Shown in pieces: positions 1 to 64,000 of a stretch of 64,000 nt of DNA (the stretch's first letter is position 1; the number at the start of each line of letters is the position of its first letter). A program made the position numbers and the translations under genes. The stretch lies in NCBI RefSeq assembly GCF_020271745.1, contig NZ_CP084296.1:620001-684000 (forward strand), read 5' to 3'. The notes beneath the pieces were generated by a model that was not told where the DNA came from, searched no databases, and saw only the letters and a program-made list of their open reading frames with translations. The stretch comes from Providencia alcalifaciens (GTDB lineage Bacteria > Pseudomonadota > Gammaproteobacteria > Enterobacterales > Enterobacteriaceae).

Positions 1-89
1 GGCGAGTAACTTAGTAGGATAAAAATTCCCAGTGCGGTTACCGTTAATAAGCAGATAAATCGCAATAAAAGCCCAAAGGTCGCTCGCAT
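1..89 (-). CDS. ABC transporter permease, N-terminal fragment (window edge)
   Basis: Only the first 29 codons are inside the window. The start reads MRATFGLLLRFICLLTVTA, a basic N-terminus followed by a hydrophobic segment, as in the first membrane helix of dipeptide/nickel ABC permeases (NikB/DppB class). Its ATG shares one base with the TAA of the upstream binding-protein gene (TAATG), so the two are probably translationally coupled and form one transporter. The family is inferred mainly from this coupling; the fragment is too short to prove it. Confidence 0.6.
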   Translation of the reverse strand, partial: MRATFGLLLRFICLLTVTALGIFILLSYS

Positions 90-1669
90 TACTTACAAGT
101 CCACTTCCATTCATCGACATTGTTTAGCACAGACCAAGAGCCGTGAATTTCAGGTGCACTTTTGCCTAAATCAACACATTGATTTGATAAGTAAATATGC
201 TGAACATTCATCAACCAAGCCCATGCAGCATCCCCTTGGATACCAACACCCACTTTGCCATTCCAGTCCACTTGTTGCCATAACGGGATAGCGGCATCTT
301 GGTCTGGCTGACGCAATGCTTCTTCGATAATGTCATCCACTGCTGGGTTTTTATAATAACCCGCATTGTAGAAACCGACACCCGCGGCTTTACTGCTGTA
401 GTTATGGACTAACTCCATTGGGTCGAGGCTGCCCCAACCAAACAGTGTAGGGTTGGCATGCATATGCAGCTCAACCGTTTCCCAACTACCTGATTTCAAA
501 TCCATTTCAATACCGAGCGGTTTTAAGCTTGAGCGAATGGCTTGCGCTAAGTCACGGCGAGTGGTGTCACCGCTGGCATACCACAAAGTTAATTTCGCTA
601 CTTTGCCATTTTTCTCTCTCAAACCGTCTTTATTCAGCTTCCAGCCGGCCTCTTCCAAAATGGTTTTAGCTTTGTCTAAATCCCCATCTTTGAATGACGC
701 TTTAGGGTTATTCCAAGGTAACCCAGCTACGCCGGTATAAGCCGGAACAGCAAAGCCTTCAAGAACGGATTCCGCCAACAGCTTGCGATCTAATGCGTAG
801 TTAATGGCTTTACGAATCGCCACATCAGAGGTGATGTCGTTACCAATTGGGTTGCCCTGAGCATCTTTTTCGCCAGCAGGTGGAATTGGGAATGAAATCC
901 CGCGGTTTTCCACGCTGTAACGCTCAATCAGCTTCATGTTAGGAACATTATTTGCACTGCTTGCTACGGCAGGAGGAATGCGTACAACTTCAAGCTGAGC
1001 GCTTTGGGCGGCAGCAAATGCGGCATCTTCATCAAGGAACACAAACACCATTTTGCCATAATCATTTTTAGGACCAGCATAGTATGGGTTTTGCTCAACA
1101 ATCAGTTGTTGACCCGGTTGGAAAGCCACCAAACGGTATGGACCTGCTCCAATCGGCTTATGCGCGTAAGTTTTTGCATCGTACTTATCCGCAGAGACGA
1201 TCCCTAATGATCCCAACACATTGATAAACGTACTTTGCGGGGAAGATAACGTGATTTTCACGGTCAGCGGGTCGATTTCCTCTGCCTTAGCGAAGTTACC
1301 CATATCCACTTTACCGCCGCTTGCCGCCGCATTGTTGTAGCTAAATACCACATCTTTTGCGGTTAATGGCGAGCCATCCGAGAATTTCAAATCCTTTTTC
1401 AAGGTCAGTGTCCATTCTTTACCATCCGCATTATGTACGTAGCTTTCGAGCATATAACTGTGCCAAGAAAGATCCGCTTTTTGCTTTAAGAGTGGACTAT
1501 GCAGGAGCAGGTAACTGCCGTGGCTCCAACCCAACATTGGGTCAAAACCTTCAGTGGGTTCTGCACCAATGGCAAGTCGTAAAGTGTGTGTAGATGATGT
1601 GGGCTCAGCCGCTTGTGCTTGCAGGGTTAACCCCATTAAACACATGGCAACCGCTAATTTTTTAATCAT
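89..1669 (-). CDS. ABC transporter solute-binding protein, nickel/peptide type
   Basis: A 526-residue protein with a Sec signal peptide (MIKKLAVAMCLMGLTLQAQA, cleavage near residue 20) and the fold-typical segments of the SBP_bac_5 family: an early PTEGFDP stretch, a WTLTLKKDLKFSDGSPLTAKDV block near residue 90, and IRKAINYALDRK near 285. The family binds oligopeptides or chelated nickel in the periplasm. It lies 58 bases behind hypE on the same strand and is coupled to a permease gene, so nickel supply for the [NiFe] hydrogenase is the most likely job. The length fits NikA (about 524), but the sequence is not close to E. coli NikA as I recall it, so the substrate is inferred from position only. 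Confidence 0.8.
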   Translation of the reverse strand: MIKKLAVAMCLMGLTLQAQAAEPTSSTHTLRLAIGAEPTEGFDPMLGWSHGSYLLLHSPLLKQKADLSWHSYMLESYVHNADGKEWTLTLKKDLKFSDGSPLTAKDVVFSYNNAAASGGKVDMGNFAKAEEIDPLTVKITLSSPQSTFINVLGSLGIVSADKYDAKTYAHKPIGAGPYRLVAFQPGQQLIVEQNPYYAGPKNDYGKMVFVFLDEDAAFAAAQSAQLEVVRIPPAVASSANNVPNMKLIERYSVENRGISFPIPPAGEKDAQGNPIGNDITSDVAIRKAINYALDRKLLAESVLEGFAVPAYTGVAGLPWNNPKASFKDGDLDKAKTILEEAGWKLNKDGLREKNGKVAKLTLWYASGDTTRRDLAQAIRSSLKPLGIEMDLKSGSWETVELHMHANPTLFGWGSLDPMELVHNYSSKAAGVGFYNAGYYKNPAVDDIIEEALRQPDQDAAIPLWQQVDWNGKVGVGIQGDAAWAWLMNVQHIYLSNQCVDLGKSAPEIHGSWSVLNNVDEWKWTCK

Positions 1670-1727
1670 ATATCCCTCTAATCGGTGATTTTTTCATTTC
1701 GGTACCGTTTTATTCGGGTGCAAATAA

Positions 1728-2753
1728 CTAACAAATTCGAGGTAATGGCTCGCTATGCGGCAAATCTAATAGTCGGGAAGCACCAAAAATACCCACCAGC
1801 TTCACCTGTTTATTCTCTGTCACACAACCAATGGTTTTGGCATTAATACCTAATGGATGTTGATGTAATGCGGCTAAAACTTGCTGTTCAGCGTCAGGTT
1901 TCACCACAATCACTAATTTGCCTTCGTTGGCAAAATTAAGGGGTTCTAAACCTAATAATTCGCACACGCCACGAACGGCTGAAGATACGGGTAAATCCCC
2001 TTCATTGATGGAAATGCCGCAGTCACTGGCCTGCGCAAACTCATGCAAAATAGCATTTACACCGCCACGAGTTGCGTCACGCAGAGCGCGTACACCATCA
2101 ATATCACGTAAAGGCTCAATAATCGGGGTCAAAACCGCGCAATCACTACTGAGCTGGCCTTCCAAACCTAGCTGTTCACGCAAGTTTAAAATGGTCGCAC
2201 CATGATCACCCAGCGTTCCACTGACAATCACTTTATCCCCTGCTTGAATTTGCTGAGCGCCCCAATGGATTTCAGTTGGGATCACGCCAATACCCGCGGT
2301 ATTGATAAACACTTTATCCGCCGCGCCACGCTGTACAACCTTGGTATCCCCTGTCACGATCTGCACTCCCGCCGCTTTAGCGGTTGCCGCCATGGACTCC
2401 ACAATGGTTTGCAAATCTGACAGTGGTAAACCCTCTTCAAGGATAAAACCACAAGAGAGGTATTTGGGAATAGCACCGCTAACCGCCACGTCATTCACTG
2501 TACCGCAAACTGCCAGTTTCCCAATATTGCCACCGGGGAAAAAAATAGGGTCAATCACGTAGCTATCGGTACTGAATGCTAAACGGTCACCTAATGCGGT
2601 CATTTCTGCTAGAGAAAGCCGTGCTTGATCTTCACGTTCATCGAGAGCTTGGTTAGCAAAAGCCTGTAAAAACAGCTGCTCAATCAGCTGCTGCATGGCG
2701 AGACCTCCACTACCATGAGCCATAGTGACCACGTTTTTAGTATCCGAGCTCAT
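1728..2753 (-). CDS. hypE: HypE, carbamoyl dehydratase of [NiFe] hydrogenase maturation
   Basis: A 341-residue cytosolic enzyme of the PurM/ThiL-like ATPase family. It accepts a carbamoyl group from HypF on its C-terminal cysteine and dehydrates it with ATP to the thiocyanate that becomes the Fe-bound cyanide ligand. The protein ends in the diagnostic PRIC, which supplies that cysteine as the last residue. The N-terminal glycine-rich MAHGSGG segment and FSTDSYVIDP are typical of the family. It starts one base after the hypD stop, and is the last maturation gene before the nickel-type transporter. Confidence 0.97.
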   Translation of the reverse strand: MSSDTKNVVTMAHGSGGLAMQQLIEQLFLQAFANQALDEREDQARLSLAEMTALGDRLAFSTDSYVIDPIFFPGGNIGKLAVCGTVNDVAVSGAIPKYLSCGFILEEGLPLSDLQTIVESMAATAKAAGVQIVTGDTKVVQRGAADKVFINTAGIGVIPTEIHWGAQQIQAGDKVIVSGTLGDHGATILNLREQLGLEGQLSSDCAVLTPIIEPLRDIDGVRALRDATRGGVNAILHEFAQASDCGISINEGDLPVSSAVRGVCELLGLEPLNFANEGKLVIVVKPDAEQQVLAALHQHPLGINAKTIGCVTENKQVKLVGIFGASRLLDLPHSEPLPRIC

Positions 2754-2754
2754 T

Positions 2755-3867
2755 TTACGCCTCCCGACGATATTGGTAATACGCAGCGCAGGCTCCTTCA
2801 GAAGAAACCATCAACGCGCCAAATGCGGTTTGTGGTGTACAACGTTGTCCAAACAATGGGCATTCATTCGGTTTACAGCGCCCCGTTAGCACATCACCAC
2901 AACGTGCTTGAGGGTCATCCGATACTTGATGAGGTTGGATATTAAAACGCAGCTCCGCATCAAATGTTTGATAATCAAGGGTTAACTGCACACCTGAACC
3001 CGCAATTTCACCCAATCCACGCCACTCACTAGTCGCTTTCAATTCAAACACATCATCCAAGGCTTTTAGCGCCAACAGGTTACCTTCATCCGCCACAATA
3101 CGCTTATATTGGTTTTCCACCTCACAGCGACCATCCGCAATTTGATCCACCAGCATGGCAAGAGCTTGCAAAATATCGAGGGGTTCAAACCCTGTGACTA
3201 CCAATGGTTTATGGAATTCTTGGGTAATAAACTGATAAGGATGAGCCCCGATCACCATGCTGACATGACCCGGTGCAAGGAAGCCATCAATTCGCACATC
3301 AGGCTGTTCAAGCAGGCTTCGAAGGGTTGGGATAATGGTGATATGTTGGCAAAATACCGAAAAGTTTTTCACTTGGCGTAAACGCGCTTGTTGTAGTGTC
3401 AGCGCGGTACTCGGCATAGTAGTTTCAAACCCTAAACCGAAAAACACCACTTCACGTTCAGGGTTTTGCTGAGCAAGATTTAACGCATCTAATGGTGAAT
3501 AAACAATCCGCACATCCGCACCACGGCGTTTCGCATCCAGCAAAGAGCCATTTTTACCCGGCACACGCATCGCATCGCCATAGGTGCAAAAAATCACTTC
3601 AGGACGTTCAGCAATTTCAATGCAGCCATCAATTCGTCCCATTGGCAATACACAGACAGGGCAACCCGGTCCGTGCACAAATTCAATCTCTGGAGGAAGA
3701 AGCTGGTCAATACCAAACTTGAAGATGGCGTGGGTGTGGCCACCACACACTTCCATTAACTGTAATGGGCGCTGCTTGGCTCTTGGGATATCCGCAATAC
3801 GCTTGCGGATATGCGCCAATAAGGCTTTTGCCAAGGCAGGGTCGCGAAACTCATCGACGTACTGCAT
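2755..3867 (-). CDS. hypD: HypD, Fe(CN)2CO cofactor assembly scaffold
   Basis: A 370-residue iron-sulfur protein that, with HypC, holds the iron on which CN and CO ligands are assembled. The catalytic cysteines are visible: C41 in CGGHTH, and C69 and C72 in GPGCPVC. The C-terminal cysteines ([22 protein letters not shown]) are those that ligate the [4Fe-4S] cluster in this family. The gene overlaps the end of hypC by 17 bases. Length and motifs match the family throughout, with no sign of damage. Confidence 0.97.
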
Positions 3868-4147
3868 CTGTTGCTCCCGAATTTAGCCCTGTAAAGTCCC
3901 CCACTTCATGGTCTAACTGGCTCATCGCCGTTAGCGCATCAAGGGTGGCTTGAGCTTCTTCTTCGTTAATCACACTCATCGCGAAGCCAACGTGTACCAA
4001 GACCCATTGACCTAACAGGTCTGCGGTATCCCCTTCACAAATTAGCCCAATATTCACGTCGCGTTTCACACCACAGACATCAACTTGCGCCAATTGGTGG
4101 ACATCTTCGCCCACCGCGACGATTTTGCCCGGTATTCCTAAGCACAT
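3851..4147 (-). CDS. hypC: HypC/HybG-type hydrogenase maturation chaperone
   Basis: The start is taken at 4147, giving MCLGIPGKI, because Cys2 must be N-terminal after Met removal to bind iron; the longer reading frame upstream would bury it. The ATG overlaps the last ten bases of hypB. The product has 98 residues, slightly longer than E. coli HypC (90) or HybG (82), the extra length lying at the C-terminus. The protein shuttles between HypD and the large-subunit precursor. In this operon it takes the place of hybG, and as no second HypC is in the window it probably serves HybC. Confidence 0.95.
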
Positions 4148-5244
4148 AGCTGAGTCTCCAGCCATGCTAACCAAGCATCCATCCCTTCACCGCTAGTGGC
4201 AGAGACTTTGATCACTTGGATATTCGGGTTCACCCGTTTTGCATTCTCAATGCAGGCTTCTACATCAAAATGCAGGTACGGCAGTAAGTCGATTTTATTG
4301 AGGATCATAATGTCTGACGCTGCAAACATATGCGGGTATTTCAAGGGTTTGTCTTCACCTTCAGTGACAGACAGCACCGCAACTTTATGACGTTCCCCCA
4401 AATCAAAACTTGCTGGACAGACTAAGTTTCCTACGTTTTCAATAAATAGCAGGCTGTTCTCATCCAAACCTAAACGGTCAACCGCATCATGCACCATTTG
4501 CGCATCTAAGTGGCAGCCTTTACCTGTGTTCACTTGAATCGCTGGCACGCCCGTTTCACGAATACGCTGAGCATCATTGGTGGTCTGCTGATCTCCTTCA
4601 ATCACCGCGCAGTTCAATTTGTCACGTAGACGTAACAGGGTTTCCGTCAGCAAGGTGGTTTTACCGGAGCCAGGGCTTGAAACGAGGTTCAATGCCAAAA
4701 TATTTTTTGCCGTAAAATCTTCACGATTGTGCTCGGCTAGATGGTTGTTTTTATCCAGAACATCCATCTCAATTTGTAACATACGTTTTTGGCTAATACC
4801 CGGTGCATGGGTTCCCGCTTCACCTTGACCATAATCGAGGTCATGGTGGTCACCTGCGGGGGCAAAAGTGGATTCCGCTTCATGGTTATGATCATGAGCA
4901 TGATCATGGGAATGCGGATGCTCATGCTTATGTTTATGCTTATGTTTTTCAATCTTCACGCCACAGGTTTCGGGCTCAGATTGATAGTAGTGGTTCACAT
5001 CACCTTGGTGGTAATAGTGATGATGAATAATCACCGTTTTACCACTATGTTCTGCGGCATGACTGTGGTCATGGTGATGATGGTCGTGGTCATGATGATC
5101 ATGGTCATGCCCATGAGAATGTTGATCGTGGTGATGATCATGGTCATGAGAATGAGGATGATGGTGATCATGTCCATGGTGATGTTGATGCTCATCACCT
5201 TCAATTCTGCGCTCTCCCGAAGCACAGCCACAAGTACTACACAT
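4138..5244 (-). CDS. hypB: HypB, nickel-inserting GTPase with very long His-rich region
   Basis: A 368-residue SIMIBI-class GTPase that, with HypA, delivers Ni(II) to the hydrogenase large subunit. The N-terminus carries the high-affinity nickel motif CSTCGC as in E. coli (CxxCGC). Residues about 19 to 150 are a low-complexity region with roughly 47 histidines in two main blocks, broken by an [14 protein letters not shown] patch. The P-loop SSPGSGKTT follows near residue 187, then IEGDQQT, the metal-site CHLDA and NKIDLL. E. coli HypB has 290 residues, so the extra length is nearly all His-rich tract, which in other HypB/HypN proteins stores nickel. A 126-base gap separates it from hypA. Confidence 0.97.
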
Positions 5245-5370
5245 AATGATTACTCCATAAGTGAGTGATAAAGTTAGCTTAGTGCAACATCAGAAAAATA
5301 GGTTGATTCACCGCAAGGTCAATTCATAATTTTCGCTCTAAATCACACAAAAGGTTCTTAGATCAAAAAT

Positions 5371-5712
5371 CTATTCGATTTCTAATTCTTTGATTCGCAG
5401 ACTGTCGCCGTTCTCAACTTTAAGGTTAAAACCGTGACATTTAGGGCAAGCGGCGTCGTGAGTGTGGACATCAACACTTTCACTACAATCCCAACACCAT
5501 GCTTGAGCTGGACGATACAGGATATGCAATTGACTACCATGTGCCACGGTACCGCGGCACGCGATATCAAAACAAAAACGAAGAGCACTCTCTTCAATGC
5601 AAGAGAGTGCGCCAATTTCCAACCAAACGCCGGTCACCTTTTTCACCTGATGCTGCCTTGCTTGCTGTTCAATGATCTCGACAGCACTTTGGCATAAAGA
5701 GACTTCATGCAT
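5371..5712 (-). CDS. hypA: HypA/HybF, nickel metallochaperone
   Basis: A 113-residue protein with the essential nickel-binding N-terminus MHE (His2) and a zinc site formed by C73, C76, C89 and C92 (CWDC ... CPKC). It passes nickel to the hydrogenase large subunit together with HypB. It sits exactly where hybF lies in the E. coli hyb operon, so it could equally be called hybF. The ATG shares one base with the hybE stop codon (TAATG). Confidence 0.96.
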   Translation of the reverse strand: MHEVSLCQSAVEIIEQQARQHQVKKVTGVWLEIGALSCIEESALRFCFDIACRGTVAHGSQLHILYRPAQAWCWDCSESVDVHTHDAACPKCHGFNLKVENGDSLRIKELEIE

Positions 5713-6212
5713 TATTGGTCTCCCAGATAACGCGCGAACACAGCGCGACGTTCCGGCGATTTAGGGACATTAGGATCCGTCACAGGTAAAGAGAGCAACA
5801 TCCGCGCGCAGTCATCAGTCAGATGCTCACCCTGCGTTGCAGTTAGCTTTCTGTCTAATGGCGACATTAATGAACACGCCAAATATTGAGTTAGCCCTTC
5901 CAGTTCCCCAACGGTGTAAGTCATTTCGCCGTAAGGAAGAATCAAACCGAGTTTCTCCCCAACAACACGATGCTCCCAGTATTGATCAGGACCCGGCAGG
6001 ATGATCGCACTCAACATCCAAGGGGTGATAACCGCCCCTACCCATTGATTTTCAAATAACGAAAATGCACTGGCATAGATGCCCATCGTCGGATGCAAGA
6101 AGGACAAATCATGCATCGATTGCTGAGCAACTCGTTCAAAAGCAGCCTGAACTAACGGCTGCGGATTTTGAGAGTAACCTTGGATCTCTTTTGGCATTGA
6201 TTCATTAGGCAT
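5712..6212 (-). CDS. hybE: HybE, hydrogenase-2 assembly chaperone
   Basis: A 166-residue cytosolic protein of the HybE/HupJ family (rubredoxin-like fold without the metal cysteines). In E. coli it is a hydrogenase-2-specific chaperone that helps pair the small and large subunits before Tat export. The WVGAVITPWMLSAIILPG segment near residue 55 is typical of the family. It overlaps hybD by eight bases. ATG codons at residues 1 and 6 are both possible; the first is kept because it preserves the overlap. Confidence 0.92.
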   Translation of the reverse strand: MPNESMPKEIQGYSQNPQPLVQAAFERVAQQSMHDLSFLHPTMGIYASAFSLFENQWVGAVITPWMLSAIILPGPDQYWEHRVVGEKLGLILPYGEMTYTVGELEGLTQYLACSLMSPLDRKLTATQGEHLTDDCARMLLSLPVTDPNVPKSPERRAVFARYLGDQ

Positions 6213-6699
6213 GGAGACACTCTTCTTTTGCGATAATCTCTAACCCTTCACTGCGTAGCACTTCGATCACTTTTTGCAGTGCAGGCTCTAATGCGGCTTG
6301 CCCCGTCGCCGTTAAACCGATATTTGGTTCTAACGACTCAGGCACAATCCCCACCAGTGTCAGACGCTTTGGAAACTCATCGGTTAGGTGCAGCGCCGAT
6401 AACACATCGGAAAGCCCTAACTGATGGGGTGAGATTTTACGGGTAAACAGCGCAGGTACTTCGGCATCGCGCAGCACTAAAATGCTGCCAGGCTGCTGAC
6501 TCGACAGCACCACATCCGCAATAATCAGATGGTCACGATCCGCCATGGCGCCAATCAGCTCCATGCCTGCCGTTCCACCATCCAATACCTCAACACATTC
6601 TGGTAAGTGATAACGTTCTTCGAGTGCTTCAACAATGCGCACACCGATACCTTCATCACTCAACAAAATATTACCAACACCTAAGACTAATATACGCAT
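6205..6699 (-). CDS. hybD: HybD, hydrogenase-2 maturation endopeptidase
   Basis: A 164-residue nickel-dependent protease of the M52 family. It starts MRILVLGVGNILLSDEG, and the three nickel ligands are in place: E16, D62 and a histidine at 92 (SPHQ). It removes the C-terminal tail of HybC once nickel is inserted. Its ATG shares one base with the hybC stop (TAATG), so protease and substrate are made from coupled genes. Confidence 0.97.
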   Translation of the reverse strand: MRILVLGVGNILLSDEGIGVRIVEALEERYHLPECVEVLDGGTAGMELIGAMADRDHLIIADVVLSSQQPGSILVLRDAEVPALFTRKISPHQLGLSDVLSALHLTDEFPKRLTLVGIVPESLEPNIGLTATGQAALEPALQKVIEVLRSEGLEIIAKEECLHA

Positions 6700-8402
6700 T
6701 ACAGTACCTTCACCTTAGTCACTTCGGAACCTTCTGTATCGACGATATGCACCGCACAAGACATGCATGGGTCGAAGGAGTGGATCGTTCTGACGACTTC
6801 CAATGGTTTAGATGGGTCAGCCACCGTAGTTCCCACAAGCGCTTGCTCGTATGGGCCTGGTTCATCATTGAAATTACGAGGGCCTGAGTTCCATGTAGAT
6901 GGAACAACCGCTTGATAGTTTTCAATTTTACCGTCTTTTACCACCACCCAGTGGGATAACAGACCGCGAGGAACCTCACCAAAACCAACCCCTTTGATCA
7001 CCGTATCTTGTGGGAAGTTTGGCTTGATAAAGGTGGTGTGATCGCCTTTACCGATGTTATCTACCAGTGCTTGCCATTGAATAGACAAGGTTTCGTTTAA
7101 TACACAGCAACGAACAGTACGACCGATAATGCGACCTAATGTTGATTCTAGCTGGTCTTTGGTGATCGTGTTGCCCGTTAAGGTTTGGTATAAACCGACG
7201 ACATCATTAAAGTGTTTTTCAGTTGGTTCATGTTTCGCTGCCAGTTTGCACAGCAAGTCAGCTAATGGGCCCACTTCCACGGTTTTATCATAGAAAGTTG
7301 GTGCTTTAACCCAAGAGTATTTACCATCATCATCCCAGCCAGTGTAGTCTGGAATTGTAGTGCCTTCCCAAGGGGCTTGCGGCTCGTTATCTTTGTACCA
7401 TGCGTGTTTGCTGCTCTCTTTAATACCGTTAATCAGGTATTCATCCGTATGGCTAGTGATTGGGCGATAAGTACTGAAATCCCCATTTTCTAGATAACCA
7501 CCTGGTAGCAAGAAGCTGCCATTTTTGTTGTCCATTGGCATTTCAGGCACACACATATAATGTTTGGCACCTTTACCCATTTCTAACCATTCTGGATAAC
7601 CCGATGCGATCACTGCCGCGTCGATTTTGTACACTTGCTCGATAAAATCCCCTAAACGGTCAATAAAGGATTTCACATACATTAAGCGCTCAAGGTTAAG
7701 TACCCCAATACCATCAAGGTTGATTGGGTTAGCAACACCGCCCACCGCGAGGTTTTGAATATGCGGTGTTTTACCCCCTAGCAGTGCCACGATACGGTTA
7801 GCATCACGCTGGCATTCCAGCGCTTGCAGGTAGTGAGCCACCGCAATTAAGTTCACTTCTGGCGACAGTTTCATCGCAGGGTGGCCCCAATAGCCGTTAG
7901 CAAAAATACCTAACTGACCACTGGCGACTAAATCTTTAATTTTGTTTTGAACGCGGGTGAACTCTTCAGGGCTGTTTAATGACCATGTAGAGACCCCTTT
8001 GAGCATATTCGCCGCTTTGGTTGGGTCTGCTTGTAATGCGGATGTAATATCTACCCAATCCAGAGCTGACAGTTGATAAAAATGCACAATATGGTCTTGG
8101 ATAGTGTGCGCGGCCAAAATCATATTACGGATATATTGCGCGTTAACAGGCACTTCAAGGTTAAGTGCACTTTCAATGGTACGCACAGAAATAATTCCGT
8201 GAACCGTGGTACATACCCCACAAATACGCTGCATGATCATCCATGCATCACGGGCATCTTTCCCTTTTACGATCTCTTCCATGCCACGCCACATGGTGCC
8301 GGATGCCCACGCTTTGGTGACTTTTCCATCTTCGATTTCGCAATCAATGCGTAAGTGACCTTCGATACGAGTTACCGGGTCGATAGTTATACGTTGGCTC
8401 AT
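6699..8402 (-). CDS. hybC: HybC, [NiFe] hydrogenase-2 large subunit
   Basis: The 567-residue catalytic subunit. The nickel ligands are C61 and C64 in RICGVC, and C546 and C549 in DPCMSCAVH. The precursor extends 15 residues beyond His552, the tail that HybD cleaves. The length equals that of the E. coli protein. The mature enzyme oxidises H2 on the periplasmic side of the membrane, passing electrons through HybO and HybA to HybB and quinone. It has no signal of its own and would travel with the Tat signal of HybO. The ATGA start overlaps the hybB stop by four bases. Confidence 0.98.
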   Translation of the reverse strand: MSQRITIDPVTRIEGHLRIDCEIEDGKVTKAWASGTMWRGMEEIVKGKDARDAWMIMQRICGVCTTVHGIISVRTIESALNLEVPVNAQYIRNMILAAHTIQDHIVHFYQLSALDWVDITSALQADPTKAANMLKGVSTWSLNSPEEFTRVQNKIKDLVASGQLGIFANGYWGHPAMKLSPEVNLIAVAHYLQALECQRDANRIVALLGGKTPHIQNLAVGGVANPINLDGIGVLNLERLMYVKSFIDRLGDFIEQVYKIDAAVIASGYPEWLEMGKGAKHYMCVPEMPMDNKNGSFLLPGGYLENGDFSTYRPITSHTDEYLINGIKESSKHAWYKDNEPQAPWEGTTIPDYTGWDDDGKYSWVKAPTFYDKTVEVGPLADLLCKLAAKHEPTEKHFNDVVGLYQTLTGNTITKDQLESTLGRIIGRTVRCCVLNETLSIQWQALVDNIGKGDHTTFIKPNFPQDTVIKGVGFGEVPRGLLSHWVVVKDGKIENYQAVVPSTWNSGPRNFNDEPGPYEQALVGTTVADPSKPLEVVRTIHSFDPCMSCAVHIVDTEGSEVTKVKVL

Positions 8403-9586
8403 GCTTTACCTCGGGCCTGAGAAGGACTTGAATTAGATTTTTTTATTGCTGGAATAATCGGTAATAGGCGAACTAACAAGATGTATGCACACACCTCGAT
8501 GGCCACAAAACCGATGGAAATTAATATCTCTTCTGCGGTTGGGAAATAGTCATACCCACCGCCAGGATTGAAGGCGATCAGTGAGTAGCTCATACGCCAT
8601 AGCGCAGAACCCAGTAACATGCTTAATCCACTGATATATAACCATCTTGAGTCAGTACGCAAAGATGGCATCCGGAAGATAATCAGCGGGATCACCATTA
8701 ATGCAGTCTCAATCCAGAACATCATGGCGTAGAAATCCATCGCCATCACATAGTGCATCTTGCCGCGGTAAATCAACTCACCGAAACGGCAAACCAAGAA
8801 CAGCACTAAGAACACTTGAAGGATATTGGTTAACTTAACGAACAGAGGTCGTTCATCAGCCCCTTGCCCTTTTAACGCTGACTGCAATAAGGAGCCTTCA
8901 AATATCACAATGGAGAACCCCATAATGAAGGCGGTCAGTAGCGATAATAACGGCAACATTTCATAGCTTTGCCAAATCGGATGAACCTTGTGCCCTGCGG
9001 CAATCATCAGTGAACCCATGGAAGATTGGTGCATCATTGGCAGTAACGCACCCAATGCGATGATAAAAAACATCACTTTATTCAAGCGTTTTAATGACAC
9101 TTTCCAATTAAAGCGTTCACAAATTGCAGGGGCAAACTCCAGCGCCATCACACCGATGTAGATAGTCATACACACCGCGGTTTCAAACAGCACGGAGTTA
9201 GTATTAAAGTACCCCGGAATATAGAAATAAGGCAGGTTCCAGTAGCGACCCACGTCGATGGTGATAGACAAACCACCGAGAGAGTAACCAAATAGACTCG
9301 CCAACAGAGCAGGACGCACTAAAGGGTGATATTCACCGCGGTTAAAGACATACACCGCCCACGCTAACGCCCATCCACCACAGGCAAAACCGGTACCAAT
9401 CAGTAAGTCAAAGGCAATCCAAATCCCCCATGGGTATCCACCGTTCAGGTCAGAGACTGAACTCAGACCAAACACTAAACGTTTTACAATCAAAATCAGG
9501 CACAGGATGACAAACGGTCCGAAGACAATCACTGGCCAACTGACTAAACGCCCACCTAGCGGCTGTTCTTTATCATGCGTTGCCAT
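8399..9586 (-). CDS. hybB: HybB, hydrogenase-2 integral membrane subunit
   Basis: A membrane protein of the NrfD/PsrC family (about nine or ten helices), which transfers electrons between the hydrogenase module and the quinone pool; it carries no haem. The start is set at 9586 ([17 protein letters not shown], 395 residues, against 392 in E. coli). A longer in-frame extension to 9679 is only the other-frame shadow of the repetitive hybA tail. The chosen ATG lies inside the last 14 bases of hybA, giving overlap-coupled translation. Confidence 0.95.
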
Positions 9587-10628
9587 TAGAGTCGCCCCCC
9601 TTGTCCTTATGATTTTGGTCGTCATGATTTTGGTTGTCATGCGTTTTATGGCCATGAGATTTGTCATCATGAGAATCATGATTCTTAGTATTGCGATACA
9701 CTAAGAAACTCAGTCCCGCTAATGCCGCGAGAGGTAGAACCATGCCTTTGTACAAGGTGTGCTGAACATTTTCAGAACGTGCGCCAGTTGACAGTTCATC
9801 TAACTCTGGCAGTCCCAAATTTTGATATGGTACGCCAGAAAGCACCATGACCTGAGTACCACCACCTTCCAATTCACCGTAAATATGTTGCTGGTATTTC
9901 GGTGCAGGCATCACGTTCGGGTCATTGTGATGAACAGTTTGGCGAGGGAAGCCGTACTCTTCGCCTACTTTCAGCGATAAACGTTTTTTCGCTTCGGCGA
10001 GAAGCTCTTCTCGGGTACCAAAAATCACCGCCCCCGTAGGGCACACTTCAACACAACCTGGTAAACCACCTTTATCTAAGCGTTCTACACCTTTTTGGTT
10101 ACACAGTTCACATTTATGGATGGCACCAAATTTGTCGTCATAAGCATATTTAGGAATGTTGAATGGGCAACCCACCATGCAATAACGGCAACCTGTACAG
10201 ATATCAGGATCGTAATGCACGATACCTGTTTTTGGGTCTTTGGTGAGCGCAGAAACAGGACAAACAGAGACGCAGTTAGGATCAACACAGTGCATACACT
10301 GTTTTTTAATGTAGGCGTATCCGTCTTTTTCCTGATCTTTATGTAAGCCTGAGCCATCGCTCCAAACTTGAATCACGTTGTTGGTGTATGGCGTCAGTTT
10401 GTCATTGTTTGACCATGTTTGAGGTCCTACAGGGTTGCGCTCAGGATGGTTAATATCCTGACACTTGGTGACGCACGCCTGACACCCAACACAGAGTGTC
10501 GAGTCATACAACATACCCAGCGCATTCGGAATTGGCGGCCTATTTTCCGCTCCCGCCAAGCTCGGCGAAGTGGTGCTAGCAAGTAGCGCTCCCCCAGCTG
10601 AGAGCTTAAGGAAATTTCGTCTATCCAC
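9573..10628 (-). CDS. hybA: HybA, hydrogenase-2 ferredoxin-like subunit with His/Asp-rich tail
   Basis: A 351-residue periplasmic protein that relays electrons from HybO to HybB. It has a Tat signal ([16 protein letters not shown]) and four [4Fe-4S] motifs of the CxxCxxC/CxxCxxxC type, from CVGCQAC near residue 47 to CELCNQKGV near 173. A C-terminal membrane anchor ([15 protein letters not shown]) is followed by about 40 residues rich in His, Asp, Asn and Lys. The tail makes the protein about 23 residues longer than E. coli HybA (328). The start is GTG, with GGGGAG of the hybO end as ribosome site, two bases after the hybO stop. Confidence 0.96.
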
Positions 10629-10630
10629 GG

Positions 10631-11749
10631 TTATTCTCCCCGTGAGTTGGTATCATTTTGACGTTTTTGACGCCCTAACTCACGTACAGCCATCACACTG
10701 ACACCCGCCACCAGACCAACTACACCACCGATTAAGCCCACGGCAGTTGCAGAAACTTGTCCACCTTCTTTGTTATTCAAATCCGGTTTTTCGGAACGTG
10801 GTGTTTGGTTTTCCACATTCGCTAATTGGTGGATACCTTTGTGGAAGCCCACATTTTCTTCGTTACAGCCGTAGCATGGATGCCCGATTGCCACTGGCCA
10901 CACACCGCCAACGTCACAAAATTGCAAGGTAGAACAGTTGCCGTAAGTTTCTGGCCCTTTACAGCCTAAATGGTATAAACACCAACCTTCACGGTGACCA
11001 GCATCGCCAAACTCTTTTGCGAAGCGCCCCGCATCAAAGTGTGGACGTCGTTCACAGTGTTCATGAATTAATCGACCGTACGCGAACATTGGACGATTTT
11101 TACTATCCAACGCTGGTGGACGGTTATAAGTGATCAGGTGGGCAACCGTTGCTAAGAAGTTATGTGGGTTTGGCGGGCAACCCGGAATGTTAATCACGGT
11201 TTTATCTTTGATGACTTCATTTAAGCCAACCGCACCTGTAGGGTTATCCCCTGCCGCAGCAACCCCGCCCCAAGAAGCGCAAGAGCCGATAGCAATAATC
11301 GCAGCCGCACCTTCAGCAGCCATACGGATATGCTCAACGATAGGTTTTCCTGCCACCATGCAGTAGATGCCATCATCTTTCAGTGGAATCGAACCATCCA
11401 CCACTAAAACATACTTACCTTTATATTTTTCAATAGCATTGTGCTTGTTCTCTTCAACCTGCTCGCCAAAAGCCGCAGAGAGAACTTCGTGATATTCGAG
11501 AGAAATGGTATCGAGAATTAAATTTTCGAGAGTTGGGTGAGTCGCACACAGCAACGATTCTGTACATCCAGTACACTCTTGAGCACCAATCCAAATGACG
11601 GGTGGACGTTCTGGATCACTCACTGCATCAGCCATTTGAGCGGCGGCTTTTCCACTTAACCCCATTGTCGCAGCAAGCGCTGTACACAACTTCATAAAGT
11701 CACGGCGATTAATGCCATGGGGAGAAAGAATAGAGTTATCTCCTGCCAT
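10631..11749 (-). CDS. hybO: HybO, [NiFe] hydrogenase-2 small subunit
   Basis: The 372-residue small subunit. The twin-arginine signal is NRRDFMKLC at residues 14-22, followed by the mature start with the proximal cluster motif [10 protein letters not shown]. Distal and medial cluster cysteines follow ([37 protein letters not shown]). A C-terminal hydrophobic helix ([18 protein letters not shown]) anchors the protein in the membrane. It is the first gene of the hyb operon and lies 234 bases downstream of a perfect FNR box. Confidence 0.98.
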
Positions 11750-11955
11750 TTCTATTTCCTATTATGAGTGGCTTAGAGCCTATTTATTAGGCTATTTCTC
11801 TTTACGATTTTGCATTCAAAAAATAAATAAAATCCGCCACATATTAAAAATATGCATAGGAATTTAGGTATTATTTGTATTCAAAATCGCTTCACCAATT
11901 ACACCTAATAAGCTGAGGTCTTATTAGAATTACCTGATGTGTAAATATAAATGAG

Positions 11956-11961
11956 ATCCTA
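11956..11961 (-). promoter_or_regulatory. Predicted -10 element of the hybO promoter
   Basis: On the minus strand this reads TAGGAT, four of six matches to TATAAT. With transcription starting about seven bases on (near 11949), the upstream FNR box is centred near -41, the class II activator position. This geometry, rather than the hexamer alone, supports the call. It implies a leader of about 200 bases before hybO. Confidence 0.55.
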
Positions 11962-11982
11962 GTCCTACCGCTTTTTAATCAC

Positions 11983-11996
11983 TTGATCTTCATCAA
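11983..11996 (-). promoter_or_regulatory. FNR binding site upstream of hybO
   Basis: TTGATCTTCATCAA is a perfect match to the palindromic FNR consensus TTGATNNNNATCAA. FNR is the oxygen-sensing [4Fe-4S] activator of enterobacteria, and hydrogenase-2 is an anaerobic enzyme, so the context fits. No other gene starts nearby: hypF ends at 12369 and reads in the same direction. Confidence 0.85.
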
Positions 11997-12254
11997 GAGC
12001 CAATAAGAAATTTGGTTTTTTTTAAATTTATGATAGAAAAATCGATTCAGCGATGAGTTAAAAGATTATTTAACTTTTCATGCTATTATCAATTTGTTTA
12101 AAAAAATGAGAGCTAAAATGTTAAAAAAATATAACAAAACGTTGTTATATCATGATGTTAAAATATAAAATCATCTATGAGGTCTTATGGATAAGTATAA
12201 TTAAACGAATTTAGAGTAACGTTTTATTTCAGTAACGGTCATTTTTGTAAAAAC

Positions 12255-12298
12255 AAATAAGAATTAATATCAATTATTTTAAATAAGAATTAATATCA
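12255..12298. repeat. Two tandem copies of an 18-base AT-rich repeat
   Basis: AAATAAGAATTAATATCA occurs at 12255-12272 and again, identical, at 12281-12298, separated by eight bases. It lies about 260 bases upstream of the FNR box. Its function is unknown; it may be simple AT-rich slippage or a binding site for a nucleoid protein. Confidence 0.6.
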
Positions 12299-12368
12299 TA
12301 AATAAATAAAGATAAATTTATTTGTTTATTTATATCTAATAAAAACAAATAAAGCCTGACTATTATTC

Positions 12369-14651
12369 TCAGTTATTTTTCTTCAATATTGCGGCAGCGA
12401 TCGCAACTTGCCCCAATGCAAGTCCACCATCTCCCATCGGTAATTGACGGGCATGCAACACCTCAAGAGGCTGTAAATTCTCTATTAGCAAATGACGCAA
12501 TAATTGGTTATGCAGAACACCACCAGACAGCACCACTTGTTGAATGCCATGCTGTTTCGCTTGTTGCAAGGCTAAATCCGCAAATCCTTGCGCCAAAGCT
12601 TGATGAAAAGCATGGGCTCGTTCGGCTCTCGGTGCATCATAAGCCAACCACTCATGCCAAAAGGTGCTTAAATCCAATTGATTATCCACCACCGGCATTG
12701 TGACAGGATGCTGCTGAGCTGAACTTTGCAATGCTAACGCTTCTAACTGGCAAGCCCCCTCACCTTCCCAACTGGTTTGCTCAGGACAGATCCTTAATGC
12801 TGCTGCGATAGCATCAAATAATCGTCCTGTCGACGAAGCGGTTGGGCAGTTAAGCCCCCGGCTAATCGCTTTTTGTAATAGTGGATAAGCAAAAGGAGCG
12901 AGTACCGAAGCAATCGGATTTGTTTGCCAATCAGGAACAAATTTTTCTAGATGAGCCAATAAGTTACGCCACGGTTGGCGAGATGCCAAATCGCCCCCCG
13001 GCATAGCAACTGGTGGTAATCCACCAAGGTGTTGGCTAGAGGCGTAATCGACGAGTAAGCACTCACCGCCCCACAATCGGTTATCATCGCCAAAACCGAG
13101 ACCATCCAGTGCCAAACCAATCACTTTTTCATCACCTAACGGGATGCCGTGTTCCGCCATCGCCGCCGCAATATGGGCATGATGATGCTGAACGTGGATC
13201 ATCGGAATATTAAGCTGCTCACTGAATGTTTTGCCGTAACGGTGGCTAACATAATTGGGGTGCATATCCCCCACTAAATATTCCGGTTTGAATCGATAGA
13301 TGGATTCAAATAGTGTAATAGCCTGCTGATATTGTTGATAAATATCGACATCGTCTAAATCACCTAAATGCTGGCTCATCACCGCACTTTTATCTCTAAG
13401 TAAACAAAAGGTATTTTTTAAATCCGCACCTAACGCCAAAATGGACGGTGAGCTTTCAAAGCCCGCCGGAAGGTCAATGGCATCCGGCACATAACCTCTA
13501 GCTCGGCGTAACATTTCTGCTTTTCCGGCATGGTAGCGCACTAAAGAGTCATCAGCCCGTTGAACAATATCGCGATTATGCATCAGCCAAATGTCTGCAA
13601 TGTTCGCTAAATCGGTAAAAGCCGCTTGCTCCGTTAATACGGGTGGTTTGCCAGATGCATTTCCAGAGGTCATCACTAATGGCTTATTCACCTGCGCCAT
13701 CAATAAGTGTTGCAGTGGGTTGGAAGGTAGCATCACCCCCACCTCCCGCAAATGTGGCGCAATATTTTCACTTAATACGCTATTTTTCCATCTGTGAATA
13801 AGGACAATCGGGGCGGCTGCACTTTCAAGTAATGCACTTAGACCTTCAGTGACATCGACTCCTTGGTTTTTTAGCCAGTCTAGGGATGGGATCATCACCG
13901 CCAGAGGTTTGCTGGGACGGTGTTTGCGTTGACGCAGTTGTTCGACTGCATGGAAATGAGTGGCATCACAGGCAAGATGAAAACCGCCGAGCCCTTTAAT
14001 AGCAGCGATTTTGCCATTCAATAAATCAGTCGCCGTTTGTTCTAAGGCGTGATGGTGAATCGCTAGAATCTTGCCATTCTTGTCACACAGCTGGATTTCC
14101 GGACCACAGGTTGCACAAGCATTTGGCTGTGCATGGAAACGTCTGTCTGCCGGGTTTTCATATTCTTGCTGACATTTAGGGCATAAAGGAAATGCCGCCA
14201 TTGAGGTATTTGGTCGGTCATAGGGCATTTGACGAATGATAGTAAAGCGGGGGCCGCAATGGGTGCAGTTTGCAAATGGGTAATGATAGCGACGATTCGT
14301 AGGGTCAAACAGTTCGTCACGGCAGGCTTTGCAGGTTGCAGCATCAGGGATAACTTGAGTATCCATGCGCCCAGCGCCACTATGGCGAATAGTGAATTTT
14401 TTTGGTAACTCATCCCATTGAAAAGGCTGGGGTTGTACAGATTCAATATGCGCAAGCGGCGGGCAGTGTTGATATAAAAGTTGGGTAAATAAAGGGATAT
14501 CCGCTGTCTCTAATAGGCGCACTAGTACACCTTCGCCATCATTACAGACATCGCCGTTCAAGGCACATTGATGGGCGAGTTGCCAGACATATGGCCGAAA
14601 TCCAACCCCTTGAACCTTTCCTTTGATACGTAACTGTATGCCGTTTTTCAC
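12369..14651 (-). CDS. hypF: HypF, carbamoyltransferase of hydrogenase maturation
   Basis: A 760-residue multidomain enzyme that uses carbamoyl phosphate and ATP to carbamoylate the HypE cysteine. In order: an acylphosphatase domain ([16 protein letters not shown] near residue 10), two zinc fingers ([23 protein letters not shown] and [23 protein letters not shown]), a YrdC-like domain from about residue 200, and a Kae1-like domain with the metal motif HHHAH. The start is GTG with AGAGGG seven bases before it. It is separated from hybO by 619 bases, same strand. In E. coli hypF is not in the hyb operon, so this places the whole pathway in one locus. Confidence 0.97.
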
Positions 14652-14960
14652 TCGAATACCCTCTGGTGATTGAGACTCTATTCTCGCGCTTCTACGTATA
14701 AATAACCTGAGTTCAGATCAAAAAATAAAGCGTTTTTAAGTTTTCTCATGAAATATGAGCTCTAAGCTTTATTTTAAAAAAAACATATTATTCATTTTTA
14801 AATAATCAATTAAAAGATAAAAATAAATTAAACATTATTCCATCAATAAAAACAAATGTACCCTATAATTAAAAATCAAAAATAAAATTTTAAAAAACAA
14901 AATCATCCCAGACAAATAAATAACATCGCCATTTGATTATCATTAATATAAATATAGACA
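14652..14960. other. AT-rich divergent intergenic region hypF / inverse autotransporter
   Basis: 309 bases of strongly AT-biased sequence with promoters implied on both sides. On the hypF side a TTGAT half-site (14717-14721 on the minus strand) resembles half of an FNR box, but its partner matches only two of five bases, so FNR control is not claimed. No reading frame or hairpin of note. Confidence 0.6.
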
Positions 14961-17900
14961 ATGAAAATGAACGCAATGAATAAAAAAACCACATCATTAA
15001 TTTTACTTCAAATCTATTTTTTTATTTTCTGGAGTTTTTTTCCTATTGGTAATGCAAATGAAAACAAACAAGAACATTGGCTTATATTAGAAAACACATC
15101 AGAGCAATCTATTAATGACCTTCCTGAACTGCCAATGGAATCAATAAATAAGCAAGATATCAATCAGAAATTTATTGCCGAAAAAGGAAGCCAGCTAGGT
15201 ACAATTCTGAGCAGTGAAAATAGCACCAATATTGCCCGAAATATGTTAGGAAACGCCTTAATACAGAAGATTAACCGTGATATTAATAATTGGTTTAATC
15301 AGGTTGCTTATGCCCGCATTCAATTTAACACTGATAAAAACGGTAATGCCGCTATCCTCTATCCCTTATATGATAAAGATAGCCATATTGTCTTCACCCA
15401 ATTGGGATTACAAATTAATGAAGATCGTACAACAACGAATATAGGATTCGGTTATCGTCAGCTTAATATTGATTGGATGTGGGGGGTTAACTCGTTTTAT
15501 GATTCAACATCTTCAAATAGACGTTTAGGTTTAGGTGCTGAAGCATCCGCTGATTTTATTAAACTATCAAGCAACGGTTATTTTCGCTTGAGTGATTGGC
15601 ATGGTTCTAAATTAGACAATTGGCGTGATTTTGATGAGCGCCCAGCTAATGGTTTTGATGTTCGATTCGAAGGATTTCTTCCAGATTATCCTCAATTTGG
15701 GGCAAATTTAAAATACGAGCATTATTATGGAAAGAACGTAAATATAAACAATGGTTTATATTTACGAGACTTAAAAAATAATCCAAGTCTTTATAGTGTT
15801 GGCGTTTCTTATACACCAATACCGCTTGTAACGATGAGATTAAATCAGTCCGTAGGCAGCTCCAGTGATACATCCGCCATGCTCCAAATTAATTATCGTT
15901 TTGATCTTCCACTGAATCGCCAATTATCTGCTGACTCAGTCAAAAGTATGCGTTCTCTTACAGGATTACGTTACGACTTTGTCGACCGAAACTACGACAT
16001 CGTCATGCAATATAAGAAGCAAGAATTGCTTACTATTTCATTACCTAATGAATTAGAGGTGCAATCAAAACAACGGATCAATCTAACCGCAACAATTATA
16101 AAGTCTAAATATGGCGTCAAAGACATTCAATGGTCAGCCCCTGAGCTGATTGCTGATGGAGGAAGCTTTATTAAAACCTCCGTAAACAGTATCGAAATTG
16201 TTTTACCTCCCATTCAAAACAACCCTAAAATCTATACGCTAACGGCTATTGCAATCGATAATAATGGGAATAAATCGAATACCGCGACAACCCGTTTAAA
16301 TGTAAAACCGATGTCAGGAATGATTTCTATTTTTACCGTCTTTCCTCAAGGCTCTGTCACAGCCAATGATTCAGATAACTATGAAGCAACTGTGACAGTC
16401 ACAGATACAGCCGGAAAAGCGCTCACAAATACCAATGTCGAATTTACGTTATCAGGTTTCTCGCCATTATCCGCATTTACTTTATCTGGCAATAATATTT
16501 CCAGTGCTTCTCCGCTCACATTGCCAACGGACAGTAAAGGGCAAATTATTATCAATATTCGGGGACAAAAAGCCCAACAAGGATTATTGATTGCTAAATT
16601 AGAAGATGGCTATCAATCCAGCAAGCCTCTCCAATTTATCGCTGATAGTTCCACCGCCCAGATCATGCCATCTGATATTGTCGTTATTGAAGATAATGCC
16701 GTCGCCAATAACAAAGCGACTAACCGCATTTCTGTACACATCACAGATAAATTTGGAAATCCATTAGAAAATCAATTAATTAGTGTATCCGCAAATAATG
16801 GCGCAACAGTGGGTAACATTACCCCTACCGATGCAAATGGCGATATGATTTTCTCTTTAACCAGTTTTAACGCGGGTAATAGTGAAATCACAATAACATT
16901 TAATGGCAGTCGCCATACCGTCAACGTGATGTTTATGCCCGATAAGAGCACGGCGCAAATTGATAGTGCCAATATGATTTTGGTGAGGAATAACGCGACG
17001 GCTAATGGTATTGATACAAATAGAATTAAAGTTATCGTTACCGATGCCCATAATAACCCGCTTCCAGGTCAAGTGATTACAGTAACGGCAGAAAATGGCG
17101 CGACGGTAAGCGCAATCTCACCAACCAATAGTCAGGGAGAAACAGAGTTTACGCTCACAAGTCTCAAAGCGGCCCAATATCAAGTAACCGCTGAAATTAA
17201 TGGCAGTACTCAATCCCTAAACGTGACATTTGTTGGGGATAACAACTCTGCGAAAATTGATAAAAATGACATGGTAATCACCAAAAATAACGCTAAAGCC
17301 GATGGTGTTGATACCGATCGCGTCAAGGTTATCGTAACGGATAAAAATGGCAATCCACTTGCAGGTCAAATCATCACAGTGAGTACCGATACGGGCGTGA
17401 TTTTAGGGACTATTTCGCCAACTAATACTGCGGGGGAAACTGAATTCTCCATCACAAGCACCGAAGCTAAGCAATACAAAATAACGGCAGAGATCAACGG
17501 CAGCTCACAATCTGTTTCAGTTGATTTTATTGCAGATACCAGTACAGCCCAATTAGATAAAAGCGCGATTACTGTCGTCAAAAATGATGCTAAAGCCGAT
17601 AAAATCGAAATTAATCAAATAAAAGTCAAAATCATCGATGCCAATAATAACCCTATAAAAGGTCAAAAAGTCACTGTGACTGCGGATCCCCATATTAGCA
17701 TTGGTCCAATTCCAGAAACCGATATTAATGGTGAAGCCATTATTTCCTTAACCAGTAGGCTGCCGGGACCCAGTGTAATTACCCTGTCGATTAATAATAG
17801 TACCCAAAATGTCACCGTCACATTTACCAGTGCTATTGACCCGAGCAAATCAACTCTCACGTTAGATAAAACACGTATCGTCAATTCATCGGGTGCAACA

Positions 17901-18851
17901 GAGGATGGAAAAGCCACGATCACGCTCACTATGATCGATAAGAATAATCAGCCGATTACAGGGGTTAAAAATGATGTGGCGTTTACTGCCAATAATAATG
18001 AGCTGAAGATAGGTAATGTGACAGAAACAGCTCCCGGTCAATATACGGCGGTTGTCACCTCTTCTACCATTGGTGATTACCAGATCACCGCAACAGTGCT
18101 GTATTCAACCTATACGGCTCAGTCACCAACCATTAGCGTGTATACCTATATATTCAGGCTCAGCAATTTAGATCATAAAATAGGTGTGACCGCCCTATAT
18201 GATTATCAATTATTTGTTAAATCCAGCGATGGTGTAGAAAGTGAAATTCAATTAAATGCTAACCAAGTCAATTGGATATCCAGTAATACCAGTGTGGCGA
18301 CACCGATATCTCCAGGGAAAATTCAAGGTCGACAAAAAGGGGTCGTCAATATTAGTGTTAGCAGTACTGGTACGGGTTATAAAGGTGTTCCAGTCACCGT
18401 CATACCTGCAAAATTGACTGTCAGTGAATTGAAAATATCACCAATATATGGTGATTCCACCAGCAAACCTAATTCAGCCTCTGAATACTTGATTGAGCCT
18501 CCTGGATATACGTTAACGGGTCAAGGGGATTGGGTCGTGGACTCTATCGGGAATTCCGGGGGAACGGGAGGAACCACCACAACCATAACTAACACAGATT
18601 CGGTGACTAAAATTGATGTTATTGTGTGCCGCTTCCAAGGTGTGCTGGTCATCGGTCGATTAACTTTCTACAAGCCTACAACTAACCAAGTGATTGGAGA
18701 AGCGCATAATACCTGCACTAATCCACAAACTTATGTCTACCAAATCCCATCGGGAGAACAATTTATCGGGTTTACAGGATGGAATAGTCAAACCTCGTCT
18801 ACCAATAGTGTTTTCTTGGGCGCAATTCGTTTTATTACCATTGATAGATAA
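14961..18851 (+). CDS. Inverse autotransporter adhesin (intimin/invasin family)
   Basis: A 1296-residue outer-membrane adhesin. A signal peptide (to about residue 33) is followed by a short periplasmic stretch without a recognisable LysM domain. The inverse-autotransporter beta-barrel covers about residues 85-350 (IGFGYRQLNIDWMWGVNSFYD, YEHYYGKN, YTPIPLVTMRLNQSVG). Then come an Ig-like linker domain (355-450), a divergent Ig-like domain (450-555), four similar Big_1-type repeats of about 100 residues starting near 557, 660, 760 and 859, and a fifth more divergent one from about 957. A Big_2-like domain (1064-1155) and a C-terminal domain of about 140 residues complete it. The last has two cysteines and a GFTGWNSQ...FLGAIRF ending that resembles jacalin-type beta-prism lectins. 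ATGs at residues 1, 3 and 6 are possible starts. Exported passenger and lectin role are inferred. Confidence 0.93.
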   Translation: MKMNAMNKKTTSLILLQIYFFIFWSFFPIGNANENKQEHWLILENTSEQSINDLPELPMESINKQDINQKFIAEKGSQLGTILSSENSTNIARNMLGNALIQKINRDINNWFNQVAYARIQFNTDKNGNAAILYPLYDKDSHIVFTQLGLQINEDRTTTNIGFGYRQLNIDWMWGVNSFYDSTSSNRRLGLGAEASADFIKLSSNGYFRLSDWHGSKLDNWRDFDERPANGFDVRFEGFLPDYPQFGANLKYEHYYGKNVNINNGLYLRDLKNNPSLYSVGVSYTPIPLVTMRLNQSVGSSSDTSAMLQINYRFDLPLNRQLSADSVKSMRSLTGLRYDFVDRNYDIVMQYKKQELLTISLPNELEVQSKQRINLTATIIKSKYGVKDIQWSAPELIADGGSFIKTSVNSIEIVLPPIQNNPKIYTLTAIAIDNNGNKSNTATTRLNVKPMSGMISIFTVFPQGSVTANDSDNYEATVTVTDTAGKALTNTNVEFTLSGFSPLSAFTLSGNNISSASPLTLPTDSKGQIIINIRGQKAQQGLLIAKLEDGYQSSKPLQFIADSSTAQIMPSDIVVIEDNAVANNKATNRISVHITDKFGNPLENQLISVSANNGATVGNITPTDANGDMIFSLTSFNAGNSEITITFNGSRHTVNVMFMPDKSTAQIDSANMILVRNNATANGIDTNRIKVIVTDAHNNPLPGQVITVTAENGATVSAISPTNSQGETEFTLTSLKAAQYQVTAEINGSTQSLNVTFVGDNNSAKIDKNDMVITKNNAKADGVDTDRVKVIVTDKNGNPLAGQIITVSTDTGVILGTISPTNTAGETEFSITSTEAKQYKITAEINGSSQSVSVDFIADTSTAQLDKSAITVVKNDAKADKIEINQIKVKIIDANNNPIKGQKVTVTADPHISIGPIPETDINGEAIISLTSRLPGPSVITLSINNSTQNVTVTFTSAIDPSKSTLTLDKTRIVNSSGATEDGKATITLTMIDKNNQPITGVKNDVAFTANNNELKIGNVTETAPGQYTAVVTSSTIGDYQITATVLYSTYTAQSPTISVYTYIFRLSNLDHKIGVTALYDYQLFVKSSDGVESEIQLNANQVNWISSNTSVATPISPGKIQGRQKGVVNISVSSTGTGYKGVPVTVIPAKLTVSELKISPIYGDSTSKPNSASEYLIEPPGYTLTGQGDWVVDSIGNSGGTGGTTTTITNTDSVTKIDVIVCRFQGVLVIGRLTFYKPTTNQVIGEAHNTCTNPQTYVYQIPSGEQFIGFTGWNSQTSSTNSVFLGAIRFITIDR

Positions 18852-18875
18852 AAATACACTACGCTTAGTACATAA

Positions 18876-18921
18876 AATGGCAGGATTTCAGTCTCGATAT
18901 ATTGACCAAAATCCTGCCATT
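18876..18921. terminator. Shared terminator hairpin between convergent genes
   Basis: A 13-base perfect inverted repeat, AATGGCAGGATTT (18876-18888) and AAATCCTGCCATT (18909-18921), with a 20-base loop. It lies between the inverse autotransporter (plus strand) and the fimbrial adhesin (minus strand), whose stops are 89 bases apart. T-tracts are weak on both sides. Confidence 0.6.
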
Positions 18922-18939
18922 ACCTTTTATGTTTAGATA

Positions 18940-19794
18940 CTAAGGGAGCTCAACCGATAACAGGAAAATACCTGAATACTCATCCGGAACGAGATCTTTA
19001 GTTTTTCTCAATGTACTGGTGACGTTAAAGGTTTGCTTTACAAACGAATCTACCGAAAGCACTGTCGATGGATCTCCATTTACCTTAATTTCCGACTCTA
19101 AGCCATCGGCCATAAAGATAAAGTTATCATTATCTAAACCCGCGACTGCCGAAATTTTAACATCTGTTGGACTTGTGCAACTGATAGTAAAGTTTTCGTT
19201 CACCGTATGCCCATTCATGGAGCTATTGGATAATGTTCCGTGGTCAATATAGTCTGGTCCTTCAATATCACAGTTTGTAATTGCAGGATCTAGCGGAGAG
19301 CAGAGAATAATTGGGTTATCCGCAGTTTGCTCCCTTTGCATATGGCCGGTGTAGTGAATACCTAAGTTAAAACAAAATCCAACACCAGGACGTCTAGGAT
19401 AGAATTCCCAGTTCCCCGGGATTTGTTTGTTTAATATTCCACCTTTATCCAAAGCTCGTGCAACTTCACTAAAAGTTACTGGTTTTTCTTCCCATGTACT
19501 TCTTTCTGTTAATCCAACAGTTTGAGTATCGAAGTTAACGGTGTGGGATGACCCGGATCCGTATCCACCATCAGCATAACTTCCCCAAGAACCGAGAAAA
19601 ATATTACAAGGGCACGAGCCTGATGTTTGAATTGCCATTGGTCTATTATCATGAACCAAGTCGCCACGTAAGATATATTGAGCAAGTATCCAAGCACCAT
19701 AGTCAGCAACCATCTCACCCTGCGCCGCAAATTCAGCCCGTGCAAATTGAAAGGGCGATATAGCCAGTAAACAGATAAGAATAAATTTTTTCAT
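18940..19794 (-). CDS. Fimbrial tip adhesin (two-domain, possibly MrpH-like)
   Basis: The start is set at 19794 (MKKFILICLLAIS, 284 residues) because AAGGA lies just before that ATG; the longer frame has no ribosome site. After the signal peptide (ends ...ARA) comes a receptor-type domain to about residue 175, with paired cysteines (SCPC, GFCFNLG, LCSPLD). A C-terminal pilin domain starts at CDIEGPDYIDHGTL. It is almost twice the length of the minor pilins and is last in the operon, the position of the tip adhesin mrpH in Proteus MR/P fimbriae. Several histidines (VHDN, SSHTV, GIHYTGH) could bind a metal as MrpH does, but the residue match is unproven. Confidence 0.75.
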   Translation of the reverse strand: MKKFILICLLAISPFQFARAEFAAQGEMVADYGAWILAQYILRGDLVHDNRPMAIQTSGSCPCNIFLGSWGSYADGGYGSGSSHTVNFDTQTVGLTERSTWEEKPVTFSEVARALDKGGILNKQIPGNWEFYPRRPGVGFCFNLGIHYTGHMQREQTADNPIILCSPLDPAITNCDIEGPDYIDHGTLSNSSMNGHTVNENFTISCTSPTDVKISAVAGLDNDNFIFMADGLESEIKVNGDPSTVLSVDSFVKQTFNVTSTLRKTKDLVPDEYSGIFLLSVELP

Positions 19795-19813
19795 AATATC
19801 CTTAACAACCGAG

Positions 19814-20326
19814 TTATTCATAATAGATATTAAAAGTGGTGGTGGCGCTAAAATCCCCGAGTTTAATACTTTTATTTTTGATAGCGTCTTGTTCCCCCAA
19901 GATTGAGGCTTTGAGCGGGATCACGCTAGGGAATTTATTGCCATTCATTCCAACAATAGGGTATTGGCTATTAATATCCACATTGCCATTATCGCTACTT
20001 AACACGATGGCATAACCCAGATCACCAGGGTCACCATCAATTTGTAACGAACCTTCAATTTTCGGGTTACTGATTCCCGTAAATGACATCGAAAATGAAA
20101 AATCAGGTAAATATTCGCACTCAGAGAGTGTAATTTCAAAGACTTCGGAAATATCTCTTTGACGATAAAGGTCTTTATCATTGACCTCATAAAATGGTAC
20201 CACAAGCTCCTCGCCACCATTAACTATACAAGGAATGGCGTGCCTCAATACTCCAGAAAAATTAACCTCATCCGAGAACGCATTCCCAGAGAAATAAAGT
20301 AATAGAGTAAAGAAGATTATCCTCAT
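19814..20326 (-). CDS. Minor fimbrial subunit
   Basis: A 170-residue secreted pilin with a signal peptide (MRIIFFTLLLYFSGNAFS). Cysteines at HAIPCIV and SECEYL form the usual pilin disulfide. The C-terminus ends FSATTTFNIYYE, the pattern of a donor-strand-complemented subunit. The ATGA start overlaps the preceding pilin gene by four bases. It resembles its two upstream neighbours in length and layout, so they probably arose by duplication and form the tip fibrillum (MrpE/F/G-like positions). Confidence 0.85.
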   Translation of the reverse strand: MRIIFFTLLLYFSGNAFSDEVNFSGVLRHAIPCIVNGGEELVVPFYEVNDKDLYRQRDISEVFEITLSECEYLPDFSFSMSFTGISNPKIEGSLQIDGDPGDLGYAIVLSSDNGNVDINSQYPIVGMNGNKFPSVIPLKASILGEQDAIKNKSIKLGDFSATTTFNIYYE

Positions 20327-20826
20327 GGATAAGCAACCGTTAATGTTGCGCTAGAGGTAAACTCGCCCGGATCGACACGAGCAGAACTGGAGCTACTTTT
20401 CACTAATGCAGCCTTCAGATCAGGTGTTCTAGAGTCAGATTCATAGGTGTATACAAACGTATCGTTCACTCTTAATGTGTTTGAATCATAATAAATTTGC
20501 AGTGCAATGTCTCTTTGCTCAGTAATTTCTAATAAATCATTATCAAAGTAAGAACGTTTACCTTCAAAACTAAAAACCACATCCGTTCCAGAGGAAATAT
20601 TGTCACATACCCATTCAAAATCGATATCTTCTATGTATTTTGTACCACCTTTTGTGGGTACTAGAGAAACCACTAAATCATCACCAAAATCCACCTCAAT
20701 TGGGCGATTATTATTGATGACGCAAGGCGTTCCCTCTACCAAGTTTCCTCTAAAGTTTACTTTGACAGCCTGTGCCGTACTTGTGTATGCCAGAAATAAA
20801 ACGAATGATAACAAGAGCTTTTTCAT
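20323..20826 (-). CDS. Minor fimbrial subunit
   Basis: A 167-residue pilin with signal peptide MKKLLLSFVLFLAYTSTAQA, then VNFRGNLVEGTPCVINNNRPIEVDFGDDLV, which is the common opening of MrpE-like minor subunits. It ends FTSSATLTVAYP, the conserved penultimate-tyrosine pilin C-terminus recognised by the chaperone. The second cysteine of the disulfide is in FEWVCDNI. It sits 11 bases after the next upstream pilin gene. Confidence 0.88.
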   Translation of the reverse strand: MKKLLLSFVLFLAYTSTAQAVKVNFRGNLVEGTPCVINNNRPIEVDFGDDLVVSLVPTKGGTKYIEDIDFEWVCDNISSGTDVVFSFEGKRSYFDNDLLEITEQRDIALQIYYDSNTLRVNDTFVYTYESDSRTPDLKAALVKSSSSSARVDPGEFTSSATLTVAYP

Positions 20827-20837
20827 AAGATAATACC

Positions 20838-21320
20838 TTAATGATATCCTACAGTTAGTGTTGCAGCAGTAGAAAACTCACCTCCAACAGGTCTTATCCC
20901 ATTAGCCAGTGCCAGTTCTGCAGTTAAAGAAGGTAAATATTGGATATTATCAATCTCATATTGAGAACCGATATCCATAGGCTTGTTATCAATATACAGT
21001 TTGATATTCAAACCCGGTGTATCCGCAACTTTCAGGCTGTTTGAGGTTTCCCCTTTAACACCTTCAAAAGCAATATACAGCTCGTCAAATCGCGAATCAC
21101 AACTTAAACTATAAGGAATTGCCTCTGTGTATTTACCTGACTCAATTTGTCCAATAACGATGTCATCACCAAAGTCCACATAGATATCTTCGTTATCATT
21201 CAACACACATCCGCCAGATAAAACATTCACTCTGACCGTCACAAATTTCCCATCTGCAAATGCAGTCACAGATAAAAAAAACAGTAAACTAAGACAAAAT
21301 AGGTTCTTAAATTTAAACAT
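20838..21320 (-). CDS. Minor fimbrial subunit
   Basis: A 160-residue pilin. The signal peptide (MFKFKNLFCLSLLFFLSVTAFA) is followed by VRVNVLSGGCVLNDNEDIYVDFGDDIVIGQIE, closely parallel to the neighbouring subunit (shared VDFGDD block), and FSTAATLTVGYH at the C-terminus. Cysteines at GGCVLN and LSCDSR make the disulfide. It follows the chaperone gene by 34 bases and would be assembled near the fimbrial tip. Confidence 0.88.
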   Translation of the reverse strand: MFKFKNLFCLSLLFFLSVTAFADGKFVTVRVNVLSGGCVLNDNEDIYVDFGDDIVIGQIESGKYTEAIPYSLSCDSRFDELYIAFEGVKGETSNSLKVADTPGLNIKLYIDNKPMDIGSQYEIDNIQYLPSLTAELALANGIRPVGGEFSTAATLTVGYH

Positions 21321-21354
21321 TCGATTTATCCATTTCTCTCATTTGCTTATGGGA

Positions 21355-22089
21355 TTAGTTAGCCGCTTGCGCGTGGCACTCTGTTGCAGAACAGACAAAC
21401 GGAACATCGACCTGACCACCGTAGTCATTAATGTAGTTAATGACGGGTGATGAACCTAATTGATCAGCAGTCATTGACAGTTTTTGTTCCGCAAATGGAG
21501 CAACGTCTACAGCAACAAAGCTTTTTGCTTTCTCTGCGTTGGCACTTTTTCTAATGTTGTTTAATACCACGTAGTAAGCCGTTGGATTTTTGGCATAAAT
21601 GGCGCCATCTTTTTTAACTAACACTAATTTATTCTGCCACGGTGCATTTTTCATTTGAGTGGAATCAACCGCTAAAGAAGCTGGGCGATAGAAAAATTTC
21701 ACACGTGTTTGTAATGCAATTTGCAGTACGTTAGATTTTTTACTTGTTGGTGGAATTTCTCTTAAATTAAAGAAAAACAAGCTTTCTCTATCTTGAGGCA
21801 ATTTCACTACGTCTGGTAAAGCTTCAATACGCAATTGACTTGTTTGCCCCGCATTAATTCTTTGGATTGGTGGCAAAATCGTAAAATAAGAGGTTAGTTT
21901 TTCGCCTTTCTCATCTTGAAACCAACCTTGCGCCAAATAAGGAAGTTGATTATTTTTATTACTTACCGTTAATGAGACAGAATTGCTATCGCCATTATAA
22001 ATAATACGCGTTCTGTCCATTGAAATTGCAGAATACGCATTCGCAGTCACGAAACAGCTAAGTAATAATACTGATAATTTTTTCATCAT
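21355..22089 (-). CDS. Periplasmic fimbrial chaperone (PapD/MrpD type)
   Basis: Start chosen at 22089 (MMKKLSVLLLSCFVTANAYSA, 244 residues) with AGAAGG nine bases before it. An in-frame ATG at 22131 overlaps the usher stop and cannot be excluded. After the signal peptide the two Ig-like domains show the family pattern: SMDRTRIIYNGDSNSVSLTVSN at the start, then LPQDRESLFFFNLREIPP near residue 100 (the FGL/FGS-defining region) and an RVKFFYRP motif. The chaperone folds pilins by donor-strand complementation and hands them to the usher encoded just upstream. Confidence 0.95.
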   Translation of the reverse strand: MMKKLSVLLLSCFVTANAYSAISMDRTRIIYNGDSNSVSLTVSNKNNQLPYLAQGWFQDEKGEKLTSYFTILPPIQRINAGQTSQLRIEALPDVVKLPQDRESLFFFNLREIPPTSKKSNVLQIALQTRVKFFYRPASLAVDSTQMKNAPWQNKLVLVKKDGAIYAKNPTAYYVVLNNIRKSANAEKAKSFVAVDVAPFAEQKLSMTADQLGSSPVINYINDYGGQVDVPFVCSATECHAQAAN

Positions 22090-22121
22090 AAACATTAGCC
22101 TTCTTTTAAGATTATTATTAA

Positions 22122-24614
22122 TTAATTGCATGGTAAGAGTAGTTTGTCGTAAATATCATGCTCTTCAATATTTTGTGGGAATGTAATTGTACACTCAGAA
22201 CCTTGCCATAATACTTTCATTGCCTCACCCGGTCTTATTCCACCGATGTAAGCTTCACCTTGGTCACCCACAATACCTGTTGTCTTTCCGGCATTATTTT
22301 TAATATCTGCTGCAAAAGGCGGGTAACTTCCATCTTGTAATCTCAACGTCACCATCATTTTGATCCCAGAAATAACATCAAAACTACGATAACCTATTGC
22401 ACCTTCAGTGAGTGTGGTTTGTGTTACTGAATCCGAAATCTCAACGTTTTTAGGTAACTTATTAATATCAACAACGACGTCTGTCTTATAGTAGCTATTA
22501 ATATCAGGTACAACGACTTTTCCAGAACCACTTGAGCGTAAATGTGTGCCGTTATATTTTACTGGAACATTTTTAACGCCATTCGTATCAACAAAAACTC
22601 GCGTTCCACCTATTGATGTAACTGGGTGCATTCCTACTCCGTACCCCGTCAATGTCATGCCGCCTTGAATATTCGTAGATAATGACATTGAGTTATTACT
22701 TATATAGTTATAGCTGGTATTAAAGTCATTCATATTGCCTTTGTGGCTATAATAACTACTAAATATTCCACTGTGTCGATTATTACCGATAGAAAGTGAG
22801 AGGTTATCTTTATTTTCAAGACGTTCATTTATAGTCACTTTATTCGTATTATCATTCTTACCGTTATACGTTGAATAATTGACATAAGTTCCTGATGCTA
22901 ATGGAACTGAAAGGCTGACATAAACCCCGTTATCTTGATACCCCTGCATTTTGCTATTAAACATGTTGATAGACAGACCGATATTATGAAACTTACTGGT
23001 ATCAAAATACTTCGAAAAGGTCATGTTATAGCGATAACTATTTGGCCGGTTCCAATAGGTTTGGTGTGTGTAATTTAAATTTATGGATGAACGCCAATCA
23101 GTAAAGTTTTTACTTAGTGATGCTGAATAAGAGCCTTTATTATGTCCTGCATACATAATATCTTTTTGGTCATTATAAGTGAGAAAATCACTCATCGTCA
23201 TAAATTCACGATCCATAAAACGGTAAGTGGATAATTGAATTTGACTATTACTTCCTTCGAAACTTTTATAATAATCGACTTTAAAGGCTTTACCTTTTAA
23301 GGTTGGCCCATCTGTCAGTGCTGCGATTGAATGATTAAATGAGAATGAGATTGCACCAAATCGAAATAAATCACGTCCAACACCGGCAGCAAAAGAGTTA
23401 AATCGACTACTATTTAGCGCGCCACCAAAAACTGACCAACCATTGCTAACGCCCCATGAAACCTCGCTTTGCGTGAAAGCATCTCCCATGACATGGAGAT
23501 CCATATCAGTTGGTCTACCTGCACTCACTTTATAGCGCACAGAACCTGGGCGAGATAAAAAAGGTATATTTCCAGCTTCAACTTCAAATTCAGAAACGCG
23601 CCCGTCGCTCTCTTCAACTCTGACTTGTAACGTTCCTGAAATACCGCTATTTAAATTTTGAATTCTAAATGGACCCGCAGGCACTAAGCTTTCGTAAATA
23701 ACACGTCCATCTTGGCTAATTTTAACTACCGCGTTCGTTTCAGCAAAACCTGTTATCTCAGGCGCATATGAACGTAAGCTTGGTGGCAACATATTGTCGT
23801 CAGAACGTAATGAAATTCCAATAAACTTGAAACTATCAAACAAATCTGTTTGCAGGAAATCCTCACCAAGGGTTAATTTCGATTTTAGGCTACGAATAGC
23901 TCGATAAGCATAAATATTCGTCCATTTAATATCGTGAGTATCATCAATTCGACTATTTTGCGTATGGTTATATGAGCCTTGCCAAAAACCCCGTAAACGC
24001 CAGCTATCAAAGTTAGCGCCCACCGCCCCTAATCCTGAAAGGAAAAAAGTATTGTCCGATCTGTTATCACCTAAACTACGGTTATATTGTGAGGTCAGAT
24101 TATAGTCAAAAATAATACCTTTAATACCATCTTCCCAACGAGATGCTGATTCCCAGTCGTTGGCTGAATATTCCTGATAGCTTTTAGGAATATTAATAAT
24201 TAATGTTCCGGTAGATAAATTAGGTGTTACTGACATTCCTTCTAGGCTAGCAATATCTAAACACTCTAAGCCATCAATGGTATTCCATCGTAATACGCTT
24301 ACAGCCTCTGAGTTTAAGTCAAATTTCTCAACAATTTCATCCGTTAAACACGCTTGTGATTTTTCTTCATAACTCACAACAGTTATTTTCTGCTCTGGTA
24401 TATACGCGTTATTTATACTTAATTTAAAGGGATAAATGCCAGGGACAATATAAAGATCTTGTGAAAAAACCGCCAAATTAATATTTTCCCTATCTTCTGC
24501 GTTCAATATATTAATATTGAAATCCACCGCCTCTTCAGAGAGAGCAATTAATGGATTCAGCAGCAATAGGGATACCGTGATGAGTTTTTTCATGAATTTA
24601 TTTTTTATTAACAT
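22122..24614 (-). CDS. Outer-membrane fimbrial usher (PapC/MrpC type)
   Basis: An 830-residue usher. The signal peptide (MKKLITVSLLLLNPLIALS) begins at residue 8, so 24593 is an alternative start; neither has a clear ribosome site. The N-terminal periplasmic domain has DFNINILNAEDRENINLAVFSQ, the beta-barrel has LGEDFLQTDLFDSFKFIGISLRSDDNMLPPSLRSYAPEI, and the plug domain starts near GFAETNAVVKISQDGRVIYES. The C-terminal domains end with the cysteine pair GSECTITFP ... LLPCN. The length is normal and the frame intact. It threads chaperone-bound subunits across the outer membrane. Confidence 0.97.
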   Translation of the reverse strand: MLIKNKFMKKLITVSLLLLNPLIALSEEAVDFNINILNAEDRENINLAVFSQDLYIVPGIYPFKLSINNAYIPEQKITVVSYEEKSQACLTDEIVEKFDLNSEAVSVLRWNTIDGLECLDIASLEGMSVTPNLSTGTLIINIPKSYQEYSANDWESASRWEDGIKGIIFDYNLTSQYNRSLGDNRSDNTFFLSGLGAVGANFDSWRLRGFWQGSYNHTQNSRIDDTHDIKWTNIYAYRAIRSLKSKLTLGEDFLQTDLFDSFKFIGISLRSDDNMLPPSLRSYAPEITGFAETNAVVKISQDGRVIYESLVPAGPFRIQNLNSGISGTLQVRVEESDGRVSEFEVEAGNIPFLSRPGSVRYKVSAGRPTDMDLHVMGDAFTQSEVSWGVSNGWSVFGGALNSSRFNSFAAGVGRDLFRFGAISFSFNHSIAALTDGPTLKGKAFKVDYYKSFEGSNSQIQLSTYRFMDREFMTMSDFLTYNDQKDIMYAGHNKGSYSASLSKNFTDWRSSINLNYTHQTYWNRPNSYRYNMTFSKYFDTSKFHNIGLSINMFNSKMQGYQDNGVYVSLSVPLASGTYVNYSTYNGKNDNTNKVTINERLENKDNLSLSIGNNRHSGIFSSYYSHKGNMNDFNTSYNYISNNSMSLSTNIQGGMTLTGYGVGMHPVTSIGGTRVFVDTNGVKNVPVKYNGTHLRSSGSGKVVVPDINSYYKTDVVVDINKLPKNVEISDSVTQTTLTEGAIGYRSFDVISGIKMMVTLRLQDGSYPPFAADIKNNAGKTTGIVGDQGEAYIGGIRPGEAMKVLWQGSECTITFPQNIEEHDIYDKLLLPCN

Positions 24615-24687
24615 TTAAAAACACAGAACACATAATTTTATTATTCACTTTTTTCATTACGATGTCCTTAAATTTTAATAAATTTTC

Positions 24688-24725
24688 TAAGCTGAAGTAA
24701 TGATTGGTCTCATTACTTCAGCTTA
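24688..24725 (-). terminator. Strong hairpin between major pilin and usher genes
   Basis: A perfect 16-base stem, TAAGCTGAAGTAATGA (24688-24703) pairing with 24710-24725, with a six-base loop. On the minus strand it follows the major pilin stop by 23 bases and leads into an AT-rich run. Such intercistronic hairpins attenuate transcription and protect the pilin message, letting the major subunit be made in excess over usher and chaperone. Confidence 0.8.
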
Positions 24726-24748
24726 CCGTTAATAACTAAAGTATTAAA

Positions 24749-25315
24749 TTAGTTATACGACAATACGAAATCAGTTACCGCTTGGAATTCACCCGCAACG
24801 ATATCAACTGGTGCTTTTGATTCACCTTGGCTACCTAAACCTTTCACGTATGCAGCAAATTGCATGGTGTTAGTTGTGCCTTGCAGTTTGTGCTCAGATT
24901 TAGTGACTTCATTTAATACGATTGGGTCATTATTGCTATCTACGATCTGGATACCCGCACCTGCTGCAGTACCTGTAATCGCTAATAGTGATTTAGGGTC
25001 ATTTGTAGCGGCTGCACCTGAAAATGTAATATTCACGGAATCACCTGTTTCTACAGTACAGTCAATTAATTTAATATCAAACATAACTGGTGAAGATTGA
25101 CCGTCTGAAGTACCACCATTTTTTAATACCACATCAGCGATTTGGCCTAAATCTACAGTTTGGTCAATTGAAGATGGGTCAATTGAACAAGGTGCAGTGA
25201 TGATGCTACCAGTGAACGTTACTTTACCATTACCGTGATTAATTGGCGCTGCGTTTGCACCAAAACCAATTAATGTCGTTGCTGCGATAGCTATAAGCGT
25301 TTTATTTAATTTCAT
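24749..25315 (-). CDS. Major fimbrial subunit (type 1/MrpA-like pilin)
   Basis: The start is the ATG at 25315 (MKLNKTLIAIAATTLIGFGANA signal), preceded by GAGGA; a TTG 15 bases upstream is not needed. The 188-residue pre-pilin has the class pattern: GNGKVTFTGSIITAPCSIDPSSIDQTVDLGQI, the second cysteine in KLIDCTVE, and an FQAVTDFVLSYN C-terminus with penultimate tyrosine. As first gene of the operon and with the strong hairpin behind it, it should be the shaft subunit. Confidence 0.95.
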   Translation of the reverse strand: MKLNKTLIAIAATTLIGFGANAAPINHGNGKVTFTGSIITAPCSIDPSSIDQTVDLGQIADVVLKNGGTSDGQSSPVMFDIKLIDCTVETGDSVNITFSGAAATNDPKSLLAITGTAAGAGIQIVDSNNDPIVLNEVTKSEHKLQGTTNTMQFAAYVKGLGSQGESKAPVDIVAGEFQAVTDFVLSYN

Positions 25316-26067
25316 TAGGTAAGTCCTCAATTAAGTCGTAATTTAAAGAAAAAAGATAATAAGATGCCCTGTAATTAAATATTAATCACAATAGAAGTTT
25401 AAATTTCAGATACGAGATATAGCTAAATATACTTAGGTAAAACCACAATATATTTATGAATACGGTAATTCAATCTTTTTGCCTTTTGGGCTTTGGTTCA
25501 CACAAATACTATAATTACACTTAAAAGCTGTAAAGTCGCAATCACCTATCGAAAACAAGAGATTCAATAGGCAGTTATTTTTTGACACATTTACTCATAT
25601 TACGATTATTTTGATTACATAAAAATCAATGGGTTACGAATAATGTATCATTGATTTATACTTAACAACATTTCTTTCACATATATCAGACATTACTTTT
25701 TTTCAATTCGTTACATTTTTGTACGTGTATTATTATCAACAATTACCCAATTACCACAAATTAGCGTAATAATTTTTCCATTTTGAATCCAAATTTATAT
25801 GTATCAAAAAGAACATTCTTAATTCACCTTTATATCCAATCGCTATTTTTTATAATAAATAAGAACTCAGTCTCATTTATTATGCCTAATGAAAATTATT
25901 CAATGTGAATAAAATACATTCTGGTCTAATCAGTGTTTAATTAAAGTACCATTTTCATACTCAAATATGATTACTATAGTGATTATTTCGTACATGGATT
26001 GATGGGTATATAAGAATAGCTAGATAGGAAATTAGAATGGCAGATGCGCTTTAAGTAAAAAGAAACA
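25316..26067. other. Promoter region of the fimbrial operon
   Basis: About 750 bases of AT-rich DNA with no credible gene. I looked for the invertible promoter and recombinase gene found with MR/P and type 1 fimbriae and saw neither paired inverted repeats of about 20 bases nor an integrase frame. The expression switch, if any, must lie elsewhere or work differently. The length suggests extensive regulation (nucleoid proteins, upstream activators). Confidence 0.6.
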
Positions 26068-26098
26068 CAAAGGCTCAAATGCATTCATTGAGCCTTTG
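26068..26098 (-). terminator. Rho-independent terminator of yiaA
   Basis: An 11-base stem, CAAAGGCTCAA (26068-26078) and TTGAGCCTTTG (26088-26098), nine-base loop. On the minus strand it is followed by TGTTTCTTTTT. It lies 13 bases after the yiaA stop. Confidence 0.85.
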
Positions 26099-26110
26099 CT
26101 AAAACCGTGA

Positions 26111-26599
26111 TTAACTTTTCAGGCTAGGTTCACTATCTTCATTAACGACTGGTTGTTTCACTTCAAACTTCTTAGGATGCTCAGCTGGCTTAGTGGTTTG
26201 TAAATCGCGAATATTTTTTTGTACTGCGATAGAACCGAACATACATAAAAAGAAAGCAATTCCGTAGAAACCTTTTTCACTTGGTAATAGTTCCGCGTTG
26301 TACAACCCCACAGCCATTAATGCGATGGAGGCAAAAAACGCCACCATACAAGCAATGTAATACGCTCGGGTAGTTGGAATATTATCCATTTTATCTCGCA
26401 CTGTTTTCTGGACTGAAATTGAAGAAAACAGCCCCAATAATAAAATTGCAATGTAATATCCTTTTTCATTTAACTGCATCTCAGAGCGCCATAACCCAAT
26501 AAGATACACCGCAATCCCACCAATCACCGCAATCCAAGAAATCAGATGAAATGCATTGAAACCCGAAAACTCATTATCTAGTGAAGCATTATCCTTCAT
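26111..26599 (-). CDS. yiaA: YiaA-family inner membrane protein
   Basis: A 162-residue protein with four hydrophobic helices in two similar halves, the YiaAB two-helix domain duplicated: [19 protein letters not shown] ... [23 protein letters not shown], then [53 protein letters not shown]. It matches E. coli YiaA closely over this region and has a longer acidic C-terminal tail. The start at 26599 has GGAAAGG eight bases before the ATG; the upstream ATG at 26635 has no proper spacing. The function of the family is unknown. It is a single gene with its own terminator. Confidence 0.9.
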
Positions 26600-26921
26600 A
26601 TGAACAACCTTTCCATAAGTTAAATTGGCACTCATCCTACCTTAGATAATTTGACTTTAATAGTCATTAAAAGGTGACAATCATAATATGAAATAAAAAT
26701 AGGATTAACTGTAATTTATTGATTTTATTTTTAATTATTCATTCTAAAATCATAACCAACGCATTAAATGCGTTAAAAACAAAATCATCAGACGCTATTT
26801 CGTATTATTCCGAATGGCTCATTTAAATAACATTTTGATTTAACGCTAACCGATAAATTGCTAGCTAACTTTAGTTAACACTGATTAAGATTAAATTTTC
26901 CCAGACAACCTGAGAAGCAAG
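26600..26921. other. Divergent intergenic region yiaA / hydrolase remnant
   Basis: About 320 bases, AT-rich, holding the presumed promoters of yiaA (minus) and of the former RBBP9-like gene (plus). No hairpin, RNA gene or reading frame of interest seen. Confidence 0.5.
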
Positions 26922-27242
26922 ATGACTACCACTTTTATTATTATTCCCAGCAATACCAATTCCGGCTCTCAACATTGGTAATCCTATATAGAAAGAAAAT
27001 ACCATAATACTGTGCGCGTCATTCTGGATGACTGGAATACCCCTAACCATAAATGGATAGAGCGCCTAAACGACATACATCTTGGCACTGAAAAAGCCCA
27101 TCAGCTTGCAGACATATGGGGCAGCCAACTTATATTGGTTAAAGGCGGCGAGCATTTAAATACTGATGCAGGATATGGCGAATGGCGTGAAGGCGAGCGG
27201 TTGATTGAAGAGTTTACGGGGAGAAGGTTTGTTGGCAGGTAG
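26922..27242 (+). pseudogene. Remnant of an RBBP9/YdeN-type serine hydrolase gene
   Basis: From the ATG at 26922 the frame reads MTTTFIIIPSNTNSGSQHW and stops at TAA (26979-26981), where the family usually continues with Gln after HW (CAA to TAA change). In the same frame beyond the stop the family sequence resumes (SYIERKYHNTVRVILDDWNTPNHKWIERLND). It then jumps directly to the C-terminal part with the catalytic-histidine region GGEHLNTDAGYGEWREGERLIEEF. The central 90 or so codons, including the GxSxG nucleophile loop, are gone. So there are two lesions, a nonsense codon and an in-frame deletion. The residual open frame after the stop is 76 codons and is very unlikely to be functional. Confidence 0.85.
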
Positions 27243-27265
27243 TTCATTTCCAGTGCTCCAAATAC

Positions 27266-27296
27266 AAAAAAGCCACTTCTTTCGAAGTGGCTTTTT
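27266..27296. terminator. Bidirectional terminator between hydrolase remnant and tRNA
   Basis: Stem GCCACTTC (27272-27279) with GAAGTGGC (27284-27291), four-base loop, extended by an A-run before and a T-run after (AAAAAA/TTTTT). It would terminate the tRNA transcript on the minus strand and the former hydrolase gene on the plus strand. Confidence 0.85.
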
Positions 27297-27319
27297 GCGC
27301 TGATTTAACAGCTAGAATT

Positions 27320-27396
27320 TGGTGGCCCCTACTGGACTTGAACCAGTGACCAAGCGATTATGAGTCGCCTGCTCTAACCAACTGAGCTAAGGGGCC
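27320..27396 (-). tRNA. tRNA-Ile (CAU anticodon, ileX/ileY type)
   Basis: On the minus strand the 77-base gene starts GGCCCCTTAGCTCAG and ends AGGGGCCACCA, with the CCA encoded. The anticodon loop is CTCATAA, anticodon CAT at 27362-27360. The acceptor (GGCCCCT/AGGGGCC), D, anticodon (GGCGA/TCGCT) and T (GTTCAAGTC) parts all fold. The sequence is nearly that of E. coli ileX, so the C34 is expected to be changed to lysidine by TilS to read AUA, rather than this being a methionine tRNA. A terminator follows 24 bases on. Confidence 0.97.
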
Positions 27397-27751
27397 AAAG
27401 TGGTGCCGATTATACGTGCAGTTTTGTTGAAGGTCTAGTATTTCAATACTATATGGTGAATTTGTATCCAAGCCATAGCTAATCCCTATAACTCAATGGC
27501 ATGGCATCATCGAAAACCATCATTCCTATCTTAACTATCGGATTTTATTCTAGGATTCCATTCTTTATTAGAACGCCATTTATGAACAAACCTGCGTTAA
27601 CGACTACCCTATAGTAAATAATCGGGTGTAAAGATTGAGTTTTCCCGTTCTAATTTATTCAGCACTCTTTGTTCAATTGATTGATATAAAACAATAATTT
27701 TATACTCAATATTGAACATGATGATATTAGGCAAACAGTTATAGGACGATA
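27397..27751. other. Intergenic region tRNA-Ile / diaminopentanoate dehydrogenase-like gene
   Basis: 355 bases. At 27681-27694, TTGATATAAAACAA matches the FNR consensus in nine of ten fixed positions. A TATACT hexamer at 27701-27706 follows, but that places the site near -25, not at the usual activating position, so FNR control is only a possibility. Nothing else distinctive. Confidence 0.45.
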
Positions 27752-28825
27752 ATGATGAAAAAAGTACGTGCAGTTCAATATGGTTGTGGAAAGATGGGCA
27801 AATTTCTCATCCGTTACCTACAAGAACACGGTGCTGAAGTTGTGGCGGCTTTTGATATCAACCCTGCCGTGATCGGTAAAGACATTGGCGAAATCGCAGG
27901 CACCGCGCCAACGGGCGTAAAAATCCAGCCACTGAATGAAGCCGATAAAGCCCTAGAAACCTTAAAACCTGACGTGGGGATTATTGCGACCCTCAGCACC
28001 ATGGCTGACTTAGAAGATGCATTCTCCCTCTTCGCCCGCCATGGCGTTAATGCTATTTCAACAGGTGAAGAAGCTCTCTATCCGTGGAACTCTTCCCCTG
28101 AAATTACTGAAAAACTCGATGCTTTAGCGAAAGCGAATAACTGCACTTTAGCGGGCAGCGGCTACCCAGATATGTTCTGGGGCGTGCTTATCGATACCTT
28201 GGCAGGTTCTATGCACAAACTGGTCAAAATCAAAGGCTCTAGCTGCTACAACGTGGAAGATTACGGTATCGCACTGGCGAAAGGCCACGGTGCAGGCTTA
28301 ACCGTCGACGAATTCAATCAGCAAATTGGTCACTATAACGACCTACCATACGCAGTTATTGCTGAGAAAATTGAGAGTGGTGAATATGCGCCACCGTACA
28401 TGTGGACGCAAAATGGATGGCTATGTAGCCGCTTGGGTCTGACCATTACCAATCAAACTCAGCGCTGCGTGCCACAAATTGCCAAAGAAGATATCTATTC
28501 AGACACCTTAAAAATGACGGTGAAAAAAGGCGATGTTTTAGGGTTATCTGCGGTGGTGATCACTGAAACAGCAGAAGGCGTCACCTTAGAAACGGAATGT
28601 ATTGGTAAAATTTTAACGGCAGATGAGTGCGATAAAAACAGTTGGCAACTCATTGGTGAGCCAGATACAGCGATTGAAGTGAATAACCCTGCAACCGTGG
28701 AATTAACCTGCGCAAACTTGGTTAACCGTATCCCTGCGCTGATCAACAGCCCCGCGGGTTACACCACAACGGAAAAAATGCCAAATAACGTGTATATGAC
28801 CAAACCGATGCACGAATATTTATAA
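27752..28825 (+). CDS. NAD(P)-dependent dehydrogenase, 2,4-diaminopentanoate dehydrogenase-like
   Basis: A 357-residue protein with an N-terminal Rossmann nucleotide site (VQYGCGKMGKFLIRYL) and a dihydrodipicolinate-reductase-like fold. The second domain, about residues 140-280, opens with GSGYPDMFWGVLIDTLAG. Among families I know, it is nearest to the 2,4-diaminopentanoate dehydrogenase of oxidative ornithine breakdown, but no partner gene of that pathway (ornithine racemase, aminomutase, thiolase) is present, so the substrate is open. It is a single gene with its own terminator at 28854. The start codon may be either of two adjacent ATGs. Confidence 0.75.
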   Translation: MMKKVRAVQYGCGKMGKFLIRYLQEHGAEVVAAFDINPAVIGKDIGEIAGTAPTGVKIQPLNEADKALETLKPDVGIIATLSTMADLEDAFSLFARHGVNAISTGEEALYPWNSSPEITEKLDALAKANNCTLAGSGYPDMFWGVLIDTLAGSMHKLVKIKGSSCYNVEDYGIALAKGHGAGLTVDEFNQQIGHYNDLPYAVIAEKIESGEYAPPYMWTQNGWLCSRLGLTITNQTQRCVPQIAKEDIYSDTLKMTVKKGDVLGLSAVVITETAEGVTLETECIGKILTADECDKNSWQLIGEPDTAIEVNNPATVELTCANLVNRIPALINSPAGYTTTEKMPNNVYMTKPMHEYL

Positions 28826-28853
28826 CAAACTGATTTAATTAAATATTAATCAT

Positions 28854-28881
28854 ATAGCCCACCTCTCGTGGGCTATTTTTT
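28854..28881 (+). terminator. Rho-independent terminator
   Basis: Stem ATAGCCCA (28854-28861) with TGGGCTAT (28869-28876), then six T. It ends the dehydrogenase transcript and also lies immediately after the convergent acetyltransferase stop at 28885. Confidence 0.9.
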
Positions 28882-28884
28882 GAC

Positions 28885-29481
28885 TTAACGAGGCTTTGTC
28901 ATCTGCCATTCTAAGTGACGACGCACTGCCAGCCACTCATTATTTAAGATGCTATAAACGCAGGTATCTCGTAGCTCCCCCGTGCGGGTTAGCATATGAT
29001 TACGTAAAATCCCATCCAGTTTTGCCCCTAAGCGCTCAATTGCTTTACGGCTTTGATGATTTAAAAAGTGCGTTCTTAGCTCCACCGCGACACACTCTAA
29101 TTCTTCAAATGCATATTTGAATAACAGGTACTTAGCTTCCGTATTAATCGGTGTGCGCTGCGCTTCAGTCCCATACCATGTCGCCCCAATTTCAACACGA
29201 CGAACCCCTTGATCGATGCGCATATACGAGGTCATGCCAACAGCTTTACCCGTACGTTTATCAATAATCGCGAATGGCACCATCTCTTTTTGGGCAAAGC
29301 GTTCAAGGCGCATATCGACATCTTTCGCGATATTTTCCGGTTCAGGTACCGAGGTATACCACAGGTGATGCAGCTTATCTCGTTCAATAATCTCTGCATA
29401 AACAGCATCATGATGATGTGTCAGTGGCTCTAATCGAACATGGTTGCCTTCTAAGGTGACGGCTTGACAAATCTCTTTCAT
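28885..29481 (-). CDS. GNAT-family N-acetyltransferase (RimJ/RimL type)
   Basis: The start at 29481 (MKEICQAVTLEGNHVRLEPL, 198 residues) has AGGAAA at proper spacing. The ATG at 29568 would add 29 residues without a ribosome site and is rejected. The protein has the Acetyltransf_3 layout: an HVRLEPLTHHHDAVYAEI opening, FAIIDKRTGKAVGMTSYMRI near residue 80, and the NHQSRKAIERLGAKLDGILRNHML acetyl-CoA-binding end. The target is unknown: the family acetylates protein N-termini or small amines. It is related to enterobacterial YnaD/YkkB-like proteins rather than to RimJ itself. Confidence 0.85.
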   Translation of the reverse strand: MKEICQAVTLEGNHVRLEPLTHHHDAVYAEIIERDKLHHLWYTSVPEPENIAKDVDMRLERFAQKEMVPFAIIDKRTGKAVGMTSYMRIDQGVRRVEIGATWYGTEAQRTPINTEAKYLLFKYAFEELECVAVELRTHFLNHQSRKAIERLGAKLDGILRNHMLTRTGELRDTCVYSILNNEWLAVRRHLEWQMTKPR

Positions 29482-29720
29482 CGGCGTGTTTCCTGAATAA
29501 CTCGGTTGTGTAAAGTGAAACCCCATCAAATTATGCTGCGAATAACCATTCTTCTTTGTTGTAACCATTTTTTATGACAGAAAAATAAAGTAAAAGAAAT
29601 AGTCTTGTAAGTTTAATTATTCCGCATAAAACATATGATAAAAATCACAATTTTTTAACATTATTCTCAATTCAATTGTCCATTAGGCTACAGTTAACTC
29701 ATCCGACCTGTTATTAATAG

Positions 29721-31760
<2,040 letters not shown>

Positions 31761-31778
31761 CAATATTTCACATATAAA

Positions 31779-31801
31779 AAACCCGCTAATTCAGCGGGTT
31801 T
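31779..31801. terminator. Terminator hairpin, copy 1, between fadH and sstT
   Basis: AACCCGCT (31780-31787) and AGCGGGTT (31793-31800) with a five-base loop. The long A-run before it (six A) makes a U-tract on the minus strand, so this copy is best suited to stop sstT transcripts. An identical copy lies at 31941. Confidence 0.8.
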
Positions 31802-31810
31802 AGGTTGATG

Positions 31811-31878
31811 ACAAAGAGGGATAAAAGCGTGGTTTTTCCCTCTTTGTGTTATCAGGCGAAAATCAATAAATTGATTTT
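31811..31878. repeat. Two further hairpins between the duplicated terminators
   Basis: ACAAAGAGGGA (31811-31821) pairs with TCCCTCTTTGT (31837-31847), and AAAATCAAT (31859-31867) pairs with ATTGATTTT (31870-31878). Together with the flanking terminator copies the 180-base interval is unusually rich in secondary structure. Function unknown. Confidence 0.6.
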
Positions 31879-31940
31879 CCTTGTTAATTTTACAACCCAA
31901 AAGAACCATTTCCAAACCTGATGGTTTTGTCAATGGTCTG

Positions 31941-31965
31941 AACCCGCTAATTCAGCGGGTTTTCT
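31941..31965. terminator. Terminator hairpin, copy 2, between fadH and sstT
   Basis: The same 21 bases as copy 1 (AACCCGCT, loop AATTC, AGCGGGTT), here followed by TTTTC on the plus strand, so suited to stop fadH transcripts. It lies 20 bases beyond the sstT stop codon. Confidence 0.85.
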
Positions 31966-31984
31966 TTTGTATTAGCTTGTCAGC

Positions 31985-33241
31985 TTAGTCTTGAGTTTGA
32001 GATAACTCAGCATCCGCTCGAGCCAGTTTATCATCTTCCGATAAACATACCGCCGCAGTAAATAGCACATCCGTTGAAGAGTTCAGTGCAGTTTCAGCCG
32101 AATCTTGCAGCACGCCGATCATCACACCCACTGCAACCACTTGCATCGCCACTTCGTTCGAAATACCGAACATATTACACGCCAGTGGGATCAGTAATAA
32201 TGAACCGCCAGCAACCCCTGATGCACCACATGCGCACACCGCTGCCACTACGCTCAACAACAGCGCCGTTGGGATATCAACAGGAATACCCAGAGTATGT
32301 ACCGCTGCCAGCGTTAACACGGTGATGGTGACGGCTGCGCCACCCATGTTAATGGTTGCGCCTAACGGGATAGAGACTGAATAAGTATCTTCGTGCAGGT
32401 TCATACGACGACACATTCCCATATTCACAGGAATGTTAGCTGCAGAGCTACGGGTAAAGAAGGCTGTTACCCCACTTTCGCGTAAGCAAGCGAAAACTAA
32501 TGGATATGGATTACGTTTGATTTTCCAGTAAACAATCAGAGGGTTAACCACTAATGCCACAATAACCATACAGCCCAGCAATACCGCCAATACGTGGAAA
32601 TAACCTTTTAAGGTTTCAAAACCAGTTGTCGCAATTGTTGAAGAAACTAAACCGAAAATACCTAATGGCGCTAAACGAATAACCACGCGAACCAACTGAG
32701 TCACGCTTAAAGAGAAGTCGTGGATCATTGTTTTGGTCGATTCATTGGCATGACGCAATGCAATACCTAAACCAATTGCCCACGCTAAAATGCCAATATA
32801 GTTCCCTTTGATCAGTGCATCGACTGGGTTAGCAAAAATATTAATCAACAAACCTTTGAGCACTTCGGCAATGTTACCCGGAGGCGTCAGTTGCGTATCG
32901 CCTACGGCTAAAATCAAGCTTGATGGGAACATAAATGAGCCAATCACCGCAACAACTGCCGCGAAGAAGGTTCCTAAAATATACAGTACTAAAATTGGGC
33001 GAATACTGGTTTTTTGCCCTTGGCGATGGTTGGCAATAGACGCCATAACCAACACCCAAACAAGAACTGGAGCAACCGCCTTTAACGCACTAACGAACAG
33101 GTCACCCAGTAAGCCGACATTTTTTGCTGCCGATGGCCATAACCATGCCAACAAGATACCTGCAATCAAGCCCACTAGTATTTGTTTGACCAAACTACCT
33201 TGACTAATTACTCGCCATAACCCTGTTTTATTTGTATCCAT
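31985..33241 (-). CDS. sstT: SstT, Na+/serine-threonine symporter
   Basis: A 418-residue inner-membrane carrier of the dicarboxylate/amino acid:cation symporter family. About eight helices plus re-entrant hairpins are visible. Conserved segments are [13 protein letters not shown] and [24 protein letters not shown], the tip and Na-binding regions of the family, and the later [21 protein letters not shown]. Length agrees with E. coli SstT (414). It is a single gene with convergent fadH downstream. Confidence 0.97.
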
Positions 33242-33460
33242 AATAGACCTTTTATGATTTATCTTTTTTAGGAATTAAATGTGTTTGCCGAGCCAGTATA
33301 AGGAATATTAATCTCCTGAAAAGGCTATTATTCAAAATATACACAATGATTGATTGCAATTAACATTAATTTTACATATCTGTGATCGTAATAGAATTTT
33401 GTTTCTTATAGGAAACAGATGACATCGAAAATGAATGAGCTTTTTCAGATAGTTAAAATA

Positions 33461-33494
33461 AAAAAACACCTCTAATGAATCCAAGGTGTTTTTT
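33461..33494 (-). terminator. Rho-independent terminator of the unknown gene at 33524
   Basis: AAAAAACACCT (33461-33471) pairs with AGGTGTTTTT (33484-33493), 12-base loop, with a U-tract on the minus strand. It lies 30 bases after the stop. Confidence 0.85.
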
Positions 33495-33523
33495 AAAATG
33501 ACATCGATTACCGCGAGTAAGAT

Positions 33524-34393
33524 TTAACGATTGGTCAAATAGCCACCAAAATAATCTGCTAGTTTTGCCTCATCTACTTTTAAATTGCCTTTCCAACCGG
33601 CCCAAGGCATTTCCATATCAGAACGCCCTTTTGTATTGTTAAGTTGGTTTTCTAAACGGGTAATATCACCAAAGTCATGCCAGCTATCGAGCGATAATGA
33701 AATAAACGCATTAGGTATAACCCCAATCAATGCGAGTGAGTGTAATATTCCCCGTAATGTATGTCTGTCCCCTTTAACCAATTTTGCCTGCGATAACCGC
33801 TTTTCAAATTGCCCAGGTGTCTCATCTTCAGGGGCATGGCGTAATAAATCTAACAGTTGATTAAAGACTTTTTTGTCTTCGTCTGTAGGCACTACAGCAG
33901 CAACCGTCAGTAAATGTCGGAGATTCAAATAAGCGTAACTTACATTCCCAGCGTAGGAATTTCCGTAATATAAGCAGTATTGAAAGTAACTATCATTAAT
34001 ATAAATATGCTTATTATGGTCGCTACAAACCCAACAACATGCATATTGCGACTTTTCAAGATATTGATGAGCTGGCAAGGAATGTAGTTTGTGATAAGCC
34101 CCCAAGACTGAGCGCCCCCGTAAGTAACTTCCTCCGACGCCTGCCACGAAAGCATCCAAACAACGCTGATGGGTAAGTGCGGTTTCCTGTTTTAAGCAGT
34201 GTAATTTATTAATGATATCTTCATGATCAGTAAAAAATGCAATCTCATTCGGCAACCAATGGAAATCGCTTAGTATTTTACGTTCTTTATCGGATAAAGA
34301 GTCCAATGAATAAGTCGATACCGCACGGCTTCCATCATATTGACTATTTTCATACTTATAGAGTTTTCGTAAGACCCGCATGACTTGTTGCAC
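33524..34393 (-). CDS. Protein of unknown function, 289 residues
   Basis: I do not recognise the family. The start is GTG at 34393, four bases after a perfect AGGAGG, which makes the frame convincing. The product looks cytosolic: no signal peptide and no long hydrophobic helix. It has a cysteine cluster (YACCWVCSDHNKHIYI) near residue 120, many aromatic residues in the middle (YFQYCLYYGNSYAGNVSYAYLNL), and a helical C-terminal half ending MPWAGWKGNLKVDEAKLADYFGGYL. It has its own terminator and sits between sstT and alx, which are otherwise conserved neighbours in enterobacteria, so it may be a later insertion. Confidence 0.8.
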   Translation of the reverse strand: MQQVMRVLRKLYKYENSQYDGSRAVSTYSLDSLSDKERKILSDFHWLPNEIAFFTDHEDIINKLHCLKQETALTHQRCLDAFVAGVGGSYLRGRSVLGAYHKLHSLPAHQYLEKSQYACCWVCSDHNKHIYINDSYFQYCLYYGNSYAGNVSYAYLNLRHLLTVAAVVPTDEDKKVFNQLLDLLRHAPEDETPGQFEKRLSQAKLVKGDRHTLRGILHSLALIGVIPNAFISLSLDSWHDFGDITRLENQLNNTKGRSDMEMPWAGWKGNLKVDEAKLADYFGGYLTNR

Positions 34394-34433
34394 AGAACCT
34401 CCTCATCTTTATGCCAATAAATCATTAGATATA

Positions 34434-34474
34434 AAAAAACTCCCAAAGTCATGATGAACTTATGGGAGTTTTTT
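34434..34474 (-). terminator. Rho-independent terminator of alx
   Basis: AAAAAACTCCCA (34434-34445) pairs with TGGGAGTTTTTT (34463-34474), 17-base loop, with U-tract on the minus strand, 15 bases after the alx stop. Confidence 0.85.
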
Positions 34475-34488
34475 AATTCGGAAAAAGA

Positions 34489-35460
34489 TTATTCGTTAAT
34501 CAATTTGTTCGCTTCGTTGCGCTTATTCACGATGGTATTAATCACCAGTGTCAGGACTAAAATCGCAGCAACGGTACCTAACGAAACCGCAGTAGGAATA
34601 TGGAAAATATCCATCAGCAACATCTTCACACCGATAAAGCTTAAAATGATAGCTAAACCGTACTTAAGCATTGAGAATTTCTCAGCAACACCCGCTAATA
34701 AGAAGTACATTGCACGTAAGCCTAAAATCGCAAACAGGTTAGACGTTAATACGATAAACGGGTCGGTGGTCACAGCAAAGATAGCGGGAATACTGTCTAC
34801 CGCAAAGATAACATCGCTGATTTCCACTAAGATCAGAACCAAAATTAATGGGGTTGCAAACAGCAATCCATTCTTTTTAATAAAGAATTTTTCACCGTGT
34901 AACTCATCCGTCATCCGTAAGTGTGAACGCACCCATTTAACTAATGGCTTTTCATTTATCGGCGAATCGTCCTCTTTAGCGAACGCCATTTTGATCCCCG
35001 TAAACAGCAAGAAAGCGCCGAAGACATAGAGGATCCAGCTAAATTGTGTCACTAACCAACTACCTGCGAAAATCATAATCGTACGCAGGACAATCGCCCC
35101 AAGCACCCCGTAAACCAGTACGCGACGCTGTAAGTTTGCCGGAATAGCAAAGTAACCAAATAGCATTAACCAAACAAACACGTTATCTACGGCAAGGGCT
35201 TTTTCTAACAGATAACCCGTTAAAAACGCCATAGTTTGCGTGTTCGCAACTTCAGGTCCAACGGTATCATTAAAATACCACCACAGACCGCCCGCAAAAA
35301 TCAGCGATAGCGTCACCCACAAGATGCTCCAACCTGCCGCTTGCTTCATCGACATCGCCTGACCTTTATGTTTTCCTTGCCAAAACATATCGATAAGTAA
35401 CATCACAAGGATCATGACAGCAAAGCTGCCCCATAAAACGGGATTTCCAACAGAGTTCAT
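34489..35460 (-). CDS. alx: Alx, TerC-family membrane protein (manganese homeostasis)
   Basis: The start at 35460 ([21 protein letters not shown], 323 residues) has AAGGA seven bases upstream; the longer frame to 35481 lacks one. The protein has about nine helices with the TerC acidic motifs in membrane segments: [19 protein letters not shown] near residue 90 and [20 protein letters not shown] near 215, which are thought to bind the metal. In E. coli alx is induced by alkaline pH and manganese through the RNA element in its leader, and exports Mn2+. The same leader is present here. Confidence 0.95.
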
Positions 35461-35485
35461 TTTGATTCCTTTAAAAAACAAAAAA

Positions 35486-35512
35486 CGGCTGATATCCAGA
35501 AGACATCAGCCG
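35486..35512 (-). terminator. Intrinsic terminator in the alx leader
   Basis: CGGCTGAT (35486-35493) pairs with ATCAGCCG (35505-35512), followed on the minus strand by TTTTTTG. It lies between the riboswitch and the alx ribosome site, so the manganese aptamer can act by transcription termination. E. coli alx has been described mainly as translationally controlled, so this arrangement is of note. Confidence 0.8.
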
Positions 35513-35544
35513 CTTAAACTGTTTTCACCCTAAGTTATCACTAT

Positions 35545-35695
35545 ACGGTTGTAAACGATGAGCAAACCTCGCCTTCTGGCAAGGTCTCACTTACAACACA
35601 GATAACCTAAGATAAGGAAATTGTGGTGCTCGGTTACCGGGTACAATGTGTGCACCGTAATGACGATAATCCGACAGAAGAAGTTACTCCCCTTT
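35545..35695 (-). ncRNA. yybP-ykoY manganese riboswitch (PRE element)
   Basis: Read on the minus strand, the leader has the two hallmark segments of the family. These are the 5' GGGGAGTAAC (35692-35683) and the 3' part GAGACCTTGCC ... GGCGAGGTTTGCTCATCG ending near 35555, closed by GTTGTAA/TTTACAAC. The Mn2+-binding site is formed by the two loops carrying these segments. It precedes alx, as in E. coli, and a terminator hairpin follows. Confidence 0.92.
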
Positions 35696-36070
35696 GCTAT
35701 GCGCACACAATAAGGTAATTAGTCTTAAAAAGCAATGATTAGCTACCAATATGTTCATGCTATTTTTCGTTACCTAAACGTAAATAAACTGGTAAATAAT
35801 TAAGTTAAACCCTCTTATTTGGCGCTACTCCCATTTTTTGTCGCTTCAGAAAGCCGATGGTTAAGAACCGAAAATGTAAAAATCAGGCGCAATTTAAATG
35901 AATTCTCAAAATAAGCTCAAAATTTACTGTTTAGTTATTTTCTGTTTTGTTAAAGTGGTCGGGTTTTACACTAACAGCCAGAAGAAACAGCAGTTTCCTT
36001 CCGGCATTTACTTAATCCATTTCTGCCCAACAACATGTTTGTTGCTGTGATTGCCGTTTAGGAAACATTA
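35696..36070. other. Divergent intergenic region alx / yqjA
   Basis: 375 bases without a gene. It holds the alx promoter on the minus strand and the yqjA promoter on the plus strand; I cannot fix either by eye. A good ribosome site (AGGA) precedes yqjA. Confidence 0.5.
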
Positions 36071-36730
36071 ATGGAATTAGTTAGAGAACTTTTTTTCGCC
36101 CTTTGGCACCAAGATTACGAAACCTTATCTAACCCATCGTTGATATGGTCGATTTATTTCATGCTGTTCATGATCCTATTATTGGAGAACGGCGTGCTCC
36201 CAGCTGCATTCTTACCTGGTGATAGTTTACTGATCCTTGTTGGCGTACTCATCGCAAAAGGTGCGCTTAGCTACCCATTAACCTTAGTGATTTTAACTGC
36301 AGGCGCCAGTATTGGTTGCTGGGTGGGGTATATCCAAGGTCGCTGGCTAGGTAATACGAAAATTGTCAAAGGCTGGTTATCACACCTCCCCGAACACTAT
36401 CATCAGCGTGCTCATGGGCTATTCCATCGTCACGGCTTAGCCGCGCTACTGATTGGGCGATTCCTTGCATTTGTCAGAACATTACTACCAACCATCGCAG
36501 GGCTTGCGGGCTTGCAAAATGGGCGTTTCCAACTGTTTAACTGGTTAAGTGGGTTCCTTTGGGTGCTAATTTTGACCGCTATCGGCTACGGATTTGGTAA
36601 AAGCCCTATATTCCAACAATATGAGCATCAAATTATGAATATCTTGATGCTTATTCCAGTTGGGTTATTAATTTTGGGTCTGTTTGGCAGCATTGGTGTT
36701 GTCATCAAGAAAAAATTCGCCCGCAAATAA
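36071..36730 (+). CDS. yqjA: YqjA, DedA-family membrane protein
   Basis: A 219-residue inner-membrane protein of the DedA/SNARE-associated family. Key motifs are LLENGVLPAAFLPGDSLLILVGVL (acidic and basic membrane residues E39/D51 type), YIQGRWLGN, and the GRFLAFVRTLLPTIAGL arginine motif near residue 130-145. In E. coli YqjA is an osmosensing transporter-like protein needed at alkaline pH and partly redundant with YghB. Its neighbour alx is also an alkaline-pH gene. The sequence is very close to E. coli YqjA over the whole length. Confidence 0.96.
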   Translation: MELVRELFFALWHQDYETLSNPSLIWSIYFMLFMILLLENGVLPAAFLPGDSLLILVGVLIAKGALSYPLTLVILTAGASIGCWVGYIQGRWLGNTKIVKGWLSHLPEHYHQRAHGLFHRHGLAALLIGRFLAFVRTLLPTIAGLAGLQNGRFQLFNWLSGFLWVLILTAIGYGFGKSPIFQQYEHQIMNILMLIPVGLLILGLFGSIGVVIKKKFARK

Positions 36731-36756
36731 ATAGCCGCCACTGAATCAAATTGAAC

Positions 36757-36790
36757 AGCGGGAATATTTAGCGATTCCCGCTTTCCTCTT
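36757..36790 (+). terminator. Rho-independent terminator of yqjA
   Basis: AGCGGGAAT (36757-36765) pairs with ATTCCCGCT (36774-36782), eight-base loop, then TTCCTCTTT. Confidence 0.75.
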
Positions 36791-36913
36791 TCTCAATTTG
36801 AAATCTATGCCAATTAGTGATTGCACTTAAGCTAAAAAAAGCTATTGTAATGTTATTAAGGTCATACGCTATTAAGGTAATACGTTATTTTTCTATTGAT
36901 AGGAGGTTCTACT

Positions 36914-37219
36914 ATGTCATCCAATCATTCTTCTGAAGATCTACGTGCTGAACTTAAATCACTCGCAGACTCTCTCGAATCCATTCTGAATAGTACTCAA
37001 GATAAATCAAAAGAAGAGATCGAAAACTTAAAGGCTAAAGCCCGTGAAGCTCTCTCCTCTTCAAAAGCTAAACTCGGTCAAGCCGGTGATAAAATTACCG
37101 AGCAAACCAAAGAAATTGCAGGCCAAGCAGATTGCTATGTCCGTGAAAACCCATGGAAAAGCGTGGGTATTGGCGCAGCAGTCGGTGTGGTCTTAGGCAT
37201 GCTGCTCACCAAGCGCTAA
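36914..37219 (+). CDS. yqjD: YqjD, membrane-anchored ribosome-binding protein (DUF883)
   Basis: The start at 36914 follows AGGAGG by seven bases (101 residues, same as E. coli). Residues 5-75 are a charged, helix-forming region (ESILNSTQDKSKEEIENLKAKAREAL). The C-terminal ENPWKSVGIGAAVGVVLGMLLTKR is a single membrane anchor ending in basic residues. E. coli YqjD, ElaB and YgaM are stationary-phase proteins that tether ribosomes to the inner membrane. First gene of yqjD-yqjE-yqjK. Confidence 0.95.
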   Translation: MSSNHSSEDLRAELKSLADSLESILNSTQDKSKEEIENLKAKAREALSSSKAKLGQAGDKITEQTKEIAGQADCYVRENPWKSVGIGAAVGVVLGMLLTKR

Positions 37220-37228
37220 TCACCGCTT

Positions 37229-37633
37229 ATGGAACAGTCGCCACGTCAAGGACCCGCTAAGCGGGTTCTAGATTCTCTGCAAAGAATTGCGGGTATCGCC
37301 GTTAATATGGTTGAAACCCGCATTCAACTTATTGCAGTAGAATTAGAAGAAGAGAAACTCAATCTTGTTCAGTTATTATTACTCGCTGGGCTGACTCTTC
37401 TATTTTCTGCATTTGGTCTGATGTGCCTTATTGGGCTTATTTTTTGGTCCGTGGATCCCGTCTATCGTTATCAAGCTTTCGCTATCACGACAGGAGCACT
37501 GATTTTACTCGCGATTATCTTTGCTATTTGGACGTTAAAGAAAGCGAAACAGTCCACGCTGCTAAGTGCAACCCGTGAACAACTTCGTAATGATACTAAA
37601 GCACTGACAGGAACCGATGATGAACAAAAGTAA
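37229..37633 (+). CDS. yqjE: YqjE, inner membrane protein (Phage_holin_3_6-like)
   Basis: A 134-residue protein. An amphipathic N-terminus (RVLDSLQRIAGIAVNMVETRIQLIAVELEEEK) precedes two membrane helices (LLLLAGLTLLFSAFGLMCLIGLIFW and FAITTGALILLAIIFAIWTL). The family is assigned by similarity and by its fixed place between yqjD and yqjK. The function is unknown. It starts nine bases after the yqjD stop. Confidence 0.93.
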   Translation: MEQSPRQGPAKRVLDSLQRIAGIAVNMVETRIQLIAVELEEEKLNLVQLLLLAGLTLLFSAFGLMCLIGLIFWSVDPVYRYQAFAITTGALILLAIIFAIWTLKKAKQSTLLSATREQLRNDTKALTGTDDEQK

Positions 37634-37922
37634 ACGTCAGTTACTTGCAGAAAGAAAATCACGCTTAATCTCTGATATCGAGCAGCAGCGCATCCTGTTA
37701 TCGGCCAGTAAGAAAGAGTGGCTACAAGCCACTGCCCCTTATGACCGCGCTTGGCAAACGCTTATGACCTTTCGCCCAATTGTTATCGCTGCGACGGGTC
37801 TTATCTCCATTTTTACCTTAAAACACCCCAATCGATTTATTTCACTGAGCAAAAAAGCCATTGCGACTTGGGGGCTTATTCGTACCCTAAGAAGCAGCTT
37901 AGATAGTTCAAGTCAGAAATAA
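37620..37922 (+). CDS. yqjK: YqjK-like protein
   Basis: About 100 residues, basic and helical at the start (SKRQLLAERKSRLISDIEQQRILLSASKKEWLQAT), with one hydrophobic segment (IVIAATGLISIFTL) near residue 60. It overlaps the end of yqjE by 14 bases; the ATG three bases earlier is an equal alternative start. E. coli YqjK has the same LSAS(R/K)(R/K)EWLEAT core. Function unknown. Confidence 0.92.
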   Translation: MNKSKRQLLAERKSRLISDIEQQRILLSASKKEWLQATAPYDRAWQTLMTFRPIVIAATGLISIFTLKHPNRFISLSKKAIATWGLIRTLRSSLDSSSQK

Positions 37923-37970
37923 ACCATCTCCTTAAGATAAAATAGTCATTTTTTGCCACTAAGATAGATA

Positions 37971-37994
37971 AAAGTGCCCTTTGGTACTTTTTTT
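37971..37994 (+). terminator. Rho-independent terminator of yqjDEK
   Basis: AAAGTGCC (37971-37978) pairs with GGTACTTT (37983-37990, one G-U pair), four-base loop, continuing into a seven-T run. Confidence 0.8.
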
Positions 37995-38184
37995 CGCACT
38001 CAATCACACACGTTCAATTTTTTTGTCTATCTTTGTTAATAAGCTTAGCTTTTTATTGAAAGAGCTAAGTAATAAGATACGCACATCCAAGATTTCTAGC
38101 CTTTTCGTGCTGAAACTTAGCTTATAACACGATATATATCGAACTTTATTAATATTTAATGACCGTATTATCTGGAGAGACTCA

Positions 38185-38580
38185 ATGAAAAATTTAGAAA
38201 GTGGCGCTATTTTATTAGCACGTATTATGATGCCAATCCTGTTCATCGTTGCAGGTTATGGCAAATTGGGCGGCGCATATGAAGGCACTCAGCAATATAT
38301 GCAAGCAATGGGGGTCCCTGGCTTTTTACTGCCACTGACAATTTTACTTGAGTTAGGTGGTGGTCTGGCAGTGTTATTCGGTCTGTTAACACGTACAACC
38401 GCAATTTTTACTGCTGTGTTTACGTTCTTAACTGCAATGCTGTTCCACACGAATTTCAGCGTTGAGCCAAACAGCTTGATGTTTATGAAAAATATGACCA
38501 TTGCGGGCGGCTATATTCTGTTAGCGGTCACAGGCCCTGGTAAATTCAGTATCGACCATTTATTAAATAAAAAATGGTAG
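38185..38580 (+). CDS. yqjF: YqjF, DoxX-family membrane protein
   Basis: A 131-residue inner-membrane protein with four helices and the DoxX pattern (LLARIMMPILFIVAGYGKLGG, LELGGGLAVLFGLLTRTTAIFTAVFTFLTAMLFH). The ribosome site GGAGAG lies eight bases before ATG. In E. coli yqjF is activated by the LysR protein YhaJ in response to nitroaromatic and quinone-like breakdown products. The yhaJ homologue lies 325 bases downstream, so that control is likely kept. Confidence 0.93.
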   Translation: MKNLESGAILLARIMMPILFIVAGYGKLGGAYEGTQQYMQAMGVPGFLLPLTILLELGGGLAVLFGLLTRTTAIFTAVFTFLTAMLFHTNFSVEPNSLMFMKNMTIAGGYILLAVTGPGKFSIDHLLNKKW

Positions 38581-38671
38581 TCAGACCCAGCTTCCTTGCC
38601 TATAGCTACCTATAGGCAGGGTGTCAAAAGTACCCTCAATTCAACATCCTTGCTATAATTTAAATGCCTTT

Positions 38672-38699
38672 GCACCTCCCATCCGAGGTGCTTTTTTTT
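38672..38699 (+). terminator. Rho-independent terminator of yqjF
   Basis: GCACCTC (38672-38678) pairs with GAGGTGC (38685-38691), six-base loop, then eight T. Confidence 0.9.
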
Positions 38700-38766
38700 G
38701 CTTTTATCTTTTCTTTCTTTTTATTTTCTTTTCTTTTCTATTTTCTATTTTCTTTTTTGCTTTTCC
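38691..38766. repeat. Polypyrimidine tract of about 75 bases
   Basis: From the yqjF terminator onward the plus strand consists almost only of T and C (repeats of TTTTCT/TTTTATTTTCT), with a few A and G. Such runs arise by slippage, and could form unusual structures or act as an extended U-rich terminator tail. No gene overlaps it. Confidence 0.75.
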
Positions 38767-38785
38767 GAGTCGCCTCACGAGTGAT

Positions 38786-38904
38786 CTCTAAATAATTCGA
38801 GTTGTAGCAAGGCGGCAAGTGAAGTTATCCCTAGGAGCATACACAAGTATGTGACTAGGGTGACTTTATGAAGCCAACACAGCTACAGCTTGAAGTATGA
38901 CGAG
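38786..38904. repeat. ERIC-type intergenic repeat, copy 1
   Basis: About 119 bases starting CTCTAAATAATTCGAG and ending TGAAGTATGACGAGA, with the central palindrome CCCTAGGAGCATAC / GTATGTGACTAGGG (38829-38860). This core matches the enterobacterial repetitive intergenic consensus (CCCCAGGAGC ... GTGACTGGGG). Two more copies lie at 50198 and 50322. It ends at the yhaJ stop codon. Confidence 0.9.
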
Positions 38905-38905
38905 A

Positions 38906-39799
38906 TCAAGATCTAAACAGCTTAGGGATTTCTCGCAAGCACCACGACTTCGCCTCCCCCATGCTATCGCGTCGCCACGCCATAATCATATTCGACTCAT
39001 GGCTAAATTCCGCCCCCACTACTTGCAGGCGCCCTTCCTTTATATCTTGCTCCACCAGTGGGTATGGCATTGTTGCCACCCCTAGCCCTGCAATCAGCGC
39101 CTTGCGCTTATCTTCGATGCTCGATACCGTCAATCTTTGTTGTTTATCCAGCAATTGCACGGTGATGACTGGGCGTTCACGGGCGGTATCCGCCACAGCA
39201 ATACCTCTGTATTTCACACGAGTGGTTTCAGAAAGCGGTTCTGGCTCTTGGTGAATAGGGTGATTCGGGCTTGCCACATAAATATGGTTCAGGGTATACA
39301 GCACTTTGGAGTTAATTTCAGAAGATGAGCGGAAATGCATATCTGGTGCAATAACAATATCGGCACGCCCTGATTCAAGTCGCTCCCATGCCCCTGCTAG
39401 CACCTCGGTAATTAAAGAGAGTTGGGTGTCGGATTTCTCAGCCAATTTATCCACCAGCGGAAATAAAGACGCGGCAGGAATCAGCGCTTCACACACAATA
39501 GTCAGGTGAGTCTCCCAACCTTTAGCAAGTGCCTCCGCATCCGATGTGAGTTTATCTGCGGCTTCAAGCAACACACGCCCACGCTCTAATAGCATGCGCC
39601 CGACATTAGTAAACTTAGTTCGATGTCCTGAACGGTCAAACAAAATAACATCAAGTTCTTCTTCTAACTTCTGCATGGTATAGCTCAATGCCGAAGGAAC
39701 GCGACCTAGCTCTTCCGCCGCCGCCGCAAAGCTGCCACGCCTATCGATTGCATCCATCACCCTTAACGACTCAAGTGTTAATGCTCTCTCTTTGCTCAT
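38906..39799 (-). CDS. yhaJ: YhaJ, LysR-type transcriptional regulator
   Basis: A 297-residue LysR-family regulator with an N-terminal winged helix-turn-helix (LESLRVMDAIDRRGSFAAAAEELGRVPSALSYTMQKLEEEL) and a periplasmic-binding-like effector domain from about residue 90. It matches E. coli YhaJ, which senses hydroxylated aromatic products and activates yqjF and yhaK-type targets. Here it is divergent from yhaK with 122 bases between, the usual place for a LysR operator, and convergent with yqjF. An ERIC element abuts its 3' end. Confidence 0.93.
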   Translation of the reverse strand: MSKERALTLESLRVMDAIDRRGSFAAAAEELGRVPSALSYTMQKLEEELDVILFDRSGHRTKFTNVGRMLLERGRVLLEAADKLTSDAEALAKGWETHLTIVCEALIPAASLFPLVDKLAEKSDTQLSLITEVLAGAWERLESGRADIVIAPDMHFRSSSEINSKVLYTLNHIYVASPNHPIHQEPEPLSETTRVKYRGIAVADTARERPVITVQLLDKQQRLTVSSIEDKRKALIAGLGVATMPYPLVEQDIKEGRLQVVGAEFSHESNMIMAWRRDSMGEAKSWCLREIPKLFRS

Positions 39800-39921
39800 G
39801 ATGTATCTCTTTCAGGAAATTTGAATAATGGAAACAGATTAACTGGCTAACAATTCAACGTCCAGATATTTATTATAACAATATATTACTAGCTATATAT
39901 TTTGAGTGAGGGTTAACCATT

Positions 39922-40629
39922 ATGATGAAATTAAGATCAGTTAACCATTGTGGGAAAGCAGACTACGGTTGGTTACAAGCACGCTATACTTTTTCGTTTG
40001 GTCACTATTTTGATCCCGACTTAATGGGCTTCAAAACCCTAAAAGTGCTGAATCAGGAAGTGCTTGCGCCAGGTAATGCTTTTCAACCAAGAGTTTATCC
40101 TCATGTTGATATTGTGAACATCATCCTGCAAGGTCAAGCTGAATACCGTGACAATTTAGGTAACACCGTCAACGCAAAAGCGGGAGAATGCGTCAGCTTT
40201 TCGCCTCGTCCTGACCTAAGTTACAGCGAGCATAACATCAGCACGACGACGCCATTAACACGACTTCAACTGTGGTTAAATGCATGCCCACAACAGGAAT
40301 CTATGCCATCCCAAAAGTTGGCATTAGCGGAGAAAGATAATAAGCTTATCGCGTCACCCGATGGGGACGATAACAGCCTACAACTTCGCCAAAAAATTTG
40401 GATAAGTCAGATTTATCTTGAACCTAATGAATCGAAAATCCTCACATTACGAGGTAAAAATGCCTATCTGCAATCCATTCATGGTGGTTTACAAGTGAGC
40501 GGGAAAGAATCGCTATCTTTATCAATGAGCTGTAACGACGGGTTATTTATCCAAGATGAAAATACCCTAACGCTCACCAGTGACCGAGTATTTAGAGGTT
40601 TATTAATTGATTTAGGGGAGTCGTTTTAA
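39922..40629 (+). CDS. yhaK: YhaK, pirin-family bicupin protein
   Basis: A 235-residue cytosolic protein very similar to E. coli YhaK (233), with the conserved opening CGKADYGWLQARYTFSFGHYFDPDLMGFKTLKVLNQEVLAPGNAFQPR. E. coli YhaK is a bicupin of the pirin family that lacks quercetinase activity and is used as a marker of nitrosative/redox stress. It is transcribed divergently from yhaJ. Two adjacent ATGs are possible starts. Confidence 0.93.
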   Translation: MMKLRSVNHCGKADYGWLQARYTFSFGHYFDPDLMGFKTLKVLNQEVLAPGNAFQPRVYPHVDIVNIILQGQAEYRDNLGNTVNAKAGECVSFSPRPDLSYSEHNISTTTPLTRLQLWLNACPQQESMPSQKLALAEKDNKLIASPDGDDNSLQLRQKIWISQIYLEPNESKILTLRGKNAYLQSIHGGLQVSGKESLSLSMSCNDGLFIQDENTLTLTSDRVFRGLLIDLGESF

Positions 40630-40817
40630 TCCTATTCAGGGGGTGGAAAGGTGAATTTAATCTGTTAATCACGCAAAATTTGCGAATAGATTCTCAAATT
40701 TCATCATTTATATTTCCGCTATCCTGATACCACTGTGATAGAGTCCAGCCATAAGACAGTTAAAAAACCATCAGTTTTTAACTCCGAACTTTATTTTTTG
40801 ATTTTAAAGGGGTTCTT

Positions 40818-42755
40818 GTGGCTTTATTCATTTTGCAGCGACACAATCAAATTTTCTCTCGGATACTCAATGAGGTTGTCCCTCAAGATGAATTAGCAAA
40901 ACAATTCTCTATTTCCACCCGTACTATTCGTTCAGACATCAATGAAATCAACGAATTAATTAAAGATCATAGCGCCCATATTGTGTATGAACGCGGGCGG
41001 GGGTATCGATTAAAAATCGAAAATGATGAGGTTTTTTCTGCATTTACTAAGCTTAATGATAAAAACAACCAAATCCCACGCACCAGCAAAGAGCGTATTG
41101 ATGCCCTGTTGCTCAAACTCTTGATGTTATCCCTACCCGTCAAGCTCGATGATATTGCCGAAGAGTGGTTTGTCAGCCGCAGTACCATTCAGCAAGATAT
41201 GGGAGCCGTTCGGGAGCATCTACATCGCTATCAAGTGCAATTGGAAAGTATTCCCCATCAAGGGATCCGTTTAAATGGTAGCGAGTGGGCTATTCGTGCT
41301 TGTATGACCGAAGCACTCTGGCGGCAGTTTAGCGAGCAAATCACCCCCGACCTCGCCACATTCACTCCGGAAAGTCTGGATAATCTCGATTTAACTTACA
41401 TCGATAAAGTGGTTCATAACAGTTTGAATCGCTTTGATATTCGTATCAGCAATGAAGGTCATCTTTATCTTGTATTTAACTGCGCCGTTACCATTTTACG
41501 TATTACCCGCGGCCATGAACTCAATGTCAGCGTCAACAACAAAGAGTTAGAAGAAATCATTACTCAAGCCTGCGATGAAATTTCTAAAGGGCTAATTTAC
41601 TTTCTTGGTAATGATTTATCTCCAGCCGAATTGAGCTTTTTGCACGACCAAATCATCGCACAGCGTATCAGTAACCAGCATGCGTCAACACAAAAGCATA
41701 ATCATCACAATGAGTTATCTGAATACATTTTAAATTATATCAACGAGTTGTATAACTATGATTTGCGCAATGATGAAAAGCTAAAGAAAGATCTGAATAC
41801 CCATCTTTCTGCTTTAATGACTCGCCTTCAATACCATATTTCCACCCCAAACCCACTGCTTTCAGACATCAAGCAGTATTATCCGTTTGCTTACGATGTC
41901 ACGCTAAGCGCCTTAACCAGCGCCAGTAAGCAGCTACTTCCACATCCTATTAATGAAGATGAACTGGGTTACTTAGCTGTGCACATTGGCGTTAGTCTTG
42001 AACGAAATTATGGGGCAGGCTCCGCACGCCAGACGGAAGTGTTAGTGGTCACTGATGCGGGGAACTCCACCTTTCGCGTAGTGGAATCCAAAATTATGCG
42101 CGAATTTCCGCAGCTCAAATTTAGCCGAGGGTTAACACTACAAGAGTATGAATCGTTGGATGAAGTCGCAGAAGACTTTGTGATCACCACCGTACGGATC
42201 TCTGAAAAGAATAAACCGGTGATTAAAATTGCGCCCTTTCCAACCCCCTACCAGCTCGAACAAGTGGGTCGCTTAGCGATGGTGGATCAGACCCGTCCTT
42301 ATATTATTGAACGCTTCTTTGATGAACGTTTCTTTATGGTTATCAATGAAAAAATTAGCCAAGAGACGCTGTTCAAAACCGTATGCCAAAAGCTGCAACT
42401 AGAGGGCTATGTCACCACTGATTTTTATCCGTCACTGCAAGAGCGAGAATCCATTGTCTCGACATTACTGGGCGAAGGGATCGCCCTTCCTCACTCTTTG
42501 GGGTTACTTGCAAATAAAACCATCGTGACAACTATCCTTGCACCGCAAGGTATCGAGTGGAACAAAGAAACCAAAGAGAACGCCTATGTGATTTTCTTAT
42601 TGGCAATCAGCAAAACTGACTATGAAGAAGCCATGGCAATTTATGATTTATTTGTCACCTTTGTGAAAGAGAAAACCACCCGCCGCCTGGTGAATGTCAA
42701 AAATTTCAATGAGTTCCAAGCAATCGCTAAAGATAGTCTCGCGCGAATTTTATAG
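40818..42755 (+). CDS. PRD-containing PTS-type transcriptional regulator (BglG/MtlR class)
   Basis: A 645-residue regulator. It opens with DNA-binding helix-turn-helix motifs (QDELAKQFSISTRTIRSDINEIN near residues 22-44, and VKLDDIAEEWFVSRSTIQQDMGAVREHL near 100). Two PRD domains follow (NEGHLYLVFN near 215 and LGYLAVHIGVSLERN near 390), then a GatB-like EIIB domain from about 405 in which the phospho-cysteine loop reads VTDAGNST, without cysteine. A PTS EIIA domain from about 498 has its active histidine at H559 (ALPHS). The start is GTG after AAGGGG. It most likely activates the operon at 43261, its activity set by PTS phosphorylation of the PRD and EIIA histidines. Confidence 0.92.
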   Translation: MALFILQRHNQIFSRILNEVVPQDELAKQFSISTRTIRSDINEINELIKDHSAHIVYERGRGYRLKIENDEVFSAFTKLNDKNNQIPRTSKERIDALLLKLLMLSLPVKLDDIAEEWFVSRSTIQQDMGAVREHLHRYQVQLESIPHQGIRLNGSEWAIRACMTEALWRQFSEQITPDLATFTPESLDNLDLTYIDKVVHNSLNRFDIRISNEGHLYLVFNCAVTILRITRGHELNVSVNNKELEEIITQACDEISKGLIYFLGNDLSPAELSFLHDQIIAQRISNQHASTQKHNHHNELSEYILNYINELYNYDLRNDEKLKKDLNTHLSALMTRLQYHISTPNPLLSDIKQYYPFAYDVTLSALTSASKQLLPHPINEDELGYLAVHIGVSLERNYGAGSARQTEVLVVTDAGNSTFRVVESKIMREFPQLKFSRGLTLQEYESLDEVAEDFVITTVRISEKNKPVIKIAPFPTPYQLEQVGRLAMVDQTRPYIIERFFDERFFMVINEKISQETLFKTVCQKLQLEGYVTTDFYPSLQERESIVSTLLGEGIALPHSLGLLANKTIVTTILAPQGIEWNKETKENAYVIFLLAISKTDYEEAMAIYDLFVTFVKEKTTRRLVNVKNFNEFQAIAKDSLARIL

Positions 42756-42789
42756 TTTTCAATTATTCCCCTACTATCACTTCCCATCA

Positions 42790-42809
42790 TTTCCACTTTC
42801 CAGTGGAAA
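42790..42809. promoter_or_regulatory. Palindromic operator candidate 1
   Basis: TTTCCACT-TTCC-AGTGGAAA, a perfect inverted repeat of eight-base arms with a four-base spacer, 35 bases after the regulator stop. Same architecture as the site at 43144. Confidence 0.7.
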
Positions 42810-42900
42810 AAGGGGGGTGACCATTATTTACGTGATCCTAACCACAACTCCGCCAAATGATTTTTAGTCTAAATTGTCCACTTTATGGGTAAACAGCGTA

Positions 42901-42922
42901 AGTGGAAGTGGAAATTTCCACT
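42901..42922. promoter_or_regulatory. Palindromic operator candidate 2
   Basis: AGTGGAAATTTCCACT (42907-42922) is a perfect palindrome with no spacer, preceded by an overlapping direct half-site AGTGGAAG (42901-42908). Confidence 0.7.
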
Positions 42923-43143
42923 CTATGTAGATTTACACAGATTCATTTCCACTTTTATTTACTAGCCCGCACACCATTTCCATCATCCCCAAAATAACCA
43001 TAATTATTTGAAATATAATAAATTTATTATATTGCTTATTATGAGGTTATCTACAATCACTCTCATAGTGCGTTAATTTTTCCAGTTAGCTTCCTCTTAG
43101 ATCGAAAATTAACCTTTCCCCTTCCAGTTACACTTCCAAAATA

Positions 43144-43163
43144 TTTCCACTTTGAACTGGAAA
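43144..43163. promoter_or_regulatory. Palindromic operator candidate 3
   Basis: TTTCCACT-TTGA-ACTGGAAA, one mismatch between arms, same 8-4-8 layout as candidate 1. It lies about 100 bases before the first gene of the operon, where an activator would be expected. Confidence 0.7.
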
Positions 43164-43260
43164 TTCCCTGTCTGCAAAATTATTCAAGAAGCGATTAAGG
43201 TATTAGTCATGAAGAAAAAAGTGATTTGATTTGAAATATTACCTTGGATTTTAAATAGTT

Positions 43261-43599
43261 ATGAATGAATCAGTTGTAGTTTTCAAAATGTTAGAAGACG
43301 ACCTTGATATCCATCAGGTCACACAAGAACTGCTAGCAGTGATTACTGACTGGCTCAAACTGGAGGGTTGCTACACCACGGATGTACAGCAACAAATGCT
43401 GGAGTCTCATCTACGTGCCATGGTCGCTCGAGCCAAAACCGGTGAAGCCTTACCGGAAGTGGATATCAGCCTGTTCGATGAAATTTCGAGCCATTCCATT
43501 GCATTAGCGCAACGCGTTGTCGATACCTTGCCAGGGCTTGCGCCAGAAGAGGCTTACTTGCTCTCAGTTCACTTTGAAGTTGCCCGTTCTAATGATTAA
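43261..43599 (+). CDS. Small stand-alone PRD domain protein
   Basis: 112 residues forming a single PTS regulation domain without DNA-binding part. Candidate phospho-histidines are in ESHLRAMVARA (near residue 53) and LLSVHFEVARS (near 105), as in full PRDs. Similar one-domain PRD proteins accompany this same gene set in other bacteria (families named, as I recall, after EF_08xx/AHA_39xx loci). It could titrate or relay phosphoryl groups for the larger regulator. No good ribosome site precedes the ATG; an internal ATG at 43288 is an alternative start. Confidence 0.8.
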   Translation: MNESVVVFKMLEDDLDIHQVTQELLAVITDWLKLEGCYTTDVQQQMLESHLRAMVARAKTGEALPEVDISLFDEISSHSIALAQRVVDTLPGLAPEEAYLLSVHFEVARSND

Positions 43600-43643
43600 T
43601 TTTTAGTACCTTATTTTTAGCATTCGGTCTTGGAGAATATTTT

Positions 43644-44009
43644 ATGAAACAGATAGTTATTGTTATCGGCGATCGTTTAGGTAAAGGGCAAAAAGTGGCT
43701 GCGGGTGTTGAATCTGCCGGCGGAAAAGCCATCGTTGTTCCCGGTGTCGCTGCTGACATGAAACTGGGGGATGTGATGAACCAAGAACAAGCTGATCTTG
43801 GCATTTCATTCTGTGGTAGCGGTGGTGCAGGCGCCATTACAGCTCAAACCAAATATGGCTACAAAGCGCGTTATGGGATGCGTTCGATTGAAGAGGGAGA
43901 AACCGCCATTGCTGAAGGTTGCAATGTTTTAGGTTTCGGTTTTATGGACAAGGAAGAGTTAGGCGAGCGCTTAGTTAAAGCTTTTAATAAAAAATACGGC
44001 AACGCTTAA
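43644..44009 (+). CDS. SFCGS-family glycine-rich protein (DUF2620-like)
   Basis: 121 residues, cytosolic. The signature SFCGSGGAGAITAQTKYGYKAR gives the family its name; the cysteine is C57. The N-terminus IVIVIGDRLGKGQKVAAGVESAGG looks like an alternating alpha/beta fold. In the family its role is unknown, but it is always next to the two membrane proteins found here. The cysteine in a glycine-rich loop recalls PTS EIIB active sites, which is my inference only. Strong GGAG ribosome site. Its stop overlaps the next start (TAATG). Confidence 0.88.
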   Translation: MKQIVIVIGDRLGKGQKVAAGVESAGGKAIVVPGVAADMKLGDVMNQEQADLGISFCGSGGAGAITAQTKYGYKARYGMRSIEEGETAIAEGCNVLGFGFMDKEELGERLVKAFNKKYGNA

Positions 44010-44305
44010 TGAAAAAATCTATCGAAACGACCGTACGGGTGACAGGGCAAGGCGACACAAAGCAAAAAGCGATTGCTGACGCCTTAAATTCGATTCAAAA
44101 AACCGTACTTAAGAACAGCACCGACATCATTCTGCGGATAGAACCCAAGGATGTTGAGGTTGTTAGTGCTCACTCTCATTCGCGGACAGAAAAGTTTCTC
44201 TTTCTCTTTTTGCCACGTAAACGTGAACATTTTCGAGTTGTTCTCGACGTTTCGCTGGATGTCACCTTACTTTCTGTCAACGAAATTCCATTTACAGAAC
44301 AATAA
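44009..44305 (+). CDS. DUF4312 family protein
   Basis: 98 residues starting KKSIETTVRVTGQGDTKQKAIADALNSIQKTVLK. Probably cytosolic, with an alpha/beta pattern and a basic FLFLFLPRKREHF segment in the middle. The family is recognised only through its constant company with SFCGS, DUF4311 and DUF4310 proteins. Presumed accessory or coupling subunit of the transporter; no biochemical role known to me. Start and preceding stop share one base. Confidence 0.85.
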   Translation: MKKSIETTVRVTGQGDTKQKAIADALNSIQKTVLKNSTDIILRIEPKDVEVVSAHSHSRTEKFLFLFLPRKREHFRVVLDVSLDVTLLSVNEIPFTEQ

Positions 44306-44331
44306 AAGCAATCAGGTCTGGAGTAAATTCC

Positions 44332-45123
44332 ATGAGTGAAACTGCATCTTTCTTAGAAATATTGGGCATGTCCCTTATTATCGGCGGTCTCTGCGGCTTT
44401 GGTTTAGGCGCAGGGGCGGCACGTATGTTCCACGCGCCAACCATTCAAGGTATGGGAGCATTCCGTACCCTTGGTGAGTTAAACGCGTGTGAGGGCGACC
44501 CTGCATCACACTTCTCATTTGGCTTAGGATTCTTCTTCAACGCATGGGCATCATCGGTCGCTGCGGGTGCGTTCACCCAAGACGTTGATCACCGTATCAT
44601 TCCTAACTGGGGTGCCGCCGCTCTATTAACTAAAAACCGCAGTGTGGCAGATACCCTGCATAACCCGAAAAAAATGGCGATAGCCTGTGCCATTATAGGG
44701 GCATTGGTGGTCGCCTTCTTAAATACCACGGCGTCCGCAGTACCAGCCGCGCTACAAACCACCGCGATCAACGTGCTGGTTCCTGCGGCTAACTTACTGG
44801 TTAACACCGTGATGCCTGTCATTTTCTGGCTAGCTGCGATGGATGCAGGTCGTCGTTCCGGTTTCTGGGCAACCTTATTTGGTGGTTGCGCACAATTAAT
44901 CATGGGTAACGCTATCCCAGGTTTAGTGTTAGGGATCTTGATTGGTAAAGGCGTGGATGACAATGGCTGGAACCGTATCACTCGTACCATGATGATCACC
45001 GTTGTTCTGCTATTCGTTCTCAGTGGCTTCTTCCGCGAATTTGACCTGAAGATGATCACCTCTTTCAACTTAGACAAACCACTGTGGCTTGAATATGTCC
45101 ACGGACTGCTGAGCGGGAAATAA
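44332..45123 (+). CDS. DUF4311 family membrane protein (putative transporter subunit)
   Basis: 263 residues with about six to seven hydrophobic helices (SLIIGGLCGFGLGAGAARMF, MAIACAIIGALVVAFLNTTASAVPAAL, AINVLVPAANLLVNTVMPVIFWLAAM, LIMGNAIPGLVLGILIGKG, MITVVLLFVLSGFF). Between helices lies a conserved-looking cytosolic or re-entrant part (GMGAFRTLGELNACEGDPASHFSFGLGFFFNAWASSV). With DUF4310 it should form the membrane channel of the system. The family has no proven substrate. Confidence 0.87.
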   Translation: MSETASFLEILGMSLIIGGLCGFGLGAGAARMFHAPTIQGMGAFRTLGELNACEGDPASHFSFGLGFFFNAWASSVAAGAFTQDVDHRIIPNWGAAALLTKNRSVADTLHNPKKMAIACAIIGALVVAFLNTTASAVPAALQTTAINVLVPAANLLVNTVMPVIFWLAAMDAGRRSGFWATLFGGCAQLIMGNAIPGLVLGILIGKGVDDNGWNRITRTMMITVVLLFVLSGFFREFDLKMITSFNLDKPLWLEYVHGLLSGK

Positions 45124-45125
45124 TC

Positions 45126-45776
45126 ATGACAACTGAAATCAATAAACAAGACTTTTGGTATGCAGAATGGTCTTTCCCTATCTTTGTTGGGCTGCTATCA
45201 GCGGGGATCTTCGCAGGTACCCATATGTACGTCGTGTACGGGTTCGGCGCATTTAACGAAGTGGCTTTCGTCGCCATGTTACGCGCTGGGTTAGATACGG
45301 GGGTTTACGGTGCTGTCGCCGCCTTCGGAGCAAGCTTCCTGTTTGCGCGGATTATCGAAGGGTCATTAGTGGGGATTTTGGATATCGGTGGTGCACTACA
45401 AACCGGTATTGGCTTAGGAGTTCCCGCACTATTTTTAGCCGCAGGCTGGGATATTTTAGTCACCAACTTCTGGATCTCCCTGATCACTGGTTTATTCCTT
45501 GGTGTGCTTATCGGCTTAATTATCGTGTTCGCCCGTAAATTTACTATTGCGCAAGCTAACTCCACATTCGGCGCAGACGTAATGATGGGTGCAGGTAACA
45601 CATCCGGTCGTTTCTTGGGTCCATTGATTATCCTTGCTGCAATGGCCGCGTCTATTCCGATTGGTATCGGCGCACTGATTGGCTCACTGATTTTCTATGT
45701 ATGGCAAAAACCCGTCGCCGGGGGCGCTATCTTAGGTGCGATGTTGTTTGGGTATTTCTTCCCACTCGCCGCTTAA
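45126..45776 (+). CDS. DUF4310 family membrane protein (putative transporter subunit)
   Basis: 216 residues, about six helices, rich in glycine and alanine (FPIFVGLLSAGIFAGTHMYVVYGFGAF, GLDTGVYGAVAAFGASFLFARI, WISLITGLFLGVLIGLIIVFARKF, FLGPLIILAAMAASIPIGIGALIGSLIFYVW). It starts two bases after the DUF4311 stop, so the two are probably made in equal amounts and form a complex. A segment ADVMMGAGNTSGRFLGP near residue 155 stands out as conserved-looking and polar. Function as a permease is inferred. Confidence 0.87.
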   Translation: MTTEINKQDFWYAEWSFPIFVGLLSAGIFAGTHMYVVYGFGAFNEVAFVAMLRAGLDTGVYGAVAAFGASFLFARIIEGSLVGILDIGGALQTGIGLGVPALFLAAGWDILVTNFWISLITGLFLGVLIGLIIVFARKFTIAQANSTFGADVMMGAGNTSGRFLGPLIILAAMAASIPIGIGALIGSLIFYVWQKPVAGGAILGAMLFGYFFPLAA

Positions 45777-45828
45777 TTAGCATTCCTCCCCCCATACCAA
45801 TTGGGGGGAGGTAACAAAGAGAGACGTT

Positions 45829-46968
45829 ATGTACACCTTAATAATCAAACAGGGCAAGCGTATCGATGGTTCAATTATCGATATTCTAATCAAAGACGGA
45901 AAAATCGAAGCGGCGGGTCCTGAGCTTTCCCACAATCAGCAAGCTGAAAAAATCATTGATCTTGAAGGAAAGCTTTACGTCAGCGCTGGATGGATTGATT
46001 CTCACGCCCACTGTTTTGCTGAGTCGCCGATTTACTTCGATGAGCCTGATCTCGCCGGTGCCGCTGGCGGTGTCACCTCACTGGTTGATGCAGGCAGTGT
46101 GGGTGCTGATGATATTGACAGGTTTTATCGGCTAACCACTCAATCCAAAACGAATGTCTTCTCACTGCTGAATATTTCACGCATTGGCATTATTGCTCAG
46201 AATGAGCTGTCCAATATGGACAATATCGATGATGCGAGTTTCCAAGCCGCACTTGAGCGCCATCCCGGCTTTGTGGTTGGCATGAAAGCGCGAATGAGTA
46301 AAAGTGTAGTTGGCGAGAATGGTATTGCGCCTTTGGTTAAAGCCAAAGAAATGCAGAAAAAACACCATCTTCCATTAATGGTGCACATTGGGAATAACCC
46401 ACCCAACATTGATGAAGTCGCCGACTTACTCACCCGTGGGGACATCATTACCCACTGTTTTAATGGCAAACCGAATAAAATTTTAGGGGATGATGGATAC
46501 CTAAAACCGTCTATTGCCCGCGCCCTCGCCCGTGGCGTGATCCTCGATGTGGGTCACGGCGGTGAAAGCTTTAGCTTTAAAGTCGCAGAGCAAGCCATGC
46601 GAATTGGCACCTATCCAGACATTATCAGCTCAGACATCTATCACCGTAACCGTGTGAATGGTCCCGTTTATAGCCTCGCCTTTGTAATGACGAAATTCCT
46701 GTGTATGGGCTTTAGCGCCGAACAAATTTTGCGCTGTGTCACTGAGAAAGCCGCAGATTTACTGTCGCTTCCCGCTAAAGGTTATTTAAGACCGGGCTTT
46801 GATGCTGACATTACGTTATTTGACCTCAAAGAAGAGACCACCGAGCTGACGGATGCCGACGGCGAGCATCGCATCGGTACCCATCGTTTTGTTCCTGTTG
46901 CTGCCATCGTTGGTGGAAAGCACATTATTCCTGCACAAGGCGAATCTGAACATGCAATCAATCTATGA
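45829..46968 (+). CDS. Amidohydrolase/deacetylase-family metallohydrolase
   Basis: A 379-residue TIM-barrel amidohydrolase (dihydroorotase-like group, cog3964). Metal ligands can be read: HAH in DSHAHCF (near residue 60), the bridging lysine in GMKARMSKS (near 155), His in LMVHIGNN and DIITHCFNG, and Asp in ISSDIYHRN (near 268). In the family the best known members cleave N-acyl or ester bonds rather than dihydroorotate. In this operon it may remove an acyl group from an amino-sugar acid before the ammonia-lyase acts. That step is inferred from context. Confidence 0.9.
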   Translation: MYTLIIKQGKRIDGSIIDILIKDGKIEAAGPELSHNQQAEKIIDLEGKLYVSAGWIDSHAHCFAESPIYFDEPDLAGAAGGVTSLVDAGSVGADDIDRFYRLTTQSKTNVFSLLNISRIGIIAQNELSNMDNIDDASFQAALERHPGFVVGMKARMSKSVVGENGIAPLVKAKEMQKKHHLPLMVHIGNNPPNIDEVADLLTRGDIITHCFNGKPNKILGDDGYLKPSIARALARGVILDVGHGGESFSFKVAEQAMRIGTYPDIISSDIYHRNRVNGPVYSLAFVMTKFLCMGFSAEQILRCVTEKAADLLSLPAKGYLRPGFDADITLFDLKEETTELTDADGEHRIGTHRFVPVAAIVGGKHIIPAQGESEHAINL

Positions 46969-48064
46969 AAAATATCAGTTAAAACACGTGATTAATGCCT
47001 CCGGTCGTATGACCATTTTAGGCGTTTCAACCCCAACACCTGAAGTGGTCGAGCGCGTAACATATGGGCTGAACCATTATTTTGAAATTAAAGACTTGGT
47101 GAACAAAACCGGGGAGTACATCGCTCAACTGCTCAATGTTGACGCTGCGGTTGTGGTTTCCTGCGCCTCAGCAGGTATTGCTCAAGCGGTAGCAGCGGTG
47201 ATTGTGCAAGATGATGAGGATTTGCTGCTTAACTTGCATTCCTCCAGCAAATCCGTTCCTCGTGAAATTATTTTACCCAAAGGGCATAACGTGAACTTTG
47301 GCGCTCCCGTGGACACCATGGTCACGTTAGGTGGCGGAAAAGTGGTTGAAGCGGGTTTTGCGAATGAATGTAGCGCCGCGCAGCTAGCGGCTAAAATCTC
47401 CCCACAAACCGCGGCCATTTTGTATATCAAATCCCACCATACCGTACAAAAGAGCATGTTAACTGTGGCGGAAGCCGCCCAAGTCGCTCATGCCCACCAG
47501 CTTCCCTTGATAGTGGATGCAGCAGCAGAAGAAGATTTAACTGCCTATTACCAAGCGGGTGGCGACCTTGTGATTTACAGTGGAGCCAAAGCGATTGAAG
47601 GGCCGACCAGCGGCTTGGTTGTCGGTAAAAAACAGTATGTTGAATGGGTAAAACGCCAATCTCAAGGCATTGGCCGTGCGATGAAAGTCGGTAAAGAAGG
47701 CATTTTAGGTTTAACACTGGCTATCGAACAGTACCTTACCGCCACCAAAGAAACCGGGGCACAGATGGTCAGCCGTATGGAGAAATTCCTTAAAGATTTA
47801 AATGCGATAGCCGGTATTTCAGCCCGTATTGTTTGGGATGCCGCTGGGCGTGATATCGCCAGAGCTGAGATCAGTTTCGATGAAAAAGCGATTGGCAAAA
47901 CCACCTACCAAATAATGGATGAGCTGAAACAAGGCAATACCGCGATTTATTTTCGTGAGTACAAAGCCAATGAAGGAAAGGTTGAAGCTGATATTCGCAG
48001 CGTCAGCACCGAGCAACTTGACGTCATTTCGCAGCAAATTCGTACATTAGTAGAAGGAATTTAA
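46952..48064 (+). CDS. DgaE-family PLP-dependent ammonia-lyase
   Basis: The start is set at 46952 (MQSIYEKYQLKHVINASGRMTILGVS, 370 residues), overlapping the amidohydrolase by 17 bases. The longer upstream frame is a shadow of that gene. It is a SelA-like fold-type I PLP enzyme; the Schiff-base lysine is K213 in IYSGAKAIEGPTSG, preceded by the LIVDAAAEEDL cofactor motif. The Salmonella homologue DgaE turns D-glucosaminate 6-phosphate into 2-keto-3-deoxygluconate 6-phosphate and ammonia. The next gene encodes the matching aldolase. Confidence 0.9.
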   Translation: MQSIYEKYQLKHVINASGRMTILGVSTPTPEVVERVTYGLNHYFEIKDLVNKTGEYIAQLLNVDAAVVVSCASAGIAQAVAAVIVQDDEDLLLNLHSSSKSVPREIILPKGHNVNFGAPVDTMVTLGGGKVVEAGFANECSAAQLAAKISPQTAAILYIKSHHTVQKSMLTVAEAAQVAHAHQLPLIVDAAAEEDLTAYYQAGGDLVIYSGAKAIEGPTSGLVVGKKQYVEWVKRQSQGIGRAMKVGKEGILGLTLAIEQYLTATKETGAQMVSRMEKFLKDLNAIAGISARIVWDAAGRDIARAEISFDEKAIGKTTYQIMDELKQGNTAIYFREYKANEGKVEADIRSVSTEQLDVISQQIRTLVEGI

Positions 48065-48065
48065 C

Positions 48066-48806
48066 ATGAAGTTGTCACCAAATTTTTATCATGATCGTGT
48101 GTGTCTGAACGTCCTAGCTGGGAGCCATCAAAACGCAAAAGAGATTTATGCCGCGGCGGAGAGTTTTGTGGTGGTTGGGGTGTTATCCAAAAATTATCCT
48201 GATCTTGAAAGTGCCATTGCGGATATGAAGGTGTACGCCAAAGAAGTGGATAATGCGTTGTCTGTGGGTTTAGGTGCTGGCGACCCTAAGCAGTCCACCA
48301 TGGTGTCTCTGATTTCGAAAGAAGTTCAACCACAGCATGTGAATCAAGTATTCACGGGTGCACCGATTAGCCGCGCGCTACTGGGTCAGAATGAAACGTT
48401 TGTGAATGCGTTAATTTCCCCAACAGGCACCGTGGGTATGGTGAAAATTTCAACGGGTCCATTAAGCGCTCAAGCACCCGATGGTATCGTGCCGATTGAA
48501 ACCGCCATTATGATGCTCAAAGATATGGGCGCAGATTCTGTGAAGTTCTTTAATATGCAGGGTTTGAAGTACATTGAAGAATATAAAGCTATCGCAGAAG
48601 CTTGCGCGAAGTTTGATTTTTCTTTAGAGCCAACAGGCGGTATTGATTTAGAAAATTTCGCCGAGATTTTGCAAATCGCCCTCGACGCTGGCGTGAAGAA
48701 AATCATCCCACATATTTACAGTTCTATTATCGATAAAGCCACTGGAAATACCCGTCCAGAAGATGTCCGTCAGTTGCTAAACATGGTTAAAAAAGCGGTA
48801 AATTGA
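48066..48806 (+). CDS. DgaF-family KDGP-type aldolase
   Basis: A 246-residue aldolase of the DgaF family (2-dehydro-3-deoxy-6-phosphogluconate cleavage to pyruvate and glyceraldehyde 3-phosphate). The Schiff-base lysine is probably in DSVKFFNMQGLKYIEEY (near residue 160), followed by FSLEPTGGIDLENF, which matches the phosphate-binding glycine region of KDPG aldolases. It starts one base after the dgaE-like stop, with AAGGA in place. Last gene of the operon; a terminator follows. Confidence 0.9.
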   Translation: MKLSPNFYHDRVCLNVLAGSHQNAKEIYAAAESFVVVGVLSKNYPDLESAIADMKVYAKEVDNALSVGLGAGDPKQSTMVSLISKEVQPQHVNQVFTGAPISRALLGQNETFVNALISPTGTVGMVKISTGPLSAQAPDGIVPIETAIMMLKDMGADSVKFFNMQGLKYIEEYKAIAEACAKFDFSLEPTGGIDLENFAEILQIALDAGVKKIIPHIYSSIIDKATGNTRPEDVRQLLNMVKKAVN

Positions 48807-48887
48807 TGTGGCAATAAGCTGCACATAAGAAAATAAATATTTGCGAGACGTAAAAGTACTTACCACCATAACCATGACAAAGCAGCC

Positions 48888-48921
48888 AATGCCCCACTCA
48901 CTTTTCGTGCCGTGGGGCATT
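48888..48921 (+). terminator. Rho-independent terminator of the amino-sugar-acid operon
   Basis: AATGCCCCAC (48888-48897) pairs with GTGGGGCATT (48912-48921), 14-base loop, then a T-rich run. The convergent yccM gene ends 45 bases farther, so the hairpin may serve both. Confidence 0.88.
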
Positions 48922-48965
48922 TTACTTTTTATTTTTATTCTCTATTTTTTACTCTTCATTTTGAA

Positions 48966-50036
48966 TCAATGACCTATTTCTCTGGCATTCGGTATGATGT
49001 GAAACCAATAGTTATCAGGCACTGGGCTATCCCAAACGCCTAGGTAAGCCGCAACCGCGATAGTGGCGAATAAAATACCTAGGGTCAAAATGGCCATCAC
49101 CATTCCCGATAAAGGGATTTGGCGTTTTTTAGTCGGCGCTTGTAATGAGAAAGCCAATGTCGACGCCACTGGACAAGATTCAACACACGTCATGCATCCC
49201 GTACATTCTACCGTTCTGACGTTGATTAATTGATCAACTGGAATGCGTGACGGGCAATTTTTAGCGCATTTTCCGCAATCTATGCAGCTTTCGACATTAC
49301 GGCGAATTTTAACTGGCGAGAATAGAGAGAATATCCCAAGTAATGCGCCATAAGGGCAGAGATAACGACACCACGCGTTACGAATAAACAGGCTAGCGAC
49401 GACAAGAACAGACACTGTGATGAGTGAGGCGCTACTAATATAACGAAAGAAATCCAACATTTTGACATCGATGATGATCCCATAAGGCGACATCATAAAG
49501 TATTGGATCATTTGCGCAGGCATGGAGAGCGAGATATAGAGGAAGAAGGCCAATAGTAGGTATTTTAATCCTCTTAAGGGGATATCGAGCCATTTAGGTA
49601 CGTTGATTTGAAAACGAAACAGTTTCTGCCCTATTTTCCCGATGTATTCCGATATTGTGCCTATCGGGCACAGCCATGAGCAAAAGGATTTTTTCAGTAA
49701 TAAACTGATGATAATAAAGGAAGCCAAGAGAAACATTGCTGCCGCATGGATGGGAGGCAGTCCCCCTGTTTCAATGGTGTATTTTAAGTTCATTAACCCC
49801 GCAATAGGCAGCCAGCCTTCGATACCTCCCGGACGCGGAAGATAGAGTGTCGCACCACCCGTTTCGTAATAGCGCACCCAGTAATAGAAGGTAATGCCAA
49901 TATAAATGTTGATCGCCAAAAGCGTGATTTGCACGACTTTCCGCCATGTCGAGGCGTTGCGCCAATCATTCCAAGGGAGTTTTCCACCAACTGTGCCAGG
50001 ACGACGAGGGCATCGTACTGAGGGTTTCTTTGCCAT
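48966..50036 (-). CDS. yccM: YccM, polyferredoxin-like membrane electron-transfer protein
   Basis: A 356-residue NapH/NosR-like protein, very close to E. coli YccM (357). It opens with RCPRRPGTVGGKLPWNDWRN. It has about five or six helices with two membrane CxxxCP motifs (FCSWLCPIGT and WCRYLCPYGA), then two [4Fe-4S] ferredoxin sites (CIDCGKCAKNCPSRIPV, CTGCMTCVESCPVAS), and a last helix. It probably passes electrons from quinol to an unidentified acceptor. In E. coli yccM lies near the torCAD region, so its place here beside rnpB differs. Confidence 0.95.
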   Translation of the reverse strand: MAKKPSVRCPRRPGTVGGKLPWNDWRNASTWRKVVQITLLAINIYIGITFYYWVRYYETGGATLYLPRPGGIEGWLPIAGLMNLKYTIETGGLPPIHAAAMFLLASFIIISLLLKKSFCSWLCPIGTISEYIGKIGQKLFRFQINVPKWLDIPLRGLKYLLLAFFLYISLSMPAQMIQYFMMSPYGIIIDVKMLDFFRYISSASLITVSVLVVASLFIRNAWCRYLCPYGALLGIFSLFSPVKIRRNVESCIDCGKCAKNCPSRIPVDQLINVRTVECTGCMTCVESCPVASTLAFSLQAPTKKRQIPLSGMVMAILTLGILFATIAVAAYLGVWDSPVPDNYWFHIIPNAREIGH

Positions 50037-50197
50037 GTCCGCCTATCTCTTTAACATGCATTTTAAATACCACTATTGTATTCAAATATTCAAAATGCAT
50101 ATTGATTTGCATCACTGCCTTGCGATGTTGGCGGCATATTGATAGGAAGATAAGTAAATAGAAGATAGTAAATGGAAGTTAGCAAGCTCAGATTTTT

Positions 50198-50312
50198 TCT
50201 AAATAATTCGAGGTGTGCCAAGGCGGCAAAATGAGGAAATCCCTAGGAGCATACACAAGTATGTGACTAGGGTTGACGAGTGAAGCCAACGCAGTCACAT
50301 GAAGTATGACGA
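50198..50312. repeat. ERIC-type intergenic repeat, copy 2
   Basis: About 115 bases from TTCTAAATAATTCGAGG to GAAGTATGACGAA, with the ERIC core CCCTAGGAGCATACACAAG and GTATGTGACTAGGG (50241-50272). Nearly the same as copy 1 in the core. Confidence 0.9.
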
Positions 50313-50321
50313 AAAAAAACA

Positions 50322-50442
50322 GCTCTAAATAGTTCGGCTTGTAGGCAGGCGGCAAACGAGGATATCCCTAGGAGCATACATAAGTATGTGACTAGGGTAG
50401 CTGAGAGTAGCCAACACCCCTACAGGCCGAAATATGACGAGT
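50322..50442. repeat. ERIC-type intergenic repeat, copy 3
   Basis: About 121 bases from CTCTAAATAGTTCGGC to AAATATGACGAG, only nine bases after copy 2 and in the same orientation, with core CCCTAGGAGCATACATAAG and GTATGTGACTAGGG. The two copies differ in their arms (GTGTGCC against TTGTAGGC), so they are older than a simple recent tandem duplication, or they were inserted separately. Confidence 0.9.
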
Positions 50443-50446
50443 AATA

Positions 50447-50479
50447 AAAAAGGCCTATAGCGAACGCTATAGACCTTTT
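50447..50479 (-). terminator. Rho-independent terminator of rnpB
   Basis: AAAAGGCCTATAGCG pairs with CGCTATAGACCTTTT across a short loop at 50463-50464 (one mismatch), with U-tract on the minus strand. It begins just after the mature 3' end of RNase P RNA. Confidence 0.88.
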
Positions 50480-50487
50480 CTATTTAT

Positions 50488-50861
<374 letters not shown>

Positions 50862-50944
50862 GCGGCGAATTATAGGCACTTTACGCAAGCTTGTACAGAC
50901 TCAATGGCAGGCAAATTACGTCAAAACCTACACTTGGATAAAAA

Positions 50945-51817
50945 TCACTCACCGTCTTGTTGATCTAGCATTAATTTATATAACTGGTTTTTCTTCAGAC
51001 CATAAATTTCTGCGGTAATCGCTGCTGCTTTTTTCGGTGGCAACTCTTTTTGCAGTAGACCCAACGTACGAATAACATCTGGCGTAATCGCCGATTCATC
51101 GGTTTGTGGCTTATACCCTTCCACAATGAGTACCATTTCACCGCGATGACGGTTTTCATCTTCTTTTACCCATTCGAGTAATTCACCAACTGGGCGCCCT
51201 TCAATCGATTCCCAGGTTTTGGTCAATTCACGGGCTAAAACCACTCGGCGCTCAGGTCCCCACACTTCCACCATGTCTGCTAAACTGTCTAACAAGCGAT
51301 GAGTGGATTCATAAAAAATCAGTGTTCGGGTCTCTTGTTCTAAGGATTGCAAAACATCTTTGCGTCCCTTGGTTTTCGCAGGTAAGAACCCTTCATAACA
51401 GAAACGGTCTGAAGGTAAACCCGCCGCTGACAAGGCGGTGATGGCCGCACAAGCCCCCGGTAATGGGATAACACGGATCCCTGCTTCACGGCAGCGATTG
51501 ACTAAGTGATAGCCAGGATCATTAATTAAAGGTGTACCTGCATCCGAGACTAATGCGATACTATCCCCTTGTTGAAGCTTGCTAATTAATTGATCTGCTT
51601 TTTGCTGCTCGTTATGATCATGTAGCGCAAACATGCGCGCATTGATGGCAAAATTCTGTAGTAGAATGCCTGAATGCCTCGTGTCTTCCGCAGCAATTAG
51701 GTCAACATGTTTAAGCACATCTAACGCGCGCTGCGTGATATCTCCCATGTTACCAATTGGGGTTGGCACGATGTACAGCGTAGATGCCATAACCACTGCT
51801 TGATTAGGTTGATTCAT
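50945..51817 (-). CDS. rsmI: RsmI, 16S rRNA (cytidine-1402 2'-O)-methyltransferase
   Basis: A 290-residue SAM-dependent enzyme of the tetrapyrrole-methylase fold. Motifs: [22 protein letters not shown] near residue 15, [22 protein letters not shown] near 100, and [12 protein letters not shown] near 145. It 2'-O-methylates C1402 in the ribosomal P site. The gene is divergent from lpoA with 61 bases between, as in E. coli. An internal ATG (51790) would give a nine-residue shorter product. Confidence 0.97.
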
Positions 51818-51878
51818 TGTTTCATCCGAATAGCCGGTTTAAAATTAAGCAATTGAAAAATACACCATTGGATACAGT

Positions 51879-53558
51879 ATGCGTCCTTCAATTTTTTTGC
51901 ATTTGAAAAAAAGATTAATCTGCACTGCGATGTTGTCCACGTTGGCATTAACAGGGTGCCAAATCGAATCCTCGACAACCTCGACAACAACCCAGCAGCC
52001 TAGCGTTTCTGATGCCAGCCATTACCAGTCCGTTATCGATGCCGCTCAAGGCAAACCGTCTATGGATATCCTGCGTGCTTTTATCAGCCAAGAACCCCTG
52101 CTAACCGATCCTGTACAACATCAGGCGAATATTGATTCTCTGTGGCAGATGTTAACACAGATGAACCCAGAACAGATTCAAGGAATCGAAGCTGACGAAA
52201 ATATTCTACTGGGCTGGGTCGACCTTCTGGATATCTACCAAAATAATAAAGATGACCCAGAGGCACTACGCACTGGCATCGAAGACTGGAAAACTCGCTA
52301 CCCACATAATCCGGGCGCCAAAAACCTGCCAAGTGCATTAGTTCAAGGTACAGTCACCAAAGTCGGTACTAATCCACGTATTGCGCTATTTTTACCGATG
52401 AGCGGGCAAGGTCAAGTCTTTGGTCAAGCCATCATGCAAGGCTTCCTCGATGCACAAAAAGGTTTACCTTCAGACCCAGCATCCCAAGCTGCCGCAGCAC
52501 CGACTGAACCACAAAGCTCCGGTAATGATGTGCTAGACCAGATTTACCAAGAAGTGGCTGCAACAGTTAATGAAAATGCCAATGTGGAAGTTGCTGCATC
52601 TAACGTGCGAATTGATGCAACGCCAACCAATACCCAGAGCGTTAAAGTCTTTGATACCCAAGGCAAAACGATGCCTCAATTAGTCGCTCAAGCCACTTCT
52701 GAAGGGTATAACTTAATTGTTGGACCGCTACTGAAATCAGAGGTGCAAGCTATTGCTCAAATGAATGCACCCGTCAATGTACTGGCACTGAATGAATTAG
52801 ACGCTAACCAGCTACAGCCGCGTGCAAACTTATGTTATTTCTCTTTATCCCCTGAAGATGAAGCGAAAAATGCCGCTAACCAAATGAGATTAGACGGTAA
52901 ACAGATGCCGTTAGTGTTAGTGCCAGCATCTCCATTTGGGGATCGCATCGCAAAAGCGTTTGCCGAAGAGTGGCAAGCAAAAGGCGGTGGCACTGCACTG
53001 ATGCAAACATTTGGTTCTACCGCATCCTTAAAAGAATCGATCAACCGTGGTCAAGGGATCCGAATGACAGGTACCCCGATCAGTGTCGATACCCAAGGAA
53101 TGGCACCAACAAGTAGCGGTATTGATGCGGTCTATATTGTTGCAACACGCGATGAATTAACCCTCGTCAAACCGATGATCGATATGGCGATCAGTTCCCG
53201 TCAGCGCCCTGCTTTATATGCAAGTTCGCGCAGTAACCAAGGGAACTCAAATGCGGATTATCGTTTCGAAATGGAGGACGTAAAATTCAGTGAAGTCCCA
53301 TTACTTGCCGGCGCAAACAATAACCTACGCAAACAAGCTCAAGGCAAAGTGAATAACGATTATTCGCTGTTCCGCCTGTATGCGATGGGTATTGATGCAT
53401 GGTCACTGGCAAATAACTACGATAACCTGCAACAACACAGTGACCAGTTCCGTGTTAACGGAGCATCCGGTACGTTAAGTGTGAATAATAACTGTGTTAT
53501 TTATCGCGAATTGCCATGGCTGCAATTCAAGCAAGGGCAAGTAAAGCCTGCGCAATAA
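51879..53558 (+). CDS. lpoA: LpoA, outer-membrane lipoprotein activator of PBP1a
   Basis: A 559-residue lipoprotein with lipobox LTGC at residues 24-27. The N-terminal domain is helical and TPR-like (to about 150); the C-terminal part has a periplasmic-binding fold (PRIALFLPMSGQGQVFGQAIMQGFLDA onward). It spans the periplasm to stimulate peptidoglycan synthesis by PBP1a. E. coli LpoA has 678 residues; this one is closer in length to Haemophilus LpoA (575). It retains a low-complexity linker (ASQAAAAPTEPQSSGN) near 205, so the shortening is in the linker rather than a truncation. Confidence 0.95.
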   Translation: MRPSIFLHLKKRLICTAMLSTLALTGCQIESSTTSTTTQQPSVSDASHYQSVIDAAQGKPSMDILRAFISQEPLLTDPVQHQANIDSLWQMLTQMNPEQIQGIEADENILLGWVDLLDIYQNNKDDPEALRTGIEDWKTRYPHNPGAKNLPSALVQGTVTKVGTNPRIALFLPMSGQGQVFGQAIMQGFLDAQKGLPSDPASQAAAAPTEPQSSGNDVLDQIYQEVAATVNENANVEVAASNVRIDATPTNTQSVKVFDTQGKTMPQLVAQATSEGYNLIVGPLLKSEVQAIAQMNAPVNVLALNELDANQLQPRANLCYFSLSPEDEAKNAANQMRLDGKQMPLVLVPASPFGDRIAKAFAEEWQAKGGGTALMQTFGSTASLKESINRGQGIRMTGTPISVDTQGMAPTSSGIDAVYIVATRDELTLVKPMIDMAISSRQRPALYASSRSNQGNSNADYRFEMEDVKFSEVPLLAGANNNLRKQAQGKVNNDYSLFRLYAMGIDAWSLANNYDNLQQHSDQFRVNGASGTLSVNNNCVIYRELPWLQFKQGQVKPAQ

Positions 53559-53600
53559 ATTAGGTCACTTTATTGCTGCCTATTTTCAGACAAGGATGTC

Positions 53601-53987
53601 ATGAAAACTGTTAAAAAATCATTAAAATGGCTGACTGGTCGATATTACGAAAACCAAGCGCTCTCCTATTTAAAGCAGCAAGGGCTCGCTTTCGTCGCAC
53701 GCAATGTTCGAAATCGTGCGGGAGAAATCGATTTGATCATGCGAGATAAATCAGGCTGGGTATTCGTAGAGGTTCGTTTTCGCAAGAATAGTGATTACGG
53801 AGACGCACTTTTATCAGTAAACTGGCACAAACGCAGAAAAATATTGTCCACCGCACAATATTGGCTTGCTCAACGACAAGAAAGTTTTGAAACAACACCT
53901 TGCCGCTTTGATATCTGTGCAATCACCGGCAAGCAATTTCAGTGGATTCAAAACGCATTTAATCTTAGTGAACAGGAATATAAGTAA
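53601..53987 (+). CDS. yraN: YraN, UPF0102 family protein
   Basis: A 128-residue protein of the restriction-endonuclease-like UPF0102 family: YYENQALSYLKQQGLAFVARNVRNRAGEIDLIMRDKSGWVFVEVRFRKNSDYGDAL. The E-x9-D-x-F-V-E-V-(K/R) pattern is a possible nuclease active site, but activity has not been shown to my knowledge. AAGGA lies before ATG. It is the second gene of lpoA-yraN-diaA-dolP, the usual order. Confidence 0.95.
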   Translation: MKTVKKSLKWLTGRYYENQALSYLKQQGLAFVARNVRNRAGEIDLIMRDKSGWVFVEVRFRKNSDYGDALLSVNWHKRRKILSTAQYWLAQRQESFETTPCRFDICAITGKQFQWIQNAFNLSEQEYK

Positions 53988-54578
53988 GTGCTAGATAGAA
54001 TAAAAGTTTGCTTTACTGAAAGCATCCAAACTCAAATTGCCGCAGCTGAAGCCCTGCCCGATGCAATTTCTCGTGCTGCAATGATGATGGTGCAGTCACT
54101 GCTTAATGGTAATAAAATTTTGTGTTGTGGCAATGGCGCATCCGCAGCAACAGCACAGCGTTTTGCAGCGAGCATGATCCACCGTTTTGAAACCGAGCGC
54201 CCAAGTTTACCTGCTCTCGCGCTAAATACAGATAATACCGTGCTCACCGCGATTTCAGGAAGCAAGCAACCAACTGAAATTTATGCAAAACAAGTTCGAG
54301 CGTTGGGTCAGCATGGTGATGTATTAATGGCTATCTCAACCCATGGTAACAGTGCCGATATTATTAAAGCCGTAGAAGCTGCGGTAACGCGCGATATGAC
54401 TATCGTCGCACTCACTGGCTATGATGGCGGCGAATTAGCGGGCCTTTTAGGACCACAGGATGTTGAAATTCGTATCCCATCCCAGCATAGTGTCAGAATT
54501 CAAGAGGTACACTTACTCACAGTGAATTGTCTGTGTGACCTTATCGATAACACGCTCTTTCCTCATCAGAACGACTAA
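53988..54578 (+). CDS. diaA: DiaA, DnaA initiator-associating protein
   Basis: A 196-residue SIS-domain protein. It starts with GTG directly after the yraN stop ([27 protein letters not shown]). Residues 50-70 carry the phosphosugar-type loop [18 protein letters not shown], and [18 protein letters not shown] follows near 120. DiaA tetramers bind DnaA and promote its assembly on oriC, so replication starts synchronously. Close relative of GmhA, from which it is told apart by gene order and length. Confidence 0.95.
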
Positions 54579-54587
54579 GGAGACAAA

Positions 54588-55163
54588 ATGCGATTACTTC
54601 CGATTTTTGCCATAGTATTTAGTGCTGTTCTTTTACAAGGCTGTATTGGTGCCGCCGTTGTGGGTACTGCCGCAGTAGCCACCAAAAGCGCTACAGACCC
54701 TCGTTCTGTTGGTCAGCAAGTTGATGATGGCACATTAGAAGCCCGAGTCAGTGGTCAACTTAACAAAGACAAAGATGTCACCAGCAAAGCCCGTATTATT
54801 GCAACGGCGTATAAAGGCAATGTCTTGTTAACTGGACAATCTCCCGATATGTCATGGGCAGATAAGGCCAAACAAATCGCCAGTAACGTCGATGGTACAG
54901 AAAAAGTGTATAACGAGGTTCGACAAGGTCAGCCCGTTGATTTAGGTACTGCGTCAAAAGACACTTGGTTAACCACCAAAATAAAATCTAAGATTTTAGC
55001 CAGTGACGAAGTGAAGTCAGGCAGCGTTAAAGTCATCACTGAGAATGGTGAAGTCTTCTTATTAGGTGTACTCACTCAGCAAGAAGGGGCTGCGGCTGCA
55101 AAAATTGCGAGTGAAACGGATGGTGTTCGTCGCGTAACGACGGCATTTACTTATCTCAATTGA
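54588..55163 (+). CDS. dolP: DolP (YraP), division- and outer-membrane stress-associated lipoprotein
   Basis: A 191-residue lipoprotein: signal peptide with lipobox LLQGC (Cys19), then two BON domains (about residues 45-112 and 122-190; ARIIATAYKGNVLLTGQSPD and VKVITENGEVFLLGVL). E. coli DolP sits at the inner face of the outer membrane and collects at the division site by binding anionic lipid. It is a sigma-E target in E. coli. Nine bases after diaA, with GGAG. Confidence 0.96.
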   Translation: MRLLPIFAIVFSAVLLQGCIGAAVVGTAAVATKSATDPRSVGQQVDDGTLEARVSGQLNKDKDVTSKARIIATAYKGNVLLTGQSPDMSWADKAKQIASNVDGTEKVYNEVRQGQPVDLGTASKDTWLTTKIKSKILASDEVKSGSVKVITENGEVFLLGVLTQQEGAAAAKIASETDGVRRVTTAFTYLN

Positions 55164-55196
55164 TTATAATTAATAACCTATTGTTACAAAGAGCCG

Positions 55197-55225
55197 AGCC
55201 ATGAAGTCAAATTCATGGCTTTTTT
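55197..55225 (+). terminator. Rho-independent terminator of lpoA-yraN-diaA-dolP
   Basis: AGCCATGAA (55197-55205) pairs with TTCATGGCT (55212-55220), six-base loop, followed by six T. It lies directly between the convergent dolP and mtgA genes. Confidence 0.9.
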
Positions 55226-55226
55226 C

Positions 55227-55949
55227 TTACTCCTCACCTATGCCGTTGTTTTTCAGATAATTCCTACCTCCTAATAAGCTCATCTGATTAAGTATCCATG
55301 CTTGCCTTTTCAATACATATGAAGATGGGTTTTTTACATGGAATTTATGAGGATTAGGTAAAACAGCAGCTAAAAGTGCAGCCTCCTGTCGAGAAAGCTT
55401 GCTAGCAGGCTTATTGAAGAATTTATTTGCAGCCTCTTCAACACCAAAAACTCCCTCACCAAACTCTGCAATATTAAGATAAACAGTAATGATTCTAGTT
55501 TTGGACCACATCAACTCCATAACTGGCGTCATTGCTGTCTCAAACCCTTTTCTTAACCAGCTTCGCCCATCCCATAACCATAAGTTTTTTACCGTTTGCT
55601 GAGAGATTGTTGAAGCCCCTCTAACTGTCTGTTTATTGCTCGAATTATGTTTATATGCTCGCTCAATTGCATCAAGATCAAATCCCCAATGATGCGGAAA
55701 ATTTTGATCTTCAGAGGCAATGACAGCGAGATAAAGACAGGGAGAAATCTGTTTTTCACTTACCCAAGTTGAATGTGAAACATAAGAAAAATTAAAGTTT
55801 ACCCATGCGGAAAGCTGTCTTTCGACCATCACCGCAGAAAAGGGGACAGGAATAAATTTGAAGATCACAACAGACACTAGCCAGAGGGCAAGTAATGAAA
55901 GTGTGATCTTCTTTAACCAATACCACAAGCGAGAAACAAACTTTTGCAT
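55227..55949 (-). CDS. mtgA: MtgA, monofunctional peptidoglycan glycosyltransferase
   Basis: A 240-residue GT51 enzyme with one N-terminal membrane helix ([22 protein letters not shown]). Catalytic-region motifs are [14 protein letters not shown] (EDxxFxxHxG, glutamate at about 98), [58 protein letters not shown], and [11 protein letters not shown]. It polymerises lipid II into glycan strands without transpeptidase activity. Nine bases after elbB, as in E. coli. Confidence 0.97.
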
Positions 55950-55957
55950 TGAGTTAA

Positions 55958-56608
55958 TTACGCCATTTCTAATACTTTCTCAACTAGCTTATTGATACCT
56001 ATATTTGCCTCAGCAATGGATTGAGCCAGCATATAAGCAGGTGTTGTAACAACTTTGTTATATTCATCAACCACAATGTTATCAACCGTACACACAACAT
56101 GCTCCCCACCCATTTTTTCAATTTGGGCAATCGTTTCTGTATCATTACCAATCGTCAATTTCACTGATGTATTTAACATCTTCGGTAACATGACAGGAGC
56201 AATACACATCAGTCCTAGCGGCTTTTTCTGTTGGTGCATTGCCTTTACTAAACTTAATAGTTGTTTATTAATTTCACATTCGCTTCCTTTCACCGCAAAA
56301 TCGCATAAATTTTTTGCCACACCAAAACCACCAGGAATTATAAGGGCATCTAGCTTAGAGGCATCTGCTGATGACAAAGGCGCTATTTCCCCACGAGAAA
56401 TACGTGCTGATTCTTCCATTTGATTACGCTTTTCTGTTTTTAATTCACCATTAACATGATTAATTACAGTAGCTTGATATTCATCTGGCGCATAAAAGTG
56501 AACTTCTGCGTTATTTTTGCTTAAAGCAAGCATAGTTAATACTGATTCATGGATCTCGCTTCCATCAAAAACACCACAGCCACTTAAAATTACCGCAATT
56601 GATTTCAT
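55958..56608 (-). CDS. elbB: ElbB, DJ-1/PfpI-family glyoxalase-like protein
   Basis: The start at 56608 ([24 protein letters not shown], 217 residues) follows AGGA by eight bases; a longer frame to 56656 adds 16 residues with no ribosome site. The family signature is the class I amidotransferase-like fold with the nucleophile in [15 protein letters not shown] (near residue 137). E. coli ElbB (217 residues, once called sigma cross-reacting protein 27A) has weak glyoxalase activity. It is transcribed ahead of mtgA and behind arcB. Confidence 0.95.
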
Positions 56609-56820
56609 ATCTTCGTCCTTTTGTAGTAAATTACTCCTCAGAGCGAAAGCAGACAAACATCAATCTTCATCACAGATTTTAATGAATCTTGTAACAGGTT
56701 CGATAAATTTTGGTATCTTGATAACGTCTGAGTCGTGAAAAATGCATTTTAATGATTCGCCTAAAATAAAAATCATAAGCGAATCAATGATTTCCCTGGT
56801 GTTGGCGCAGTATTCGCGCA

Positions 56821-56838
56821 CCCCAACTTAGGTTGGGG
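56821..56838. terminator. Short hairpin at the end of arcB
   Basis: CCCCAAC (56821-56827) pairs with GTTGGGG (56832-56838) around a four-base loop, touching the arcB stop codon. The T-tract lies on the plus-strand side, so it is a poor terminator for arcB itself; it may slow RNA decay or be vestigial. Confidence 0.45.
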
Positions 56839-59184
56839 TTATTTTTTTGTGCGGTTATCCACCCAGTTTCTTAATGTTTCTATATCTGATTTCCAATCCT
56901 GTTTTAACTCATCAACCCACTCTTGCACATTGTCCCACCATGCTGGTAATTCAGGGGATTGAATCTGCTGAGCGAGTTTCTGTAAATTTTTCAGTCCAAC
57001 TGAACCCGCAGCACCTTTAATTTTGTGAGCTTCCTCAACAATTCCTTTCTGATCTTTAGCCACCATATTGGAATCGAGAATCGCTAAATAGCCCGGTAGC
57101 ATTTTTTCAAATACCTCTAAGCCGTCATAAATCAGTTTTGGTCCGACTAATTCAATGTATTGCTCTAACATTTCACAATCTAAAATTGATTCATCAACTT
57201 CTGCCATATCCACTTGCTCCTCATGCTTGTCATTTGAAGATGCATTCTCGCCCCAGAATTGCTCAATCACTTGAGTGAGCGCAGGAACCGATAATGGTTT
57301 GCTCAGAACACCGTCCATCCCCGCATCGAAGTACTCTTTCTTATCTTTGAGGACATTCGCGGTCAGAGCGATTAATGGTGGTAAATCATCCTTATCATAC
57401 TGTTGCTTAAGCTGTTTAGAGATATCTAACCCTGTCATATCAGGAAGTTGAATATCCAATAGAACTAAGTCATATTCACCAGGTGCGAACATCTCTAACG
57501 CGTCTTTACCTGTCATTGCGACATCAACCGTGTTGCCAAGATTCTCTAGCACAGAACACGCCACAACCACATTTAGTTCAATATCTTCCACTAGTAAGAT
57601 GTGAAGCGCTGGTAATGGATAATCATCTTCGTTTTGTTGCTGCTCTTCGATTTCAGCCTCAACTTCAGGGGCTATTATCGACAATGTAAATGTTGAGCCA
57701 TGGCCAATATCGCTTTCCACTCGAATATCGCCACCCATACTTTGTGCTAACCTACGGGATACAGAAAGTCCAATCCCCGTTCCCGTTGCAGGTCGTCCAC
57801 CTGCAGAGTCACGAACTTGATAATACATCGCAAAGATTTTATCTAATTCATCTTTCGGAATACCGATGCCGCTATCTTTGACTTGGAAAAATAACTTGTC
57901 ATCCGCTTCACGCCAGATGCTCAATTTAACTTCACCTTTCTGAGTGAATTTCACCGCATTACCAATTAAGTTCCACAGAATTTGGCGTAAGCGCGTACCA
58001 TCCGTCAGAATAGTTTTAGGTAAACCATGTGCGACATCCATGACAAACTTCAAGCCTTTTGGCTGAACCAATAGTCCGCTCAGGTTTTCTAAATCGTTTA
58101 CAAATTCGGGCAATGCCACTGGTTGGTTATCCAATTGGACTTTACGACGCTCGATTTTGTCCATTTCAATCACATCATTAAAAATATTGCCTAAAGTGAC
58201 CGCGCTGACGTGAATGGTTTTTAAATAGCTCGATTGTTCTTTGGTAAGCTTGGTATCCAGTAAAATACGGCTAAGCCCCACAATGCCATTAAGCGGCGTA
58301 CGAAGCTCGTGGCTGATAGTAGAGATAAAGGTAGTCTTCTCTCTGCTGGCGTTCTCTAACGCCTCCTGATAGCGCTTACGCTCAGTAATATCACGCCCGA
58401 ATCCCATTAGCCCGTGACGTTTCCCTACGCGGTCATAAAATGGCACTTTTCGCAGCTCAAAACAGGCTTTTCGCCCATCAGGGTAAACTAACCACTGTTC
58501 ATAGGTTAATGCCACATTGTGTCTGAAAACTTTCTCATCCGTTTCCATCACTTTCGCTGCAATTTCTTCATCATAAATGTCCAGTGGCGTTAAACCGACT
58601 AGCTGTTTTTCACTCTTACCGGTGAGCAGCTCCATTGCACGGTTACAGCCAGAAAATTCATTGTTTTCATTACGATAATAAACAAGGTCGGGGGATGCAT
58701 CGAGGAATGAACGCAGTAAAACAGATTGCTGTTCGAACTCAATCTGAGTTTGTTCGCGGTATTTCATTTCTTGTTTGAGTTGCTCTAATAACTCAAGATG
58801 AGCGCTTTCGGCTTTTTCACGCTCTAAAATTTCTAAGTTAAGTTGCTCAATATTGCCTTGAAGTTGAGTATTCAGTTCCGCATCACGCTTTCGCATTACT
58901 TCGAGCTTATCAACCATGCGCGTTAAACGCTGGCGAGACTCTTCTAATTGTTCTACCACCACCGAAAGAAAATAAACCGCTAATGGCGTAATAATTAAGC
59001 CAAAGAAAATAGAACCGACCATATCGAGGCTATCGACTTGTCCTCGAAGAAAAATCGCTACCGCCATTTGCATTATCATGGCGAGCACAACTAACGCTGA
59101 CGCGAGAAGCAAAGAGAAACGCACTAAGCCTAGCTTCATCATTAGGTCAACATAGTATTGTGCAAGACCGCGAAGTACTTTCAT
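56839..59184 (-). CDS. arcB: ArcB, tripartite anoxic redox sensor kinase
   Basis: The start at 59184 (MKVLRGLAQYYVDLMMKLGLVRFS, 781 residues) follows AAGGGG by five bases; the GTG two codons upstream is not needed. Two N-terminal helices span the inner membrane. They are followed by a leucine-zipper-like coiled coil, a PAS domain (SFLDASPDLVYYRNENNEFSGCNRAMELL), the kinase with H292 (STISHELRTPLNG), ATP-binding N, G1 and G2 boxes, a receiver with D577 (VLLDIQLPDMTG), and an Hpt domain with H720 (AHKIKGAAGS). E. coli numbers are 292, 576 and 717, so the full phosphorelay to ArcA is intact. It represses respiratory genes when quinones are reduced. Confidence 0.98.
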   Translation of the reverse strand: MKVLRGLAQYYVDLMMKLGLVRFSLLLASALVVLAMIMQMAVAIFLRGQVDSLDMVGSIFFGLIITPLAVYFLSVVVEQLEESRQRLTRMVDKLEVMRKRDAELNTQLQGNIEQLNLEILEREKAESAHLELLEQLKQEMKYREQTQIEFEQQSVLLRSFLDASPDLVYYRNENNEFSGCNRAMELLTGKSEKQLVGLTPLDIYDEEIAAKVMETDEKVFRHNVALTYEQWLVYPDGRKACFELRKVPFYDRVGKRHGLMGFGRDITERKRYQEALENASREKTTFISTISHELRTPLNGIVGLSRILLDTKLTKEQSSYLKTIHVSAVTLGNIFNDVIEMDKIERRKVQLDNQPVALPEFVNDLENLSGLLVQPKGLKFVMDVAHGLPKTILTDGTRLRQILWNLIGNAVKFTQKGEVKLSIWREADDKLFFQVKDSGIGIPKDELDKIFAMYYQVRDSAGGRPATGTGIGLSVSRRLAQSMGGDIRVESDIGHGSTFTLSIIAPEVEAEIEEQQQNEDDYPLPALHILLVEDIELNVVVACSVLENLGNTVDVAMTGKDALEMFAPGEYDLVLLDIQLPDMTGLDISKQLKQQYDKDDLPPLIALTANVLKDKKEYFDAGMDGVLSKPLSVPALTQVIEQFWGENASSNDKHEEQVDMAEVDESILDCEMLEQYIELVGPKLIYDGLEVFEKMLPGYLAILDSNMVAKDQKGIVEEAHKIKGAAGSVGLKNLQKLAQQIQSPELPAWWDNVQEWVDELKQDWKSDIETLRNWVDNRTKK

Positions 59185-59409
59185 AACCACCCCTTAGTTA
59201 AATTCTCACTAAATCATATATCAAACAGAGCTTTTTCGGATGGGGTTTCATAAGAAATATCGATCCTGCTCATTAAATCGTCGGTCACAATGGGATATTC
59301 ACCCGTATATTAGTAACTTTATTACGATAATCACTATTTATATCAATGCTATCAAAGTAAACTTTAATTTATATCATTCCCGAAAAAGAATTTAGCTGGA
59401 AAGGTGCCT

Positions 59410-60786
59410 ATGTCCTCTTCAAATATGGGTTCGCCCCGTCTTGAACCCCGTAAAAAAGCGCTGACGATCCGCAAAATTGAATTTGTGGAAATTTACCAGC
59501 CAATGAGCGGCATTGAAGCTCAGCATCAGGCCCAGCGTTGCTTATCTTGTGGTAGCCCCTATTGCGAGTGGAAATGCCCGCTCCATAACCCTATCCCCAA
59601 TTGGTTAAAATTGGCAGGAGAAGGTCGAATTCTTGAGGCGGCAGAGCTTTGTCATCACACCAACAGCTTGCCTGAAATTTGCGGTCGAATTTGCCCACAG
59701 GAACGATTGTGTGAAGCCGCTTGTGTCCTGAATGAAACTTTTGGTTCCGTCACGATTGGGCATTTGGAGCGCTATATTACCGATAGTGCGTTTGAGCAAG
59801 GTTGGCGCCCTGATCTTTCCTATGTTAAAGAGACGGGTAAGCGGGCCGCGATTATCGGCGCAGGTCCCGCAGGCCTTTCCTGTGCCGATGTATTGGCTCG
59901 TCACGGCGTTCAAGCAACCGTGTTTGATAAACATCCTGAAATCGGCGGGTTACTCACTTTTGGTATACCTGCATTTAAGTTAGAAAAGCAGATAATGCAG
60001 CACCGACGACGTGTTTTTGAAGAAATGGGGATTATCTTTAAACTTAACACCGAGATTGGGCAACAGATCCTATTAGAAACATTACTCAATGAGTTTGATG
60101 CCGTTTTTATTGGAACCGGCACCCATCACCCAGTTTCAGGCAATCTCCCCAACGAAGATGCCATAGGCGTTTATCAAGCACTTCCTTATCTAGAGGGCAA
60201 TGCACGCCACTTATTAGGCTACGCTGACGATCCCCGATCTCCTTACGTATCACTGGCAAATAAGAATGTGACTGTGTTAGGCGCAGGGGATACCGCGATG
60301 GATTGTGTCCGTAGCGCTGTCCGCCAAGGTGCAAGCAAAGTCAGTTGTATCTACCGCCGTGGCTCTTCAGAAATGTCAGCAACACCGCGAGAAGTCCTAC
60401 ACGCCCAAGAAGAAGGTGTACAATTCCATTTTCACTTACAACCTATTGGTATTAACACCAATGCCGTCAATCAGGTTGTTAGTATTAATTTTGTTAGCAC
60501 ATTAGGAACCCCCGCTGAATCGGAAGAAATTACGCATGCGACCGATGTGGTCATTATTGCGTTTGGTTTTGAATCTGATGATATGCCGTGGATTGGCGCA
60601 CATTCCATACAGCGCGATACGAACGGTAGAATAGTGGCACCTCGTCATCATCATTATGCTTACCAGACTTCGCACCCTAAAATTTTTGCAGGGGGAGATG
60701 TGGTACACGGTTCTGATTTGGTGGTAACAGCGATTGCCGAAGGGCGTGGAGCCGCAGAAGGGATAATGCGTTTTCTTCAGGTATAA
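59410..60786 (+). CDS. GltD-like FAD/NAD(P)H oxidoreductase (glutamate synthase small-subunit paralogue)
   Basis: The start at 59410 follows AAAGG by five bases (458 residues); GTG six bases earlier is less likely. It has the N-terminal double [4Fe-4S] region (CLSCGSPYCEWKCPLHNPIPNW ... CGRICPQERLCEAAC), an FAD site ([19 protein letters not shown]) and an NADPH site (VLGAGDTAMDCVRSAVRQG), and ends GGDVVHGSDLVVTAIAEGRGAAEGIM. It is clearly GltD-like, but gltB, which in E. coli lies beside it downstream of arcB and yhcC, is absent. It may be a remnant subunit of a lost glutamate synthase, or a stand-alone reductase as in AegA/YgfT. A terminator follows, so it is monocistronic. Confidence 0.9.
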   Translation: MSSSNMGSPRLEPRKKALTIRKIEFVEIYQPMSGIEAQHQAQRCLSCGSPYCEWKCPLHNPIPNWLKLAGEGRILEAAELCHHTNSLPEICGRICPQERLCEAACVLNETFGSVTIGHLERYITDSAFEQGWRPDLSYVKETGKRAAIIGAGPAGLSCADVLARHGVQATVFDKHPEIGGLLTFGIPAFKLEKQIMQHRRRVFEEMGIIFKLNTEIGQQILLETLLNEFDAVFIGTGTHHPVSGNLPNEDAIGVYQALPYLEGNARHLLGYADDPRSPYVSLANKNVTVLGAGDTAMDCVRSAVRQGASKVSCIYRRGSSEMSATPREVLHAQEEGVQFHFHLQPIGINTNAVNQVVSINFVSTLGTPAESEEITHATDVVIIAFGFESDDMPWIGAHSIQRDTNGRIVAPRHHHYAYQTSHPKIFAGGDVVHGSDLVVTAIAEGRGAAEGIMRFLQV

Positions 60787-60811
60787 AAAAAGAGGAATTT
60801 CTTCCTCTTTT
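60785..60811 (+). terminator. Rho-independent terminator of the gltD-like gene
   Basis: AAAAGAGGAA pairs with TTCCTCTTTT across a short TTTC loop, preceded by an A-run. The hairpin starts at the stop codon and can act in both directions; sspB ends 41 bases farther on the opposite strand. Confidence 0.8.
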
Positions 60812-60851
60812 GAGCATTTACGATATCAATGTTAACCGCCACTATTTGTGC

Positions 60852-61346
60852 TTATTTCACAACCCGTAGCGTTGGGCGACCTTTCGGTGGTCTTGGTGGT
60901 TCATCATCTGGGAATGAAGGTTCTTCAGTTTGAGTCGCTTCATCATGAACCAATACGATATTGTCAGAGAGTGCTTCATCAGTCGTATTGTCTTCCCCAT
61001 CAAAGTGCTCATCATAAGCCGCTTCAGGTTCAAACATCATACCAGCGCCATTTTCACGCGCATATACCGCCATGATAGCCGCCATTGGTACATATACTTG
61101 ACGAGGCACACCGCCGAATCGCGCACTAAACCGCACTTCTTCGTTGGTAATTTCAAAGTTACCCACGGCACGCGGGGCAACATTTAAAACAATTTGCCCA
61201 TCACGGGCAAATTCCATTGGAACATTCACCATAGGAAGAGTGACATCAACCACCAAATGCGGAGTCATATCGTTATCCAGCAACCACTCATAGTGGGCGC
61301 GCAGCAGATAAGGGCGACGTGGTGTCATTGGTGCCATTTCCATCAT
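60852..61346 (-). CDS. sspB: SspB, ClpXP specificity-enhancing factor
   Basis: A 164-residue adaptor. The folded domain (TPRRPYLLRAHYEWLLDNDMTPHLVVDVTLPMVNVPMEFARDGQIVLNVAPRAVGNFEI) binds ssrA-tagged proteins. A flexible acidic linker leads to the ClpX-binding tail PRPPKGRPTLRVVK. Both ends are conserved. Lies five bases after sspA, one operon. Either of two adjacent ATGs may start it. Confidence 0.97.
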   Translation of the reverse strand: MMEMAPMTPRRPYLLRAHYEWLLDNDMTPHLVVDVTLPMVNVPMEFARDGQIVLNVAPRAVGNFEITNEEVRFSARFGGVPRQVYVPMAAIMAVYARENGAGMMFEPEAAYDEHFDGEDNTTDEALSDNIVLVHDEATQTEEPSFPDDEPPRPPKGRPTLRVVK

Positions 61347-61351
61347 CCGAC

Positions 61352-61993
61352 TTAGCCTCGTGCTGACAGGCGCATTTCACGCTCTAATTCAGTTAATGAT
61401 GCTAAAAATGCATCGCGTTCAAATACACGCTGCATGTACATCTGTAAGTGTTTGCTGATTGCGGGCTTTAATTCAATCCCTAAGACAGGCAAGCGCCATA
61501 ATAACGGTGCTAAATAGCAATCAACTAAGCTAAATTCATCACTCATAAAGAATGGCATTTCAGCCAACACAGGTGAAACTGCGATCAACTCTTCCGCTAA
61601 TTGACGACGAGCTGCATCCGCCTCTTGTGCCGTACCCTTCTCGATTTTAGCCATCAATGAGTACCAGTCTCTGCGAATGCGATGCATCAGTTGGCGGCTA
61701 GTACCGCGAGCCACTGGGTAAACAGGCATTAACGGTGGATGTGGAAAGCGCTCATCGAGGTATTCCATGATAATATCTGGGTCATACAAAGTCAGGTCAC
61801 GATCCACCAGCGTTGGAACGCTTTGATATGGGTTAAGATCAATAAGGTCTTGAGGCATATGACCAGGTTCGACATGTTCAATCTCAACGCTAACACCTTT
61901 TTCAGCAAGCACGATACGCACTTGATGGCTAAAAATATCAGTTGGGCCTGAAAACAATGTCATTACCGAACGTTTATTAGGAGCAACAGCCAT
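61352..61993 (-). CDS. sspA: SspA, stringent starvation protein A
   Basis: The start at 61993 (MAVAPNKRSVMTLFSGPTDIFSHQVRIVLAEKG) follows GGAGG by five bases; 213 residues against 212 in E. coli. GST-like fold with an N-terminal thioredoxin domain that lacks glutathione activity. It binds RNA polymerase and helps phage and acid-stress transcription in E. coli. First gene of sspA-sspB. Confidence 0.97.
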   Translation of the reverse strand: MAVAPNKRSVMTLFSGPTDIFSHQVRIVLAEKGVSVEIEHVEPGHMPQDLIDLNPYQSVPTLVDRDLTLYDPDIIMEYLDERFPHPPLMPVYPVARGTSRQLMHRIRRDWYSLMAKIEKGTAQEADAARRQLAEELIAVSPVLAEMPFFMSDEFSLVDCYLAPLLWRLPVLGIELKPAISKHLQMYMQRVFERDAFLASLTELEREMRLSARG

Positions 61994-62436
61994 TAAAACC
62001 TCCAAATGATAAAAATAATGATCCTTAAATAAGGATTAATTCATTATTTTCATTTTTAAAATCCCATGTACTTAACCTTCAAGTTCCATTTTGAAAGTCA
62101 GCACAACCCTCTCGCTTCATGAAAGCGAGAAATAATCAAATAAAAAACTGGGGCATAGTCTAACAGATTTTGTACAGCTTAGGGGGCTAACCTAGAGAAA
62201 ATCATCGGTTAATTTTATTAGAGAGGAATAACTTTATCAAAATCAGTTGTTTTAACCTTAATTTTAAGATAATAAAAAATTAAAACCTTGAAGTTAACTC
62301 CATTGCTGGCGGGTTATATTTTTACTGCATTTGAGATATGGCGCAAAAAGAGAGTGGAATAATAAAATAATGCCTTCCGCCCGCCTTTATTTTAATTAAA
62401 TTATGATTACTCAATATTTGATTTATTTTAGGCAAT
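61994..62436. other. Intergenic region rpsI / sspA
   Basis: About 440 bases upstream of sspA with low GC and no gene. It must contain the sspA promoter, which I could not assign. The rpsI terminator lies at its far end. Confidence 0.5.
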
Positions 62437-62466
62437 AAAAAACCCGTCATAAAGACGGGCTTTTTC
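62437..62466 (-). terminator. Terminator of the rplM-rpsI operon
   Basis: CCCGTC (62443-62448) pairs with GACGGG (62454-62459), with A-run on one side and T-run on the other. On the minus strand the U-tract is the complement of 62436-62442. It lies 28 bases after the rpsI stop. Confidence 0.85.
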
Positions 62467-62494
62467 ATCAATTTTATGCCCAGAAGGCAATAAA

Positions 62495-63645
<1,151 letters not shown>

Positions 63646-64000
63646 CTATGATAAATGCGGGATTTTCAAATATTCTTCACTTTGCATTTCTTGCAAGCGA
63701 GAAAGACAGCGCTGATATTCAAACGCCAAAAGTTGCCCTTGATAAAGTGAATCCATCGGCACCTGCGCATTGATCATCAATTTTACCTTACGTTCATAGA
63801 ATTCATCAATAAGCGCGAGAAAACGTCTGGCAGGATTTTCATCTTTCAGCCCCAAAACAGGAACATCATAGAGCAATACCGTATGATAACAATTTGAGAG
63901 GTAGATATAGTCGTTTTGGCTGCGAGGCTCTTCACACAATACTTTGAAGCTAATCGCTAAAACACCTTCAGCGGAGCGAATTGCCTGCATTTTCCGATGA
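63646..64000 (-). CDS. zapE: ZapE, cell-division ATPase, C-terminal part (window edge)
   Basis: The frame is open to the window edge, so this is the 3' end only (about 118 codons). The segment ISFKVLCEEPRSQNDYIYLSNCYHTVLLYDVPVLG ... ARRFLALIDEFYERKVKLMINAQVP ... LYQGQLLAFEYQRCLSRLQEMQSEEYLKIPHLS matches the C-terminus of AFG1/ZapE ATPases (the Walker motifs would lie outside). ZapE destabilises FtsZ bundles under low oxygen or heat. Neighbour of rplM as in E. coli. Confidence 0.93.
   Translation of the reverse strand, partial: HRKMQAIRSAEGVLAISFKVLCEEPRSQNDYIYLSNCYHTVLLYDVPVLGLKDENPARRFLALIDEFYERKVKLMINAQVPMDSLYQGQLLAFEYQRCLSRLQEMQSEEYLKIPHLS

Follow-up and report, generated by a model that had tools for sequence, protein, structure and literature searches.

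Eight intact open reading frames on the + strand, at 43261..48806 of the window (the whole 64,000-nucleotide stretch of Providencia alcalifaciens DNA analysed here), form an operon that probably imports an N-acyl-amino-sugar acid and degrades it as the 6-phosphate, with likely involvement of the phosphotransferase system (PTS). In order, the genes encode PRD, SFCGS, DUF4312, DUF4311, DUF4310, amidohydrolase, DgaE and DgaF proteins (Table 1). By ORF coordinates, neighboring genes overlap or lie at most 52 bases apart throughout, and all eight proteins score above curated family cut-offs (NCBIfam TIGR models or Pfam). The gene set and tight operon described in the first-pass annotation therefore stand, with intact ORFs in the correct place and matches to curated families, as does its statement that kinase, EIIB, EIIC and ABC families are absent, since family searches found none among the eight operon proteins. 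The operon is the NCBIfam set EF_0829 to EF_0839 (TIGR03577-TIGR03583), already catalogued without names, whose members pass the cut-offs; these models are of the hypothetical equivalog type, and the transport-like members are listed without function. No published study of this operon was among the literature matches listed; in PMC7396535, dgaE and dgaF figure among the duplicated genes of Enterococcus faecalis. Promoter and terminator scans stayed close to the shuffled mean (16 vs 14.9 and 13 vs 9.0).

Table 1. Genes of the operon and the regulator gene ahead of it (positions in the window)
Feature	Position	Strand	Matches and properties
Transcription regulator, 645 aa	40818..42755	+	HTH, Mga, PRD x2 matches, EIIA_2 (Pfam)
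Stand-alone PRD protein, EF_0829 family	43261..43599	+	TIGR03582 4.9e-33
SFCGS protein	43644..44009	+	TIGR03577 3.7e-65; RPI_actino 3.4e-4
DUF4312, small, soluble-looking	44009..44305	+	TIGR03578 1.6e-36
DUF4311 membrane protein	44332..45123	+	TIGR03580 5.9e-144; 5 hydrophobic segments over threshold
DUF4310 membrane protein	45126..45776	+	TIGR03579 5.7e-109; 6 hydrophobic segments over threshold
Amidohydrolase/deacetylase	45829..46968	+	TIGR03583 5e-155; PDB 8wzy 468.8 bits, 2ics 348.5 bits
DgaE-family PLP ammonia-lyase	46955..48064	+	TIGR01437 6.9e-176
DgaF-family KDGP aldolase	48066..48806	+	KDGP_aldolase 4.5e-105 (Pfam); TIGR03581 8.3e-119; PDB 3m0z E 1.6e-118

At least 499 related stretches were confirmed in the species collection, and the gene set stays together in 84 related loci. 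DUF4311, DUF4310, the amidohydrolase and DgaE occur in 84/84 of these, and the PRD and SFCGS proteins in 83/84. Residue counts below come from alignments without duplicates and without sequences shorter than 85% of the reference.

The last three genes encode the catabolic enzymes. The amidohydrolase is probably the N-deacylase of the substrate; H59, H61, K153, H186, H209 and D269, which we take to be metal ligands, are each kept in 83/83 sequences, and there is reportedly earlier work on cog3964 amidohydrolases. The DgaE protein clears its family cut-off (584.5 vs 385.3 bits) but not that of the D-glucosaminate-6-phosphate lyase model (377.7 vs 600 bits); K212 and H162 are present in 83/83 sequences and H161 in 81/83. 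DgaF, the sole match to the KDGP_aldolase family in the window's genome, passes both of its cut-offs (393.3 vs 300 bits for TIGR03581; 350.7 vs 26.7 for Pfam). Six Xenorhabdus genomes and one draft showed no DgaF-family gene and keep the amidohydrolase and DgaE; Eda acting on KDPG would fit as a stand-in there. Judged from the enzyme families, the pathway would require a 6-phosphate. The nearest solved DgaE relative has the 6-phosphate as its substrate (PMC9529869), and the same paper sets out the pathway of the Salmonella dga system. That system consists of DgaABCD (a mannose-family PTS), DgaE and DgaF. The DgaE and DgaF families thus share one operon in both systems, whereas here four unknown proteins and the PRD protein take the place of DgaABCD, and an amidohydrolase is added.

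DUF4311 and DUF4310 are candidate transport subunits. No EIIC or EIID family (Pfam) was among the families listed for 34 DUF4311 and 40 DUF4310 proteins; profile comparison with ManY, ManZ, UlaA and one EIIC, all entered as single sequences, gave E values of 0.044 to 0.5, and profile searches of the PDB with DUF4311, DUF4310 or SFCGS returned no match under E 0.8. DUF2232 (Pfam) is weakly matched by 33/34 DUF4311 members (best 1.9e-4). For DUF4312, Pfam and profile comparison yielded no relative of known function. Of the extra ORFs that lie in or beside the operon in the 80 genome-scan loci, 18 were compared with Pfam, which found no kinase, EII or ABC ATPase among them; family searches likewise revealed no ABC ATPase subunit among these ORFs or the window's proteins. 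DUF4311 plus DUF4310 is therefore the only candidate path seen in those loci. One of the extra ORFs encodes a haem-type binding protein and sits in a separate haem cluster. In E. faecalis, the same cluster comes with a PfkB sugar kinase, encoded just after it, and with a true EIIC; BLAST found this kinase and EIIC in 0/80 genome-scan loci.

Several features point to a link between the operon and the PTS. HPr is known to exert regulation through PRD domains, and the small PRD protein is a candidate HPr-dependent phosphocarrier or sensor. Its Pfam PRD score lies under the cut-off (13.1 vs 23 bits); H50, R57 and H104, of which H50 and H104 are the two PRD histidines, are each conserved in 82/82 sequences. 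The preceding regulator gene, which the first-pass coordinates stop short of, has the HTH, Mga, PRD and EIIA_2 make-up of PTS-controlled regulators of the LicR/MtlR type. It differs from that type in the stand-alone PRD protein downstream and in a stretch that we read as EIIB-like, whose Cys, at position 412, is kept in 54/75 regulators and replaced by Thr in 21/75, the window's own protein being one of these 21. Among the 75 regulators (window's included; those of 560 aa or less dropped), the phospho-site histidines are conserved: H329 and H389 are kept in 75/75 and H559 in 74/75, with one gap. There is no EIIA domain inside the operon; the EIIA_2 domain of the adjoining regulator carries an invariant His. 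The E. faecalis regulator beside the same cluster gave no EIIA_2 match.

On two Bartonella plasmids the operon, the regulator and an HPr-EI fusion all run in one direction. Proteins common to both plasmids are 98.8 to 100% identical, so we count them as one event, and the HPr-EI could serve the regulator alone. Published work reports ptsH and a FruB-type protein as already present in B. henselae and B. quintana (PMC2405797, PMC11983613) and an IIC/IID permease as absent in B. quintana (PMC11983613). An EI domain is present in 11/12 operon-bearing genomes or records and HPr in 4/5 genomes tested; the genome with neither match (G757) is an incomplete draft whose 22 tRNA matches cover 14/20 amino acids. 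Family and profile comparison matched no operon part to any known EIIA, EIIB or EIIC. The first-pass view of an uncharacterized uptake system beside enzymes for phosphorylated amino-sugar acids is supported, with the PRD histidines, the PTS-type regulator and the Bartonella HPr-EI as independent signs of a PTS tie; the idea that SFCGS is EIIB-like is not supported.

The cysteine at position 57 of SFCGS, on which that idea drew, is where it had been placed and is Cys in 79/79 sequences; D10 and S59 are likewise kept in 79/79. The families listed for 39 SFCGS proteins include no PTS EIIB, and RpiB was the top profile match, ranking first of 19 targets (E 2e-5 over an aligned length of 78 columns; hhalign probability 77%). 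UlaB, ManX and GatB, three proteins of E. coli that contain EIIB, reached E 0.13 to 0.34, as single sequences and thus in a weaker test. C57 aligned on the RpiB catalytic Cys, with likeness around this region. The counterparts of D10, C57 and S59 in RpiB are presumably catalytic, the profile alignment covering the C57 region only. LacAB_rpiB (Pfam) is weakly matched by 31/39 SFCGS proteins, at a threshold at which DUF1685 is reached by 22/39, surely by chance; SFCGS stays below the RpiB/LacAB cut-offs (16.1 vs 24.7 bits for Pfam; 20.5 vs 168.2 for TIGR02133). An apparent SFCGS-DUF4312 fusion in locus L115 proved to stem from a frameshift, its middle part being garbled, and had caused a false 99% profile match; the alignment was therefore rebuilt with 67 rows, leaving out L115 and all rows of at least 145 aa. 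SFCGS looks distantly related to the RpiB/LacAB isomerases and does not look like a phosphocarrier; unlike those isomerases, it belongs to a transport-like operon.

A parallel arrangement is seen in the E. coli yhf cluster (yhfSTU-php-yhfWXYZ). As here, it has a stand-alone PRD protein, YhfY, which matches the small PRD protein in profile comparison (E 1.9e-6); YhfY position 108 is Asn in 14/14 sequences and, on our reading, occupies the place expected for H104. The cluster's regulator, YhfZ, has HTH_41 and YhfZ_C only (Pfam), without a PRD, so a stand-alone PRD protein need not pair with a PRD regulator. YhfU is small, has an invariant Cys, is weakly RpiB- and SFCGS-like, and lies beside the large membrane protein YhfT. 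Its RpiB match fell from E 1.6e-5 to 0.015 once the RpiB set was cut to 8 rows, which makes the link a weak one. The yhf cluster differs in its enzymes, its regulator and its single membrane protein instead of two, with no detectable sequence relation between them, and BLAST revealed no DUF4312 relative in it. A kinship of DUF4311 with YhfT, hinted at by an E. coli signal, was dropped, as no sequence relation was detected; two similarly weak signals in relatives fall within a protein that we take to be DjlA. A motif that DUF4311 and YhfT seemed to have in common on visual inspection did not stand out from shuffled controls. In two runs each, the observed value was reached by 39/100 and 27/100 shuffles for DUF4311 against the N half of YhfT, and reached by 35/100 and 16/100 for DUF4310 against its C half.

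The families, the gene set, its conservation and the co-occurrences are observations, around which we propose the following scheme. The substrate would be an N-acyl-2-amino-2-deoxy-aldonate, for example N-acetyl-D-glucosaminate, and would enter through DUF4311 and DUF4310, with SFCGS (RpiB-like, C57), DUF4312 and the PRD protein (H50, H104) as cytosolic partners. HPr would phosphorylate the PRD protein; by a putative route, the phosphoryl group would end up on the substrate, which would hence be a 6-phosphate inside the cell. By family, the amidohydrolase would then take off the acyl group, and elimination of ammonia by DgaE would yield 2-keto-3-deoxy-6-phosphogluconate. DgaF, or Eda in genomes without it, would split this product into pyruvate and glyceraldehyde 3-phosphate. 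The PTS would be sensed by the upstream regulator. We put forward this full scheme, from uptake through an HPr-to-PRD-to-substrate relay to breakdown, tentatively, at somewhat less than an even chance. Its boldest form is rather unlikely: a new class of phosphotransferase permease in which DUF4311/DUF4310 would be a new EIIC, the RpiB-fold SFCGS would carry the phosphoryl group on C57 or present the sugar, the PRD protein would be the phosphocarrier from HPr, and yhf would be a second branch.

DUF4311/DUF4310 might instead be a secondary transporter, with HPr acting solely by control through the PRD protein and the regulator and with a kinase elsewhere making the 6-phosphate. The regulatory role of PRD domains, the PTS domains of the upstream regulator and the PfkB-family kinase directly after the E. 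faecalis cluster all speak for this; that kinase, however, has no relative in the 80 genome-scan loci, the 18 extra ORFs compared with Pfam include no kinase, and every host, Bartonella too, would have to supply one from elsewhere. We regard it as unlikely, though only somewhat. Phosphorylation might also play no part, either because the substrate enters phosphorylated or because DgaE and DgaF here use a phosphate-free one. The lack of any kinase or known EII would agree, as would a DgaE that passes its family model and falls short of the lyase model; a DgaF that passes the phosphogluconate aldolase model, and Xenorhabdus strains in which Eda on KDPG would fit, argue against it. We regard it as distinctly unlikely.

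The RpiB kinship of SFCGS and its strictly kept D10, C57 and S59 would also suit a mere pathway isomerase, with the PRD protein as a second regulator and transport left to DUF4312, DUF4311 and DUF4310. A sugar-acid pathway, however, has no need of an aldose-ketose isomerase. Moreover, the RpiB-like YhfU accompanies YhfT in 10 of 11 YhfT-picked regions, against 5 for YhfS and 7 for YhfW (although YhfX and YhfY reach 9 each), and one locus (L146) keeps YhfU and YhfT without the remaining yhf genes. We regard the isomerase reading as quite improbable.

The system is widespread, and E. coli K-12 has a parallel core. If the operon is PTS-coupled, as in the scheme proposed above, it would represent a further permease class, built from unrelated parts, and the PRD, otherwise a regulator, would become part of a transport machinery. 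Without such coupling, it would still be a new carrier for amino-sugar acids.

The eight genes that the first-pass annotation had assigned to the operon (encoding the PRD protein, SFCGS, DUF4312, DUF4311, DUF4310, amidohydrolase, DgaE and DgaF) hold up: all are intact, lie on the plus strand, overlap or almost touch, and match curated families. The start of DgaE was set at 46955, where the alignment to relatives begins, rather than at the mechanical ORF start, 46853. In this 4.2-Mb genome, a ferredoxin-type membrane protein faces the end of the operon.

Coordinates of features in the window and in related loci
Feature	Coordinates	Strand	Content
Window, regulator	40818-42755	+	HTH, Mga, PRD, EIIA_2 domains
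Window, DUF4311	44332-45123		DUF2232-matching residues 145-205
Window, gene facing operon end	48966-50036	-	NapH/NosR-like ferredoxin-type membrane protein
Bartonella plasmid L034 (NZ_CP104895.1)	272-10062		operon, BglG-type regulator, HPr-EI fusion, beside type VI secretion tssA, tssM
Bartonella plasmid L037 (NZ_CP104889.1)	7630-17420		operon, BglG-type regulator, HPr-EI fusion, beside type VI secretion tssA, tssM
L037, rep/RelE/ParA block	121-3067		recurs inverted at 4139-7085
L064, regulator ORF	14929-15607		split between two frames near contig end, around low-complexity Asn-His/Pro repeat
L077, 440-aa ORF	14600-15922	-	no Pfam family
L146, yhf pair	7859-9565		YhfU-YhfT, other yhf genes absent

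Loci were sampled by a DUF4311 scan of the species collection, in which the best relatives are from Providencia. The best 80 of at least 499 confirmed stretches are all proteobacterial by title, so the only view of distant phyla comes from four records of the plasmid collection, two from Bartonella and one each from Klebsiella and E. faecalis. Across these 84 loci, BLAST against the window genes (for the lactonase, against the Klebsiella gene) found DUF4311, DUF4310, the amidohydrolase and DgaE in all 84, the PRD protein and SFCGS in 83 (a contig end truncates the one exception, L108), DUF4312 in 81, DgaF in 77 and the lactonase in 24. Because a relative of the regulator gene ahead of the operon is present in 80/84 loci, it is taken as part of the system. 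The distribution is patchy: DUF4310 occurs in one of 274 genomes of the class, namely the window's own, and DUF4311 in 49 of 119 near relatives. The system is real and conserved, already catalogued as nameless families and unstudied. The DUF4311 of locus L043, titled Klebsiella sp., is 98% identical to the Providencia protein, reflecting either recent transfer or a mislabelled genome.

Many of the additional ORFs inside or beside the operon are antisense ORFs occupying the slot where two core genes overlap. Of 18 larger ones among the rest, taken from the genome-scan loci, Pfam assigned none to a kinase, EII or ABC ATPase; the families found were pirin, RibD-like, PmbA, cytochrome b562, EF-P, acetyltransferases and arginine deiminase, and four ORFs had no family. 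In L043, Pfam showed a haem-uptake cluster. In locus L077, the 440-aa ORF between DgaF and the regulator takes the position held by the lactonase in sister Yersinia loci. Five loci, L113 among them, have weak HPr-sized matches on their minus strand.

The first-pass annotation had likened Cys57 of SFCGS to the cysteine of EIIB proteins, a reading that we abandon in favor of an RpiB-like protein. In profile comparison, RpiB ranks first of 19 targets (E 2e-5), followed by DUF2620 (0.018), whereas EIIB-containing single sequences reach only 0.13 to 0.34, and Cys57 aligns onto the RpiB catalytic cysteine. RPI_actino is matched at E 3.4e-4. Among the 39 SFCGS members, 31 match LacAB_rpiB (best 0.0012), 12 match DUF2620 and 22 also match DUF1685; no EIIB family is listed for any. 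SFCGS is a distant member of the RpiB superfamily, under curated cut-offs.

DUF2620 is YhfU of the E. coli yhf cluster, where Cys52 is invariant (15/15). The PRD protein of that cluster is YhfY (His48 and Arg55 in 14/14); YhfZ has no PRD by Pfam. The operon PRD protein is related to YhfY (E 1.9e-6) and SFCGS weakly to YhfU (0.006 to 0.018), so both systems join a stand-alone PRD and a small fixed-cysteine protein to a membrane part. Neither profile comparison nor a test against shuffled controls detected a relation of DUF4311 or DUF4310 to the membrane protein YhfT, and the resemblance between the membrane parts may be one of analogy only. Sixteen regions were chosen by YhfT or DUF2620. The 11 chosen by YhfT hold YhfU in 10, YhfY and YhfX in 9 each, Php in 8, YhfW in 7 and YhfS in 5. 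YhfT is present in each of the four chosen by DUF2620 alone above its cut-off; the last of the sixteen, chosen below that cut-off, has none of the yhf genes. In region L146 the YhfU-YhfT pair adjoins large ORFs of 442, 479, 1003 and 781 aa.

His50, Arg57 and His104 of the operon PRD protein are conserved in 82/82. Read by eye, its HLRAMVAR and YLLSVHFEVA resemble the histidine stretches HLSALMTR and YLAVHIGVS of the regulator's second PRD, whereas the profile match chose the first. DUF4311 and DUF4310 have five and six hydrophobic segments over threshold; PDB profile search, profile comparison and Pfam found no relative of known function for either. DUF2232 is matched weakly by 33 of 34 DUF4311 proteins (best 1.9e-4), possibly through distant membrane kinship or by chance.

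The PRD and EIIA-like histidines of the regulator are conserved, and on the Bartonella plasmids operon, regulator and HPr-EI fusion stand in a row. These two occurrences represent one event, because their shared proteins are 98.8 to 100% identical. PMC2405797 gives ptsH as present and ptsI as absent in Bartonella species, and for B. henselae and B. quintana a figure legend there lists multiphosphoryl proteins; PMC11983613 describes B. quintana with ptsH, fruB and manX and without IIC or IID. If this picture applies to the bat strains, the plasmid supplements a partial, permease-less chromosomal PTS. A PTS-sensing regulator that moved into such a host with its own HPr-EI would make best sense if the operon transporter uses phosphoryl groups.

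Against a PTS link, the E. faecalis cluster has a true EIIC, besides a small hydrophobic protein, MupG and a PfkB kinase, and its regulator has no EIIA_2 match. This record (L035) is a 747-kb 'plasmid' in which the operon, its dgaF split between reading frames, accompanies the chromosomal-looking murF, D-Ala ligase and udk. The draft genome of L064 (G757) also carries the operon, and neither EI nor HPr was found in its fragmentary assembly (22 tRNA matches, 14 amino acids). Real loss of EI is possible there, because the EI domain is absent in 9/32 genomes of its order, itself included. On balance, the PTS is likely involved, as a minimum in regulation. The favored mechanism, though unproven, is PTS-driven phosphorylation, to which we give somewhat less than an even chance.

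His59, His61, Lys153, His186, His209 and Asp269 of the amidohydrolase are conserved in 83/83, which we take to be the two-metal amidohydrolase pattern. DgaF scores above its family cut-offs. DgaE scores under the cut-off set for the exact enzyme and may therefore act on another substrate; in its nearest solved lyase relative, PMC9529869 examines His163 as the proton donor. Six Xenorhabdus genomes and draft L058 (L050-L053, L056-L058) have the amidohydrolase and DgaE but no DgaF-family match anywhere in the genome, which fits a DgaE product cleavable by another aldolase, probably Eda. The lactonase of 24 loci would fit an aldonic acid derived from its lactone. The system likely takes up and breaks down an acylated amino-sugar acid.
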